Origin: a virus
DNA length: 47,250 nt
IMG/VR virus record: IMGVR_UViG_3300009488_000025
Span: 1 to 47,250 of that record
Strand: one strand, 5' to 3'
Below the pieces are notes generated by a model, which searched no databases, was not told where the DNA came from, and saw only the letters and a program-made list of their open reading frames with translations. Position 1 is the first letter of the stretch; every line of letters begins with the position of its first letter. The position numbers and the translations under genes are program-made. Shown piece after piece: positions 1-47,250 of the stretch.

Positions 1-381
1 AGAAAATTTTAATTATTTATTCTCTGTTAATAAAAAATTAAAAACTCATTTTTCTGCTCAAATACTCCAGTAGGTGGATGAGCATGACACTCATAGTAGT
101 AGTGATTTTTGCAATTTTTTGTCTGTGCTTTTGATGCCGTTGTAGAAAAATTTAATTTGGTTTTTCTTGTTAGTTTGTGTCGTATTCATTTTCGTTTTCC
201 CGATTTGTTAAGTAATGTTGAGTACACCATACATGTCATAATGTCGCTTGCACAGCAAAAAAGTGAGGCCACGACTGTTATTTTTTGCTATTAAATTGAT
301 TTGTTGTGCATGGTGACAAAATATCGTCTAATATTCAGGAGCATAAACCGACAAAAAATAATCAGAAAGGAAAATGTCTAC
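1..381. other. Leading intergenic stretch, no convincing gene
   Basis: AT-rich stretch before the portal gene. A 61-codon frame at 109-294 (+) has no ribosome binding site and a composition unlike a phage protein, so I do not call it. The only signal I can defend is the AGAAAGGA Shine-Dalgarno sequence at 364-371 that serves the portal start at 382. The terminase genes expected upstream of a portal are not here and presumably lie beyond the window edge. Confidence 0.5.
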
Positions 382-2391
382 ATGCATAATTCTCACAACT
401 ACAACATAATTAAAAATAAGTATATGAATACGTCTATAACTGGTATGTCTGGTGAACTAGGGGCCGGAGACCGTGGCGCACATAATTATGTTCCATATAA
501 TACCGGCAATCCCTATGATTCACAGGACTACGTGCATAGGTGGAGACAATACACCCATATGTATGAAACTAGTTGGGAAGCTAGGAAAATAATTAGAATC
601 CCAATTGAAGATGCACTCAGAAAAAAATGGGAGGTAGAAGGTATACCAGTAGACGTAAAAGATAGAATTGAACAAAGATTGCAAGAATTACAATTCGTTC
701 GAGTTCTGAGTCGGAGCATGATGTTAGAGAGGTTATTGGGTGGTTGTTTGACCTTCATGGGAATAGAGGACACGCTTGATGATCCAAGTAGAGCATACAA
801 CCCAAAACAAGGGGAAAAATTAAGATATTTAAATGCTATCCCAGTTTCGCGTATATCCCGCACTGAGTGGAACACCAACCCACTCTCTGCAGATTACATG
901 CGCCCTAAGAAATATTTGATCAATGGAATTATGGTAGACGTATCTCGATGTTTAGTATGGGACGGAGACCCCCTATTTGATCCCTCAGACTTCTATTTGT
1001 CGAACTACAGAGCGAATCTGGCGGGTTTTGGTCCATCAAAGTTAGCCACCATCTGGGATGATATAGTAAAGGCCACAGGGACACGGCAAGCAGCGTACCA
1101 ATTAATTAAGACTAATAACGCTATAATTATGGCAATAAAGGACCTGCAAGATTTGGCCGGGACTGATCCAGGAAGAAAGCAATTAAAAGTACTGAAAGAT
1201 GTAGCTAACCAACTGTCCGTATACAAGGCAGCTATCGTAGATGGTGAGAAGGTAGACATACAACAAAGCTCTGCCTCATTCGGCAGTGTGCCTGAATTAA
1301 TAATTACTTTTATTCAAATTCTTTCCGCTGCTAGTGATATCCCCGCCACGCGGTTTTTAGGTCAAGCCCCTGGTGGATTAAATGCTACAGGAGATAGTGA
1401 TTTAGAAAATTATTACAACATGATCGACACGATTCGCACACAAAGAATTGAACCACAATTACGCCGAGTCTATGATGTAATTGGTTATGAAATGTTTCCT
1501 AATTGGAAAGATATTCGGAAAGACCTTGAGTTTAAATTCCCCCCATTGTGGAATGAATCAGCAAACGAGAAAGCAATTCGCAGTACATCAGAGATTGATA
1601 ACGTAATTAAATTATTGGATATTGGATTGCTTGGCGATAAGAAAGCCTTGGATGAGTTGAACAGTCGTGGCGTTCTGTCTGTCGATCTTGATGATGATGA
1701 TTTGCAATTATTAGTTGACGCTGAGAAAACAATGGGTACAGGTGATTCTCCAACTCCCCCAATTAAAGAGACTTTAGATAAATTACGTAATTCTGTTCCT
1801 GCCCTCAAACCGGATGAATTAGAACCGAGTGAGTTAGAACCCACTAAGTTAGACAAAAGACACTTAGCCCAAAATAAAAAGCCATATTCTCATTATGGGA
1901 TTGATTTTATAATTGAAAACCCTAAAGGGTCTATTAGGGTAGGATTTTCAATTGATGGGGGTGCATGGAAGTCGGTTTTACCCGCTGATTACGGATACAT
2001 TAAACACACGCGAGGAATGGATGGGGATGAATTGGATATGTACATAGGTCCACATTTAGAAAGTGAGCAAGTTTTTGTCGTGGACCAAAATGAAATTATG
2101 ACAGGGGAATTTGATGAACACAAAATAATTTTTGGAACAAATAGTTTGAATGAAGCCATCGACTTATACATAGATGGATTTTCTGATGGTAGGGGGCGTG
2201 AGCGTATCCGGGCCATCACCTCTGCTTCTATGGAAGAGTTTAAAGAGTGGATATCAGGCAATACTATGCAGCCGTTTGCGGATTATTATCATTATAAATA
2301 TGTTGCGAAAAAAGGGGAACGCAGTGACGATCTTCCAGATAGTCTTGATGAGGATGATTTGCAATTTAATATAGAGGATTTTAAAGAATGA
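382..2391 (+). CDS. Portal protein (DUF1073/HI1409 family) fused to an inorganic pyrophosphatase-like domain
   Basis: 669 residues. The portal dodecamer forms the DNA gate at one capsid vertex and docks terminase and the tail. The first ~440 residues match the DUF1073 portal family: an early segment YETSWEARKIIRIP, then LLGGCLTF, and near residues 324-343 the hallmark FLGQAPGGLNATGDSDLENY. After an acidic, proline-containing linker, residues ~504-635 form a second domain containing DYGYIKHTRGMDGDELDMY. It carries the family I pyrophosphatase signature D-G-D-E-L-D at residues 547-552. Pyrophosphatase-like domains are known as passengers on phage proteins; activity here is inference. I prefer ATG 382 because AGAAAGGA lies just upstream; TTG 301 would be an alternative in-frame start without such a site. 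The minor head gene follows after a 72-base gap. Confidence 0.88.
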   Translation: MHNSHNYNIIKNKYMNTSITGMSGELGAGDRGAHNYVPYNTGNPYDSQDYVHRWRQYTHMYETSWEARKIIRIPIEDALRKKWEVEGIPVDVKDRIEQRLQELQFVRVLSRSMMLERLLGGCLTFMGIEDTLDDPSRAYNPKQGEKLRYLNAIPVSRISRTEWNTNPLSADYMRPKKYLINGIMVDVSRCLVWDGDPLFDPSDFYLSNYRANLAGFGPSKLATIWDDIVKATGTRQAAYQLIKTNNAIIMAIKDLQDLAGTDPGRKQLKVLKDVANQLSVYKAAIVDGEKVDIQQSSASFGSVPELIITFIQILSAASDIPATRFLGQAPGGLNATGDSDLENYYNMIDTIRTQRIEPQLRRVYDVIGYEMFPNWKDIRKDLEFKFPPLWNESANEKAIRSTSEIDNVIKLLDIGLLGDKKALDELNSRGVLSVDLDDDDLQLLVDAEKTMGTGDSPTPPIKETLDKLRNSVPALKPDELEPSELEPTKLDKRHLAQNKKPYSHYGIDFIIENPKGSIRVGFSIDGGAWKSVLPADYGYIKHTRGMDGDELDMYIGPHLESEQVFVVDQNEIMTGEFDEHKIIFGTNSLNEAIDLYIDGFSDGRGRERIRAITSASMEEFKEWISGNTMQPFADYYHYKYVAKKGERSDDLPDSLDEDDLQFNIEDFKE

Positions 2392-2463
2392 GCATATTGT
2401 GACAGGTAGGAATGTGGTGCCTTCTATAAAATCTTACATTTATAATTTTAAAGTTGGGTGTGA

Positions 2464-3552
2464 GTGATCATGAATTTCAGGATTCCGTCATCCATATTTA
2501 TAAATATTATCAGAGCGCAGGAAGAGATCAGAATTATTCCATGTGAGCCAATCACGCTTAATAAATTTTATGAGAACAACTCCCACAAAAACTCTAAATT
2601 AAATAAAATTTACAAAAAACGTAAGGGGAAATTATTGGCTTTAATTATTGATGAGAAACAAATTAAAAAGCTAGATGCCAGCAAAAAGAAGCAAAGACGT
2701 GGACGGGCTGTAAAAGCATCTAAAAAAGAAGAAAGATTATTACAAAAGAAAATGGGTGCGCTGTGGGAGTACGTGTTGCGCCCCACGGCTAACCGAATCA
2801 CACAGATGGTTCGGGATGGGGTTGATGCTGTGGTCATTGCTGATGTGATTGAAGGGGCTTTACGTGCCGCTGAATTGCAATATGGCATTGCTACTGATGA
2901 TTTAATCACCCAGTGGCAGATGGGTGTTGGGGACGAATCTAGGAAAGCACTGCAAAAAGGGTTGTCCGGTTCCCTTGCTGTGGATATTTCCGCTTTAGTT
3001 GATGTGCCAGAAATTGCTGATACTCTTTCTTTAGGGTCAATTGAAGCCTCCCAATTAATTAAAAGTATACCAAGTGAGTATTTGGGACAAATTGCGAAAG
3101 CAGTCACAGATAATTACGTTGGTGTTGCACAACCGGGGGACCGATCACTTCTTCAACAAATAAAAGAGATTGGCAAAGTTTCTAAAAATCGTGCAAGGCT
3201 AATTGCACGGGACCAAACCAGCAAGTTAACCGCTGCTGTCAACCAAACAAGACAAACTTCCATTGGCATCTCAATGTACATTTGGCACAACTCGCAAGAT
3301 AACCGTGTTGTGGGCAAGCCAGGGGGTTTATATCCAAAAGGGAATAAGGCCCATGGAAATCATTGGGTTATGGAAGGTGTTTATTGTAAATGGAATGACC
3401 ATTCCGTTTATTCTGTTGATAAGGGAAAATCATGGAAAAAGCGGACGGGGGAAATGCCCAAAATTATTCCAGGCGCGGAAATCCAATGCAGATGTCATGC
3501 AGAGCCGATCATTGACATTGAGAAAATTTTAGAGTTTGCAAAATCATCATAG
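2464..3552 (+). CDS. Minor head protein, phage head morphogenesis (Mu gpF/SPP1 gp7-like)
   Basis: 362 residues. Proteins of this family sit on or near the portal inside the capsid and help head assembly or DNA ejection. The C-terminal third carries the family pattern: ARLIARDQTSKLTAAVNQTR, then YIWHNSQDNRV, HGNHWVMEG and a closing GAEIQCRCHAEP, with conserved His and Cys that are typically metal-binding. The N-terminal ~90 residues are strongly basic (lysine and arginine runs). It follows the portal directly, as in many tailed phages. The start is uncertain: GTG 2464 and ATG 2470 are both possible and neither has a good Shine-Dalgarno sequence, so the mature N-terminus could lie further in. 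Confidence 0.8.
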   Translation: MIMNFRIPSSIFINIIRAQEEIRIIPCEPITLNKFYENNSHKNSKLNKIYKKRKGKLLALIIDEKQIKKLDASKKKQRRGRAVKASKKEERLLQKKMGALWEYVLRPTANRITQMVRDGVDAVVIADVIEGALRAAELQYGIATDDLITQWQMGVGDESRKALQKGLSGSLAVDISALVDVPEIADTLSLGSIEASQLIKSIPSEYLGQIAKAVTDNYVGVAQPGDRSLLQQIKEIGKVSKNRARLIARDQTSKLTAAVNQTRQTSIGISMYIWHNSQDNRVVGKPGGLYPKGNKAHGNHWVMEGVYCKWNDHSVYSVDKGKSWKKRTGEMPKIIPGAEIQCRCHAEPIIDIEKILEFAKSS

Positions 3553-3611
3553 TTGCAATAATGTTTTGTTTGTTGTATTAGTAACTTAAAGGGGGTTACT
3601 AAGGAAGAATT

Positions 3612-4817
3612 ATGCAATATACCAATAAATATACTTTCAAAAACACAGAAAATCCTCAATGGCGAATGACTGATGATGGTTTTTTGCGTTGTACTGCGAG
3701 AGTCTTGAAAGAAAAAATTCTTGTTTATTCTAAAGATGAATTAGACGAATACCCGGATGATTTCAATCAAGATGAGATTAACGTTTTTGTTCCTGTGGAA
3801 GCCTTGGCCGATTCAGAATCCCTGAAAAGTCTTGAAGGTGTTCCAGTAATTTCATGGAACCATGTTTGGACTGACCCCTCAGTGGTAAAAAATGTTTCCA
3901 TTGGTAGTGTATCTGGTAAACCTAAGATTGAAGATAATTATTTAATTTGTGATCTTTTTATTACAGATGAAAAAGCAATTAATCAAATTAAAGACGGAAA
4001 AATTGGTGAAATTAGTGCAGCATACTATGCTGGTGTAGTTTTTGAGCCAGGAGAATTTGATGGAGCTACATATGACGCGAAAAAAGAAAAATTACGTTAT
4101 AATCACATAGCAATTATTCCAGTAGGTGAAGGCCGAGCGGGACTAGATGTAAAAATAATTAATAAATCGAAAAATGAGGAGTTCATTAAAATGCCAGATG
4201 AGCAAAAGTTGGTTCGGGTTCAAGCTCGAAAATCTAAAAAATATTTAAATATGGATGAGAGTTCGGCTGAAATTTATGAGGAAGAGTCTGGTCAGTATGC
4301 TGAGGAAGAGAAAACATACAATAAAGATGCAGAAGATTGGGGTATGGAAAGAACCTCTAATGCTGAGGTAGAGCAAAAATTACAAGCTCGTATTCAAGAG
4401 CTTGAGGGTGAGGTTGCTGCATATAAACAGCATATGGAAGCTATGGGCGATCAGAATGCCATTGAACAGGCTGCACGGGATATGGTCATGGAGCAAGATG
4501 ACGCTGGGCAGATTCTTGAGAATTCAGAAGTTCTGAATATTGATGGCTCAAAAATGGATGATGAGGCATCTAAGGAATATAAAAATTCCATCAAAAATTT
4601 GCATGGGGAAAAATTACAAAACAGTGTGTTATCCGCTGTTGGAATTGATACAAAGGGTATGAATAAAGATGCTTTAAAAGGTGCTTGGAGTGTTCGCAAA
4701 CAAATTGCTAATAATCCAAAAAAGAAAGTGGCTGGTACGGAAATGATGAATAAAATGGGTGATGAATCATCCAACGCCAAAACTCGTACACCTCGTGAAC
4801 GTCTCGGTATCGTATAA
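3612..4817 (+). CDS. Prohead protease-scaffold fusion (DUF2213 family)
   Basis: 401 residues. Residues ~1-185 resemble DUF2213, a family found in the protease position of phage head modules: EGVPVISWNHVW, IGEISAAYYAGV and YNHIAIIPVGEGRAG are typical segments. The remaining ~200 residues are charged, helical and coiled-coil-like (VEQKLQARIQELEGEVAAYK), as expected for an internal scaffold around which capsid protein assembles and which is then cut away. The gene sits between minor head and cement/capsid genes, the usual order. ATG 3612 is preceded by AAGGAAG at ideal spacing. The assignment to protease/scaffold comes from family and position; catalytic residues were not identified with confidence. 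Confidence 0.75.
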   Translation: MQYTNKYTFKNTENPQWRMTDDGFLRCTARVLKEKILVYSKDELDEYPDDFNQDEINVFVPVEALADSESLKSLEGVPVISWNHVWTDPSVVKNVSIGSVSGKPKIEDNYLICDLFITDEKAINQIKDGKIGEISAAYYAGVVFEPGEFDGATYDAKKEKLRYNHIAIIPVGEGRAGLDVKIINKSKNEEFIKMPDEQKLVRVQARKSKKYLNMDESSAEIYEEESGQYAEEEKTYNKDAEDWGMERTSNAEVEQKLQARIQELEGEVAAYKQHMEAMGDQNAIEQAARDMVMEQDDAGQILENSEVLNIDGSKMDDEASKEYKNSIKNLHGEKLQNSVLSAVGIDTKGMNKDALKGAWSVRKQIANNPKKKVAGTEMMNKMGDESSNAKTRTPRERLGIV

Positions 4818-4862
4818 TTATAAAATTACGTAATTTTATTTGTGAATAGGAGTATATAGAAA

Positions 4863-5468
4863 ATGTCATTTAGTACTGGTTATCGTGGAACAGTAGGTGG
4901 GGCTGTTCAAACTTCCTATACAGATCAGCCGGGTGCGGGTGTCGCTGGAATGTTGGCTTTTGCAAGTGACATTAATTTAGTGGATGCGGTTCATATTGGG
5001 GAACCGGATGGTATTGCTGCTGGGCGTGGTGTGGTTTATGAGAATGTGGATAGTACTTTAAATCATTCCATGCAACGGCCTGACGTGGCAGCTAAATTAC
5101 CCGAGCTTGGTACGACTATTGACCAATTTAAGGGAATTCTCGTTTTTGATGAGCGCATGAATTCAAATAGTAATGGTATTCCCGGCTGGGCAGATGGGCG
5201 TGTGGGACGTGTTTTGCGTAATAATCGTAGTGGGGGTCGAATTTATGTTAGTTGTCCCCTTACGGTAAATGTAGGTGATTCTGTATGGATGCAGCTTGTG
5301 GCTGATGCTGATTATCAGCCGGGGGAATTTCGTCCAACAGCGGGGGCAACGCCTGCGAATGTGCTAGCAATTCCTAATGCACAATGGGTTATTACAACGA
5401 TTGTTCCCGCAATTGTTCCCGAAGTGGAGAATCCGCCAGCAATTGCCATGATTGAGCTATTGGGCTAA
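4863..5468 (+). CDS. Head decoration / structural cement protein
   Basis: 201 residues, immediately before the capsid gene. The sequence is glycine- and valine-rich with a beta-barrel look (GRIYVSCPLTVNVGDSVWMQ) and resembles structural cement proteins that stabilise the expanded capsid in DUF2184-type phages. AGGAG lies upstream of ATG 4863. Membership is inferred from overall character and position; I see no catalytic motif. Confidence 0.65.
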   Translation: MSFSTGYRGTVGGAVQTSYTDQPGAGVAGMLAFASDINLVDAVHIGEPDGIAAGRGVVYENVDSTLNHSMQRPDVAAKLPELGTTIDQFKGILVFDERMNSNSNGIPGWADGRVGRVLRNNRSGGRIYVSCPLTVNVGDSVWMQLVADADYQPGEFRPTAGATPANVLAIPNAQWVITTIVPAIVPEVENPPAIAMIELLG

Positions 5469-5507
5469 ATGTGATTCACAATATAAGCAATAGAAGGAAA
5501 TTAAGTT

Positions 5508-6467
5508 ATGCCTTATGATTTTAACACAGGAGGCTCTAACCAAATCACCGCGACTGAGCTTGTTGTTTCTATGTACGATGAGGTGGAAACCGGTTTTTAT
5601 GATGCATTGTACCCCGAGATTTTGTGGCGGACAGTTCTACCACAAGAGTCGATTAAAACTAATTTAAACCCTGGCGCACAAAATTACGTGTACCGTTCCC
5701 GCGACACGAAGGGAATTGGACAATTTGTAAATGGTGATCCTGCCAACATACCTCGGGTTGGCCAAGTTGTGGGGCAGGTAACTGTACCAATCCTGGATGC
5801 TGCCGTGGGAGCAACTTTAACTGACAGTGAGGCCCGCCGTTCTCAATTCGCTTTGCAAACCGCTTTGGCGCAAGATTACGGCGAAATTATGAAAAAGGCT
5901 GCTGAGTACCATATTGAGCGTACTTTTTTCTACGGCAACGCTGCTGTTAAATTTGAGTCATTCTTGGATTATCCAACTGTTACAAAAACTAGTGTGAGTA
6001 GTGGAATATGGGATCCTGCCGAGCCGGGACAGATGGTTGCCGATATAAATGCGATGTTAACGGAGATTTGGACCGGCAGCAAAACTATTCACTTGCCAGA
6101 TACCATATTTTTGCCACCAGCACAATTCTCTATGCTTACAACAGCTTACGTAATTGGTGCTGCCACTGCTGGTGTAGCCATTTCCGCTCTGGAATATGTG
6201 CGTAAAAATAATATTTACACAGCAAATACTGGCAAAGACCTTAATATCAAAAGTCTTCGTTATTTAGAGGGGGCGGGTGTTGAGGGTGCAAACCGTGCTA
6301 TTGCTATGGAATGGCAACCCCGTAATTACGTAATGCCATTTCCAATGCCTTATCAATTGACACAGCCAGTACCAATTCCCCTTGGTGTAGATATGTTTGC
6401 TGAGTATATTTTTGGTTCGTTCAATATACGATATCCAAAAGCTATGATTTACTCTGATGGATTGTAG
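5508..6467 (+). CDS. Major capsid protein (DUF2184 family)
   Basis: 319 residues, an HK97-fold shell protein by family. Typical DUF2184 segments are visible: YPEILWRTVLPQESI near the N-terminus, VTVPILDAAVGATLTDSEAR in the middle, and the long helix region LPPAQFSMLTTAYVIGAATA. The C-terminus IRYPKAMIYSDGL is also family-like. Length fits the family. AAGGAA precedes ATG 5508. It follows cement and precedes connectors, the standard order. It should be the most abundant protein in the virion and has no obvious N-terminal delta domain, which agrees with a separate scaffold in the upstream gene. Confidence 0.85.
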   Translation: MPYDFNTGGSNQITATELVVSMYDEVETGFYDALYPEILWRTVLPQESIKTNLNPGAQNYVYRSRDTKGIGQFVNGDPANIPRVGQVVGQVTVPILDAAVGATLTDSEARRSQFALQTALAQDYGEIMKKAAEYHIERTFFYGNAAVKFESFLDYPTVTKTSVSSGIWDPAEPGQMVADINAMLTEIWTGSKTIHLPDTIFLPPAQFSMLTTAYVIGAATAGVAISALEYVRKNNIYTANTGKDLNIKSLRYLEGAGVEGANRAIAMEWQPRNYVMPFPMPYQLTQPVPIPLGVDMFAEYIFGSFNIRYPKAMIYSDGL

Positions 6468-6505
6468 GTTTGTGTTTTTAATTAGGGAATGAAAGGGTTG
6501 AACAA

Positions 6506-7138
6506 ATGACGGAAAGATCAAGAGGCAATAGAACACAGGAAAATACCGGAAATGGGGATGTAGATAATGCACGAAAACGTAGACGAAAACGTCAGAGTGC
6601 TAATTTAAAACTGGGGGAACCGAACAAAATTGCCCAAAATCCTATTGAAATCCAGGGGGAACTTGACATCAAAACCACTGGACAACAGGAGTCTGAAATT
6701 GAGAAAAAGTCTAATGGGGATGTAGATAATACTGGTAACCCACGGGGAAAAGGTATTTCGTTAAATGCACCAAATTTGGCAGCCAATAATCCCATGGGAG
6801 AAACATTAGTTGCTAACCAACACACAGCGGATATTGTTTTGCCCCGAAGTTATCCACGACAAAAGGGGGAAATTCATGGCAAACCTCTTGAATCTATGAA
6901 ATTTCTGTCTGGTACAGTTACTTCCGTTGATTTTGAAACTTGGGAATTAATGAAGCAAAAAAATACAATGGTTCCTCGTTACCTTGAGTTGGGGTTTCTT
7001 GTAGAAACAAAATCAACAAGGGACACAGGTGCTTTAATCGAACGCACAGCCAATCCACAGCCTCCCGAGCATTTGTTGTCAGATAAGGAAGGCAAAACCC
7101 GCATAGAGCGGGAAACCGTGTCTCAAGCACAGTTGTAG
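6506..7138 (+). CDS. Head-module protein of unknown function
   Basis: 210 residues, not recognised. The N-terminal ~110 residues are low-complexity, rich in Asn, Gly, Lys and Arg, with a twice-repeated phrase of the type NGDVDN; the C-terminal part (around FLSGTVTSVDFETWELMKQK) looks folded. AAAGGG precedes ATG 6506 and the next gene begins nine bases after the stop. Position between capsid and the DUF4054 connector suggests a capsid-associated or accessory head protein with a flexible basic arm. No enzyme motif is visible. Confidence 0.6.
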   Translation: MTERSRGNRTQENTGNGDVDNARKRRRKRQSANLKLGEPNKIAQNPIEIQGELDIKTTGQQESEIEKKSNGDVDNTGNPRGKGISLNAPNLAANNPMGETLVANQHTADIVLPRSYPRQKGEIHGKPLESMKFLSGTVTSVDFETWELMKQKNTMVPRYLELGFLVETKSTRDTGALIERTANPQPPEHLLSDKEGKTRIERETVSQAQL

Positions 7139-7147
7139 AGGTAGTAA

Positions 7148-7552
7148 ATGCCAAACGTAGCCCCAACATATACCGAATTCATAGCTGTGTACCCCATATT
7201 CGTTCCCCCGGCTGTGGATGAGGTTAATGTGCAATATCAATTAAATTTTGCAGAAAGATTGTTGTCTAAATTGGCATGGGGTGATTGGTATTCCGATGGA
7301 ATCATGTTGCTTGTTGCTCATAATATTTATTTGTGGATAAAGTCACAATCTTCTATTGAAGGTGGAAAACAAGCTGCCTCTGGGAATGTTGCATCAACTT
7401 CTGGAGCAGGTTTGAGTATTTCTTTTGAAAGCGCAAGCGAAAGTGTTACTCCAGGGTCAAAATCAGGTGCCTACTACAACAAAACAATTTATGGACAACA
7501 ATTTTTGTATTTGCAGTCAATTGTAATTAATTCTGCTTGTTTGACAGCATAG
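7148..7552 (+). CDS. Head-tail connector/adaptor (DUF4054 family)
   Basis: 134 residues. The pattern of DUF4054 adaptors is present: an N-terminal YTEFIAVYPIF, a helix with ERLLSKLAWGDWYSDGIMLL, then an Ala/Ser/Gly-rich loop and a C-terminal YYNKTIYGQQFLYLQSIV. These proteins form the first ring below the portal. GAGGTAG lies just before ATG 7148. The gene is tightly packed against its upstream neighbour and followed by the other neck genes. Confidence 0.78.
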   Translation: MPNVAPTYTEFIAVYPIFVPPAVDEVNVQYQLNFAERLLSKLAWGDWYSDGIMLLVAHNIYLWIKSQSSIEGGKQAASGNVASTSGAGLSISFESASESVTPGSKSGAYYNKTIYGQQFLYLQSIVINSACLTA

Positions 7553-7582
7553 AACAATTGGAAAGTTGGGGGGTTTTAAATT

Positions 7583-8032
7583 ATGATTGTGCGTGTCAAA
7601 CAGAAGAATTCTAATGCACTCAGTACAGTTTATGAAAAAATGAAGGGGGTTACTGGGAAAGAGGTAGCCGTGGGCTTTCCAGCTGGTAAAGCAAATGCAT
7701 ACCCTGATGGCACCCCCGTGGCAGGGGTTGCTGCTGCACATGTATATGGAATTGGTGTTCCAAAACGTGACTTCATGAGATTAGCGCAAGATGAAATAAA
7801 TGAGAAAACAGCACCAATCATTGCAAAGGCTTTACAATTAGAAAAAAAGGAACCGATGTACGAAGCAGCGGGGCAAGCTGCCCAGGCTGCAATTCAAAAT
7901 GCTATTGTTGCATTGGATGACCCGCCAAATGCACCGGCAACAATAGCAAGAAAAAAATCTGCAAACCCATTGATTGATACGGGCCATATGAAAGGTGCAG
8001 TTACATATGTGGTCAGAGACCGATCACGATGA
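7583..8032 (+). CDS. Neck/tail-completion protein (HK97 gp10/Mu gpG-like)
   Basis: 149 residues. The central helix with FMRLAQDEINEK and the C-terminal ANPLIDTGHMKGAVTYVVRD are characteristic of tail-completion proteins that sit between neck and tail tube. The start is preceded by an unusual run of six G bases (7567-7572). The stop overlaps the next start in the ATGA arrangement at 8029-8032, so the two are probably translationally coupled. Confidence 0.75.
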   Translation: MIVRVKQKNSNALSTVYEKMKGVTGKEVAVGFPAGKANAYPDGTPVAGVAAAHVYGIGVPKRDFMRLAQDEINEKTAPIIAKALQLEKKEPMYEAAGQAAQAAIQNAIVALDDPPNAPATIARKKSANPLIDTGHMKGAVTYVVRDRSR

Positions 8033-8427
8033 GCGTTTTACCATTAAGTGGGCCTTTGCAATTGGCATTATCATTTTTCACGTTGGAAAATGTGCCTGTT
8101 CAAGATATTGATTATTTGAAAGTTTCGGGTATTGACGAAGAGCAAGATGCGGGTATACGAGGGATTACTGCTGCAATTGACCCATCGAACATGAAGCAAT
8201 TGGAGATTTTATTTGGGATTGGAAATGTCAGCATTGGTGATATTTTGATTTATACCGTAGAAGAATTATTTATTTCTGGCATTTATCCCATAGGTGGCAC
8301 AAGAAAACAGAGTTTTCTGATGTATAGTGGATTTTCTTACAGAATAATGGCGCATCAAGATTGGATAGCTCAAGCTGGGGTTAATGTGTACCAAGGTCAG
8401 CGTCATGTTCGGCAGCAAATTTATTAA
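8029..8427 (+). CDS. Putative head-closure protein
   Basis: 132 residues, not firmly recognised. It begins inside the stop of the previous gene (ATGA). The fold looks mainly beta, with a C-terminal segment IMAHQDWIAQAGVNVYQGQR reminiscent of the closing strand of head-closure/tail-terminator proteins. Position between completion protein and tail terminator supports a role in the head-tail interface. This is an inference from order; another connector role is possible. Confidence 0.55.
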   Translation: MSVLPLSGPLQLALSFFTLENVPVQDIDYLKVSGIDEEQDAGIRGITAAIDPSNMKQLEILFGIGNVSIGDILIYTVEELFISGIYPIGGTRKQSFLMYSGFSYRIMAHQDWIAQAGVNVYQGQRHVRQQIY

Positions 8428-8449
8428 ATTATAGGATGTTATTTAATTT

Positions 8450-9037
8450 ATGTCTGCAACGTCACTTAATGAACTTTATGAGACAATAGGCATGGTAGTG
8501 CAGTCTGTGACTGGCCGTGAATGGTGGCGTAGCACGGGGATGCAATCTCAACCAGAAGGCATATATGCAACTATTTACCTAAATATGGACCAACCGCTGC
8601 AACACCAAATAGTAGAGAATGTGGAACTTGACCCCGTGGGGGAAAATTTGGAAGTTTTTGAGCAAAAGCCATGGGGGACAACGACAGTAGATTGTATAGT
8701 TACTTTTTATAGGAGTTCTCCAGATAATTCAGCGGATGAATCGGCAGTAAGATTTAGAAATGGTTTGTATATTGAAAAACGGTTTGAAGATTTATGGAAA
8801 ATAGCAGGTCTTGTGGGAAATGTGAGGAGATTGGATATTTCCGGTGCATTTCGGGCAGATATTGAGCCAAGAACAGAGGTAAGATTTTCTTTTATATCAA
8901 ATATATCTGAACCTGGACCAGTAGACTCTAATCAAATATATGATATTCAGTCCCAAAAAATTGATCTTACTCATGTGAGATTGGATAATTCCGAAACATT
9001 AATTGAACTAAATGTAGATAAAAACATTATTCCATAG
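8450..9037 (+). CDS. Neck/tail terminator protein (LIC_12616-like family)
   Basis: 195 residues. It resembles the phage neck-terminator family that ends with sheath-adjacent genes: an N-terminal LYETIGMVVQSVTGREWW, a beta segment YATIYLNMDQPLQHQ, GTTTVDCIVTFYRSS, and a C-terminal part with RADIEPRTEVRFSFISN. Such proteins cap the tail tube and set where the neck attaches. AGGA lies 13 bases before ATG 8450, longer spacing than its neighbours. The sheath gene starts nine bases after its stop. Confidence 0.72.
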   Translation: MSATSLNELYETIGMVVQSVTGREWWRSTGMQSQPEGIYATIYLNMDQPLQHQIVENVELDPVGENLEVFEQKPWGTTTVDCIVTFYRSSPDNSADESAVRFRNGLYIEKRFEDLWKIAGLVGNVRRLDISGAFRADIEPRTEVRFSFISNISEPGPVDSNQIYDIQSQKIDLTHVRLDNSETLIELNVDKNIIP

Positions 9038-9046
9038 GAGGAAATC

Positions 9047-10546
9047 ATGGCATTACCAAGAAGCCTTGACGTACAAATTTCTTTATCACGGGCATCCACA
9101 GAGACAAGAACTGATTTATCAATTTTAGCACTTTGTTCCACAGGTTTAGGGTTTTCTGTTGATAATGATCGTGTTCGTTTTTACAGCACTATTGAAGCAG
9201 TAGAAAACGATTTTGCCCCAGGGTCGGAAGCTCATTTTGCTGCAACTTCTTTTTTCGCGCAAACTCCCCGTCCTGCTACCATGGCAATTGGGGAAGTGTT
9301 CCTTGAACCGATTGCTGCTGAGAATGTTTCCGCTGCAATTACAGAGGATGATATTGCTGCCATTCTTCTTATCGCCAATGGTGGGTTTACTATTAATTAT
9401 GTCGTTGGTGGTTCACCCAGTACAGAAGTCGTTAATCCAATGAATTTTGCTCAGGCAGCAACACAAGACCTTGAGGGCATAATTGGAGTCATTAATGGCC
9501 AATTGTCCGCGTTGTTTACATGTGCTGCACGAGACCTTGTGGGGGGTGGTCAGGCAATTGTTATTAGCACTGTGGCCGTAGGTGATGGCAATGGAATGCT
9601 GTATCCGACCGATTCCTTAGGGACCTTTGTAGGTGATATATTAAAGCTGACAATGGTAACAGGTGGGAAAGTAGCGAATGGATTCACTCCATTAGGAATT
9701 GCTGCCGAATTGACAAATGTTGCCAATGCAGCTAATGCCGCTGGCAAATATATTTATGGGTGGACTTTAGGGGCATCATTGCGGGATGAGACTGTCCAAG
9801 CGGAAGCTGCTGCATGGGCTTTGCCTAGGACGGCGGTAATAGCTCTTACCACTAATAGTATTTTGGCATACGATACAGAAACCACGACTGATATTGGGTC
9901 AGTTATATTTGCAACTGATAACAGAAAAGCAGTTGTTTTATATCATGATAATGCACAACAATATCCAGATGTGAGTATTCTGGCGTATATGCTTCATGTC
10001 AATTACCGATTACAGGACAGCACTGTAACGGCTAAATTCAAACAGTTGCCCGGAATTGATACCGTCCAATTATCCGAGACGCAATGGTCAGTACTCCAAA
10101 GTAAGGGGTACAATACGTATACTGCCATTGGCAATAATACTAAAACTTATCGGGACGGAATTACGTCTGGTACTGTTGGCTGGTGGATGGATACGGTAAT
10201 TAATCTTGATAATTTCTTGGAAGATTTGAGCGTGAATGTTTACAATGTTTTTCTACGCAATAAAAAAATTCCATATACTCGAAATGGCCAAATGCTTCTT
10301 GTTGACGCTTGCCAGGACACGGGGGACCAGTACACGTACAATGGAACTTTCGCAGACCGCTTAGAAGCAACAAGTGACAATAAATCAGGGAATAGATTGA
10401 TTCCGGCGGTGCAAGTCATCCCGACTCCAGTGGAACAAGCGTCCGCTGCTGACAGAATTGCCCGAGAGGGTCCACCCATACAAATGATTGTTCAGGAGTC
10501 TGGTGCAATCCATTCCACGAGCATCAACGTGGAATTAGTACAATAA
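9047..10546 (+). CDS. Contractile tail sheath protein (DUF3383 family)
   Basis: 499 residues, typical length for DUF3383 sheath proteins. The N-terminus (RSLDVQISLSRASTETRTDL) and the central section with the YHDNAQQYPDVSILAY block fit the family, as does the C-terminal region with NVYNVFLRNKKIPYTRNGQ followed by AASADRIAREGPPIQM. Sheath subunits surround the tube and contract to drive it through the host envelope. An ideal AGGAGG sits seven bases before ATG 9047, consistent with high expression. Its presence defines the phage as a myovirus. Confidence 0.87.
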   Translation: MALPRSLDVQISLSRASTETRTDLSILALCSTGLGFSVDNDRVRFYSTIEAVENDFAPGSEAHFAATSFFAQTPRPATMAIGEVFLEPIAAENVSAAITEDDIAAILLIANGGFTINYVVGGSPSTEVVNPMNFAQAATQDLEGIIGVINGQLSALFTCAARDLVGGGQAIVISTVAVGDGNGMLYPTDSLGTFVGDILKLTMVTGGKVANGFTPLGIAAELTNVANAANAAGKYIYGWTLGASLRDETVQAEAAAWALPRTAVIALTTNSILAYDTETTTDIGSVIFATDNRKAVVLYHDNAQQYPDVSILAYMLHVNYRLQDSTVTAKFKQLPGIDTVQLSETQWSVLQSKGYNTYTAIGNNTKTYRDGITSGTVGWWMDTVINLDNFLEDLSVNVYNVFLRNKKIPYTRNGQMLLVDACQDTGDQYTYNGTFADRLEATSDNKSGNRLIPAVQVIPTPVEQASAADRIAREGPPIQMIVQESGAIHSTSINVELVQ

Positions 10547-10568
10547 ATTAATTGGAAAGGAGCAGACC

Positions 10569-11000
10569 ATGGCCAGAATAAATTTATATGCTCAGAATCG
10601 CCATACTTTAGTGGTTGATGGGGTACAAATTTCTGGATTTGCTGAGGGAGATTTCACAACTATTAAAGAGGATGGTAATGCAGCCGTCCGCAATGCTGGG
10701 GCTGATGGTCCATCCATGAGCCTTTCTACCAAACAAGGGGGAAATTTCACGTTAAGCCTCACACCTATGTCCCCAGCTTTAGGCAAATTGTATAGTATGC
10801 GGGAACAACAGAACGCGAACCCAAGATTGTTCAATATTGCTATTTTATCTGGTGTAGATGAGCTGATCAGTTGTAAAGGATGTGCTTTTGCTGATCATCC
10901 TCAATTTACAACTGGTGGACCGACAATGCAGCCCCGTCAGTTTTCGTTTGAATGTCTCCAAATCGAAATGGACCATAGTGAAACCACTCTAATTGGGTAG
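10569..11000 (+). CDS. Tail tube protein (DUF3277 family)
   Basis: 143 residues. It forms the inner tube through which DNA passes. Family features include VVDGVQISGFAEGDFTTIK, a middle section QGGNFTLSLTPMSPALGKL and a C-terminal MQPRQFSFECLQIEMD. AAAGGAG precedes ATG 10569. It follows the sheath directly and precedes the tail chaperones, the normal order for contractile tails. Confidence 0.82.
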   Translation: MARINLYAQNRHTLVVDGVQISGFAEGDFTTIKEDGNAAVRNAGADGPSMSLSTKQGGNFTLSLTPMSPALGKLYSMREQQNANPRLFNIAILSGVDELISCKGCAFADHPQFTTGGPTMQPRQFSFECLQIEMDHSETTLIG

Positions 11001-11013
11001 GAAGCGGAAAATT

Positions 11014-11457
11014 ATGCACAAAAGACAAAAATCAATTGAAGATCGTGTTTATTCAATACTTCTCCCACCTGTCCGTGAGGCAATGCCGTTATGTTCCCGT
11101 GTTGCTGTGCTTATAGGGCCTGTCTTGGCTACTTTAGGGGCAGATGTGAGCAAAGGGGGCATGGACAAGTTTGCAGCCATCACAGCTAATGTGGACGCGA
11201 AAAAATTGGATGAGTTGATCATGGATGCGGTTTTGGCTTCTAAATTGTCATGTGGTAATAATCCAATTTCAATGGAAATTGATTTTGAACGACATTTTAC
11301 AAATTATCGTGCAGAAGTTTATGAAGTTACTTTATGGGTTTTGTGGGAGACTGTAAAAGATTTTTTTCCACAGGCATCTGGGATAACTCAGATATTCCAA
11401 GAAAAAATGGGCAAGGAATTCCAATCCCAGAAACCCGTAGAGACGACTATTGGTTAG
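11014..11457 (+). CDS. Tail assembly chaperone, short (zero-frame) product
   Basis: 147 residues. Located between tube and tape measure, where tailed phages encode chaperones that coat the tape measure during tail assembly. I start it at ATG 11014 behind AGGAAG rather than at the in-frame TTG 10993, which overlaps the tube gene. Near the end of the gene, GAT TTT TTT CCA provides a perfect slippery heptamer in the right register at 11361-11367. The -1 frame stays open to 11591 and codes for a plausible tail, giving a second longer chaperone. Ends QKPVETTIG in the zero frame. Confidence 0.75.
   Translation: MHKRQKSIEDRVYSILLPPVREAMPLCSRVAVLIGPVLATLGADVSKGGMDKFAAITANVDAKKLDELIMDAVLASKLSCGNNPISMEIDFERHFTNYRAEVYEVTLWVLWETVKDFFPQASGITQIFQEKMGKEFQSQKPVETTIG
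11361..11367 (+). promoter_or_regulatory. Candidate -1 ribosomal frameshift site, T_TTT_TTT
   Basis: Seven consecutive T bases arranged as X XXY YYZ relative to the zero frame of the chaperone gene (codons begin at 11359, 11362 and 11365). Slipping back one base at both codons keeps Phe-Phe pairing and joins the zero frame to the open frame that ends at 11591. This is the classic arrangement of gpG/gpGT-type tail chaperones. Mass spectrometry would settle it. Confidence 0.65.
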
Positions 11458-11591
11458 GTAGACCCGTATGGCGTGGTATGTGTAGCTGGGTTGATTTAAT
11501 TAATGGGAATATCACTCTTGTGGAATTAGTGGATATGCACAGAAGCATGGATCTTCAAGATTATTTAGAAGAGCAAAGCAGAGAAATTTAA
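11367..11591 (+). CDS. Tail assembly chaperone -1 frameshift extension
   Basis: 74 residues read in the -1 frame after the slippery site; joined to the first 118 codons this gives a ~192-residue fusion. The downstream part, beyond the zero-frame stop, has clear protein character: DDYWLGRPVWRGMCSWVDL then a helical LVELVDMHRSMDLQDYLEEQ, similar in style to the second chaperone of Mu- and FII-like tails. No good ribosome binding site supports an independent start at ATG 11334, so fusion by frameshift is the better model. The tape measure gene follows 13 bases downstream. Confidence 0.62.
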   Translation, partial: STGIWDNSDIPRKNGQGIPIPETRRDDYWLGRPVWRGMCSWVDLINGNITLVELVDMHRSMDLQDYLEEQSREI

Positions 11592-11604
11592 AAGAGGTGC
11601 TTGG

Positions 11605-13758
11605 ATGCCACAGGTTATTGATGAATTGGTCACAATTCTTGGATTTGATATGGACAGTCGCGCTGGTACTGTTCTTGACAAATTCAATAAGGGTGTGGCC
11701 TCTGTTGCACAACACGCAAAAAAGGCATCCGTAGCCGTTGTTGCAGCATCAACGGCAGTATCTTATTTTGTTGTTCAATTAAATAAGGCATCTGATGAAG
11801 TTGAAAAATTAGGGCGGGTCACGGGAATTTCTACGGATACCATCCAAGAAATGACGTTTGCAATGGAACAAGTTGGAGGGAATGCGGCCACAATGCAATC
11901 CGATCTTGTTTCATTGATGTCATCTATGAATTCACCCATTCCCGGTGAATTCAATCAAGGGCTTTTTCTGCTAGGAATTTCCACCAAAAAAGCAAGTGGT
12001 GAGCTTAAAAATGTTGATGAGGTTTTGTTGGACATTGCTGATAAAATGCAAGGCATGTCTAAACAGAAGCAGATGCAATGGGGAAATAAAATTGGAATCT
12101 CTAAAGACACCATTATGTTGCTTCAAGAGGGCCGTGGTGAGATTGAAAGGTTGCGAAAACAAGCCCAACAAATTCCCGTCATTATTGATCCTGAAAATTT
12201 AAAAAATGCCCGTGAGTTCAATAGGCAAATTTCATTAATTGGACGTGTAATTGGTTTTTTAGGGCAGACAATTGCTTCGGCAGCGGGACCAGCGGTTAAG
12301 GATATTGTTTCTGGATTGATGGAATGGATTAAAGTTAATAGAAAACTTATTCAATCTGGGTTAAAAGCATTTATTAATGGGATAGTTGAGGGCTTTGCAA
12401 AATTTGCGGATGGGATTCGTTTGGTACGTTCTTTTTTTGGGGAACTTATCAAAGGAGCGGGAAAGGTCATTCCAGGGTTTGATAAATTCGTTACAGTTTT
12501 AGGCGATGTTAGTGAAGCGATAACAGCCACGGAAGCGGTGAGTGTTGTGGTTTTTTCTGCACTAACGGCCTTAGCTATTCCACTTGTGTTTTTAACGGCG
12601 CAATTTTTAGTTTTCGCTTCTATTATTGCTGCCGTTGGGCTAATTATTGATGATTTTGTTGGTTTTTTAAAAGGTAGTGAATCAGTAACAGGGGAACTTA
12701 TTAAAAAAGTCACTGAATTATGGGGAGTATTTGGCGATAAATTTCCTGCAATGGCAGATTTTTTAGGGGAATTGGCCACGGCATTTGTCTCATTTGCTTC
12801 TTTTTTGAAGGATGTTTTTTTTGTTGTTCTGGATAAATTTATTGATTTGCTTGGACTTGTTGGAAAAGGTTGGGGCTTAATCTTAGATCTTGCAGAAAAA
12901 GGATTGGGAGCTATTGGTTTTGGTGATGATGACGAAATAATTGAGGGTAAAGTTCAAGAAATTACTAAAACGGTAAAGACAGAAATTATTCCAGGGGTAA
13001 AACAGATTGTTGCACCAATGCAAGAGCCTGTTGAATCAATGTTGGGTAGTGTGCGGGATAGTATTTTTGGAAAAATTCATGATTTTTTTGGAGACTCCCA
13101 AGGTTCTGAACAAAACATCCAAGCGAAAATTAAAGAGCCTTTAAAAAAGATACAAGAACCAATTGTAAAAATACAGGAAAAGATCAAAGAGCCTGTCATT
13201 CAGGCACAGGAAAAAATCAAAGCACCTATTGCCCAAATACAGGAAAAAATCAAGGTTCCCATGGCACAGGTGGTTAAGGCTCAGGAAAAAATACAGAAAC
13301 CAATTATAAAAATACAAGAAAATTTGAAAGGCCCAATTACCAAGGTACAAGAGAGATTGCAGGAACCGATCACAAAAATCCAAGAAAAGTCTAGGGAGCC
13401 AGTTGCCCAGATTCAAGAAAAATTACAAAAACCTATGGCAATACTTCAAGAAAATATACAGGTTCCAAACATTCAAGTTATTATGAATATGGTTTCAAAG
13501 ATCACTGATAAAGTGATGTCAGAAGTAAAAGAATTGAACATGAATGGCAGTATCAGCAAAACCATAGAGGCGGTATCTGCACCGATTTCCCCAATTTCAA
13601 CAAATAATAATTCTACTTCTGAGCAAAATATTGTGAATAATGTAGATATTACTGTTACGGGGAATAATGCTCCGGCGGTAGCTTCTGAGGTTTCATCCAA
13701 ATTAAAAACAACACTACAACGTATATATCCTGGTGGGCTGGCTCCCGCAATTCAATGA
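11605..13758 (+). CDS. Tape measure protein with hendecad repeat tail
   Basis: 717 residues; the protein spans the tube lumen and sets tail length. After an N-terminal helical domain (TGISTDTIQEMTFAMEQVGG is a frequent tape-measure motif) there is a strongly hydrophobic stretch at residues ~312-350 (ALTALAIPLVFLTAQFLVFA) that could insert in the host membrane. Residues ~508-625 consist of about ten 11-residue repeats of the form IQEKIKEPVIQ, each with a proline near position 8. The C-terminus (NVDITVTGNNAPAVASEVSS) is typical. AGAGGTG precedes ATG 11605. The repeat number could vary between relatives and so alter tail length. Confidence 0.85.
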   Translation: MPQVIDELVTILGFDMDSRAGTVLDKFNKGVASVAQHAKKASVAVVAASTAVSYFVVQLNKASDEVEKLGRVTGISTDTIQEMTFAMEQVGGNAATMQSDLVSLMSSMNSPIPGEFNQGLFLLGISTKKASGELKNVDEVLLDIADKMQGMSKQKQMQWGNKIGISKDTIMLLQEGRGEIERLRKQAQQIPVIIDPENLKNAREFNRQISLIGRVIGFLGQTIASAAGPAVKDIVSGLMEWIKVNRKLIQSGLKAFINGIVEGFAKFADGIRLVRSFFGELIKGAGKVIPGFDKFVTVLGDVSEAITATEAVSVVVFSALTALAIPLVFLTAQFLVFASIIAAVGLIIDDFVGFLKGSESVTGELIKKVTELWGVFGDKFPAMADFLGELATAFVSFASFLKDVFFVVLDKFIDLLGLVGKGWGLILDLAEKGLGAIGFGDDDEIIEGKVQEITKTVKTEIIPGVKQIVAPMQEPVESMLGSVRDSIFGKIHDFFGDSQGSEQNIQAKIKEPLKKIQEPIVKIQEKIKEPVIQAQEKIKAPIAQIQEKIKVPMAQVVKAQEKIQKPIIKIQENLKGPITKVQERLQEPITKIQEKSREPVAQIQEKLQKPMAILQENIQVPNIQVIMNMVSKITDKVMSEVKELNMNGSISKTIEAVSAPISPISTNNNSTSEQNIVNNVDITVTGNNAPAVASEVSSKLKTTLQRIYPGGLAPAIQ

Positions 13759-13766
13759 GGTAGGAC

Positions 13767-14420
13767 ATGGCAATAACCAGTAATTTAATTACTGTTGCAG
13801 ATGCTTCTCTGGGAGGTAGTATTGTTGGGATTATTTTGCGAGAAAAGGAACTTTTGCAAAATAGGTATGTAGACCCTGCTACAAATATATTTGGGTGGAA
13901 TGTGCAAAACCCAAGCCCATTTATAGCGGGTATCCCCGTTACAACACGTACTCAAGAAGCAACTACATACAAAGCGGATATAACACAGCACACCGTGGAA
14001 TCTGGAGCGATTCTGTCTGACCATATTATTTTGCATCCTATTTTATTAGAATTAAGTTTTGATGTTTCTAATTGGGATAATTTTTACGCAAAACAGGCAC
14101 AAGAATTATTGGAAAAATTGTTTTTTGAACGATTCCCCGTAGATTTACAAACGGAGCATAAACAATTGTCTAGTATGGTTATGACTGATTTGCAAATTAA
14201 TAATGTTGTTCCTCAATGGGGAAAATTGGAATGTAAGGCCAGTTTTCAACAATTAAGTTTTGTCACATTAGAGTCTGTAGCGTTTCCTGCAAAAAAAGTA
14301 GAGTCTAAAGAGCAAACTGGGGGTCCCCCTACGCCAAAATCAGCAGAAACGGCAACTAATAATGGAAGACAAACAGCTAATCAAACAACTTTCTTTAAAC
14401 TTTTCAAGGCAGCGTTGTAA
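13767..14420 (+). CDS. Distal tail/baseplate protein (Dit-like N-terminal domain)
   Basis: 217 residues. It looks like the Dit-like phage tail family: GWNVQNPSPFIAGIPVTTRT, then ATTYKADITQHTVESGAILS and a helix with KQAQELLEKLFFERF. Dit-like proteins form a ring joining tube and baseplate hub. The C-terminal ~40 residues are a flexible Ser/Thr/Asn-rich tail. AGGTAGGA precedes ATG 13767; the stop TAA shares its last A with the next ATG (TAATG at 14418-14422). Confidence 0.72.
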   Translation: MAITSNLITVADASLGGSIVGIILREKELLQNRYVDPATNIFGWNVQNPSPFIAGIPVTTRTQEATTYKADITQHTVESGAILSDHIILHPILLELSFDVSNWDNFYAKQAQELLEKLFFERFPVDLQTEHKQLSSMVMTDLQINNVVPQWGKLECKASFQQLSFVTLESVAFPAKKVESKEQTGGPPTPKSAETATNNGRQTANQTTFFKLFKAAL

Positions 14421-14758
14421 TGGCTGATCCATACCTCATAGAGATGACAAGTGATGGAGAAGGAATCACAGAGGTCAGTCTTGGGGATACTCTCATAAAA
14501 ATTGTAACACGATTTAATTATTCTATTGAAGCATGGACCATGGACCTCATGGATGCCCGTGGGGATGTTATCCTTGCTGGGTTGATGTTGGTCCCCAATA
14601 TTGACATGCTTTCTCCATATACTGAGCAGAGGGAATTATTAGGCAGTCTTGTTTTGTTTGAAAAAACCCCTGGAGATTATTTGAGTGATAGTAATTTAGG
14701 AATTAATACAAAATTGGTGTGGTATCCCCCAGGCACCGAAGTAGTGTTGTCAATATGA
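14420..14758 (+). CDS. Baseplate plug-domain protein (DUF6983-like)
   Basis: 112 residues. The section LGDTLIKIVTRFNYSIEAWT followed by MDLMDARGDVILAGLMLVPN matches the small baseplate plug-type proteins found between Dit-like and hub genes. It starts in the TAATG overlap with the previous gene and its stop overlaps the hub start as ATGA (14755-14758), so the three genes are probably translationally coupled. Confidence 0.68.
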   Translation: MADPYLIEMTSDGEGITEVSLGDTLIKIVTRFNYSIEAWTMDLMDARGDVILAGLMLVPNIDMLSPYTEQRELLGSLVLFEKTPGDYLSDSNLGINTKLVWYPPGTEVVLSI

Positions 14759-15669
14759 AAAATGTGCAACCATTTAGTAGACAGGTTGAAATTAAAGTAG
14801 GTCCATTGACTGAATGGGAAGGAGGAGGGGACGAAAGTGCTGCGGTTCGTTTTTATGGTGATGGGACAAACAACAATCTTCGTATTAAATTTTCGATTGC
14901 AAAGCACATTGTTTCAACTTCAACCACCACAACTATATCAGTCTATAATCTCGGTCCTGGTATTAGAGGAGCTTTGCAAAAACCAGAAACACAGGTGATT
15001 GTAAATGCTGGGTGGGCTAATGTTGGTCTATTGTCTGTGTTTAAAGGTACGGTGTGGAACATTGTATCACGCCGGGACGGAGCAGATATAGTAACGGATT
15101 TGTTGTGTACGGCGGCTATGGGGTCCATAGCGAGAACGGCCTTATCTAAATCCTTTGGACCAACGTATGAATTGTCGCAAATGTTGTTTGATATTGCCAA
15201 TTTATTTCCTGGTGTGGACGTTGATCCAAAATTGATTGATGTGAAAAATGTATTTTTAGGCAATCAAGGCTATAGCTATGCGGGACCGGCTAGTGATTTG
15301 CTTGATAAATTATCCCGTGTTCATGGTTTTAGTTGGTGGATAAATGATGGTCGATTTTATGCTATTGATGACAATAAAAAAATTAATATAGGGAATGTCG
15401 TTATTAGTGCAAATAATGGGTTTTTAATAAGAGCAGAGCCTATATTGACAACGCCTTTTCAAGTGCAAGCAGGCACGTCGATTGAAAGTTTGTTCAACCC
15501 ATATATTGCCCCAGGAGGTAGTGTTGTTCTTGACACAAAAATAAATCCATTATTGAATGGAACATATAAAGTTCATGAATTGACACACTTGGGGGATACC
15601 CACTCTGATGAATGGACCACTTCAATTATAAATCATAAAGAGCTTAAGGAAGTAGACGATGGACAATAG
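14755..15669 (+). CDS. Baseplate hub protein (gp27/gpD-like)
   Basis: 304 residues. Position and features point to the trimeric hub that holds the central spike: TTTTISVYNLGPGIRGALQ near the N-terminus is typical of hub domains, followed by a VIVNAGWA strand, and near the C-terminus GTYKVHELTHLGDTHSDEW, a frequent ending of phage hub proteins. I take ATG 14755 because it forms an ATGA overlap with the plug gene; the in-frame ATG at 14719 lies inside the upstream gene without a binding site. It overlaps the spike gene by 11 bases. Confidence 0.72.
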   Translation: MKNVQPFSRQVEIKVGPLTEWEGGGDESAAVRFYGDGTNNNLRIKFSIAKHIVSTSTTTTISVYNLGPGIRGALQKPETQVIVNAGWANVGLLSVFKGTVWNIVSRRDGADIVTDLLCTAAMGSIARTALSKSFGPTYELSQMLFDIANLFPGVDVDPKLIDVKNVFLGNQGYSYAGPASDLLDKLSRVHGFSWWINDGRFYAIDDNKKINIGNVVISANNGFLIRAEPILTTPFQVQAGTSIESLFNPYIAPGGSVVLDTKINPLLNGTYKVHELTHLGDTHSDEWTTSIINHKELKEVDDGQ

Positions 15670-16354
15670 GCTGGGTAATGATGTTTCGGAACTTAAAGAG
15701 GTAATTGATAGGGCCTTAGCAAGATTGAATACGTGCATTCCAGGTGTGATTGATGGCTTTGATGGGGAAACACAAACCGCCACGGTAATTCCGGCTGTTT
15801 CTATGAAAACTTTCATAGATAACAAAGAGGGGGTGTTAGAATTTCCACCAATTATCAACGCCCCGTTAGTGTTTCCTTTTGCATCCACGGCAGGGTTTGC
15901 TCTAACTCTTCCCATTCAACGGGGAGATCCTTGCATAATTTTATTTAGCCAACGATCAATAGACAATTGGCATGATAATGGTGGAATACAGCCCAGTGAA
16001 GAGGGTGTTTCTGCTAGGCACCATGATTTGACTGATGCTTTGGTTTTTATGGCAGCATCGCCTACCCCTGGTGTGCTGGCAGAATGGGAAGGCCAAGGAA
16101 TTCAAATTAGAAACAGAGGTAAAACGAGCAAAGTAACTGTGTATGATGACAAGGTGGTTATTGATAATACCACTGAGATAATTATTGATGCACCTAAAAC
16201 AACGATCACGGGTACTTTGCTTGTTGAGGATGATGCGGAATTCAAGGGTTATGTGTCTAATAATGGCACCAATATTAGTGAGTCACATATTCATTCTCAG
16301 CCGAATGACTCTAATGGAGACCATGAATTTGACACAGGGACACCGCACTCATGA
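15659..16354 (+). CDS. Baseplate central spike (gp138/gpV-like)
   Basis: 231 residues. The N-terminal OB-like domain of the gp138 type is present: CIPGVIDGFDGETQTATVIP, LPIQRGDPCIILFSQRSIDN, and the FMAASPTPG junction. A beta-helical shaft follows (VTVYDDKVVIDNTTEIIIDA). Near the C-terminus residues 210-212 are His-Ile-His, followed by another His before the end; HxH at the spike tip binds iron in the related phi92 and P2 spikes. The protein would puncture the outer membrane. AAGGAAG precedes ATG 15659; its stop overlaps the next start as ATGA. Confidence 0.77.
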   Translation: MDNRLGNDVSELKEVIDRALARLNTCIPGVIDGFDGETQTATVIPAVSMKTFIDNKEGVLEFPPIINAPLVFPFASTAGFALTLPIQRGDPCIILFSQRSIDNWHDNGGIQPSEEGVSARHHDLTDALVFMAASPTPGVLAEWEGQGIQIRNRGKTSKVTVYDDKVVIDNTTEIIIDAPKTTITGTLLVEDDAEFKGYVSNNGTNISESHIHSQPNDSNGDHEFDTGTPHS

Positions 16355-16740
16355 CATTTACATGGTCTTTAAATGAAAAATACAATGATATTATCATTGG
16401 TCGCGACGGAAAAATAGCAAAAATTAAAAGTGCGCCAGAAGTGCGCCAAAGAGTGATTATAACTTTGCGACATTACTGGCAAGAATATTTTTTAAATGTA
16501 CTTGCTGGGATGCCTTGGTATGAATTAATTCTAGGTTCTAAAGACACAAAACAAGCTGAATTATTGATACGTGATGCGGTTTTAAAAGTCCCTGGTGTAA
16601 TTAGTATTATAAATATTAATTCAGTAAAATCTATAAATCGGCATGTGTCATTTAATATTCGTATCGAAGTTGAAGGCATTGATGGTCCATCCATTGAAGA
16701 AATTGCCTTTGCAATTAAAATAGGAGGAATAAATGGCTGA
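16351..16740 (+). CDS. Baseplate wedge protein (gp25/gpW-like)
   Basis: 129 residues. The gp25-like pattern is seen in QRVIITLRHYWQEYFLNVLA followed by GMPWYELILG and LIRDAVLKVPGVISI. These small proteins connect sheath to wedge. It starts within the spike stop (ATGA) and overlaps the J gene by eight bases. Order spike, W/gp25, J is standard for Mu/P2-like baseplates. Confidence 0.78.
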   Translation: MTFTWSLNEKYNDIIIGRDGKIAKIKSAPEVRQRVIITLRHYWQEYFLNVLAGMPWYELILGSKDTKQAELLIRDAVLKVPGVISIININSVKSINRHVSFNIRIEVEGIDGPSIEEIAFAIKIGGING

Positions 16741-17956
16741 GTTTGGCGTAACTCCCGAGGGATTTGTTTTAAAACGATTGGCAGATATTAGAAGTGATTT
16801 AGTTGCTGCATTAAATGAAGTAACTGACGCTAGCACAGGTGAAAAACTCATTGTTGATTTGGCGAATGAAGATGATCCACTGGTTCAAATTGTGGATAGT
16901 TTTTCGGATGGACTTTCGGTTGCATGGGAAGAATTACAATATTCGTACAATCAATTTGATCCATTAAAATCAAGTGGGGCAGGTTTATCCGGGGTTGTGC
17001 AATTAAATGGAATTAGAAGAAAGGCAGGGACGTTTTCCGAAGTTATAGTCAATTTAACAGGTCAGCCCAATCAACTTATTCCAGCGGGGCAGCAAATTAC
17101 AGACAATGACAATACATTTGTCTGGGAATTGCCCCAAATATTATTGGATGTTGAAGGTGAGGGGATTGGAACGGCAATATGCACCACAAAAGGTCCAAAC
17201 ACGGCATCACCAGGAACACTTGTGAAAATCCTCACTCCTATTTCTGGTTGGATTAGTGTTACAAATGATTTGGAGGCCACCCCAGGAACTTCGGAAGAGA
17301 CTGATATAGAGTTGCGAAAAAGACAACAAATCAGTACGGGGATAACAGGGGCTTCCGTTGTTGATGCTTTGTTCAGTTCTTTACTAGCATTATCAGATGT
17401 TACTTTTGTTCGTGTGTATGAAAATAAGGGCTTAACAACCGATGGTAGGGGCATTCCAGGGAAAACGGTGGCCGTTGTTATTATAGGTGGTGATGATCAG
17501 GAAATTAGTGACACAATTTTTTTGAAGCAATGTATTGGCATGGCTACGTATGGCACCACTCCCACGGAACAAGTGGATTTGCAGGGAATGCAGTACGCAA
17601 TATTTTTTAGTAGACCTTTGGATATTCAAGTTTTTATTAATGTGCAAGTAACAGTTGTCGATTCAGCGTTATGGACAACTGATGGGCCTACCAGAATAAA
17701 AGAGGCTATTTTGGCGTATGTTTCGGGGCAAACTTTGCCAATAGGAGTGGCCCCCCCATTAGACACAGATGGGTATGCCCCGGGTGATGACTTATACAGT
17801 TCTGAGTTGTATGTTCCTGTAAATAGTGTTAGGGGGACACAGATTAATTATATTTATGTTGGTGTGACATCCCCGGGGAATACTCCCCATGTAGTGATTG
17901 ATTGGAACGAAATTTCTTCATTTGATTTTAATGACATTACTGTGGATGTTCTATGA
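16733..17956 (+). CDS. Baseplate J-like wedge protein
   Basis: 407 residues, a typical length for baseplate J/gp47 proteins. Family segments include ITDNDNTFVWELPQILLDV, GWISVTNDLEATPGTSEETD with the usual ELRKRQQIS after it, and YENKGLTTDGRGIPGKTVAV. J proteins build the wedge ring that opens during contraction. TAGGAGGAA precedes ATG 16733. The stop overlaps the next start as ATGA (17953-17956). Confidence 0.82.
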   Translation: MAEFGVTPEGFVLKRLADIRSDLVAALNEVTDASTGEKLIVDLANEDDPLVQIVDSFSDGLSVAWEELQYSYNQFDPLKSSGAGLSGVVQLNGIRRKAGTFSEVIVNLTGQPNQLIPAGQQITDNDNTFVWELPQILLDVEGEGIGTAICTTKGPNTASPGTLVKILTPISGWISVTNDLEATPGTSEETDIELRKRQQISTGITGASVVDALFSSLLALSDVTFVRVYENKGLTTDGRGIPGKTVAVVIIGGDDQEISDTIFLKQCIGMATYGTTPTEQVDLQGMQYAIFFSRPLDIQVFINVQVTVVDSALWTTDGPTRIKEAILAYVSGQTLPIGVAPPLDTDGYAPGDDLYSSELYVPVNSVRGTQINYIYVGVTSPGNTPHVVIDWNEISSFDFNDITVDVL

Positions 17957-18684
17957 CATTTGATCCGATAGAATTTGAAAAAATAGACATTCTGGAAAGA
18001 ATGTATTCCCGCTTATTGTTGCAATTTCAGGATGCCCCTGTTTTAAAGGATATTTTGCAAGCATTCGGGTGGGAACTTGATGCGCTTTTGAGTGCAGTTG
18101 AGGAAGTAGTGGTCGAGCGCGGTCCAGCCGATGCTATTAAAGTTCAACTTGAAAGCCTTGGGCGAATAGTAGGACAATCTAGGGTTTCAATTGATCAAAG
18201 TGTACTTGCTTGGCTGAGTACGGACGTTCCAGGAGAAACTATTGATCGGTCTCCCGCTTGGGTTACTAATGTTCCCGTTTTAACATTTCTTTTTGCTAAT
18301 GATGACATTTATCGCCAACTCATTGAAGCGCGAATTTATAGAAATTTTACCCAATACGGAAGTATCCCCGAGAATCAAAGAGTGGCTTTGTTGGCATTTG
18401 ATTTAAATGTGAGTTTTCGACGTATTGGTCCTATGATAGTGGATATCCAAGTCCCTAGAGATACGTCCCGCACGACAATTGCCATTATTTTAGGAGTTTT
18501 ATACTCTCAAGAAGGCATTGTTGATATTATGCCCTATCCACCTACATTGGGCATGGATAGTTTTTGGATTATTCCTGGACTTCCCGGGTGTCCTGAATGC
18601 CCTGAATGTCCGTTTGCCCCTGACACTGCCTGTGGTCCAGATATTGGAATATTGGCGGTTAGGCAGGACATAATAATTGTGTAG
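17953..18684 (+). CDS. Baseplate/tail protein (DUF2612-like) with Cys-rich C-terminus
   Basis: 243 residues. It occupies the gpI/gp48 position and resembles DUF2612: QLESLGRIVGQSR, then DDIYRQLIEARIYRNFTQYG and the MIVDIQVPRDTSRTTIAIIL strand. The unusual part is the C-terminus, where CPECPECP at residues 213-220 is followed by C227, giving four Cys within 15 residues. This could bind metal or crosslink to fibre proteins; it is not a usual part of the family as I know it. It is translationally coupled to J. Confidence 0.72.
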   Translation: MTFDPIEFEKIDILERMYSRLLLQFQDAPVLKDILQAFGWELDALLSAVEEVVVERGPADAIKVQLESLGRIVGQSRVSIDQSVLAWLSTDVPGETIDRSPAWVTNVPVLTFLFANDDIYRQLIEARIYRNFTQYGSIPENQRVALLAFDLNVSFRRIGPMIVDIQVPRDTSRTTIAIILGVLYSQEGIVDIMPYPPTLGMDSFWIIPGLPGCPECPECPFAPDTACGPDIGILAVRQDIIIV

Positions 18685-18698
18685 ATAGGAGAGTTAAC

Positions 18699-19073
18699 GT
18701 GGCGAATAGAATTGTTGAAATTGGTGGTATTTGGGCTGAGAGTGCGCCTGATATTCCTTTAGAGGACCCTATACCGGGGGTTACATATGCCAATACGGTG
18801 ATAACGGAAGAAACGATTAATGAGGGGTGGCCTTATACAAATATCATAACTTCAAATGATTTTAATGAAGTTATGAGGAGAATCACACTTTTATTAAGCC
18901 AATTGGAAAGCCAGGGGGTTTTATCTTACTCTATTTTAACTAATTATGTAGTCGGTGCTTTGGTTATGGGCAGTGATGGTGTTTTATATAGAGCAATAGA
19001 GCCAAATGGCCCAAGCTCTACGGAGGTGGACCCGGTTGGGAATCTAGGGACGTGGGAAGATATTCATAATTAA
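18699..19073 (+). CDS. Short fibre-attachment paralogue
   Basis: 124 residues starting at GTG 18699 behind AGGAGA. It is nearly the same domain as residues 1-130 of the next gene: both begin (M)NRIVE-GGIWAE, share PGVTYANT, WPYT, SNDFNE, GVLSYS and YVVGA, and end with VDPVG. The unit probably attaches a fibre to the baseplate. This copy has no shaft or tip, so it may act as an adaptor or be the remains of a fibre gene duplication. Not assigned to a named family. Confidence 0.65.
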   Translation: MANRIVEIGGIWAESAPDIPLEDPIPGVTYANTVITEETINEGWPYTNIITSNDFNEVMRRITLLLSQLESQGVLSYSILTNYVVGALVMGSDGVLYRAIEPNGPSSTEVDPVGNLGTWEDIHN

Positions 19074-19090
19074 TAATATGGGAGATAAAT

Positions 19091-20263
19091 ATGGTGAATA
19101 GAATTGTTGAAATGGGTGGCATTTGGGCTGAGGGTGCGCCCGATGTTCCCCCCGCTCCCGGAGGTATTCCCGTTCCTGGTGTGACGTATGCTAATACGAC
19201 TTTAACTGAGATTCGTATCAATAGAGCATGGCCATATACGGACGTTGCTGCTTCTAATGATTTTAATGAAATTATTAGAAGAATGACTCTTTTGCATACT
19301 CAAATGGAAAAACAGGGGGTTCTATCCTATTCCCTCCTTACTGATTATGTAGTAGGGGCTATGGTTCTTGGATTTGATGAGATTGTATATAGAGCCATTA
19401 GCATAAGTGGCCCGGAATCTGGGGGCGCGGTTGATCCAGTTGGTGCCTCATTGTCGATATGGAAGAAGGTAGGCACGGTCATACAAGTTTCAACAACGGG
19501 TCTAGCAACTGGGACTATTGATTATTCAGGAATTATAGACGTGCCGATTGCTGATCAGACCGAGGCCGAGGCCGGAGCCATAGACAATAAGGCAATGACT
19601 CCATTGAAGACAAAGTTTGCAATTGATGCTTTTGTCACTTCTGCTACTGAAACAAACGAGGGAATAGCTGAATTATCGGATTCTGGTGAAGCTCTTGCAG
19701 GCACAGATCACACTACTATCATGACTCCTCTTAGGGTTAAAAATGCAATTGATGCTATTCCCCCACCACCTACGCCAACTCAATTATGGACAGAGAGTGG
19801 AAGTGATGTTTATCGACCAACCGGAAATGTAGGAGTTGGATTAGCTCCTTCCGAAGCAAAATTAGATGTAGATGGACAAGTAAAAATTAGGGGAGGTGCC
19901 CCCGCTGCTGATAAAATACTAACTTGTGTTGATGCCTCTGGTTTAGCTACTTGGGCCGATCCGGGAGGTGGTGGTGAAGGCCCATTACAGACTACCGTTG
20001 TTTCAGGCACAACTCCCAGTGCTAATGGCACATCTTTACAAATGACACATACTGTACCTTTTGCTAATATTAGAGGGATTGAAGTAATTATTGATTCATC
20101 ACAGGGATACATTGTCCATCCCAATACAGTTTTGCAGAATACGAATTTTACTGTTAGAGCCGCTGGTGATAAGGTTATTGTATTTTTTGAAATAAACAGT
20201 GATAATCTATGGAATAAACAGTGTTACGCTATTATATCCTACGTAGAAGTAGCGGCAACATAA
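19091..20263 (+). CDS. Tail fibre protein
   Basis: 390 residues. Residues ~1-130 duplicate the preceding protein and likely anchor to the baseplate. A shaft follows with phage-fibre repeats (NKAMTPLKTKFAIDAF and TIMTPLRVKNAIDA), a proline hinge, then VYRPTGNVGVGLAPSEAKLD and ILTCVDASGLATWADPGG, common in fibres and intramolecular-trimer shafts. The last ~95 residues form a beta-rich tip that resembles the C-termini of two other proteins in this cluster. GGGAGA precedes ATG 19091. Role: host receptor binding. Confidence 0.75.
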   Translation: MVNRIVEMGGIWAEGAPDVPPAPGGIPVPGVTYANTTLTEIRINRAWPYTDVAASNDFNEIIRRMTLLHTQMEKQGVLSYSLLTDYVVGAMVLGFDEIVYRAISISGPESGGAVDPVGASLSIWKKVGTVIQVSTTGLATGTIDYSGIIDVPIADQTEAEAGAIDNKAMTPLKTKFAIDAFVTSATETNEGIAELSDSGEALAGTDHTTIMTPLRVKNAIDAIPPPPTPTQLWTESGSDVYRPTGNVGVGLAPSEAKLDVDGQVKIRGGAPAADKILTCVDASGLATWADPGGGGEGPLQTTVVSGTTPSANGTSLQMTHTVPFANIRGIEVIIDSSQGYIVHPNTVLQNTNFTVRAAGDKVIVFFEINSDNLWNKQCYAIISYVEVAAT

Positions 20264-20316
20264 AATTCTGTTAGGAATTATACCACTTATTCAATTTATT
20301 TTTAAAGGCAAACAAT

Positions 20317-20685
20317 ATGTCTATTAAAAGCATCTTCAATATAATTCGTCAAAAATTATGGGGCAAAATTCCATCCACAACTTCATTGTGTGCGAGCGAG
20401 AAAACTAAGGACTCACCTGCATTATTGACTAAAATAATCACATTAAAAACCTCAGGCACAGGCGAATTCTCGGCTGAATATCATGGGTTGGATTATCATA
20501 AAATCAGAGGTTATACAGTGGTATTAAATATAAACGATTATCATTGGATGCCTCCTAATTCAAGCCAAGCAGATATGAAGTATGATGCTTGGGTCAGCAA
20601 CAGCAGTATTGTAATTAAGGTGGACCTTAATTTCCCTCTGACACATGGCAGAACGGTTCACTTTGTTATAAATTATGTATCATAA
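20317..20685 (+). CDS. Putative receptor-binding tip protein
   Basis: 122 residues. After a short N-terminal helix the protein consists almost wholly of the tip-like domain: a start TKIITLKTSGTGEF, then HKIRGYTVVLNI, WMPPNSS and a terminal VHFVINYVS. The same order of strands is seen in the last ~95 residues of the fibre at 19091-20263 and of the protein at 20962-21726. AAAGG precedes ATG 20317. It may be a separately encoded alternative tip or a chaperone; experiment would have to decide. Confidence 0.6.
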   Translation: MSIKSIFNIIRQKLWGKIPSTTSLCASEKTKDSPALLTKIITLKTSGTGEFSAEYHGLDYHKIRGYTVVLNINDYHWMPPNSSQADMKYDAWVSNSSIVIKVDLNFPLTHGRTVHFVINYVS

Positions 20686-20710
20686 TTACAATTAACAGGA
20701 AGTCAAATCC

Positions 20711-20950
20711 ATGACCAGAATTTTAATTCCTTCCATAATTGAACCCCAAGGGGCATCTACTCGTTTGGAAATTGTTGATGATATTATTTACACGGGAACC
20801 GCCGTCCCTGGTTCGTTTACTGCTGACCCGGTTTGGTTAATTACAAAGTTAGATGCAACCGATGGGGGCGAATATCCTGAGCTTCACCCAGACGGGAAAG
20901 CAAGTTTTACGAATATTTGGGATGATCGTGTTTCTTTGATTTATTCATAG
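20711..20950 (+). CDS. Small fibre-cluster protein
   Basis: 79 residues, all beta in character. The ending PDGKASFTNIWDDRVSLIYS follows a pattern I know from small virion-region proteins of other tailed phages (a DG-x-F-x-IWDDR-x-SL-Y ending), whose function is not established to me. AGGAAG sits nine bases before ATG 20711. Located between two fibre-type genes with 25- and 11-base gaps, so it is probably part of the adsorption apparatus. Confidence 0.62.
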   Translation: MTRILIPSIIEPQGASTRLEIVDDIIYTGTAVPGSFTADPVWLITKLDATDGGEYPELHPDGKASFTNIWDDRVSLIYS

Positions 20951-20961
20951 GAAAAAATATT

Positions 20962-21726
20962 ATGGCTATTAAAGCAAAGTATGACGTTTTTTTAAAAAAG
21001 TTGAGGGAAAGTGATGTGGGAGTTGTTGCGGGGGCAATCTGGGAGGAATTAGGTGGGAATGCTTATAGATTGGCTGGTAATGTTGGAATAGGTATTGCCG
21101 TTCCATTGAGAAAACTGCATGTGGTAGGTACGATTTTAGCTGATACATTTAAGTCCCATTTAACATCTTCCGGCCAAATGAGTTTTTTGATGGAAAAAGA
21201 CACTTCCTTTACCGTGTATCCAATGGTATTTAAAAAAACGGGGGGCGATTTTATAGGGGGCATACGAGTAGGTTCCACAGATGGAAATTGGTTTATTCTA
21301 ACTGGAATAGAGGCAAATTTAGTAGATTTAAATAAAACAATTACTTTACTTAGTGATGGGAAAGTGGGAATTGATGTAATACCTACTGCTGATTTTCATG
21401 TGGGGGGGTTTACAAAATTAGGGGCTACTAACACCCCTGCAATTAAAATGAAGATTGTCACAGGCACTGTAGAAGATCCTATGGTTTATATGCAACTAGT
21501 TGCACATAATATCGCAGATCATACAAAAATTATATCTATGAATATGCTGATATACACAGCGGAAACCCAGTTTACGGATAAGTACCCCCCCGGGAATACA
21601 ATAACAGGTGCCACGTCTTATACATGTCACATTTCGAATACATATTTAAAAGTATATTTTGATTTAACTGATTCAAGTGGTTTAGTTGGCCTTAAAATTG
21701 AAGCGGTACTTATTTATACAGAGTAA
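20962..21726 (+). CDS. Second tail fibre-like protein
   Basis: 254 residues. Residues ~27-60 contain IWEELGGNAYRLAGNVGIGI then PLRKLHVVGTI, matching the LWTESGSDVYRPTGNVGVGL section of the main fibre, so it shares the shaft-start module. The C-terminal ~95 residues carry the common tip domain (IKMKIVTGTVEDPMVYMQLV, a KIISMNMLIYT strand, YPPGNT, and a final IEAVLIYTE). It lacks the N-terminal anchor of the main fibre. AGGAAAA precedes ATG 20962. Possibly a second adhesin or branch. Confidence 0.65.
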   Translation: MAIKAKYDVFLKKLRESDVGVVAGAIWEELGGNAYRLAGNVGIGIAVPLRKLHVVGTILADTFKSHLTSSGQMSFLMEKDTSFTVYPMVFKKTGGDFIGGIRVGSTDGNWFILTGIEANLVDLNKTITLLSDGKVGIDVIPTADFHVGGFTKLGATNTPAIKMKIVTGTVEDPMVYMQLVAHNIADHTKIISMNMLIYTAETQFTDKYPPGNTITGATSYTCHISNTYLKVYFDLTDSSGLVGLKIEAVLIYTE

Positions 21727-21825
21727 ATAAAAAGAGAAATATTATACTGTTCTTAATTTTCACAAGAGTCTCAACATGTTATCCAATTTTAAATTTAAGG
21801 AATAATAGGTAATTTACCAAGTTAC

Positions 21826-21963
21826 ATGGGGCAGACTGTACTCATTCCCCATGACATTCCAGTAAATAAAATATTGGCTGTAAACATGCTCGCAGAATTA
21901 TCTTTCAATACTTGGGTGCCACCCGGACATGCTGCCTTGAATACTGGGCAATACAATTATTAA
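21826..21963 (+). CDS. Possible 45-residue peptide
   Basis: A short open frame that reads like protein (MGQTVLIPHDIPVNKILAVN at the start, ending HAALNTGQYNY). No good ribosome binding site is placed for ATG 21826; AAGGA lies about 25 bases upstream. It could be a remnant of a fibre gene. Low confidence. Confidence 0.28.
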   Translation: MGQTVLIPHDIPVNKILAVNMLAELSFNTWVPPGHAALNTGQYNY

Positions 21964-22027
21964 ATAAGTGAGGGAAATAGTGCATTAACAATCCATGAAA
22001 ATAATAATTATGTATAAGGATTAAAAA

Positions 22028-22300
22028 ATGAGTATAAGCACAATACAAACAAAAACGCACATGGTATGGGCATATGGAATCATTTGGTACTGTCATTTGC
22101 TCATACTTTTATATATGAATTATCTTTGGATTGATTATGGTAATGCATTTAATTTGAATTTTTTTCATGAACTGCTGGTATATGTATTTAACTTTGTTAA
22201 TTTGATTGTTTTAACAAGTCAGCAATCATTTAGAACTATTAAAGCCTTCAATGACAAAGTTTTTGGATTGTTTAATTCAATCAAGATTCTTATAGAATAA
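22028..22300 (+). CDS. Small two-TM membrane protein, holin candidate
   Basis: 90 residues. Two hydrophobic segments are visible, roughly residues 13-36 (MVWAYGIIWYCHLLILLYMN) and 48-64 (LLVYVFNFVNLIVLTSQ), with a charged C-terminus. Size, topology and position after the fibres are compatible with a holin, but I recognise no endolysin beside it, so this is inference. The start has only a weak upstream AAGGA about seven bases away at 22015-22019. A promoter, a candidate small RNA and a terminator follow. Confidence 0.5.
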   Translation: MSISTIQTKTHMVWAYGIIWYCHLLILLYMNYLWIDYGNAFNLNFFHELLVYVFNFVNLIVLTSQQSFRTIKAFNDKVFGLFNSIKILIE

Positions 22301-22348
22301 GGGGGGCAGTTCCATTAGGCAGTGGTTTTCTGCGTTGAAATAAAAAAC

Positions 22349-22377
22349 TTGATTTAGAGTCGTGATTTTGATAGTAT
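22349..22377 (+). promoter_or_regulatory. Sigma70-type promoter candidate
   Basis: TTGATT at 22349-22354, a 17-base spacer, and TAGTAT at 22372-22377. The predicted start is near 22384, only ~67 bases before the end of a strong terminator, so the likely product is a short RNA rather than an mRNA. Both boxes deviate from consensus at two positions. Confidence 0.45.
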
Positions 22378-22383
22378 AAAGGC

Positions 22384-22450
22384 ACTAAATGAACCAAGGC
22401 TTTTAGTTAATGGACCCCTTACATAGCTGTAACTGTGTAAGGGGTTTTTT
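22384..22450 (+). ncRNA. Candidate small RNA (~67 nt)
   Basis: The span between the predicted start of the promoter at 22349-22377 and the T-run of the terminator. It holds no open frame of note. It could form a first weak stem (ACTAA at ~22384 with TTAGT at ~22402) and ends in the 9-bp terminator stem. Whether it is expressed independently or is only the 3' end of the late transcript cannot be told from sequence. Confidence 0.35.
22415..22450 (+). terminator. Rho-independent terminator
   Basis: CCCCTTACA at 22415-22423 pairs with TGTAAGGGG at 22436-22444, followed by six T bases. It closes the late structural transcript and/or the candidate small RNA. Confidence 0.85.
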
Positions 22451-22537
22451 GTGCTGTGAATGGCAGGAAAATAGGTATATGTTGCAAAAAATACTGGAAT
22501 ATAAAGAAGTTGGGTATATTGTGATAAGCAGATTACT

Positions 22538-22759
22538 ATGGTGACCCGACAATATCAGGGTCCTGAAGCGATGAATTTCGCCGCTGTGATCAGACCATAT
22601 CAGGGGCCTAAGGAGATAAACTACGCCATTGCGACTCGACAATATCAGGGGCCTGAAGCGATGCACTTCTCCGTCATGATTAGATCATATCAGGGGCCTG
22701 AAGAAAGGCGGCAATCAAACCGATCATCTGATTATCAAGGGCATGAGAAAAGACAGTAG
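22538..22759 (+). CDS. Repeat protein with five 15-residue YQGPE-type repeats
   Basis: 73 residues, function unknown. The protein is built from repeats centred on YQGPE (RQYQGPEAMNF, RPYQGPKEI, RQYQGPEAMHF, RSYQGPEER, SDYQGHEKR). The repeat is exactly 45 bases. Several differences between units are synonymous (GGT/GGG, CAG/CAA), which hints that it is translated. Against this, ATG 22538 has no clear ribosome binding site. Highly hydrophilic, no signal peptide or membrane segment. Confidence 0.45.
   Translation: MVTRQYQGPEAMNFAAVIRPYQGPKEINYAIATRQYQGPEAMHFSVMIRSYQGPEERRQSNRSSDYQGHEKRQ
22552..22741 (+). repeat. 45-bp tandem repeat, five units
   Basis: The core ATATCAGGGGCCTGAAG recurs with starts at 22552, 22597, 22642, 22687 and, degenerate, 22732, exactly 45 bases apart. 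Units 1 and 3, and 2 and 4, are most alike, giving a 90-bp higher-order pattern, as if a two-unit block was duplicated. Spacers differ more than the core. Confidence 0.85.
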
Positions 22760-22930
22760 TGGCAGTAATGCGTTGAATTATTTGATTGTAATGATTGTTA
22801 AATTTAGTAACTCAATATCTCGTTTCTATGGAATTCTTTTTACTAGCATTTTATAGAAGGAAATTAAGCAGACGAGGATAAGGCACAGACCCACATAGAT
22901 AAGAATAAACATGGACATATTTTGTCCCCA

Positions 22931-23455
22931 TTATTGTGTATTATTGTTGTTTGTTTTGCATGTTTTTTCAGAAACAGTCATATCATTATGCATATGGAAA
23001 CATGTATATTTTTCAAGTATTTTCCATAAAAATTTGCTATCATAATCAATTATAAATGTCTCTTTTGTTGATGTGTCTTTTGGATTATTGTAACCTACAA
23101 ATTCAATATTAAGACCATATAAAATTTTCTCTTTTTTTGATGCAGTCTTAATAGTTTTCTCGCTTTCATAATACCACATAACGCGAAATATCATGTATGG
23201 ATAATCGGGTTGGTATAGGTGATACGGAAGTTTCTTTTTTAAGTTTTCTGTTTTGCCACACCGATAATCATCTATGTTAAATGGACTATGATATTGACTG
23301 TCCATAATGCATGATACCTGTTTTGATTGAATTTTCTTTTTAATAAAACCTGCAAATCCTTTTGCTGTAATTGAGGTTTTTTGTGCTATGCATACTTGTG
23401 GTGCAAGAAATGCCATTGCTATAGCTATGCTTAAGGTTGTTGTTTTTATAGACAT
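22931..23455 (-). CDS. Secreted/periplasmic protein of unknown function
   Basis: 174 residues with a clear Sec signal peptide: basic start, hydrophobic core SIAIAMAFLAPQ, probable cleavage after CIA at residue 24. The mature part is Lys- and Tyr-rich, with three or four further Cys (for example in QVSCIMDSQYHS and DDYRCGK, and KYTCFHMH) that could form disulfides in the periplasm. No family recognised. It is transcribed against its neighbours on both sides, which suits a moron gene. Its start lies only ~22 bases downstream of a - strand terminator and has no evident Shine-Dalgarno sequence, which suggests attenuation or leaderless expression. Confidence 0.65.
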   Translation of the reverse strand: MSIKTTTLSIAIAMAFLAPQVCIAQKTSITAKGFAGFIKKKIQSKQVSCIMDSQYHSPFNIDDYRCGKTENLKKKLPYHLYQPDYPYMIFRVMWYYESEKTIKTASKKEKILYGLNIEFVGYNNPKDTSTKETFIIDYDSKFLWKILEKYTCFHMHNDMTVSEKTCKTNNNNTQ

Positions 23456-23476
23456 TTTTTGTTTACGAGAAAAGGC

Positions 23477-23515
23477 AAAAAAAACCCTTCACAAGTATTT
23501 TCAACTTGTGAAGGG
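23477..23515 (-). terminator. Rho-independent terminator in the leader of the secreted-protein gene
   Basis: On the - strand a perfect 11-bp stem, CCCTTCACAAG pairing with CTTGTGAAGGG (23485-23495 with 23505-23515), is followed by eight U. It is oriented toward the gene that starts at 23455, so it would stop transcripts before that gene unless antiterminated. Confidence 0.75.
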
Positions 23516-23717
23516 AAAACGAAAAGAAGGGAAAATCTTCGTATGGTGTGTGTGTGTATGGTACGAATCATGCCATATTTGATTTGTTGGAGTCAAATAA
23601 TAATTTCATATAGTGGGTGTTTTTTCTAAGTCAAAATCAAAAAACACTCTGACTGTAGAATGAATTCATCTTAATTTTGAAGAAAATTTCTTATGATTAC
23701 AAGGTTTTTATGCAGTA

Positions 23718-23726
23718 GGGGGGGGG
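23718..23726 (+). repeat. Homopolymeric G9 tract, possible phase-variation switch
   Basis: Nine consecutive G bases in an otherwise AT-rich intergenic region, about 120 bases upstream of the autotransporter start. Such tracts change length by slipped-strand mispairing. In several pathogens they tune expression of surface proteins by altering promoter geometry. Function here is inference. Confidence 0.5.
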
Positions 23727-23848
23727 TAGAAAATAAATTGGTTTGTGATTTTTGGTTGAATAACTAAATTTTATAGTGTAATAACAACAACAGTGTGTCA
23801 TTATAGTGACTTATTGTTAGTTATATTTAATTAAAAAAAGGAAAAAAA

Positions 23849-26800
23849 ATGAATCGAGCTTTATCTTATGCAGCAAAAATGGTGTTGATTTCTGGACTTA
23901 TCGTCCCCACTGCGTTAATTGGTTTTGCTGGAGGTGCAAAGGCTACAACATTTGATTGGGATGGGGGGACTTTTAATGATGTGGCAGTAGGTGATATTCT
24001 AACTCCTGCAGTTTTGGTTACTGTAGATGATGTTGTTGGGGTAGGTGATACTTTAACTTTTATTAAAACAGCTACCGCAGATGACGTTATTGAGGTAGGT
24101 GATATTCTAACTTCTGCAGTTCTGGTTACTATAGATGATATTGTTGTGGTAGGTGATATCCTGGAAGATGCAGTTCTGGCTACTACAGATGATGTTGTTG
24201 GGGTAGGTGATACTTTAACTTTTATTAAAACAGCTACCGCAGATGACGTTGTTGGATTAGGTGATACTCTGAATCCTGCAGTTCTGGCTACTTTAGATGA
24301 CGTTGTTAATAAAGGTGATACTTTAATTTTTGAAAAAATAGCTACTGCAGATGACGTTGTTGAGGTAGGTGATATCCTGGAAGATGCAGTTCTGGCTGGT
24401 GTAGATGATGTTGTTAATAAAGGTGATGCCCTAAGAACTGGAGAAATAGCCATTGTAGGTGACGTTGTTGCGTTAGGTCAAATGTTAATTCCTGAAGTTC
24501 TGGCTACTGCAAATGACATTATTGAGGTAGGTCAGGTGCTAACTCCTGCAGTTATAGCTGGTGCAGATGACGTTGTTGCGGAAAATGATCCCTTAAAAAC
24601 TGGAGAAATAGCTACCATAAATGATGTTGTTGTGGAAGATCAGGTGATAACTCCTGAAGTTCTGGCTACTATAGATGATGTTGTTGAGGTAGGTGATATC
24701 CTGGAAGATGCAGTTATAGCTGGTGCAGATGACGTTGTTGCGGAAGGTGATCCCTTAAAAACTGGAGAAATAGCTACCATAAATGATGTTGTTGTTTTAG
24801 GTCAGTACATGGAGACTGATAGTACAGGAACAGTTATTCTGGCTGGTGTAAATGACGTTGTTAATTTAGGTGATCCCCTAACTGACGGAATAGCTGGTGC
24901 AGATGACGTTGTTGTGGAAGGTCAGGTGCTAACTCCTGCAGTTTTGGCTACTGCAGATGACATTGTTGTGGAAGGTGATATACTAATTCCTGCAGTTTTT
25001 GCTGGTGTAGATGACGTTGTTAATTTAGGTGATCCCCTAACTGACGGAATAGCTACTGCAGATGACATTGTTGTGGTAGGTCAGGTGTTAACTCCTGCAG
25101 TTTTGGCTACTGCAGATGATATTATTGAGGTAGGTGATTCTCTAGCTCCTGCAGTTCTGGCTATTTTAGAGGACGTTGTTGTGGAAGGTCAGGTGCTAAC
25201 TCCTGCAGTTCTGGCTACTGCAGATGACGTTGTTGTGGAAGGTGATATCCTAACTTACACAGAAACAGCTACCATAAATGACGTTGTTGTGGTTGATCAG
25301 GTGCTAACTCCTGCAGTTTTGGCTACTGCAAATGATATTATTGAGGTAGGTGATATTTTAACTCCTGCAGTTATAGCTGGTGCAGATGACGTTGTTGATT
25401 TAGGTCAAATCATGGAAGATGCAATTCTGGCTACTGCAGATGACGTTGTTGATTTAGGTCAAATCATGGAAGATGCAGTTCTGGCTACTGCAGATGATGT
25501 TGTTGAGGTAGGTGATACCTTAACTACTGGAGAAATAGCTACTGTAGATGACGTTGTTGATTTAGGTGATATCTTGGAAGATGCAGTTCTGGCTACTGCA
25601 GATGACGTTGTTGCGGAAGGTGATATCTTGGAAGATGCAGTTCTGGCTGGTGTAGATGACGTTGTTAAGGTAGGTGATATTTTGGAAGATGCAGTTCTGG
25701 CTACTGTAGATAACGTTGTTGCGGTAGGTGATATCCTGGAAGATGCAGTTCTGGCTACTGCAGATGACGTTGTTAAGGTAGGTGATACCCTAACTTCTAC
25801 AAAAATAGCTACCGTAGATGATGTTGTTGTGGAAGGTGATGTCATAACTTCTGCAGTTTTGGCTACCGCAGATGACGTTGTTAATATCAGAGTTAGCGTT
25901 AATGAAAATGAAAATATCCTGGCTTCCTATGAAGATTCTAACGTTGATCTCATCATGGTACAAAATAGCGATAATATTATATTAATAACGATAATTGATG
26001 ATGATGATGGTGGTAAAACACTCAAAACAACTTCTAATGATAAAAACTACGACAGTGTAAAGATTGATAAAGAACATAAAGAATTTGCTAAAAATACTGT
26101 TGATGCAATTTTTGAAGAGGGCGATATTACAGCCATGATTGCGTTGGGTACGCAATCGTTTGACACATCACTCATTGAAATGACTCCAGATGCAAGCTCT
26201 GGAGCAGCATCTGCAATCGTTGGTTCAAATGCAATTAGTGTAACTATTGGTAGTCGTCAGAATACTGTTGTTGCTAATTATGGTGGTTATGGCTTGGGTG
26301 CATTTTCCATGGCTTCCTCAGATGACAAAGAATCTGGAATGAATTCTGGTGGAGTTCAACAGTCTGGCGGTGTTTGGGTCAAAGCCTTTGGATCAGACGC
26401 TGAAATGGATATGCGTGATGATATTGCAGGGTATGATGCAGAGGTGCGCGGGGTAACTTTCGGTTTTGATCTTATGGCACAAAAGAATTTTCTAGTCGGC
26501 ATTGCTGCAAGTTATGCGGAAGTTGATGTCACTGGAAAAAGTGTCGCAGAGTCACAAACGGATACCGATCAAGTCCAGGCAACTTTGTACAGTACACTGT
26601 TTATGGATGATTATTTTGTGAATAACTCCGTTACGATCGCCTCCTCATCTAGCGATACCTCACGTAATACCCTAGGAGGCGGTGTAGCATCTGGTAGCTA
26701 CGATACAAGCACTTTTTCCGCTGATATTGGTATTGGTATGCCAATGATCCAAGACGGTTATGCCGTTACCCCCTCGCTCGGTATGTCATATTCACTTATC

Positions 26801-27184
26801 CAACCTGATAGCTATGATGAGATTGGCCCTCTCGCATTGCATGTAGATGTTGAAGATACAGAGTTGTTTAGTATAAATGCTGGCGTAGCCATCAATACAA
26901 AATTCAAATCAGGTAGTGGTAGTCTCTCACCAGAAATTCGCCTTGGTGCAGATATTGACGTGTTGCAAGAACAGGCAGTTTCTGTAGGGACGTTTTTGAG
27001 TACAGACGGTAGTGTTGGTACATCCCTCGGAGCTAAACCGTCTGCTTTAGGTGGCTCTTTTGGTTTTGGTCTTGATTATGCCAATGATGAAGAAACTTAC
27101 GTTATTGGCCTTGATTATGACACTAATGTACGGTCAGATTTTCAGTCCCATGCTCTAAGTCTGAAACTCAAATTGGCTCTTTGA
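23849..27184 (+). CDS. Type V autotransporter with ~35 copies of an 18-residue repeat
   Basis: 1111 residues. Residues 1-32 form a signal peptide (MVLISGLIVPTALIGFAGGA, cleavage near AKA). Residues 43-674 are about 35 tandem 18-residue units of the type DDVVEVGDILEDAVLATA, likely forming a beta-solenoid passenger. A linker follows, and residues ~840-1111 form an autotransporter barrel: SGGVWVKAFGS is a typical barrel start, and the last strand SHALSLKLKLAL ends the protein. It should be exposed on the host surface. GGAAAAAAA precedes ATG 23849 and a strong terminator follows. The barrel region looks less AT-rich than the structural genes, which hints at a bacterial origin. Adhesion, autoaggregation or receptor masking are possible roles. 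Confidence 0.8.
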   Translation: MNRALSYAAKMVLISGLIVPTALIGFAGGAKATTFDWDGGTFNDVAVGDILTPAVLVTVDDVVGVGDTLTFIKTATADDVIEVGDILTSAVLVTIDDIVVVGDILEDAVLATTDDVVGVGDTLTFIKTATADDVVGLGDTLNPAVLATLDDVVNKGDTLIFEKIATADDVVEVGDILEDAVLAGVDDVVNKGDALRTGEIAIVGDVVALGQMLIPEVLATANDIIEVGQVLTPAVIAGADDVVAENDPLKTGEIATINDVVVEDQVITPEVLATIDDVVEVGDILEDAVIAGADDVVAEGDPLKTGEIATINDVVVLGQYMETDSTGTVILAGVNDVVNLGDPLTDGIAGADDVVVEGQVLTPAVLATADDIVVEGDILIPAVFAGVDDVVNLGDPLTDGIATADDIVVVGQVLTPAVLATADDIIEVGDSLAPAVLAILEDVVVEGQVLTPAVLATADDVVVEGDILTYTETATINDVVVVDQVLTPAVLATANDIIEVGDILTPAVIAGADDVVDLGQIMEDAILATADDVVDLGQIMEDAVLATADDVVEVGDTLTTGEIATVDDVVDLGDILEDAVLATADDVVAEGDILEDAVLAGVDDVVKVGDILEDAVLATVDNVVAVGDILEDAVLATADDVVKVGDTLTSTKIATVDDVVVEGDVITSAVLATADDVVNIRVSVNENENILASYEDSNVDLIMVQNSDNIILITIIDDDDGGKTLKTTSNDKNYDSVKIDKEHKEFAKNTVDAIFEEGDITAMIALGTQSFDTSLIEMTPDASSGAASAIVGSNAISVTIGSRQNTVVANYGGYGLGAFSMASSDDKESGMNSGGVQQSGGVWVKAFGSDAEMDMRDDIAGYDAEVRGVTFGFDLMAQKNFLVGIAASYAEVDVTGKSVAESQTDTDQVQATLYSTLFMDDYFVNNSVTIASSSSDTSRNTLGGGVASGSYDTSTFSADIGIGMPMIQDGYAVTPSLGMSYSLIQPDSYDEIGPLALHVDVEDTELFSINAGVAINTKFKSGSGSLSPEIRLGADIDVLQEQAVSVGTFLSTDGSVGTSLGAKPSALGGSFGFGLDYANDEETYVIGLDYDTNVRSDFQSHALSLKLKLAL
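23975..25870 (+). repeat. 54-bp coding repeat array of the autotransporter
   Basis: About 35 in-frame 54-bp units. Most keep GATGACGTTGTT at the start and GTAGGTGAT or GAAGGTGAT in the middle. Two units are 17 codons and one is 23 codons, so the frame is always conserved. Neighbouring units are often near identical (for example the two QIMEDA units near 25387-25494), as expected from unequal recombination. Copy number may differ between isolates. Confidence 0.9.
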
Positions 27185-27268
27185 TAAGATTTTATCAGTC
27201 ACAATGGTAATGTGAAAACTTGATGCAACTTTTAGGTAACGACAAGCCACCTGCTCCATTAGTTAAGG

Positions 27269-27305
27269 CCCTGGGGAGTAAAATTATTCCCCAGGGTTGT
27301 TTTTT
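27269..27305 (+). terminator. Rho-independent terminator after the autotransporter
   Basis: CCCTGGGGA at 27269-27277 pairs with TCCCCAGGG at 27288-27296, followed by TTGTTTTTT. It isolates the autotransporter from the porin gene. Confidence 0.88.
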
Positions 27306-27374
27306 AATTAATGAAACACAGGCATATATATTGCATGTAGATTTTTTTACTCTTTTAAAAAAAGGAACAAAAAA

Positions 27375-28718
27375 ATGAAAAAGTCTTTGATTTTAGGTGC
27401 AACAGCAATGGCTGCTCTAGCCATTGCCCCCCAGGCTGAAGCCGCTAAAGTAAAGATTGGTGGACATTACACGATGCGGGTTCAAGATACGGATATAACG
27501 TTGACAGATACACAGGGTGTTGATGAAGAGCAAGGTTGGTTCCATCGAATGCAGTTGAATCTGGATGCCACAGTCAGCGACAAAACACATGCTCACCTGC
27601 AATTTCGTCCTGTAGATGGTGTTATGGAAGGTGAGAATACAAACGTTAATGGTGGGTGGAACATAAAACGTGTCTGGATGGAAACTGAGATGTATGGTGT
27701 CGGTATCAAAGCTGGTAATATGCCGATGAATATGCATGACAAGATTCTATACAAAGATGTTGGCGGTTCCATGGCTGCTGTTGTTGTCTCCAAATCTTTT
27801 GGTGACATGACCCTTTTGGGTATGAATGTTCGCGTTGAGGAAGGTTACACTTCTGGTGCAAAGGCTTTAAAGGCTTTGGAGGATAAATTTGGCAATAATG
27901 CTGAAAACGATGGTGCCAATGCTGATAACGATGAGATCAATTTGTACGGTATCAGTCTTTTGGGTAAGGCCGCCAAGGCAAACTATCAGGTGACTTGGTT
28001 TCACAAAGAGATTGATGAAGGTGTTGCCACAAATACCGCTGGTGCAGTTCTCGGTACTGACGTTGACAATGATTGGGCCGCATTTACTCTCGGAACAAAC
28101 CTGTCTGGTGTGAAACTGACTGGTACAGTAATCTGGGAAAGTGGTTACAATTTCGACGGTGATACTTTTGCACCAACAGGTACAACTACATTGAATCAGT
28201 TGAATAGTTCTGGTGTTTTGGCCGCTTTGCGTGTTGCTGGTAAAACTGGTTTTGGTGGCTGGAAAGGTTACGGCTTCTACTCCAGTGAAGATTTTACTCA
28301 TCCTTTGAATGAAGACAGCAACTCCAATAGCAAAAACAGCAATGCAACTGGAATGTCTTTGGCATGGGACCAGGGTAACGTCAACGGACGTGACTTGTTG
28401 AAAACTTGGGCTACAAATAGCAATGCTGATCAACTTGAGAATGTTTGGGGTGTTGGTGTTGGTCTTTCTGTGAAAGCTGGTTCTTGGACTATCAGTCCTG
28501 CTATTGATTACGCCTCTATCGTTGAAGATGATGTTAGCGGTGGTGTACAATCTATTTCTGACAGTGCTTGGGGCGGTTCCATCGTAGCTTCCACAAAGTT
28601 GGATGAAGGTACTACTTTCAGCTTGATCGCTATTGGCGTTGATCCTAGTGATGACAGCATAACAGAAAACGTTGAGAACATGCACTCAGTACAAGCTGAG
28701 TTTAAAGTCAAGTTCTAG
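27375..28718 (+). CDS. Outer-membrane porin-like protein
   Basis: 447 residues. A signal peptide is clear (MKKSLILGATAMAALAIAPQ, cleavage after AEA at ~23). The mature protein alternates polar and hydrophobic residues as in a 16-strand porin, begins with VKIGGHYTMRVQD and ends with SVQAEFKVKF; a terminal Phe is the classic BAM-targeting signal. AAAAAGGAAC precedes ATG 27375. Codon choice looks richer in G/C third bases than the phage genes, hinting at acquisition from the host lineage. Phage-encoded porins can replace host porins and block superinfection (the Lc porin of phage PA-2 is the known example); that role is inferred here. Confidence 0.78.
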   Translation: MKKSLILGATAMAALAIAPQAEAAKVKIGGHYTMRVQDTDITLTDTQGVDEEQGWFHRMQLNLDATVSDKTHAHLQFRPVDGVMEGENTNVNGGWNIKRVWMETEMYGVGIKAGNMPMNMHDKILYKDVGGSMAAVVVSKSFGDMTLLGMNVRVEEGYTSGAKALKALEDKFGNNAENDGANADNDEINLYGISLLGKAAKANYQVTWFHKEIDEGVATNTAGAVLGTDVDNDWAAFTLGTNLSGVKLTGTVIWESGYNFDGDTFAPTGTTTLNQLNSSGVLAALRVAGKTGFGGWKGYGFYSSEDFTHPLNEDSNSNSKNSNATGMSLAWDQGNVNGRDLLKTWATNSNADQLENVWGVGVGLSVKAGSWTISPAIDYASIVEDDVSGGVQSISDSAWGGSIVASTKLDEGTTFSLIAIGVDPSDDSITENVENMHSVQAEFKVKF

Positions 28719-28794
28719 TGGAGCAGCAAAAAATCTATTGACAGCAACAAACCAAGTATGACATTCTTGGCTTGTGTGTCTCATTCTTTCTTCT

Positions 28795-28830
28795 CTCGTA
28801 CAGGGATTGTACCAGCCCTGTACGAGTTTT
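28795..28830 (+). terminator. Rho-independent terminator after the porin
   Basis: Perfect 11-bp stem CTCGTACAGGG / CCCTGTACGAG (28795-28805 with 28816-28826) followed by TTTT. First of two consecutive terminators. Confidence 0.85.
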
Positions 28831-28879
28831 CTCATTGATGTATACACACTGTCGCAAGATTTTCCTTACAGAGTTTTAA

Positions 28880-28914
28880 CCCACTTACATCGTCATATGT
28901 AAGTGGGTTTTTTT
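28880..28914 (+). terminator. Second rho-independent terminator at the convergence point
   Basis: CCCACTTACAT at 28880-28890 pairs with ATGTAAGTGGG at 28897-28907, then seven T. The stem could also help end the - strand early transcript, whose last recognised gene stops at 29085, although the U tract on that side is weak. Confidence 0.85.
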
Positions 28915-29084
28915 ACGTGCTACTGTTACTTTATCCTTTCAACCATCAAATTTGACTTTTCAGGTCTCTTCAATACGGTTAACTGTGTTTCATGGCACAT
29001 TTTAGATTCATTAATTTGGGCAATGATTTTGTCATTTCTCTGAGGATTTTTAATTGTTTAGTGGAGTCATGTTGTCCCAATATT

Positions 29085-29720
29085 TTATCCTTTTAAAATT
29101 GTTGCATTGTTGGAACTGGTGACATAGCTTTCTCCATTTTTAATTTGCACTGTGACGATTTGATCGGCTCCTTCAATTTGGTCGGGGATATGAGAAACCA
29201 TTATTATTTGCAATCCGAGCTTTTCACTAATCTCTTTGATCATCAAAGCCCCTTTTATGGGAAGTTCACCGCCTTTAAGCCACTTCAAAGGTTCATCCAA
29301 TACCAAAGTCGGTCTTGTCTTAGAAAGAGCTAGAGACCACAGGGATACACGGAGCGCAAAGGCAGCCACGTCCACCGCACCTCCCCCACTAGCAGTAAGC
29401 GGGTCTATGGATTGTCCGTCCCTTATAAATTTTAGATCGGTTTCAGTCCGGCCACGCCTTTGTGTGAATTCAATGGAGAGTTCATATGGGTCATCAAATA
29501 CGGCTGCCATGGCTAATGTGACCAGTTCGGCCACATGGTACTCCAGTTGCTTTTGAGTTAATTGTGCAACGTTTTGTATTATTAATTGGGCTTGTTCACA
29601 TGCTTCTGCTTTCTTTTTGAGAATTCGCACGAGTTTTCTTTGTTCCATGACCTCTGATCTTAATTGGGAAGCCTTGCCTTTTCTCTGCTCCAAGGTGTTT
29701 TGAATTTCGGAAATTTCCAT
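29085..29720 (-). CDS. Rad50/SbcC-like ATPase, C-terminal half
   Basis: 211 residues. It is only the second half of a Rad50/SbcC/gp46 ATPase: ~65 residues of coiled coil, then the ABC signature region LTASGGGAVDVAAFALR, Walker B PTLVLDEPLKWL, and the switch histidine in IIMVSHIPDQ. No Walker A is present. The Walker A half is encoded separately at 30871-32049, with the nuclease and a small coiled-coil gene between. ATG 29720 overlaps the stop of the upstream 77-codon gene (TAATG). The product should assemble with the N-half to form an active head that feeds DNA ends to the nuclease. Confidence 0.82.
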   Translation of the reverse strand: MEISEIQNTLEQRKGKASQLRSEVMEQRKLVRILKKKAEACEQAQLIIQNVAQLTQKQLEYHVAELVTLAMAAVFDDPYELSIEFTQRRGRTETDLKFIRDGQSIDPLTASGGGAVDVAAFALRVSLWSLALSKTRPTLVLDEPLKWLKGGELPIKGALMIKEISEKLGLQIIMVSHIPDQIEGADQIVTVQIKNGESYVTSSNNATILKG

Positions 29721-29953
29721 TAAATGAAGTTCTCACGTAATTCAACCATCATTATTCTCAAATTTTCCTCATCTTCCTCGCATTTTTTCTCCAATTCATC
29801 GGCATGGATGCAGGCTTCCTCGTAACTGGTCAGTCCATGCTCTTCTTTTAAATTACGTTCAAGGTTGTCCATGGCTCCTACAGCTTGATTTTTTTTATTT
29901 TTTGCATCTTCGATAGCATTTTTCATTGTCATTAATTCTTGACCGATTCCCAT
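29720..29953 (-). CDS. Small coiled-coil protein between Rad50 halves
   Basis: 77 residues, predicted nearly all helix (AIEDAKNKKNQAVGAMDNLE, ADELEKKCEEDEENLRIMM). AAAAGGA precedes ATG 29953 and the stop overlaps the start of the Rad50 C-half. I infer that it could supply a detached segment of the Rad50 returning coil, because the C-half has too little coil to match the N-half. A small independent regulator is the alternative. Confidence 0.6.
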   Translation of the reverse strand: MGIGQELMTMKNAIEDAKNKKNQAVGAMDNLERNLKEEHGLTSYEEACIHADELEKKCEEDEENLRIMMVELRENFI

Positions 29954-29977
29954 ATCTTTTTCCTTTTCATGAAATTA

Positions 29978-30868
29978 TTATCCAAGAGCTTTCCATACAA
30001 TTTCTTGAACAAGTGGTTTTGTTTCGTGCGTGGCAAAGTATTCTTCCATGTTTTTGATGAAAGATGAGGAAATGTCCAAGTCATCTGTCAACTTTTCCAC
30101 AAAGGCGTTTATTCTTTCATCCTTGTTCTTTTTTTTGTCTACATGTTCGCGTGTAATTACGTTTTTTTTGATTGGTACGTAGACAGGCTCTACCTTGTTT
30201 TTGTTAGAATCCCACAAGTATACCCTTGGCTTAAAATCTATTTGATCCACGCTTGACCGCATTAAACTGCCTGGATTAACAAGAAGTTGTCCACTTGTGT
30301 GCGATTCAATAACAAATGCTTTGTGATTGTGGCCGGTGATTATGAGATCATACCCTTTCATTTTTCTCATTAAGAGCTTTGCGTGAGGGTCACGGCAATT
30401 CGGCCAGGGAGATTCACCCATATACGTCATTACATGGCATAGAGCAATTTGGCGTGTCTTCTTGTTGTGTTGTACTGGGTATAATTCATCTCCCCATGCA
30501 AAAGGATAAACTTTGGTTTTGTATAGAAAAAAAGGTTTATTTTTCACTGTGGTTATTCCAGCGGCTACTAGAACACCTAGTGCTGATTTGTTCAATAGAG
30601 AGACGTTGTGGTTAGGTAGATCGTGGTTGCCAGGAACCGTGTGAAAATTATTTGGTAGATTTCGTATAGCCCATTGGGTCAGGTAGTGGGATGGTTTGCT
30701 TTTGGAAAAAAGGTCCCCGGCATCAAGAATTGGGCAATTGTATTTTTCTTGCAAATCATATAGCCATTCAATTTTTTTTGCTTGTTCGCTGAAAAAGTCA
30801 TCAATTCTGCATTCGGGTGTGTCTTCTCGCAGATGAATGTCTCCAGTTATTATTGCAGTAGGGTTCAT
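29978..30868 (-). CDS. Mre11/SbcD-like nuclease
   Basis: 296 residues. All metallophosphoesterase motifs are present in order: TGDIHLRED (DxH), LDAGDLFS (GD), VPGNHDLPN (GNHD), ALCHVM (His) and ITGHNHKAF (GHxH). This is the nuclease partner of Rad50/SbcC, acting on DNA ends and hairpins; T4 gp47 is the phage counterpart. I start at ATG 30868, just after the stop of the Rad50 N-half (TAATTATG) and behind GGAAAA, rather than at the overlapping in-frame start at 30892. The C-terminal ~90 residues are a family-typical capping/Rad50-contact region. Confidence 0.85.
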   Translation of the reverse strand: MNPTAIITGDIHLREDTPECRIDDFFSEQAKKIEWLYDLQEKYNCPILDAGDLFSKSKPSHYLTQWAIRNLPNNFHTVPGNHDLPNHNVSLLNKSALGVLVAAGITTVKNKPFFLYKTKVYPFAWGDELYPVQHNKKTRQIALCHVMTYMGESPWPNCRDPHAKLLMRKMKGYDLIITGHNHKAFVIESHTSGQLLVNPGSLMRSSVDQIDFKPRVYLWDSNKNKVEPVYVPIKKNVITREHVDKKKNKDERINAFVEKLTDDLDISSSFIKNMEEYFATHETKPLVQEIVWKALG

Positions 30869-30870
30869 AA

Positions 30871-32049
30871 TTATTTTCCACACAAGGGGCAAATATCAGG
30901 AAACATGGCGGTATATTTTCCTTCCATGTTTTTTGTGATTGTGTCGTATTCAGATTGAATTTGTATCTCTACTTTAATGTTACTTAGCAATGTATTAATT
31001 ATCTTTGATGTATCGGAATTTGATTTGATTTTGTCAAATATTTTTAAGCATTTTGTGACTTGTTGATGGTTGCTTATAATTTTAATGTTTTTTGCGGTTT
31101 TCTCTTTAATTATTGTATAGTTTTCCAGCAAAGACTCTAACTGCTTACTTTTATCGCGGTTTATTTTGATTTTATTTAACAGTTCATCGGCTGTTTTGAC
31201 GAGAGACTTATTAATTAGAATCTTGTTGTACTTGGATATAGCTGTGTAATTAGTTTTATGCGTGCGTATAATTGTTTTAAGTGTAGTCATTTTTCTGTAA
31301 CCAGTTTTTAATTCATCATACAGTTTTTGACAATGAGCAAGTTGCGGTTCAATCATTAATTCGTAATTATACTGACTGATTATATTTTTTTGGAAGTCGA
31401 TGTTTTTGATTGTTTTTTGTATTTGCCCTACTTCCTCACGAGCATTTTTGATATTTTGGGTCAAAACTACGGCCGAGTTGACATCCCTTTCCATAGCCTC
31501 AAGATAGTCGTACTGCCTAAGCTCATCAACTTTCTCTTTCCATCGAGTCGATTCGGTTCGATAAGTTTGATCTACTCTCATTTTTTCTTTACGGATGTTA
31601 GATATGGCGTGGTCAATTCCACCTAAATCAACAATTTGGTTCAAAATCTGAGCTACTTCACCAGGGGATGAGCCTAAGAGGAATGGAGCATCCAATTGTT
31701 TTTCAATATTAATTGGCTCCATGTTTATGACATTTTTAACTTCTTCTGGAACATAAACACCAAACGCCTTGAATATTTGTTTGTCGATCATGTAGTAATT
31801 GTCACTTGGAGAACGTCCCCGTTTCACGACAACACCTGAATTCAAAATGATGCTGACGGAGGTTTCTTTGCTCCAAGAACTGATAAATTCCTCTCCAGAC
31901 GGATTGTTATTCACAACCCAGTCTATAGCCCTTAAAATGGAAGTTTTTCCACTATCCGATAAACCGACAATGGCATTTATTCCGTCACAAAAATTGACTG
32001 TAGTATCTTTGTGAGACTGAAAATTGTTTAGCGTTATCGACTTAATCAT
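30871..32049 (-). CDS. Rad50/SbcC-like ATPase, N-terminal half ending at the zinc hook
   Basis: 392 residues. The N-terminus MIKSITLNNFQSHKDTTVNF is typical, followed by Walker A GLSDSGKTS. Residues ~140-380 form a long coiled coil. The protein stops directly after PDICPLCGK: the CPLC zinc-hook motif is at residues 387-390, two residues before the end. In intact Rad50 the hook is the midpoint of the coil, so the gene has been divided exactly there. No strong Shine-Dalgarno sequence precedes ATG 32049; it begins six bases after the preceding gene and may rely on coupling. Confidence 0.82.
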   Translation of the reverse strand: MIKSITLNNFQSHKDTTVNFCDGINAIVGLSDSGKTSILRAIDWVVNNNPSGEEFISSWSKETSVSIILNSGVVVKRGRSPSDNYYMIDKQIFKAFGVYVPEEVKNVINMEPINIEKQLDAPFLLGSSPGEVAQILNQIVDLGGIDHAISNIRKEKMRVDQTYRTESTRWKEKVDELRQYDYLEAMERDVNSAVVLTQNIKNAREEVGQIQKTIKNIDFQKNIISQYNYELMIEPQLAHCQKLYDELKTGYRKMTTLKTIIRTHKTNYTAISKYNKILINKSLVKTADELLNKIKINRDKSKQLESLLENYTIIKEKTAKNIKIISNHQQVTKCLKIFDKIKSNSDTSKIINTLLSNIKVEIQIQSEYDTITKNMEGKYTAMFPDICPLCGK

Positions 32050-32054
32050 ATTTT

Positions 32055-32279
32055 TTACTGTTCTTTTTTATAATGTTTTGGATATTGTTTATTTTTTTTT
32101 CTGACACTTCTTAATTCATTCAACATCTTTCTTTTAACTTCAACATTATGTTGTATATGTTCCGACATAAGGGACAAGGATATTTTAACTGTTCCCATGA
32201 ATTTTCTTTCATTTTTTTGCATCCATTTTGCCCTCTTACTTGCCTTTAAAAAACATGAGTGTCGTGGAACATTAATCAC
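32055..32279 (-). CDS. Small basic early protein
   Basis: 74 residues, very rich in Lys and Arg, with a C-terminal RKKNKQYPKHYKKEQ. No family recognised. Its start overlaps the stop of the previous gene as ATGA (32276-32279). The charge suggests nucleic-acid binding, and the location between resolvase and Rad50 suggests a recombination accessory role, which is inference. Confidence 0.5.
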   Translation of the reverse strand: MINVPRHSCFLKASKRAKWMQKNERKFMGTVKISLSLMSEHIQHNVEVKRKMLNELRSVRKKNKQYPKHYKKEQ

Positions 32280-32488
32280 TCTTTGATGTTTTGTGTTTTA
32301 GAAAGAAATTGTTTTCTAAGTGTGTTGTTAACTTTTGTTTGTATTTTAAGTATTTCTGATTGGGGCAATCTCTCAGTGGATTGTTTCTTTCCTGTTTTTG
32401 ATTTGTGTAATATTGTTTCATATTCTGTGTACAAGTCAGGGAAACACTTTTTTACTTTTTTTCTTATGTCATTGAGAGTTCTGGTCAT
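32276..32488 (-). CDS. Small helical early protein
   Basis: 70 residues when started at ATG 32488, which has AGGGA eight bases upstream; a further in-frame ATG at 32533 would overlap the resolvase gene. Starts MTRTLNDIRKKVKKCFPDLY and is mostly helical and basic. No family recognised. Coupled to the next gene by ATGA. Confidence 0.5.
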   Translation of the reverse strand: MTRTLNDIRKKVKKCFPDLYTEYETILHKSKTGKKQSTERLPQSEILKIQTKVNNTLRKQFLSKTQNIKE

Positions 32489-32501
32489 TTTTTGATTCCC
32501 T

Positions 32502-33014
32502 TTATAGCCTAGACCTTCTTGCCCACTCAGCAATTAAAATTCCATCGGCATCGTTTTCATATAAAGTTGTGAATTGAGGAAAAAGGCGTTTTCCAATAGA
32601 TAAACTTGCTTTTTTCAAATCAGCACTCCCCTTGATTCCATGAGGGAGCATTTTAAATTGCCATTCCTTACTGTCGATAAACTGATATGGAATGTTTAAC
32701 CATTCAAGGACTACCAAAGTAGCCTCAAGCGATCGTAAAGCAGACTGTGTGGCCTTAAAACGTGTTGGATTTACCATGGGTCGTTCAATTATTGCAAAGG
32801 GCTTACGGACTTCGTACAGAAAGTCATGTAAAACATCTGTATCAACTCTGCATATTTTTTGTGCTTTTTTCGTATAATTAAAGACGTTTATTGTTGGTGT
32901 TTGTATCATCTTGGCGTTTATTCCAAGAAATGGAATGACACCTATAGAGCCTGACACACCGTTGTCGATACCAATATAGGTTTTTCCTTGAGTATTTTTC
33001 TTGGAATGCCTCAC
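32502..33014 (-). CDS. RuvC-like Holliday junction resolvase
   Basis: 170 residues with an RNase H-type fold. Acidic catalytic residues fit the RuvC pattern: Asp in YIGIDNGVSGSIG, Glu in AIIERPMVNP, and the paired Asp region NDADGILIAEWA near the C-terminus; DSKEWQFKML is also typical of phage RuvC-like proteins. It would cut branched recombination intermediates before packaging. It starts with GTG at 33014, overlapping the recombinase stop (GTGA). Confidence 0.8.
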   Translation of the reverse strand: MRHSKKNTQGKTYIGIDNGVSGSIGVIPFLGINAKMIQTPTINVFNYTKKAQKICRVDTDVLHDFLYEVRKPFAIIERPMVNPTRFKATQSALRSLEATLVVLEWLNIPYQFIDSKEWQFKMLPHGIKGSADLKKASLSIGKRLFPQFTTLYENDADGILIAEWARRSRL

Positions 33015-34129
33015 CGTATTTCCCTGTATTTGGGCTTTCTATTGAGGCGCAAACTTTCTTCTATTTTGTGCCAGACTTTTCCAACAATATCGAAAAGTTT
33101 TTGCTCTAGGCTTTGATCTTCAATCCTCTTAATTAAAATGGAGCGAAGGCAGGGGTCTACTCCTAAGTCATGTGGGTCAACTCTTTTCCCTTTTCCACCA
33201 CTCCAATGATTCTCTTTTATTAAAAAATCAACACAAGAACCGATGTTGTCAATTCCATAATCGTAGTAAATTGGGAATTCAATTTCTCTGACTTTCCCCG
33301 TTAATTTATTTTTAGAAATTTTCACTTTGCATTTAATGCCTATTTCTCTTTTTTTGCTTTTGATTGAACCACCATTGGCAAGCCAAATTTCGTGAGTAGC
33401 AAAAAATTTAAGAGCTTTTCCACCTGCTCTGGTTTTTTTGGTAAAAGACATAGGGTCAATGTTATCTCTAGTTTGGCTTATTATAGCCAAGAAGGATTTG
33501 GTGTTTTCTAGTCGCCCAATAATTTGACGCAGGATTTCACTTGATTTCTTGGCTTTGGCCATTCCATATGAGCCTTTGACTAAATTGCCGTTTGCTCTGG
33601 ATTCCAGCATTTCCATGCTCTTTTTTTCATCGGCTTCAGCGTTTAGTGCATCGAACGAATCCAGGCAATATACGCATGGGCTTTTTTTTAAGGCTTTGAC
33701 TAAATTTAGTTGAAAATCTTCGATCATATCGCTTGGTATTTCATCACCCTCATCATTTATTGCAGGAGCTTGAATTCTCTCTGCGAATGAAGCACCAAAT
33801 AAGTAGTCCATATTAAATGAATTTGCATTTTCTACATCATCATAAATTAAAGAATATTTATTAAACTGTTTTGCAATTTGCATTTCAACCAATGTGGTTA
33901 GTGCTACAAAACTCTTTCCTGCACTACTATCACCAATAATATTGACCATAGAACCTTTGAGCCATCCACCTGATGTATAATCAGATAATGCAAGATTTAA
34001 CAAAGTGGAACCTGTGGGCAGTACATCCTCTTGTGTGTGTTTTTGTGTGTAATTTTTTCCTTCATAAGCTGACTTTTTAATTTGTTCTGTAAGAGATGTT
34101 TTTGAAGGAGAACGCACATGCCTAGACAT
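33011..34129 (-). CDS. RecA/UvsX-like recombinase
   Basis: 372 residues. Walker A GDSSAGKS lies near residue 70, Walker B-like VYCLDSFDAL near residue 155, and an L1/L2 region follows (AIISQTRDNIDPMSF and ARAGGKALKFF-like TRAGGKALKFFATHEIWLA). This is the core of phage RecA-type strand-exchange proteins. Partners are the SSB, resolvase and Mre11/Rad50 nearby, so a T4-like recombination-dependent replication mode is plausible. I start at ATG 34129; TTG 34135 has the better-spaced AAAGGA and is an alternative. It overlaps the HTH gene. Confidence 0.83.
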   Translation of the reverse strand: MSRHVRSPSKTSLTEQIKKSAYEGKNYTQKHTQEDVLPTGSTLLNLALSDYTSGGWLKGSMVNIIGDSSAGKSFVALTTLVEMQIAKQFNKYSLIYDDVENANSFNMDYLFGASFAERIQAPAINDEGDEIPSDMIEDFQLNLVKALKKSPCVYCLDSFDALNAEADEKKSMEMLESRANGNLVKGSYGMAKAKKSSEILRQIIGRLENTKSFLAIISQTRDNIDPMSFTKKTRAGGKALKFFATHEIWLANGGSIKSKKREIGIKCKVKISKNKLTGKVREIEFPIYYDYGIDNIGSCVDFLIKENHWSGGKGKRVDPHDLGVDPCLRSILIKRIEDQSLEQKLFDIVGKVWHKIEESLRLNRKPKYREIR

Positions 34130-34337
34130 TATCAAAGAAATCCTTTTCTATTTTTTTCATAAATTCATGAAAAAAATTTTTTTGTATAAATCTGTTTGCT
34201 CGAAAACCTCCTGGTTGAATGCCTAGCTTATGTTTTTTCACCCAACTAATTAATGTGACTTTGGATATATTTATACCTTTTTCGCGTAAAATTTTTAAGG
34301 CTTCTTTTGTTGTATAATATTCAGGATTTTTATTCAC
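34122..34337 (-). CDS. Helix-turn-helix protein, excisionase/MerR-like
   Basis: 71 residues. The section YYTTKEALKILREKGINISK and VTLISWVKKHKLGIQ followed by ANRFIQKNFFHEFM fits the excisionase-type winged helix that reads a short DNA site. It starts at GTG 34337 behind GGAGAAAAT. It precedes the recombinase gene and overlaps it, so it may regulate this operon. No integrase is present, so a role in excision is not supported. Confidence 0.65.
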   Translation of the reverse strand: MNKNPEYYTTKEALKILREKGINISKVTLISWVKKHKLGIQPGGFRANRFIQKNFFHEFMKKIEKDFFDNV

Positions 34338-34416
34338 ATTTTCTCCATTGAGCTTGAGAAGTTTTTACCTTCCCAAGCGGGTTGTTTTTAATGAATTGAT
34401 GAACTAATAATTTTTA

Positions 34417-35640
34417 TTATTCAGATTTTTTTGCTTCCTGAAATTCTTGCTCATCTTTACATGCATCCCAGACAGCACAATTTAGGCAATGATTAGTGCT
34501 GTCGTTATCCTGGCCCCATATATATCTCTGTGGACATGAATTCTCTGGGTTCTCTGGGTTCTCTGGTTCATTGAGAGAATCATCATTATTATCGTTATTG
34601 TCATAATCATCGGTATTATTATTAGTGTCTTCCTCTTCCTCTTCTTCTTCTGGTTTTTTCCGGCTACGCCGTCTGGTTTGCTTGGGTTCTTCTTCTTCTA
34701 CCTCTTCTTCTGGTTTTTTCCGGCTACGCCGTCTGGTTCGCTTGGGTTCTTCTTCTTCTACCTCTTCTTCTTCTACCTCTTCTTCTGGTTTTTTCCGGCT
34801 ACGCCGTCTGGTTCGTTTGGGTTCTTCTTCTTCTACCTCTTCTTCTTCTACCTCTTCTTCTGGTTTTTTCCGGCTACGCCGTCTGGTTTGCTTGGGTTCC
34901 TCTTCCTCTTCTTCTAGGTTTTCTCCAGTTTCAAAAAATAATGCTTTAATTTCTTTATATGAAAGTATGTTAAGTATTGTGTCGAGATTGGCCACTTCTT
35001 CCAGAATTGAGTCTTCATATGGGTCCCGTTTTTCAAAATCAATACGTGATGCTTTTGGGAATTCAAAATTACCAATAGATTCATTTTTGAAACGGGTTTT
35101 GATAGTCAAGCCGTTTTCAAGATCTGGGTAAACTCCGTGTTCCTCATCTTCCAATAATTCATTATCGAGTACTTCCCCGAAACAGAAGTAACTTATGTCC
35201 AGAATTTGCACACCATCATCGGGTTTTTCAACGTCAATCACATTGAATATCTGACGCTCAGACGTTTTCGTTGCTTTGATTTCAGATTCGTTTTTATCAT
35301 AATCTTTCAACAAAATATTGCGATGTTCGCAAATGGGGCAAGATTCTTTTATAGTTCTCGCAGGACATACAATAGTTTTATTTTCAAGACCAACTTGGCC
35401 ATGTCGGAAGTATGTACGCTCGTACCATAGTTCACCTTTTTTTGCTGAGGGGTTCGTGGATTCCGTCACTTCATATGGTATTATATCGAAATATCTCGTG
35501 CCTTTTTTTACTTCAATTATAGACATATCATTGGGAAGAGAAAGGGCGGAAGTACCTTTTCTATCGGCAGCTTTTTCCTTGTTTCTTGCTATGATTTTTA
35601 GTTTGAGGGTTTCTCTTAAATTACTTTTTTTTCTTGACAT
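34417..35640 (-). CDS. Single-stranded DNA-binding protein with charged repeat linker
   Basis: 407 residues. The N-terminal ~225 residues resemble gp32-like phage SSBs: a basic start, SIIEVKKGTRYFDIIPYEV, and the zinc-type cluster CPARTIKESCPICEHR. Residues ~240-330 are four repeats of the kind RTRRRSRKKPEEEVEEEE, alternating basic and acidic blocks. An Asn/Asp-rich stretch follows, then the C-terminal Cys cluster CPQRYIWGQDNDS...CLNCAVWDAC, known from other phage SSB-like proteins. The acidic tail should recruit replication partners. It is upstream of the recombinase operon and downstream of the UvsY-like candidate. Confidence 0.75.
   Translation of the reverse strand: MSRKKSNLRETLKLKIIARNKEKAADRKGTSALSLPNDMSIIEVKKGTRYFDIIPYEVTESTNPSAKKGELWYERTYFRHGQVGLENKTIVCPARTIKESCPICEHRNILLKDYDKNESEIKATKTSERQIFNVIDVEKPDDGVQILDISYFCFGEVLDNELLEDEEHGVYPDLENGLTIKTRFKNESIGNFEFPKASRIDFEKRDPYEDSILEEVANLDTILNILSYKEIKALFFETGENLEEEEEEPKQTRRRSRKKPEEEVEEEEVEEEEPKRTRRRSRKKPEEEVEEEEVEEEEPKRTRRRSRKKPEEEVEEEEPKQTRRRSRKKPEEEEEEEDTNNNTDDYDNNDNNDDSLNEPENPENPENSCPQRYIWGQDNDSTNHCLNCAVWDACKDEQEFQEAKKSE
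34651..34905 (-). repeat. 60/75-bp coding repeats in the SSB gene
   Basis: Four near-identical blocks begin at 34651, 34711, 34786 and 34861 (+ coordinates), so the period is 60, 75 and 75 bases. Each block carries TGGTTTTTTCCGGCTACGCC on the + strand. The extra 15 bases in two units add one more VEEEE phrase. In-frame length variation is likely. Confidence 0.85.
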
Positions 35641-35664
35641 GTTTTTCTCCTCAGTAGTAATTCA

Positions 35665-36171
35665 TTAAAAATTTGTTTTTTCTTTTATAATTCTTCTTCG
35701 TCTTGTTCGTGTTTGCTGTTGTAAATTTTCTTTTTTCTCTTCTTTGAACTCCTCTGGAAGATTATGGGGAATGGTTGGACTAGAAAAGTAGTTTTGTCCA
35801 TGTAACCGGGTTAAATTTTCTAATGCTGCTTTTCGTTGATGAAATGCAAACACGGCATTGGCATACATTTCTTGTTCAAATTGAGCGTTATGCAATTCTG
35901 TTTTTGCTTTTTTATAATGCTCATTATTTCGGTAGAATGCTTCAATGTTGAGAGCTATTGGCTTAACACCTGTTCCAAGAATGGATGAGCCTTTTGTACT
36001 TGCTTCAATAATTAATTCGGATCGTATTACTTTTACTCGCTCTTCACATTTACGAACATACCTGTTTGCTTCGGCAGACTTGGTAGCATATTTATTAAAT
36101 CGTAGGGGTTGTTCTAACCATTCTACATCGAGTTGATGCTTGTTGATTCGTAAATCATCGGCGTAATTCAT
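35665..36171 (-). CDS. Conserved phage replication-module protein (UvsY-like candidate)
   Basis: 168 residues. The N-terminus LDVEWLEQPLRFNKYA and central FAFHQRKAALENLTRLHGQN belong to a pattern I know from conserved phage proteins encoded next to SSB genes. The protein is mostly helical with a very basic C-terminus (RTRRRRIIKEK). Location next to SSB and near a RecA-like protein fits a recombination mediator like T4 UvsY, but this is a positional inference; I cannot prove homology. Confidence 0.55.
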   Translation of the reverse strand: MNYADDLRINKHQLDVEWLEQPLRFNKYATKSAEANRYVRKCEERVKVIRSELIIEASTKGSSILGTGVKPIALNIEAFYRNNEHYKKAKTELHNAQFEQEMYANAVFAFHQRKAALENLTRLHGQNYFSSPTIPHNLPEEFKEEKKENLQQQTRTRRRRIIKEKTNF

Positions 36172-36211
36172 TAATTTTTCTTAATCATTAATAGTTCTTT
36201 AAGTTGAATTA

Positions 36212-37159
36212 TTAAAAAGGAATTGGGTCTTCTTTTTCTTTTCCTATAGACATAGCCTCATATGCCATGAGAATTAGTCCGGCTTTTCCATTTACGTATA
36301 AGGGTTCTTTGAAACTATCCATCACTATGAACGCTTGTTCAGAGTCTTTCCCATTTAGGAGAATGGATGAGCAATAACCCATTACAGCTAGACGGATACT
36401 TTCAGGTTGTTCTCCGTCTATACTTTTGAGTATTTGAGCTACGTTTCCCCATGATTCGCCTTTGAATAAAGCTCTGCATAAGTCAATTATTTCATGATCT
36501 TTTTCGGAATTTTTTTGTATGCTATCTAGCATATCCTTCAAGGGCAAACTTAACACAGTTTCTAAAGTTTGTAAAGCAAGACGGCAAGAACCATGTGAAT
36601 TTTCTGCAATTTTTTGGCAGATAATTTTGCCGATTTTTTTGTCTTCTTCAAAAGCTACTTCGTACAGGAATGTAACCATATCCTGGTTACTTATGGGTTC
36701 GACAACAAAATGAATGCAACGATTCCTTAACGTGGCCTTTAGTTTTTTTGGTTCAGTTGTACATAGAATGAAGAACACATGTACTGGTGTATCTTCCAAT
36801 CCTTTTAATAGAGCTTCTTGAGCATCTTTGGTGAGTTGATGACACTCATCTAAAATCCATACTCTACATTTGCTTTTGATAGGTGCATACCGCATCTGCT
36901 CACGAATATCCCGGATGTTGTCGATTCCCCGAAAATCAGCTGCATCTAGCTCAGTCAAATCATCCTCACGGCAATCTAGTTCAGAAGCAATTATCCTAGC
37001 TAAAGTGGTCTTCCCGCATCCGCTTGGGCCAGTGAAGAGCCAAGAACTAGGAATGTTTGATCTGTTTCTGTTGAGGATGCTTTCTATTGACTTAATTATT
37101 TTTATGTTCCCAACAACTTCGTCGAATAATTCTGGGCGATATAAAGTAGCTAGCGACAT
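36212..37159 (-). CDS. Sliding-clamp loader AAA+ subunit
   Basis: 315 residues. Begins MSLATLYRPELFDEVVGN, typical of RFC/gamma subunits. Walker A is GPSGCGKTTLA, Walker B is VWILDECHQL, and the LRNRCIHF segment corresponds to the sensor/SRC region. It would use ATP to place the clamp (40006-41013) on primed DNA. GGAG precedes ATG 37159. No second loader subunit is recognised, so a homomeric loader or use of host subunits is possible. Confidence 0.85.
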   Translation of the reverse strand: MSLATLYRPELFDEVVGNIKIIKSIESILNRNRSNIPSSWLFTGPSGCGKTTLARIIASELDCREDDLTELDAADFRGIDNIRDIREQMRYAPIKSKCRVWILDECHQLTKDAQEALLKGLEDTPVHVFFILCTTEPKKLKATLRNRCIHFVVEPISNQDMVTFLYEVAFEEDKKIGKIICQKIAENSHGSCRLALQTLETVLSLPLKDMLDSIQKNSEKDHEIIDLCRALFKGESWGNVAQILKSIDGEQPESIRLAVMGYCSSILLNGKDSEQAFIVMDSFKEPLYVNGKAGLILMAYEAMSIGKEKEDPIPF

Positions 37160-37182
37160 TTACTTCTCCAAATATATTTAAT

Positions 37183-37377
37183 TTATTTTTTTTGTTTATT
37201 CTTGGTATAAGATACAAATTTTCCACACCAATCATTTTTTGCAGCTTCAGGAAACACTGTCTTATGGATGAAAGTATTGTCTATATTACAATCTATAATA
37301 ATTACTGGTGGGTTATGACGACATTCACCATTTTTGTGAAAATTCTTACAGTTTTTACATGTATTCTTGTCATACAT
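37183..37377 (-). CDS. Small Cys-rich zinc-binding protein
   Basis: 64 residues. The pattern CKNCKNFHKNGECRHNPP, then FPEAAKNDWCGKF, is a common small phage protein with four Cys likely binding zinc; function unknown. It starts in a TAATG overlap with the polymerase gene, so it is probably translated together with it. Confidence 0.62.
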   Translation of the reverse strand: MYDKNTCKNCKNFHKNGECRHNPPVIIIDCNIDNTFIHKTVFPEAAKNDWCGKFVSYTKNKQKK

Positions 37378-38759
37378 TATACAATCTCCAGTTCTTGTTT
37401 ATCTGCCCAAGAACCATCTATAGGTGTGATTTCGAGTTCTACATCAATTGGAACATTTATCCATCTCCAGTTCTTTCTGATTTTTTCTGTCATAATTATT
37501 TTGCATTGCTTTAACAAAAAATCCTGCTCTTTCGGGACCAAATCAAGGATAATTTCATCGTGTATCTGTCCAATAATTAGAGTATCTAAATTATTTTTTT
37601 CAATCACCTTTTGAGTTTCAATCAAACTATAAAGGGTACAATGAAAAGCGGTGCCTTGAACTGGATAATTAATTGCATCATTTTTGCCCATGACCCCCTG
37701 GCAGCGGAATCCAGTCAAAGTGTCGAAAAATCCCTTTTCCTGATATGCAGCCCACCAATCCTCTTTCCACTTAGTGTATATGGGAAATCGTTCATCCCAA
37801 AATGATTCAAAAATAAGTTCTATGTGTGTCTCAAACTGCTCATAATTATCAATCCCACATGATTGCAGCCATTGAATTAATGACAAACCATTAGGGAGTA
37901 TATGGGTTTCCTTTTGTGCGCTTTTCCATAAATTTGGCGCACAGGATTTGAACCAATCCCCGTAAAAACTGGGGAAAACAAATTGATTTTTACTGCTATG
38001 CCGTATTGCTTTGGCTATTTTTGGGTCTGTTTCTTGTATATATCCCCATTCTTCTGGAGTGAACAAATAAATTTCCTGTGCCATGTCCCTATGTAAATCG
38101 GTGGATGGGTCTGAGTTGTATTTCATCATGGTCGGGTCTTTGTGGTAGGCCGTACCAATCTTTACCTCAATACCTGAAAAATCGAGTGCAGCTATTTTTC
38201 TGCCTGGACGGGCAATAATTGCTCTTCGACAAAGTTCCTTTATTTCGGGGTCTCTGTTTGGAATATTTTGGATATTAGGTTCGGATGATGAACTCCTGAA
38301 TGTTCGCACTAAATGCAGATGAAAAAACGGGTGCATGTAGTTATCAACAGATTCATCAATGAAATTTTGCAAGTATGTGTTTTTGGCTTTGACTAGTTGT
38401 TTGCTTCTTATCAGAAGATCAAGGCCAGGGATATCAAGTTCGGCCAAGGCTTCTGCTTTTACAGAATCGTTGCCCTTTTTGGTTTTGAATGAAGTAGCTA
38501 GACCCATTACATCATATAAAATATGTGATAGTTGCTTGTCACTGTTTATATTCAGTTTAAAACCAAATGCTTTTCGTCCAACTTCTCCCAGTTCAGAATC
38601 TAGTATTTGCTTTTGCATCCGTGCTACACGCCTATCTAAATGGCGAATTGCCTTGTGGCAATAATCTATGTCTACATGGACACCGTTTCGTTCCATTTGA
38701 GCCAGAACAAGGCCGGAATCGTGCATCAACTGATACGCTTCTTCAGTGATTGGTCTCAT
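37377..38759 (-). CDS. Family A DNA polymerase, polymerase domain only
   Basis: 460 residues. Motif A is AALDFSGIEVKI, motif B corresponds to SSKNQFVFPSFYGDW, and motif C is GQIHDEIILD, with the catalytic Asp residues in A and C. The start MRPITEEAYQLMHDSGLVLA is the usual beginning of the helical region after the exonuclease domain. The 3'-5' exonuclease is on the upstream gene, whose stop overlaps this start as ATGA. Thus a Klenow-like enzyme is encoded as two chains. It is the replicative polymerase of the phage. Confidence 0.87.
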   Translation of the reverse strand: MRPITEEAYQLMHDSGLVLAQMERNGVHVDIDYCHKAIRHLDRRVARMQKQILDSELGEVGRKAFGFKLNINSDKQLSHILYDVMGLATSFKTKKGNDSVKAEALAELDIPGLDLLIRSKQLVKAKNTYLQNFIDESVDNYMHPFFHLHLVRTFRSSSSEPNIQNIPNRDPEIKELCRRAIIARPGRKIAALDFSGIEVKIGTAYHKDPTMMKYNSDPSTDLHRDMAQEIYLFTPEEWGYIQETDPKIAKAIRHSSKNQFVFPSFYGDWFKSCAPNLWKSAQKETHILPNGLSLIQWLQSCGIDNYEQFETHIELIFESFWDERFPIYTKWKEDWWAAYQEKGFFDTLTGFRCQGVMGKNDAINYPVQGTAFHCTLYSLIETQKVIEKNNLDTLIIGQIHDEIILDLVPKEQDFLLKQCKIIMTEKIRKNWRWINVPIDVELEITPIDGSWADKQELEIV

Positions 38760-40006
38760 TGGTAAATACCCTGTTTTAACAAAGGCATTTGAATTTCTGA
38801 CAAGCCAAACTGATAAAGTGCATCCAATCCATTGTACATAAGCAAATCTTGTGAAGGGGCCTCACGTACCCTGTTTATTGAATTTGAGTTGCCTGTACTT
38901 TCCAAATATTCCTTCATATGGGTTGCATAATCTACCACACCAAAATGAACGTACACCTGAAATTTCAATCCAGTAATTCCCATACGATTATCCAAAATAT
39001 GGGCTGCAATCATAGAATCCCATTCCCATCCTTGCATTTGTGTTCTATATCTAATTTTTGCCCAATTATCTTCAAATTTCATATTGTGCGCTCTTTTGGG
39101 TATTTTTGAATTAGAAAATATCTGTCTGAGCATTTTTGTAGCTGGACCCCTTTGGGGCATGGGAAAAGATATTGCTCGTTTTGTACTTGTGGATATAGCA
39201 CATGAAATTATTTCATGTCCTGGTGCATGGGGTTTTAATCCAGTTGTTTCAAAGTCAAAAGCAAATGGTTCCTCTTTGATTTTTTTGAGTTCAGAAAGCA
39301 GATGGTCTGGGTTCAAAATAATTTCAACTGCTTTTTCTTCGTTCTTCATTGTAGGAAAAGGTGCTTCGGAGCGGGACAAAGCCCTTTTTAAATCTTGGTC
39401 GAAAATAATACCAACAACAGGGGCGTATATTTCTGAACGTTCACTCCTTTTGCCACTGGCCATACTTTTTATGACGTATGAAGGGTGAAAGAGAGGGGCA
39501 ACCCAGGCTTGAGTTTTCCTATCTGGAATAACCCACCCTCTCCATTTGTTGATGCCTCCTGACTTTTCTGCCCATCGGTCACCTATGAAAGATTCCACGG
39601 CAGCATTGCCCAAGAGAAAAATTGTTTCAGGTTTAAAACTGTCAATTTCTTTCCAAATATTTGGACGGCACATTGCTATTTCGTTGCTTGTTGGAGTTCG
39701 GCCATTTGGTGTTCGGCAACTAACGGCTGCAATTTTTTTGCAATCTTGCTCGATGCTGATTCCATGAGACCGTAATTTATGCCTAAGCCAGTCAGAAGCA
39801 GAACCACGCATTAATTTTCCGGTTAAATCTTCTTCTTGACAGGGGATTTCAGAAATAATTAATATTCCTTTTTCACCTTTTCCAGTAGATTTTATGGCAG
39901 GTGTTATGCACTCTTCACGGAGGCCACATGCACCACACCCAATCAAGCGTTGAATTTTATGGCCATGTCCTACTTCTTCTTTGTTGAAAAATCCGGTAGT
40001 AATCAT
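38756..40006 (-). CDS. Uracil-DNA glycosylase-like domain fused to 3'-5' exonuclease
   Basis: 416 residues. Residues ~20-205 look like a family 4/5 UDG: Fe-S cysteines CGACGLREEC (24, 27, 33), AVSCRTPNGRTP, and the HPS motif LFHPSYVI. The usual GEAPG motif is replaced by SEIPC, so activity is uncertain. Residues ~230-416 are a DnaQ-like exonuclease: FDFETTGL (Exo I), AHNMKFEDNW (Exo II) and YNGLDALYQF (Exo III). The polymerase domain follows as a separate coupled gene. I start at ATG 40006, which overlaps the clamp stop (TAATG). Coupling of uracil recognition and proofreading to the polymerase is plausible. Confidence 0.8.
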   Translation of the reverse strand: MITTGFFNKEEVGHGHKIQRLIGCGACGLREECITPAIKSTGKGEKGILIISEIPCQEEDLTGKLMRGSASDWLRHKLRSHGISIEQDCKKIAAVSCRTPNGRTPTSNEIAMCRPNIWKEIDSFKPETIFLLGNAAVESFIGDRWAEKSGGINKWRGWVIPDRKTQAWVAPLFHPSYVIKSMASGKRSERSEIYAPVVGIIFDQDLKRALSRSEAPFPTMKNEEKAVEIILNPDHLLSELKKIKEEPFAFDFETTGLKPHAPGHEIISCAISTSTKRAISFPMPQRGPATKMLRQIFSNSKIPKRAHNMKFEDNWAKIRYRTQMQGWEWDSMIAAHILDNRMGITGLKFQVYVHFGVVDYATHMKEYLESTGNSNSINRVREAPSQDLLMYNGLDALYQFGLSEIQMPLLKQGIYQ

Positions 40007-41013
40007 TATGTGAAACAAACAAATACATGCACGAATTCTCCGTCATCACCTTCAAATCTTAATTGATTTTTGCTGATTTCCATTACGTTGCATAGTTCAA
40101 TTATTTGGGCTAAATATTCAGGGTGGACCTTAATGTTTTTAGATTCTCCTTTATAATTAATTGAACAGTTCTCTTCAAAATAACCGAAATTACCTTTAGA
40201 TTTGACAATGAATTTTCCGTTTCCAATTGTAAGAGATATACGGGGGTTGTTGAAATTACCGTTGTCGATAAGGGCGTTTGCTCTTTTTATTACATTGTTC
40301 AGCTTTTTTGGTAAATCAACTTGTTCCCCTTCAACATCAATGATTCTTTGAATATTAGGGAAAGTCATACTTATGTAAGTACGACAACTAAAGACCACTT
40401 CATTTTCTGTTTTGAAATGTAGCCAACCTGGAGAGGTTGAATATTCCACCACGTCAAATGTGACTAGCGATTTTGCAGCAACATGTGGAATCAAAATTGG
40501 TTTGGAGAAGCATTTGTCATCATCAAGGTATCGAATAGTCATTCTAAAACTGTCGGAGCTTTCAACACGGCCTTGATGGACGTGTATGCATGTTAGGGCT
40601 GGTTTTGTCTGGTCTTTAGAGCAACTGAATAAGCAAAACTTAATAGCCGTTGTGAAGTCGTATGGAAGCGCATTGAAGTGTCCAGTTTCTTGTTTGACAG
40701 GCAATGTAATTTCTAGAATAATTTTAATCTTTGCTCTATAATTCCCTCCTTTCACCAACAAAAAATTATCTTTCTGTGTGACTTTTATTTCTTCTTCTTC
40801 AATTTTCTCCAAAAAGTTCAACAGCTGTTTGGCAGGAACTGCTCCATTTATTTCAATTTTAAATGGATGAGATATGGCTATTTCATCGTTGTAGGAGTAA
40901 ATAATATTTTTTTGAAAAACAAAACAATCTGATTGCAACACAATTGCTTTTGGGGCAATTCCATGTCGTAGCATATGAAGTACATCTAACAGAGCTTTTG
41001 TGTTGATGAACAT
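40006..41013 (-). CDS. DNA sliding clamp (beta/DnaN-like)
   Basis: 335 residues, somewhat shorter than bacterial beta clamps. It shows the three-domain beta pattern: AVPAKQLLNFLEKIEEEEIK in domain 1, TCIHVHQGRVESSDSFRMTI in domain 2, and a C-terminal domain with KVHPEYLAQIIELC. The clamp gives the phage polymerase processivity. I start at ATG 41013 behind AAAGG instead of the longer frame to 41085 that overlaps the upstream gene. Confidence 0.8.
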   Translation of the reverse strand: MFINTKALLDVLHMLRHGIAPKAIVLQSDCFVFQKNIIYSYNDEIAISHPFKIEINGAVPAKQLLNFLEKIEEEEIKVTQKDNFLLVKGGNYRAKIKIILEITLPVKQETGHFNALPYDFTTAIKFCLFSCSKDQTKPALTCIHVHQGRVESSDSFRMTIRYLDDDKCFSKPILIPHVAAKSLVTFDVVEYSTSPGWLHFKTENEVVFSCRTYISMTFPNIQRIIDVEGEQVDLPKKLNNVIKRANALIDNGNFNNPRISLTIGNGKFIVKSKGNFGYFEENCSINYKGESKNIKVHPEYLAQIIELCNVMEISKNQLRFEGDDGEFVHVFVCFT

Positions 41014-41035
41014 AATCAGACCTTTCAAGAAAAAA

Positions 41036-41527
41036 TTATTTACGGACGTATTGTACAGTAGGACGAAAATGCACTCCACCAACATGGACTGATTCAGCTG
41101 TTACAGTAATTTGGAAAGGGTCGAGTAGATTAATTAGATCGTTACTGATAATGGTTATGCAAGTGTCATGGGTTGCCATGTATTTACAGAAGGTTTTCAG
41201 ATATTCACTAAGAGATTTTTCTGACACACAATAATGTCGGGGTAGGTAGTTAATGTGGAGTAGTGCATAATTTATATCTGCATCACCAGGGTAAATGTTG
41301 GAGAATTCAGGGTATTTAATTTGAACTTCTCCGGAAACCACATTTCGGTTTATCACTTTATTCACGAATGGGGAATCATATTTTTTGAGTAATAAGTAAC
41401 TCGGTGTTACGTATATTGGGGTTACTTCTTTTTCTGGTGGTAATTTAATTTTTGAATTATTTTCTGGTGGGTCTTCTAGTTCAACAGGTTCGCAATTATT
41501 TTCTGAAGGTTGGGTTTTGTCTGGCAT
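41036..41527 (-). CDS. Protein of unknown function in the replication operon
   Basis: 163 residues. The N-terminal ~35 residues are acidic and Pro/Asn-rich, the rest looks folded (VNKVINRNVVSGEVQIKYPE, then INYALLHINYLPRHY). No family recognised. GGAG lies ten bases before ATG 41527. It sits between the QueC-like gene and the clamp, with short gaps, so it is probably co-transcribed. Confidence 0.55.
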   Translation of the reverse strand: MPDKTQPSENNCEPVELEDPPENNSKIKLPPEKEVTPIYVTPSYLLLKKYDSPFVNKVINRNVVSGEVQIKYPEFSNIYPGDADINYALLHINYLPRHYCVSEKSLSEYLKTFCKYMATHDTCITIISNDLINLLDPFQITVTAESVHVGGVHFRPTVQYVRK

Positions 41528-41545
41528 TTTTAATTACTCCATTTT

Positions 41546-42124
41546 TTAATCGTAAGTAATTGGGTCACTTTCAATTCTTTCCTCGAACAAATTAATACGT
41601 TCCATGCATTGCAAACAATTTCCACAAGCATAATTCAGTGAAGAAGAACAAGAACGTATTTTTTCAAAAGGAATTTTAAGATTAATACCATTTTCTAATA
41701 TGTCTTTTTTCTTTTTTCTAATGTATGGAGCATATAATTTCATTTCTTCTTCAAATGCAAATTTCATTGAGAGGTTCATGGAAGAAATTAGAGCCTTTGC
41801 ACAATTCTGTGTTCCAATCGCAATAGTATCAAATTCACCTGATTCAGCAATTCCTGCAAGAATTGAAACAAAGAGCAAATTTTTTAAATTATCGTTTCGG
41901 ATTTTTACCGGCATTTGAAACTCAGCCATTGGAGAGGCAATGTCAATCAGAGTAATAGGAACATCATAATGTTTGGCTATATTAATGGCCGCTGTGTTTT
42001 CTTTATCATTTGATGTTGATTTATATGAAAATGCAATTGTAGCTACATTAAAATTAATATTGAGCAGGTGAGCCAACAATGTAGTGCTAGCAATACCTCC
42101 TGATAATGCAAGTAGAACATTCAT
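41546..42124 (-). CDS. QueC-like PP-loop ATPase
   Basis: 192 residues. PP-loop ATPases of the QueC family make preQ0, used by some phages to modify DNA guanines. Here the loop reads LALSGGIASTTLL, with Ala in place of the conserved Asp of SGGxDS. PVKIRNDNLKNLLF matches the family's P-x-RN motif, GTQNCAKAL is in the usual place, and the zinc site C-x7-C-x2-C-x2-C is intact (SCSSSLNYACGNCLQCMER). GAGGAA precedes ATG 42124. No QueD, QueE, FolE, or DpdA gene is visible in the window, so it would depend on host precursors or have another role. Confidence 0.68.
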   Translation of the reverse strand: MNVLLALSGGIASTTLLAHLLNINFNVATIAFSYKSTSNDKENTAAINIAKHYDVPITLIDIASPMAEFQMPVKIRNDNLKNLLFVSILAGIAESGEFDTIAIGTQNCAKALISSMNLSMKFAFEEEMKLYAPYIRKKKKDILENGINLKIPFEKIRSCSSSLNYACGNCLQCMERINLFEERIESDPITYD

Positions 42125-42135
42125 AAAAGTTCCTC

Positions 42136-43014
42136 TTATTCTGGGAAAGACATAATCTTTGTGTCAGGGTCAGTTATTGCAAGTTTTTCATATTTTGTTC
42201 GCGCTTTGTTTTTGGAATTGCTAATAATGGCTAAGGTGCCTGACAAAGCAAACATACTGTATTCTTTTTCAATAATAAGGGCAATTTGTGTGTTGGTGTG
42301 TTTGTTTTCTTGAATCAACTGTTTAATTCGATTAATACGTTCTTTGTTGGGCCTTTGTGTTTTCTTGGATTTTTTAGACTTCTTTTGTACTTTTTTTTGA
42401 GTTTCTTTTTCCTCTATTGGGGGTTGATTCTTTATGATGACGGGTTTCATTTTTTTTTGATTTTGCTGAATAGTTTCAGCAAGAGATTCTAAACGCTCAT
42501 CGGTTAAGAGGTGATTGACAAGACCATTTTCTTCCAGGTAAGTCCAAGATTGATCGTCAAACATCGTTATTTCTTCTTCAAACAATTCCCTGGCCCGTTC
42601 GCGAATATCTAAAAACATCAATTTTTTATCTGGTTGAATTGGGATAAGATCATCGTCTGGTGATTCATATAAGATTTTATTGATGGTCTCTGCAACATGA
42701 GTAATAATGCACTCGGGAATTTTGATGAGTTCTTCCTCAATTACTTGTGTGTCACTCACTTCAGTGATTTTTATTTTGTTTGGTTCTTTTTTTGGGGGAT
42801 AGATGTGGACAAGAAATCCTCCTTCTTTCAATAGTTCCCATGTCTTCTCACTAAGTACTTCCGCATCCTCTTCAAAAATGTCTTTTGCACCTGTTGTCAA
42901 TTCTTTTTTTAAGTTTTTTGCTTTAATGTTTATTGCAGGTGCGAAATCAATTGCTTTATTGATTTCATTTATCATGGAAAGAAGGACACGTTTGTTGAAT
43001 TTATTGTGAGACAT
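42136..43014 (-). CDS. Early protein with internal duplication and basic C-terminal region
   Basis: 292 residues, no family recognised. Two sections are related: AKDIFEEDAEVLSEKTWELL followed by KEGGFLVH, and ARELFEEEITMFDDQSWTYL followed by EENGLVNH. Between residues ~205 and 230 is a basic cluster (KKVQKKSKKSKKTQRPNKER), followed by a helical part (RIKQLIQENKHTNTQIALII) that could be a DNA-binding helix-turn-helix. ATG 43014 has AGGAG six bases upstream; the in-frame ATG 43032 would put that site inside the gene. It is first in a transcript driven by the promoter at 43053-43081. Confidence 0.58.
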   Translation of the reverse strand: MSHNKFNKRVLLSMINEINKAIDFAPAINIKAKNLKKELTTGAKDIFEEDAEVLSEKTWELLKEGGFLVHIYPPKKEPNKIKITEVSDTQVIEEELIKIPECIITHVAETINKILYESPDDDLIPIQPDKKLMFLDIRERARELFEEEITMFDDQSWTYLEENGLVNHLLTDERLESLAETIQQNQKKMKPVIIKNQPPIEEKETQKKVQKKSKKSKKTQRPNKERINRIKQLIQENKHTNTQIALIIEKEYSMFALSGTLAIISNSKNKARTKYEKLAITDPDTKIMSFPE

Positions 43015-43052
43015 GAAAACTCCTAGTTTCAATTAAGGGATAAGATTAATTT

Positions 43053-43081
43053 AAAATATAACCTTTTGTTCTCTTTGTAAA
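43053..43081 (-). promoter_or_regulatory. Early promoter candidate P4
   Basis: On the - strand TTTACA (43081-43076), 17-base spacer, TATTTT (43058-43053). Part of a set of four promoters with a shared -35 environment (CTTTACAAAG). It would transcribe the clamp/polymerase operon beginning with the gene at 43014. Confidence 0.5.
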
Positions 43082-43082
43082 G

Positions 43083-43104
43083 AACAAAACAAATTTGTTT
43101 TGTT
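43083..43104. promoter_or_regulatory. Perfect 22-bp palindrome upstream of P4, operator candidate
   Basis: AACAAAACAAA immediately followed by its exact reverse complement TTTGTTTTGTT. It abuts the -35 box of P4. A dimeric regulator could bind here; the HTH protein at 34122-34337 is one candidate, which is speculation. Confidence 0.55.
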
Positions 43105-43155
43105 GATTAGTTTAACAAAAAACCATGATCCGTCTGCTTCTTTATTAAAACTCAT

Positions 43156-44430
43156 TTAACTATCTTCCCATACTCGAAACTTGCGACTGGTTTCATCTTC
43201 AATTATTTTCAACTCAAATGGGCGATAAGCCTCTCCTCCTGGATTGTTTCTTGCCTTTGTGAAATTAACATGAAAAAATGCTCCTTCATGAATGTTCCAA
43301 TTATCTGGCTTGGTGAGGTGTATTGTGTTGTTGAGTGGGTCTTCTAATGAAGAGGCCCCTCGTTGGTGGCCTTTTGATTTACCTTGATGATGAATTATAA
43401 TTACGGAAACGCCTAATGCACGTAATTTAATTAGCCAAGCTGTGAAGACACTTGTACTCTGATTGTCATTTTCATCCCTTCCACTACATAAGGAGGATAA
43501 ATTATCAAGTATCAGAACACGGCAAGACCTGTTTTTTTTAAAATATTCGTAAAATTTATCTTGCCATTCAAAATTATATAAATTGACAGTTTTATTGTGT
43601 TTCTCTGTATAATCTGGAGCAGAGAAAATTTTCAAAGCGTGTTGTCGGGATTCTTTCCCTAGTGGCCCAATCAATTGTCTGAATCGGTCTTGAAGATCAA
43701 ATCTACCCATTTCTCCATCTACATAAAATACACCACATGGGTGTCTCACATGCCAAGGGCCGATAGATATTTTCTCATATGTGTCCCGAGTGATAGATAC
43801 GGCAATTATCATTGCAAGCCAAGATTTGCCTAAGCCTCTTTCAGCAAAAATCATATTAAGGCTTTTTTCTCTTAACCATGGGTAGATGATAGCTTTGGGT
43901 TTTTTTATTTTTTCTGTTAGTAACTGAGTTGATGTTTCTGTTGATGAAGTGAATTTTACCTCTATTGTTTTGATTTTCTCATTTTTGTACTCTTCAAGCA
44001 GTTGGAGAATTTCTGTGTCTCCATCTTCTTCTTTTGCACAAAAGGCAATTTGTTCACTTAGTTCTTTTACATTTTTTTTGATGAGTAATTTTTTCGTTGT
44101 GTCGAAAAGATACTCAGCATTTATATGAGGGGTTTTTTTAAATTCATTACTGATTCTGGATAAACAGTCACCGATCAAATCCATAACGTCTGTATCATCG
44201 GCTGTGTTTAACTTTTCCTTGAAAATATCTTTGATATGAATTCCAGGGGCAAGAGAATATTTTTCGTAGTATTCTATACACCACTGAGCTATAGTCTGGC
44301 CGAATGCACTCTGGAATAGAATAGGGTTGTATATTGGGTTAACCATTCCCAAGAACTCCGTGCTGACGATCATTCCGATGAGGATTTGATCATCAGCACT
44401 TACATCTACTTTTTTACGTTTGATCTTCAT
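43156..44430 (-). CDS. Replicative helicase (RepA/DnaB-like)
   Basis: 424 residues. The N-terminal ~140 residues resemble a DnaB-type N-domain (DDQILIGMIVSTEFLGMVNP). The C-terminal RecA-like motor has Walker A AERGLGKSW, the sequence GVFYVDGEMGRFDLQDRF, Walker B VLILDNLSSL, and an arginine/HQG section VSVIIIHHQGKSKGHQRGAS as in RepA-like helicases. Translation begins in an ATGA overlap with the loader gene, so helicase and loader are produced together. It should unwind the fork ahead of the polymerase. Confidence 0.83.
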   Translation of the reverse strand: MKIKRKKVDVSADDQILIGMIVSTEFLGMVNPIYNPILFQSAFGQTIAQWCIEYYEKYSLAPGIHIKDIFKEKLNTADDTDVMDLIGDCLSRISNEFKKTPHINAEYLFDTTKKLLIKKNVKELSEQIAFCAKEEDGDTEILQLLEEYKNEKIKTIEVKFTSSTETSTQLLTEKIKKPKAIIYPWLREKSLNMIFAERGLGKSWLAMIIAVSITRDTYEKISIGPWHVRHPCGVFYVDGEMGRFDLQDRFRQLIGPLGKESRQHALKIFSAPDYTEKHNKTVNLYNFEWQDKFYEYFKKNRSCRVLILDNLSSLCSGRDENDNQSTSVFTAWLIKLRALGVSVIIIHHQGKSKGHQRGASSLEDPLNNTIHLTKPDNWNIHEGAFFHVNFTKARNNPGGEAYRPFELKIIEDETSRKFRVWEDS

Positions 44431-45026
44431 TTGTGTTCTTCTACTCTTTTGTCTTCTCCTTTTACTTTCAAAATTTTCCCCATTCCCAATAATCGGCTAG
44501 CTATTCTTTTGCTGTAGTTGTTTGCCAATAGCTCAAAAGATAAATTACTTGCAATGGTGGTTTTTAGCATGTGTGAGTATCTGTAATCTATAATTCGGGC
44601 AAAAACAGAAAATTCCCAATCAGTGCCGGTATGCACACCAAAATCATCTATGTACAGATTCCGAGTAAGACAAAACAATCGAATGTAATCTTCTTTTGTT
44701 TTTTCTTTTTCATTACTCATACCTAATTGGATATTGGCTATTAATTCCACGGCAGGTATATAAATAGCTGTCAATGTTCCATGTTCATCCCCTTTATATT
44801 CAACGAATACAGTTGGGGACTCTCGTGAATCCATCACAGTTTTTTGAGCAATAGCACATAAAAGATGTGTTTTTCCACAACCAATGGCACCTGTAATAAA
44901 TGAAGCATTTAATGCTTTTTTCAAAATATCTGGGGAAAAATCACCAACTTGTGCATTTTGGTACAATGGTGGAATCTCTAAAGAATTTATTCTTCCATTA
45001 TATCTCACTCTATGTTTCCGATTCAT
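44427..45026 (-). CDS. DnaC-like helicase loader
   Basis: 199 residues, AAA+ ATPase. Walker A is GAIGCGKTHLLC and Walker B is NLYIDDFGVHTG, followed by FARIIDYRYSHMLKTTIASN and LSFELL, the classic DnaC/IstB ending with sensor residues. The N-terminus IPPLYQNAQVGDF is also DnaC-like. It starts in an ATGA overlap with the initiator gene. Confidence 0.83.
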   Translation of the reverse strand: MNRKHRVRYNGRINSLEIPPLYQNAQVGDFSPDILKKALNASFITGAIGCGKTHLLCAIAQKTVMDSRESPTVFVEYKGDEHGTLTAIYIPAVELIANIQLGMSNEKEKTKEDYIRLFCLTRNLYIDDFGVHTGTDWEFSVFARIIDYRYSHMLKTTIASNLSFELLANNYSKRIASRLLGMGKILKVKGEDKRVEEHK

Positions 45027-45814
45027 AGTGTTGCTGTCTCCATTTTGTGTTTACATTTATCCAATTCTTCTTGAGTCATATTAGTTTCATGTTGTGATTG
45101 TGTGTTTTTCCTCTTTTTTTGTGTAAGATTTTGTCTGCTTATAGCATTTTCCAATTGCACAAATTTCTCCCGTAGGGATTTCCCGCTATGAATGACTGGC
45201 GTGTACTGGTCATTAATGTTGTCTTTGTACCATTCTAAGACTTTTTGGATTCGCAAGGGGGCAATTTTAGAAGTTATACAAAGCAATCGAATTTGTTTTG
45301 TCCATGCTTCTTTATTGGCGGGAGTAATTGTAACGTTTTTATTTTCCATTACAATTGAAGCTAATTTTTCAGCCAATGGGAAATAGCGTCTTTTCAACTC
45401 ATCGGCTGTTTTTAGCTTTTTTTGGGTGTTTTTTTGTGATTGTTGTTTGGTGGGGTTTGGTGGGGAATAGGACAAAGGCTTGTCCCATTTGAATAATAAT
45501 TTAATAAAGACAGAGCATGTTTTACCACTTACAATTTTTCGCTCTTCCTCTACTAATCCTAATTGAATTAATTCTTTTATTAATTTACGGGTTGTTTTGA
45601 TACCAATCCCCGTAACATCCCGTATATACTCCGTTTTTGCATGTATTTTTTTTGTGTTTTGTTCCCTTGCAACTGAGAAAAGAAACACATACAAACCAAG
45701 CAAAAGTCCACTTTTTTCTGTGGACATTATTAAATTTATAGCATGTGACGGGATGGGAAGATGATTTTCTTTTTCATTGTGAGTGAATAAAACATCCCTG
45801 CTTTGATTTGACAT
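45023..45814 (-). CDS. Replication initiator-like winged-helix protein (long copy)
   Basis: 263 residues. An N-terminal winged-helix domain (YIRDVTGIGIKTTRKLIKEL, then QLGLVEEERKI and VFIKLLFKW) is followed by a DnaD/DnaT-like C-terminal region. Together with the coupled loader and helicase genes this suggests a lambda O-like initiation protein. I start at ATG 45814, with ACGGGAG eight to ten bases upstream; the longer frame to 45856 crosses the structured leader element E1. The ribosome binding site is complementary to the apical loop of E1, so translation may be controlled by that RNA. Confidence 0.68.
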   Translation of the reverse strand: MSNQSRDVLFTHNEKENHLPIPSHAINLIMSTEKSGLLLGLYVFLFSVAREQNTKKIHAKTEYIRDVTGIGIKTTRKLIKELIQLGLVEEERKIVSGKTCSVFIKLLFKWDKPLSYSPPNPTKQQSQKNTQKKLKTADELKRRYFPLAEKLASIVMENKNVTITPANKEAWTKQIRLLCITSKIAPLRIQKVLEWYKDNINDQYTPVIHSGKSLREKFVQLENAISRQNLTQKKRKNTQSQHETNMTQEELDKCKHKMETATL

Positions 45815-45841
45815 GGTGCAGTTCTCCCGTTTAAAAAATAG

Positions 45842-45918
45842 TTGGACTACAGACATATAGACGGGAGTTCTATATGTCTGCGCGATTAAGCTACTGGGGG
45901 CCAGTCCAGTTAGTCCAG
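45842..45918 (-). ncRNA. Structured leader element E1 (three-way junction)
   Basis: On the - strand: closing stem TGGACTA with TAGTCCA; second stem ACTGG with CCAGT; linker AGCTTAATCGCG; third stem CAGACATATAGA with TCTATATGTCTG (perfect 12 bp) and apical loop ACTCCCG. The structure is shared with E2 and E3, with compensatory changes. E1 lies in the leader of the initiator gene starting at 45814. The loop segment CTCCCGT is complementary to that gene's Shine-Dalgarno sequence ACGGGAG at 45824-45830. The longer segment at 45858-45871 is the exact 14-base complement of the region 46310-46323 upstream of the other initiator gene. Confidence 0.65.
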
Positions 45919-45919
45919 T

Positions 45920-45956
45920 AAGTGACTAAAATTAATTTAATTTTGAGTCACCACTT
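45920..45956 (-). other. Hairpin preceding E1
   Basis: On the - strand AAGTG-G-TGACT (45956-45946) pairs with AGTCACTT (45927-45920) with one bulged base, and the AT-rich interior can pair further. The 5' arm includes the last codons and stop of the gene at 45948-46304. A similar hairpin precedes E2, so it may belong to the element. Confidence 0.5.
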
Positions 45957-46304
45957 AAATATTAATTCAAATTGTCTGTGCTGTATTCTTCCATCTTCTT
46001 TTTTTACTATTGTTTCATTAATCAAACCTAATTGAATTAATTTGTTTCTTGTTTTGTGTTCTTTGGATTTACCCCACTTCAACAAGTCAAGTTCACGTAT
46101 TGGTTTTTCGTCCCCTGTGTTTAATTTTTTATGGGTCTCATATGATTTGTGACTTTTTGACATAGCGTAATAAGCCATGAACAAGCCTATCAAGTCACAA
46201 AAATTATCTATGCCCCATAATTTGTCGATAATATGGGTTGGAATTACATAGGGGGTATCAGCATCATCAAACCAGTAAGTTTCGTCTATCTCTTGATCTA
46301 TCAT
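45948..46304 (-). CDS. Replication initiator-like winged-helix protein (short copy)
   Basis: 118 residues, a single winged-helix domain. Its C-terminus (NKLIQLGLINETIVKKEDG, then FELIFKW) parallels the end of the N-terminal domain of the long copy (IKELIQLGLVEEERKI, VFIKLLFKW), so the two are paralogues. It lacks the long copy's C-terminal region and may compete for DNA sites or regulate it. ATG 46304 has GGGAGTT nine bases upstream. The region TAGACGGGAGTTCT around this site is exactly complementary to RNA element E1. Confidence 0.6.
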   Translation of the reverse strand: MIDQEIDETYWFDDADTPYVIPTHIIDKLWGIDNFCDLIGLFMAYYAMSKSHKSYETHKKLNTGDEKPIRELDLLKWGKSKEHKTRNKLIQLGLINETIVKKEDGRIQHRQFELIFKW

Positions 46305-46397
46305 AGCAAAGAACTCCCGTCTAAGCAATTAGCAAAGAACATCACGAAAAGTAAAAATTTTGTGTACTGAAATTTTTCAGCTAATCCAATGACACAT

Positions 46398-46426
46398 AAA
46401 TTAGTATATTTTGTGTGCTTTGTAAA
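46398..46426 (-). promoter_or_regulatory. Early promoter candidate P3
   Basis: On the - strand TTTACA (46426-46421), 17-base spacer, TAATTT (46403-46398). The -10 is weak, but the sequence around the -35 (CCTTTACAAAG) is shared with P2, P4 and partly P1. It would transcribe the short initiator gene and, through E1, the replication operon. Confidence 0.42.
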
Positions 46427-46452
46427 GGGAAAATTTCGCAGTTTGTGAGATA

Positions 46453-46534
46453 GTTGGGCTACAGACATACGTAACGGGGAATTTTGCATGTCTGAGCAAC
46501 CAAGCTACTGGACTATTGCTCCAGTTAGCCCAAC
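46453..46534 (-). ncRNA. Structured leader element E2 (three-way junction)
   Basis: Second copy of the element. On the - strand: closing stem GTTGGGCTA with TAGCCCAAC (9 bp); second stem ACTGG with CCAGT; linker AGCTTGGTTGCT; third stem CAGACATGC with GTATGTCTG (one G-U) and a larger loop containing TTCCCCG. Compared with E1 the closing stem has changed both partners (A-U to G-C), keeping pairing. It lies ~150 bases upstream of the short initiator gene and just upstream of P3. Confidence 0.62.
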
Positions 46535-46536
46535 AC

Positions 46537-46569
46537 ATGGCTATGAAATTAATTTGGTTTCATAGCCAT
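46537..46569 (-). other. Perfect 12-bp hairpin preceding E2
   Basis: ATGGCTATGAAA at 46537-46548 and TTTCATAGCCAT at 46558-46569 on the + strand are exact complements with a nine-base AT-rich loop. No T-run follows on either strand, so it is not a standard terminator. It corresponds in position to the hairpin before E1. Confidence 0.6.
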
Positions 46570-46596
46570 TTGAATATTAATTAAATTGCACCAATT

Positions 46597-46634
46597 AAAA
46601 AACCATCCTGACAAGTTTCACATTTGTCAGGGTG
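46597..46634 (-). terminator. Rho-independent terminator between E3 and E2
   Basis: On the - strand an ~11-bp stem (46634-46624 with 46614-46604, core CCTGACAA / TTGTCAGG) is followed by six U (46602-46597). It would end transcripts from the promoters at 46837-46865 and 46678-46706 before any gene is reached, giving short non-coding RNAs. Confidence 0.72.
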
Positions 46635-46677
46635 ATCTTGTGTTTTGGAAGGTTCAAATTCAATCAAAATTACAGGT

Positions 46678-46706
46678 ATAGTATTTTAATTATTCTGGTT
46701 TGTAAA
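46678..46706 (-). promoter_or_regulatory. Early promoter candidate P2
   Basis: On the - strand TTTACA (46706-46701), 17-base spacer, TACTAT (46683-46678). The predicted start near 46671 is only ~75 bases before the end of the terminator at 46597-46634, so the product would be a short RNA unless termination is overridden. Confidence 0.5.
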
Positions 46707-46737
46707 GAAATAATGAAATTTTATTATTTATGGAATA

Positions 46738-46828
46738 GTTGAGTTGCAGACATGTAGATCAGAAGGGAATTCATATCTACATGTCTGCGCGATTAAGCAA
46801 CCAGGAATGATTAACCAGTCAACCCAAC
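46738..46828 (-). ncRNA. Structured element E3 (three-way junction) at the 5' end of a transcript
   Basis: Third copy. On the - strand: closing stem GTTGGGTTG with CAACTCAAC (9 bp, one G-U); second stem ACTGG with CTGGT (G-U pairs); linker TGCTTAATCGCG nearly identical to E1; third stem CAGACATGTAGAT with ATCTACATGTCTG (perfect 13 bp) and loop with TTCCC. The predicted start site of promoter P1 (about 46830) falls just before the first base of the element, so a transcript would begin with E3 and end at the terminator at 46597, about 230 bases later, without a gene. Confidence 0.62.
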
Positions 46829-46836
46829 TAAAGTTC

Positions 46837-46865
46837 ATGATATTTTATTTTTTCTGACTTGTCAA
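46837..46865 (-). promoter_or_regulatory. Near-consensus sigma70 promoter P1
   Basis: On the - strand a perfect TTGACA (46865-46860), 17-base spacer, and TATCAT (46842-46837). Best promoter match in the window. It points into element E3 and the early region. Confidence 0.68.
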
Positions 46866-47127
46866 GGAACAAAATAAAAATAGAGGTAAAATTATCTGAA
46901 AAAATGGAGATGATTTGAAAGTTAGAGCATTACTTATATATGAGATTTTATTTTTTGGAAATGTTCTCCTATGTTTTGAACTTTTATGATGTTGAGACAC
47001 AAAATCATGTGGGAAAGGTGCTTTAATGGGAGTGTAAGGCACTTGCAAGACATTTTTGATGAAAAGATATAGTAAGGGAAGGGTGCTGTATAAAAATGCT
47101 TTGCATGAGTATTGTATGCTAAACTCA
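46866..47127. other. AT-rich region without a gene
   Basis: Nothing I can defend as coding. Short frames on the - strand (for example near 46845-47048) have no ribosome binding sites and low-complexity composition. The region lies between promoter P1 and the 13-bp tandem array and could be part of an origin or of a genome end, which is speculation. Confidence 0.4.
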
Positions 47128-47250
47128 ATGGATGAAATTTATGGATGAAATTTATGGATGAAATTTATGGATGAAATTTATGGATGAAATTTATGGATGA
47201 AATTTATGGATGAAATTTATGGATGAAATTTATGGATGAAATTTATGGAT
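47128..47250. repeat. Perfect 13-bp tandem repeat running off the window end
   Basis: The unit ATGGATGAAATTT is repeated nine full times and a further six bases, without a single mismatch, up to the last base of the window. 13 is not a multiple of three, so it does not code for a simple repeat peptide. Options are iterons for an initiator protein, a genome-end repeat, or an assembly artefact in a collapsed or looped repeat. Confidence 0.9.

Follow-up and report, generated by a model that had tools for sequence, protein, structure and literature searches.

What is the structured element that recurs three times beside the replication genes of this phage, and does it act as RNA or as DNA? The question arises from a 47,250-nt viral contig (IMG/VR record IMGVR_UViG_3300009488_000025, positions 1 to 47,250; hereafter, the window), in which the initial annotation had described an unrecognized three-way-junction RNA in three copies on the minus strand. 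Three copies of one folded element were confirmed on that strand of this one contig; the coordinates of all three proved right and the quoted stems exact (Table 1).

Table 1. Features of the element-bearing replication region, in window coordinates.
Feature	Coordinates	Strand	Basis
DnaC-like helicase loader and AAA_25 helicase, downstream	43156..45026	-	Profile matches
DnaD-like helicase loader (replication initiator)	45023..45814	-	PHROG 2514, 186, 391 and others
Predicted SD/RBS of DnaD-like gene (ACGGGAG), 7 bp with copy 1 loop	45824..45830	-	Complementarity scan
Copy 1, junction element; P4 loop ACUCCCG	45842..45918	-	Fold, alignment, covariance model
Hairpin P0 before copy 1	45921..45952	-	Fold, -10.7 kcal/mol
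ORF126; 126 aa from TTG, 118 aa from RBS-supported ATG	45948..46304	-	Apparent paralogue of DnaD-like N-terminus
ORF126 RBS, 14-nt perfect complement of copy 1 P4 arm (45858-45871)	46310..46323	-	Inverted repeat I3, 100%
Copy 2, junction element; P4 of just 9 bp, large loop AAAAUUCCCCGUUAC	46453..46534	-	Fold, alignment, covariance model
Hairpin P0 before copy 2	46537..46569	-	Fold, -15.0 kcal/mol; inverted repeat I4
Possible remnant of the end of a wHTH gene (LIFKW)	46566..46586	-	19 of 21 nt as in DnaD-like gene, 45485-45505
Intrinsic-terminator-like hairpin, then GGTTTTTT	46597..46634	-	Sequence reading; fold of 46595-46831
Copy 3, junction element; AAUUCCC in P4 apex	46738..46828	-	Fold, alignment, covariance model
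Predicted sigma-70 promoter TTGACA-17-TATCAT, 8 nt before copy 3	46837..46865	-	11 of 12 consensus matches

On the minus strand, copies 1, 2, and 3 had folding z-scores of -5.93, -5.38, and -6.10, and none of the 200 shuffles made for each copy folded as well. The corresponding plus-strand values were -5.08, -3.73, and -5.47, equalled by 0, 1, and 0 of 200 shuffles, respectively. The three elements are not the sole exceptional folding windows, as the minus strand of 45326-45505 also stands out: when positions 28000-47100 of this strand were scanned coarsely in 425 windows of 90 nt with simple shuffles, windows of the DnaD-like gene starting at 45326 and 45416 (z -7.1 and -6.8) outranked copy 3 (-5.7) and copy 2 (-5.6), and copy 1 fell outside the top 14 in that register. 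The copies agreed with one another at 56 of 77, 54 of 77, and 53 of 79 ungapped columns. A covariance model built from the three, run with filters off, found no fourth copy in the 47,250 bases; its 17 rows comprised the three copies, their three plus-strand counterparts (E 0.0026-0.081), and 11 rows at E 0.99-8.2.

The consensus consists of a closing stem P1 of 7-9 bp, a stem P2 (ACUGG/CCAGU), a mini-hairpin P3 (GC-UURRUY-GC), and a long stem P4 (CAGACAU...AUGUCUG) of 9-13 bp. The shared fold proposed in the initial annotation stood, but its three-way junction appears to be a simplification: the minimum-energy fold of copies 1 and 2 is, with small shifts, a four-way junction in which P3 sits in the supposed linker. 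P3 gains 1.7-2.0 kcal/mol in each copy. In copy 3, the minimum-energy fold (-35.6 kcal/mol) pairs the middle differently, and the consensus middle with the same P4 reaches -33.3, that is, 2.3 kcal/mol above the minimum. The bases quoted for the long stem were likewise exact, but the stem is short in copy 2, with 9 bp, versus 12-13 bp in copies 1 and 3. The motif AAYUCCC lies at the tip of P4 in all three copies, with the first A of copy 1 falling in the closing pair. In all three copies, the peptide MS[VA][VAT]QL[FS][FH]K starts at an AUG within the 3' arm of P4 (46301-46468 and 45856); the frame of copy 2 runs for 55 codons to a TGA overlapping the ATG of ORF126, that of copy 1 (45856) is in frame with the DnaD-like gene, and no SD was evident upstream of these frames.

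The helices are kept through base changes, as had been claimed; with three sequences, this covariation is fair but limited evidence, suggestive and not strong. When the copies are aligned by hand, double-sided changes affect five pairs (P1 pairs 6, 7, and 9 and P4 pairs 8 and 9), and P2 shows no double-sided change in any copy, copy 3 holding this stem via two wobbles. Departures inside the helices amount to four G-U cells and no A-C cell, which would weakly favour a minus-strand RNA; copy 1 also has one break, C-A, at the outermost cell of P1. Aligned by MAFFT, the copies show pairing in 98.6% of 71 cells and double-sided changes at four pairs; pairing falls to 27-40% when the partners are slid. 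Column shuffles equalled the pairing fraction in 12 of 500 cases and the double-sided changes likewise in 12 of 500; the number of further pair types was equalled in 335 of 500. When random transitions were simulated on the copy 2 helices, with the numbers of changes counted by hand, all pairs were kept in 0.9% of the runs with the 10 changes of copy 3 and in 6.0% of those with the 5 changes of copy 1, its edge break excluded; with that break counted, no more than one pair was broken in 20% of the copy 1 runs. Taken by itself, copy 1 is weak evidence.

The view that the fold matches no known riboswitch or ribozyme was upheld, and such an identity was ruled out, as no Rfam 15 family reached its gathering score anywhere in the window. 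A relaxed Rfam search of 45700-46950 returned 18 rows, all below the gathering score (best E 0.015), of which eight were miRNA-type hairpins. Neither a tRNA nor a tmRNA was found in the window. The stems of integron attC sites end in GTTRRRY/RYYYAAC; the stem ends of the element, compared by eye, resemble this motif but stand in the reverse order, and attC was rejected. The literature covered, mostly outside subscription journals, yielded no description of such an element. We would call it a putative phage leader- or antisense-type RNA without an existing family to join.

The initial annotation had let its reading depend on homologues with pair-preserving changes in related phages, and none was found by pattern, blastn, or covariance model. 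Exact-core patterns hit 3, 15, 0, and 2 stretches in viral_contigs, all 20 of which were read by eye and none of which holds the element; one such pattern found no stretch in genome_contigs. The blastn search against phages gave 12 records at E 0.3 (seven Cellulophaga, three Streptomyces, and two Aeromonas); in the two Cellulophaga records examined, the best model score was 7.0 bits (E 0.69), and the match, in one record, was AT-rich. Against plasmids, blastn gave nothing at E 0.1, and tblastn of the DnaD-like protein in phages gave nothing at E 0.01. Scans with the DnaD-like and helicase proteins recovered one further contig, whose matches are 100% identical; it stops within the DnaD-like gene and carries nothing of 45700-47250. 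More distant relatives were reached via the portal protein (three further loci, 25-56% identity) and via the DNA polymerase (17 further loci, 31-45% identity, some of which have identical scores and may be one phage). In these 20 loci, the covariance model gave just three rows, at E 1, 1, and 4.7, and in the 20 full records and the same-phage contig, searched without a positive control of their own, it gave none. A helicase-like protein was found in 7 of 22 loci, so the replication region is not missing from all relatives; a DnaD-like match was found only in locus L053 and a DnaC-like match only in locus L052. A filters-off model search of these two loci reached E 0.54 at best. In L053, an HNH gene stands ahead of the DnaD-like gene, and the strong structure in front of this HNH gene is a long hairpin of another kind, for which the scanner made no terminator call. 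In L052, what looks like a different branched fold (2098-2155) lies before a short wHTH gene and is not exceptional in its 146-nt context (z -1.18). Many of the relatives are fragments, the patterns demand exact cores, and metagenomes lay outside the scope, so these searches do not show that homologues are absent.

The placement of the elements at replication genes was borne out by profile matches to a DnaD-like loader, a DnaC-like loader, and an AAA helicase. On the minus strand, copy 2 is followed by ORF126, copy 1, and then the DnaD-like, DnaC-like, and helicase genes. The DnaD-like protein scored 24.2 bits against HTH_36, slightly below the cut-off of 25. ORF126 itself has no Pfam or PHROG match, and appears to be a diverged paralogue of the N-terminus of the DnaD-like initiator, with 25% identity (30 of 118 columns) and E 4e-8 in a single comparison. 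Elsewhere in the window, region 23849-28718 encodes an autotransporter (PF03797) with a 54/108-bp repeat array and a porin-like protein that matched no Pfam family at E 0.001 and had no relative in genome_contigs. At 41036-42124, QueC lies beside a GTP cyclohydrolase-like protein (PHROG 5949), a pair hinting at 7-deazaguanine chemistry.

The P4 tips are complementary to the ribosome-binding sites of the neighbouring genes, most clearly in copy 1. The complementarity between the P4 arm of copy 1 and the ORF126 RBS exists and is rare: the RBS is the best non-self site of the arm on both strands of the window (-24.3, versus -17.3 for the next), and the match of the 11-nt loop stretch was equalled by 0 of 20,000 random 11-mers and 0 of 311 TCCC-registered ones, the loops having been chosen after inspection and three loops having been tested on two targets. 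Among 46 gene starts taken from the ORF list, the copy 1 loop ranked ORF126 first and the DnaD-like gene second. Among the controls, 33 of 20,000 random ones and 6 of 311 registered ones equalled the match of this loop to the DnaD RBS, and this site is absent from the nine best sites of copy 1 in the window-wide scan. The copy 3 loop also ranked the ORF126 RBS first among the gene starts (-17.3 kcal/mol; equalled by 15 of 20,000 random 17-mers and 1 of 311 registered controls), and two sites at -18.1 outdo it window-wide; its match to the DnaD RBS is unremarkable, with 272 of 311 registered controls as good. Copy 2 ranked the DnaD-like gene second and ORF126 third, has no special complementarity (64 of 311 registered controls as good for ORF126 and 53 of 311 for the DnaD-like gene), and has neither RBS among its nine best sites in the window.

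The accessibility of the partners was assessed with folding programs that model nested pairs only, kissing and pseudoknot pairing lying outside their models. In these folds, the ORF126 SD was always buried and the DnaD SD was buried in four of the five stretches folded, in both cases with other C-rich stretches, and P4 of copy 1 remained closed without pairing with the ORF126 RBS; loop-RBS pairing would therefore have to start as a kissing contact or form a pseudoknot. Unpaired probabilities of 6-nt windows in the local ensemble were 0.00-0.07 for the SDs, at most 0.20 for the copy 3 loop, 0.04-0.38 for that of copy 1, and 0.51-0.61 for that of copy 2.

We tentatively read the elements as minus-strand regulatory RNA modules of the early operon whose anti-SD loops lower the translation of the initiators, a reading that is plausible though still short of likely. 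Each element would be a closed junction of P1, P2, P3, and the long P4 that presents the anti-SD motif AAYUCCC at the P4 tip. The arm of copy 1 would pair with the RBS of the gene upstream (ORF126, 14 nt) and with that of the gene downstream (DnaD-like, 7 bp), and copy 1 would lower the translation of the replication initiators either in cis or as a processed RNA. What the window itself shows is the folds, the covariation, the gene order, and the copy 1/ORF126 complementarity with its rarity; transcription, processing, loop-RBS pairing, and an effect on translation are what we infer. Among readings that draw on the loop, the gene order, and the promoter together, same-strand antisense control is the simplest.

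The logic would be that of the P4 CI RNA and the P1 c4 RNA, antisense RNAs that share the strand of their targets. The c4 RNA of phages P1 and P7 is a phage antisense RNA encoded on the strand of its target, as is proposed for the present elements; unlike it, they show no match to RF01695 at the gathering score in the window or among the relaxed rows. P4 CI, the immunity RNA of satellite phage P4, is a structured RNA obtained by processing of a transcript that is not translated; it controls the replication genes of P4 itself, is complementary to seqA and seqC, upstream and downstream of itself, and acts via transcription termination in lysogens (PMC4825925). Like CI, copy 1 is complementary to one upstream and one downstream site, and the elements adjoin the replication genes that they would control and share their strand. 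Complementarity on both sides is found for copy 1 only, and for the 7 bp of its DnaD part 6 of 311 controls do as well. Unlike CI, the candidate sites here are RBSs, so translation would be the expected level of control, and the likeness is one of description, not of sequence. Against the same-strand antisense reading, the 26 window proteins scanned, which represent part of the genes, include no integrase. A small protein encoded at 34122-34337 matches an anti-repressor family (PHROG 9438, E 3.4e-4), the one hint of lysogeny-type regulation. We tentatively read the elements as working like P4 CI or P1 c4 RNA without belonging to either family.

A minus-strand transcript across the elements is predicted from the one putative promoter before copy 3. 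In the scan of the whole window, 21 sites scored at least 10, three of them reaching 11, and no site of at least 10 was listed directly before copy 1 or 2; in 44500-47250, 10 sites scoring at least 9 were found versus 12.8 expected, that is, no enrichment. The terminator-like hairpin stands about 100 nt downstream of copy 3; the terminator scanner did not list it on the minus strand, probably owing to its 9-nt loop, as loops are limited to 8. In the same-strand antisense reading, copy 3 heads the operon, with its own promoter upstream and the terminator-like hairpin downstream, and would supply further repressor RNA directed against the ORF126 RBS.

The same arrangement suits the main rival, a cis-acting antiterminator like HK022 put, in which the nascent junction RNA binds RNA polymerase and the terminators of the early operon are read through. 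In HK022, putL is a structured RNA of about 70 nt just downstream of PL, a related copy, putR, lies about 270 nt downstream of its start, and the early genes of this phage group are mostly preceded by terminators (PMC9378689). Copy 3 comes immediately after a strong predicted promoter and is itself followed by the terminator-like hairpin, and the conserved sequence of P2, P3, and lower P4 would suit contact with a protein. However, no comparable promoter site was listed directly before copies 1 and 2; put consists of two stem-loops, whereas the present fold is a closed four-way junction in copies 1 and 2 and branched in copy 3; an anti-SD loop is not mentioned in the put description consulted (PMC9378689); and the complementarity between copy 1 and the ORF126 RBS would go unexplained. 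We regard an antiterminator as unlikely, and as the strongest of the rivals.

At copies 1 and 2, a P0 hairpin precedes the junction, and its outer part changes from GUGACU/AGUCAC to AUGGCU/AGCCAU, with two further double-sided changes in the hand alignment of these copies. This succession of P0 and junction between genes could serve mRNA processing or stability, with P0 guarding the upstream message at its 3' end and the junction guarding the downstream one at its 5' end; the RNase III sites in the early mRNA of T7 may offer a comparison. The predicted start would give copy 3 a similar 5' end, and P1 and P4 of copy 1 together comprise 19 bp. For such a module, the conserved P2 and P3 and the loop motif would be superfluous, and we consider it distinctly unlikely.

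The regions of copies 1 and 2 share the collinear repeats D1, D2, and D6 at a spacing of 614-615. The possible LIFKW relic matches the LLFKW codons of the DnaD-like gene, in an AT-rich stretch, and lies 32 nt before copy 2, just as the end of ORF126 lies 33 nt before copy 1. We read this as a probable tandem duplication of a cassette of element and wHTH gene, with the loss of one gene. In the related phage locus L052, a short wHTH gene directly precedes the DnaD-like gene, and the two are paralogues (31% over 91 columns, E 9e-11); the genes abut, with no element between them, and the pair of wHTH and DnaD-like genes therefore does not need the element. The elements might then be by-products of cassette duplication with no present function, and the loop-RBS matches a chance meeting of C-rich and G-rich stretches; the collinear repeats, the relic, and the unremarkable complementarity of copy 2 all agree with this. 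Yet pairs are kept through double changes, the similarity among the elements far exceeds that between the neighbouring genes (the wHTH proteins beside copy 1 share 25% identity), and chance is an unlikely source of perfect complementarity over 14 nt between an RBS and the arm of a hairpin; we consider this explanation improbable.

The contig end cuts a 13-bp tandem array (47128-47250; ATGGATGAAATTT, 9.5 copies, 100% match) that is iteron-like and perhaps part of the origin. In L052, three 16-bp iteron-like repeats lie inside the DnaD-like gene (3117-3166), a possible origin site for which lambda O provides an analogy. A DNA-level structure, such as an origin, a single-strand initiation site, or a cruciform bound by replication proteins, is the most doubtful explanation: the replication genes adjoin, both strands fold, the phage encodes resolvase-like and SbcD-like proteins, and the tandem array lies 300 bp away, but that array is the better iteron candidate, L052 has its iteron-like repeats and no model match better than E 2.7, and, as a weak argument, the four G-U cells of the minus strand would be A-C on the plus strand, versus one C-A edge cell on the minus strand. 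The STAXI motif, too, is a structure found in two or three copies next to genes for DNA-handling proteins, and RNA is considered likelier for it than single-stranded DNA; unlike the present element, STAXI is a pseudoknot, often with UUCG loops (PMC2864571), and it is absent from the Rfam rows obtained here.

Extending the same-strand antisense reading, the elements may represent a new class of phage regulatory RNA, in which P0 and a four-way junction are repeated along the early operon and one anti-SD switch serves the initiator genes on either side. The ratio and timing of the DnaD-like initiator and its short wHTH paralogue would then be set by a single RNA, and a ligand or phage protein at the conserved P2/P3 core could release the switch; this broader proposal is speculative and, as it stands, unlikely. 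If the reading is correct, replication initiation would be controlled at the RNA level in a tailed phage with its own replisome, and the translation of two paralogous initiators would be tied to one structured RNA. The three natural variants within one genome would then provide a compact test case for the evolution of loop-RBS pairing.
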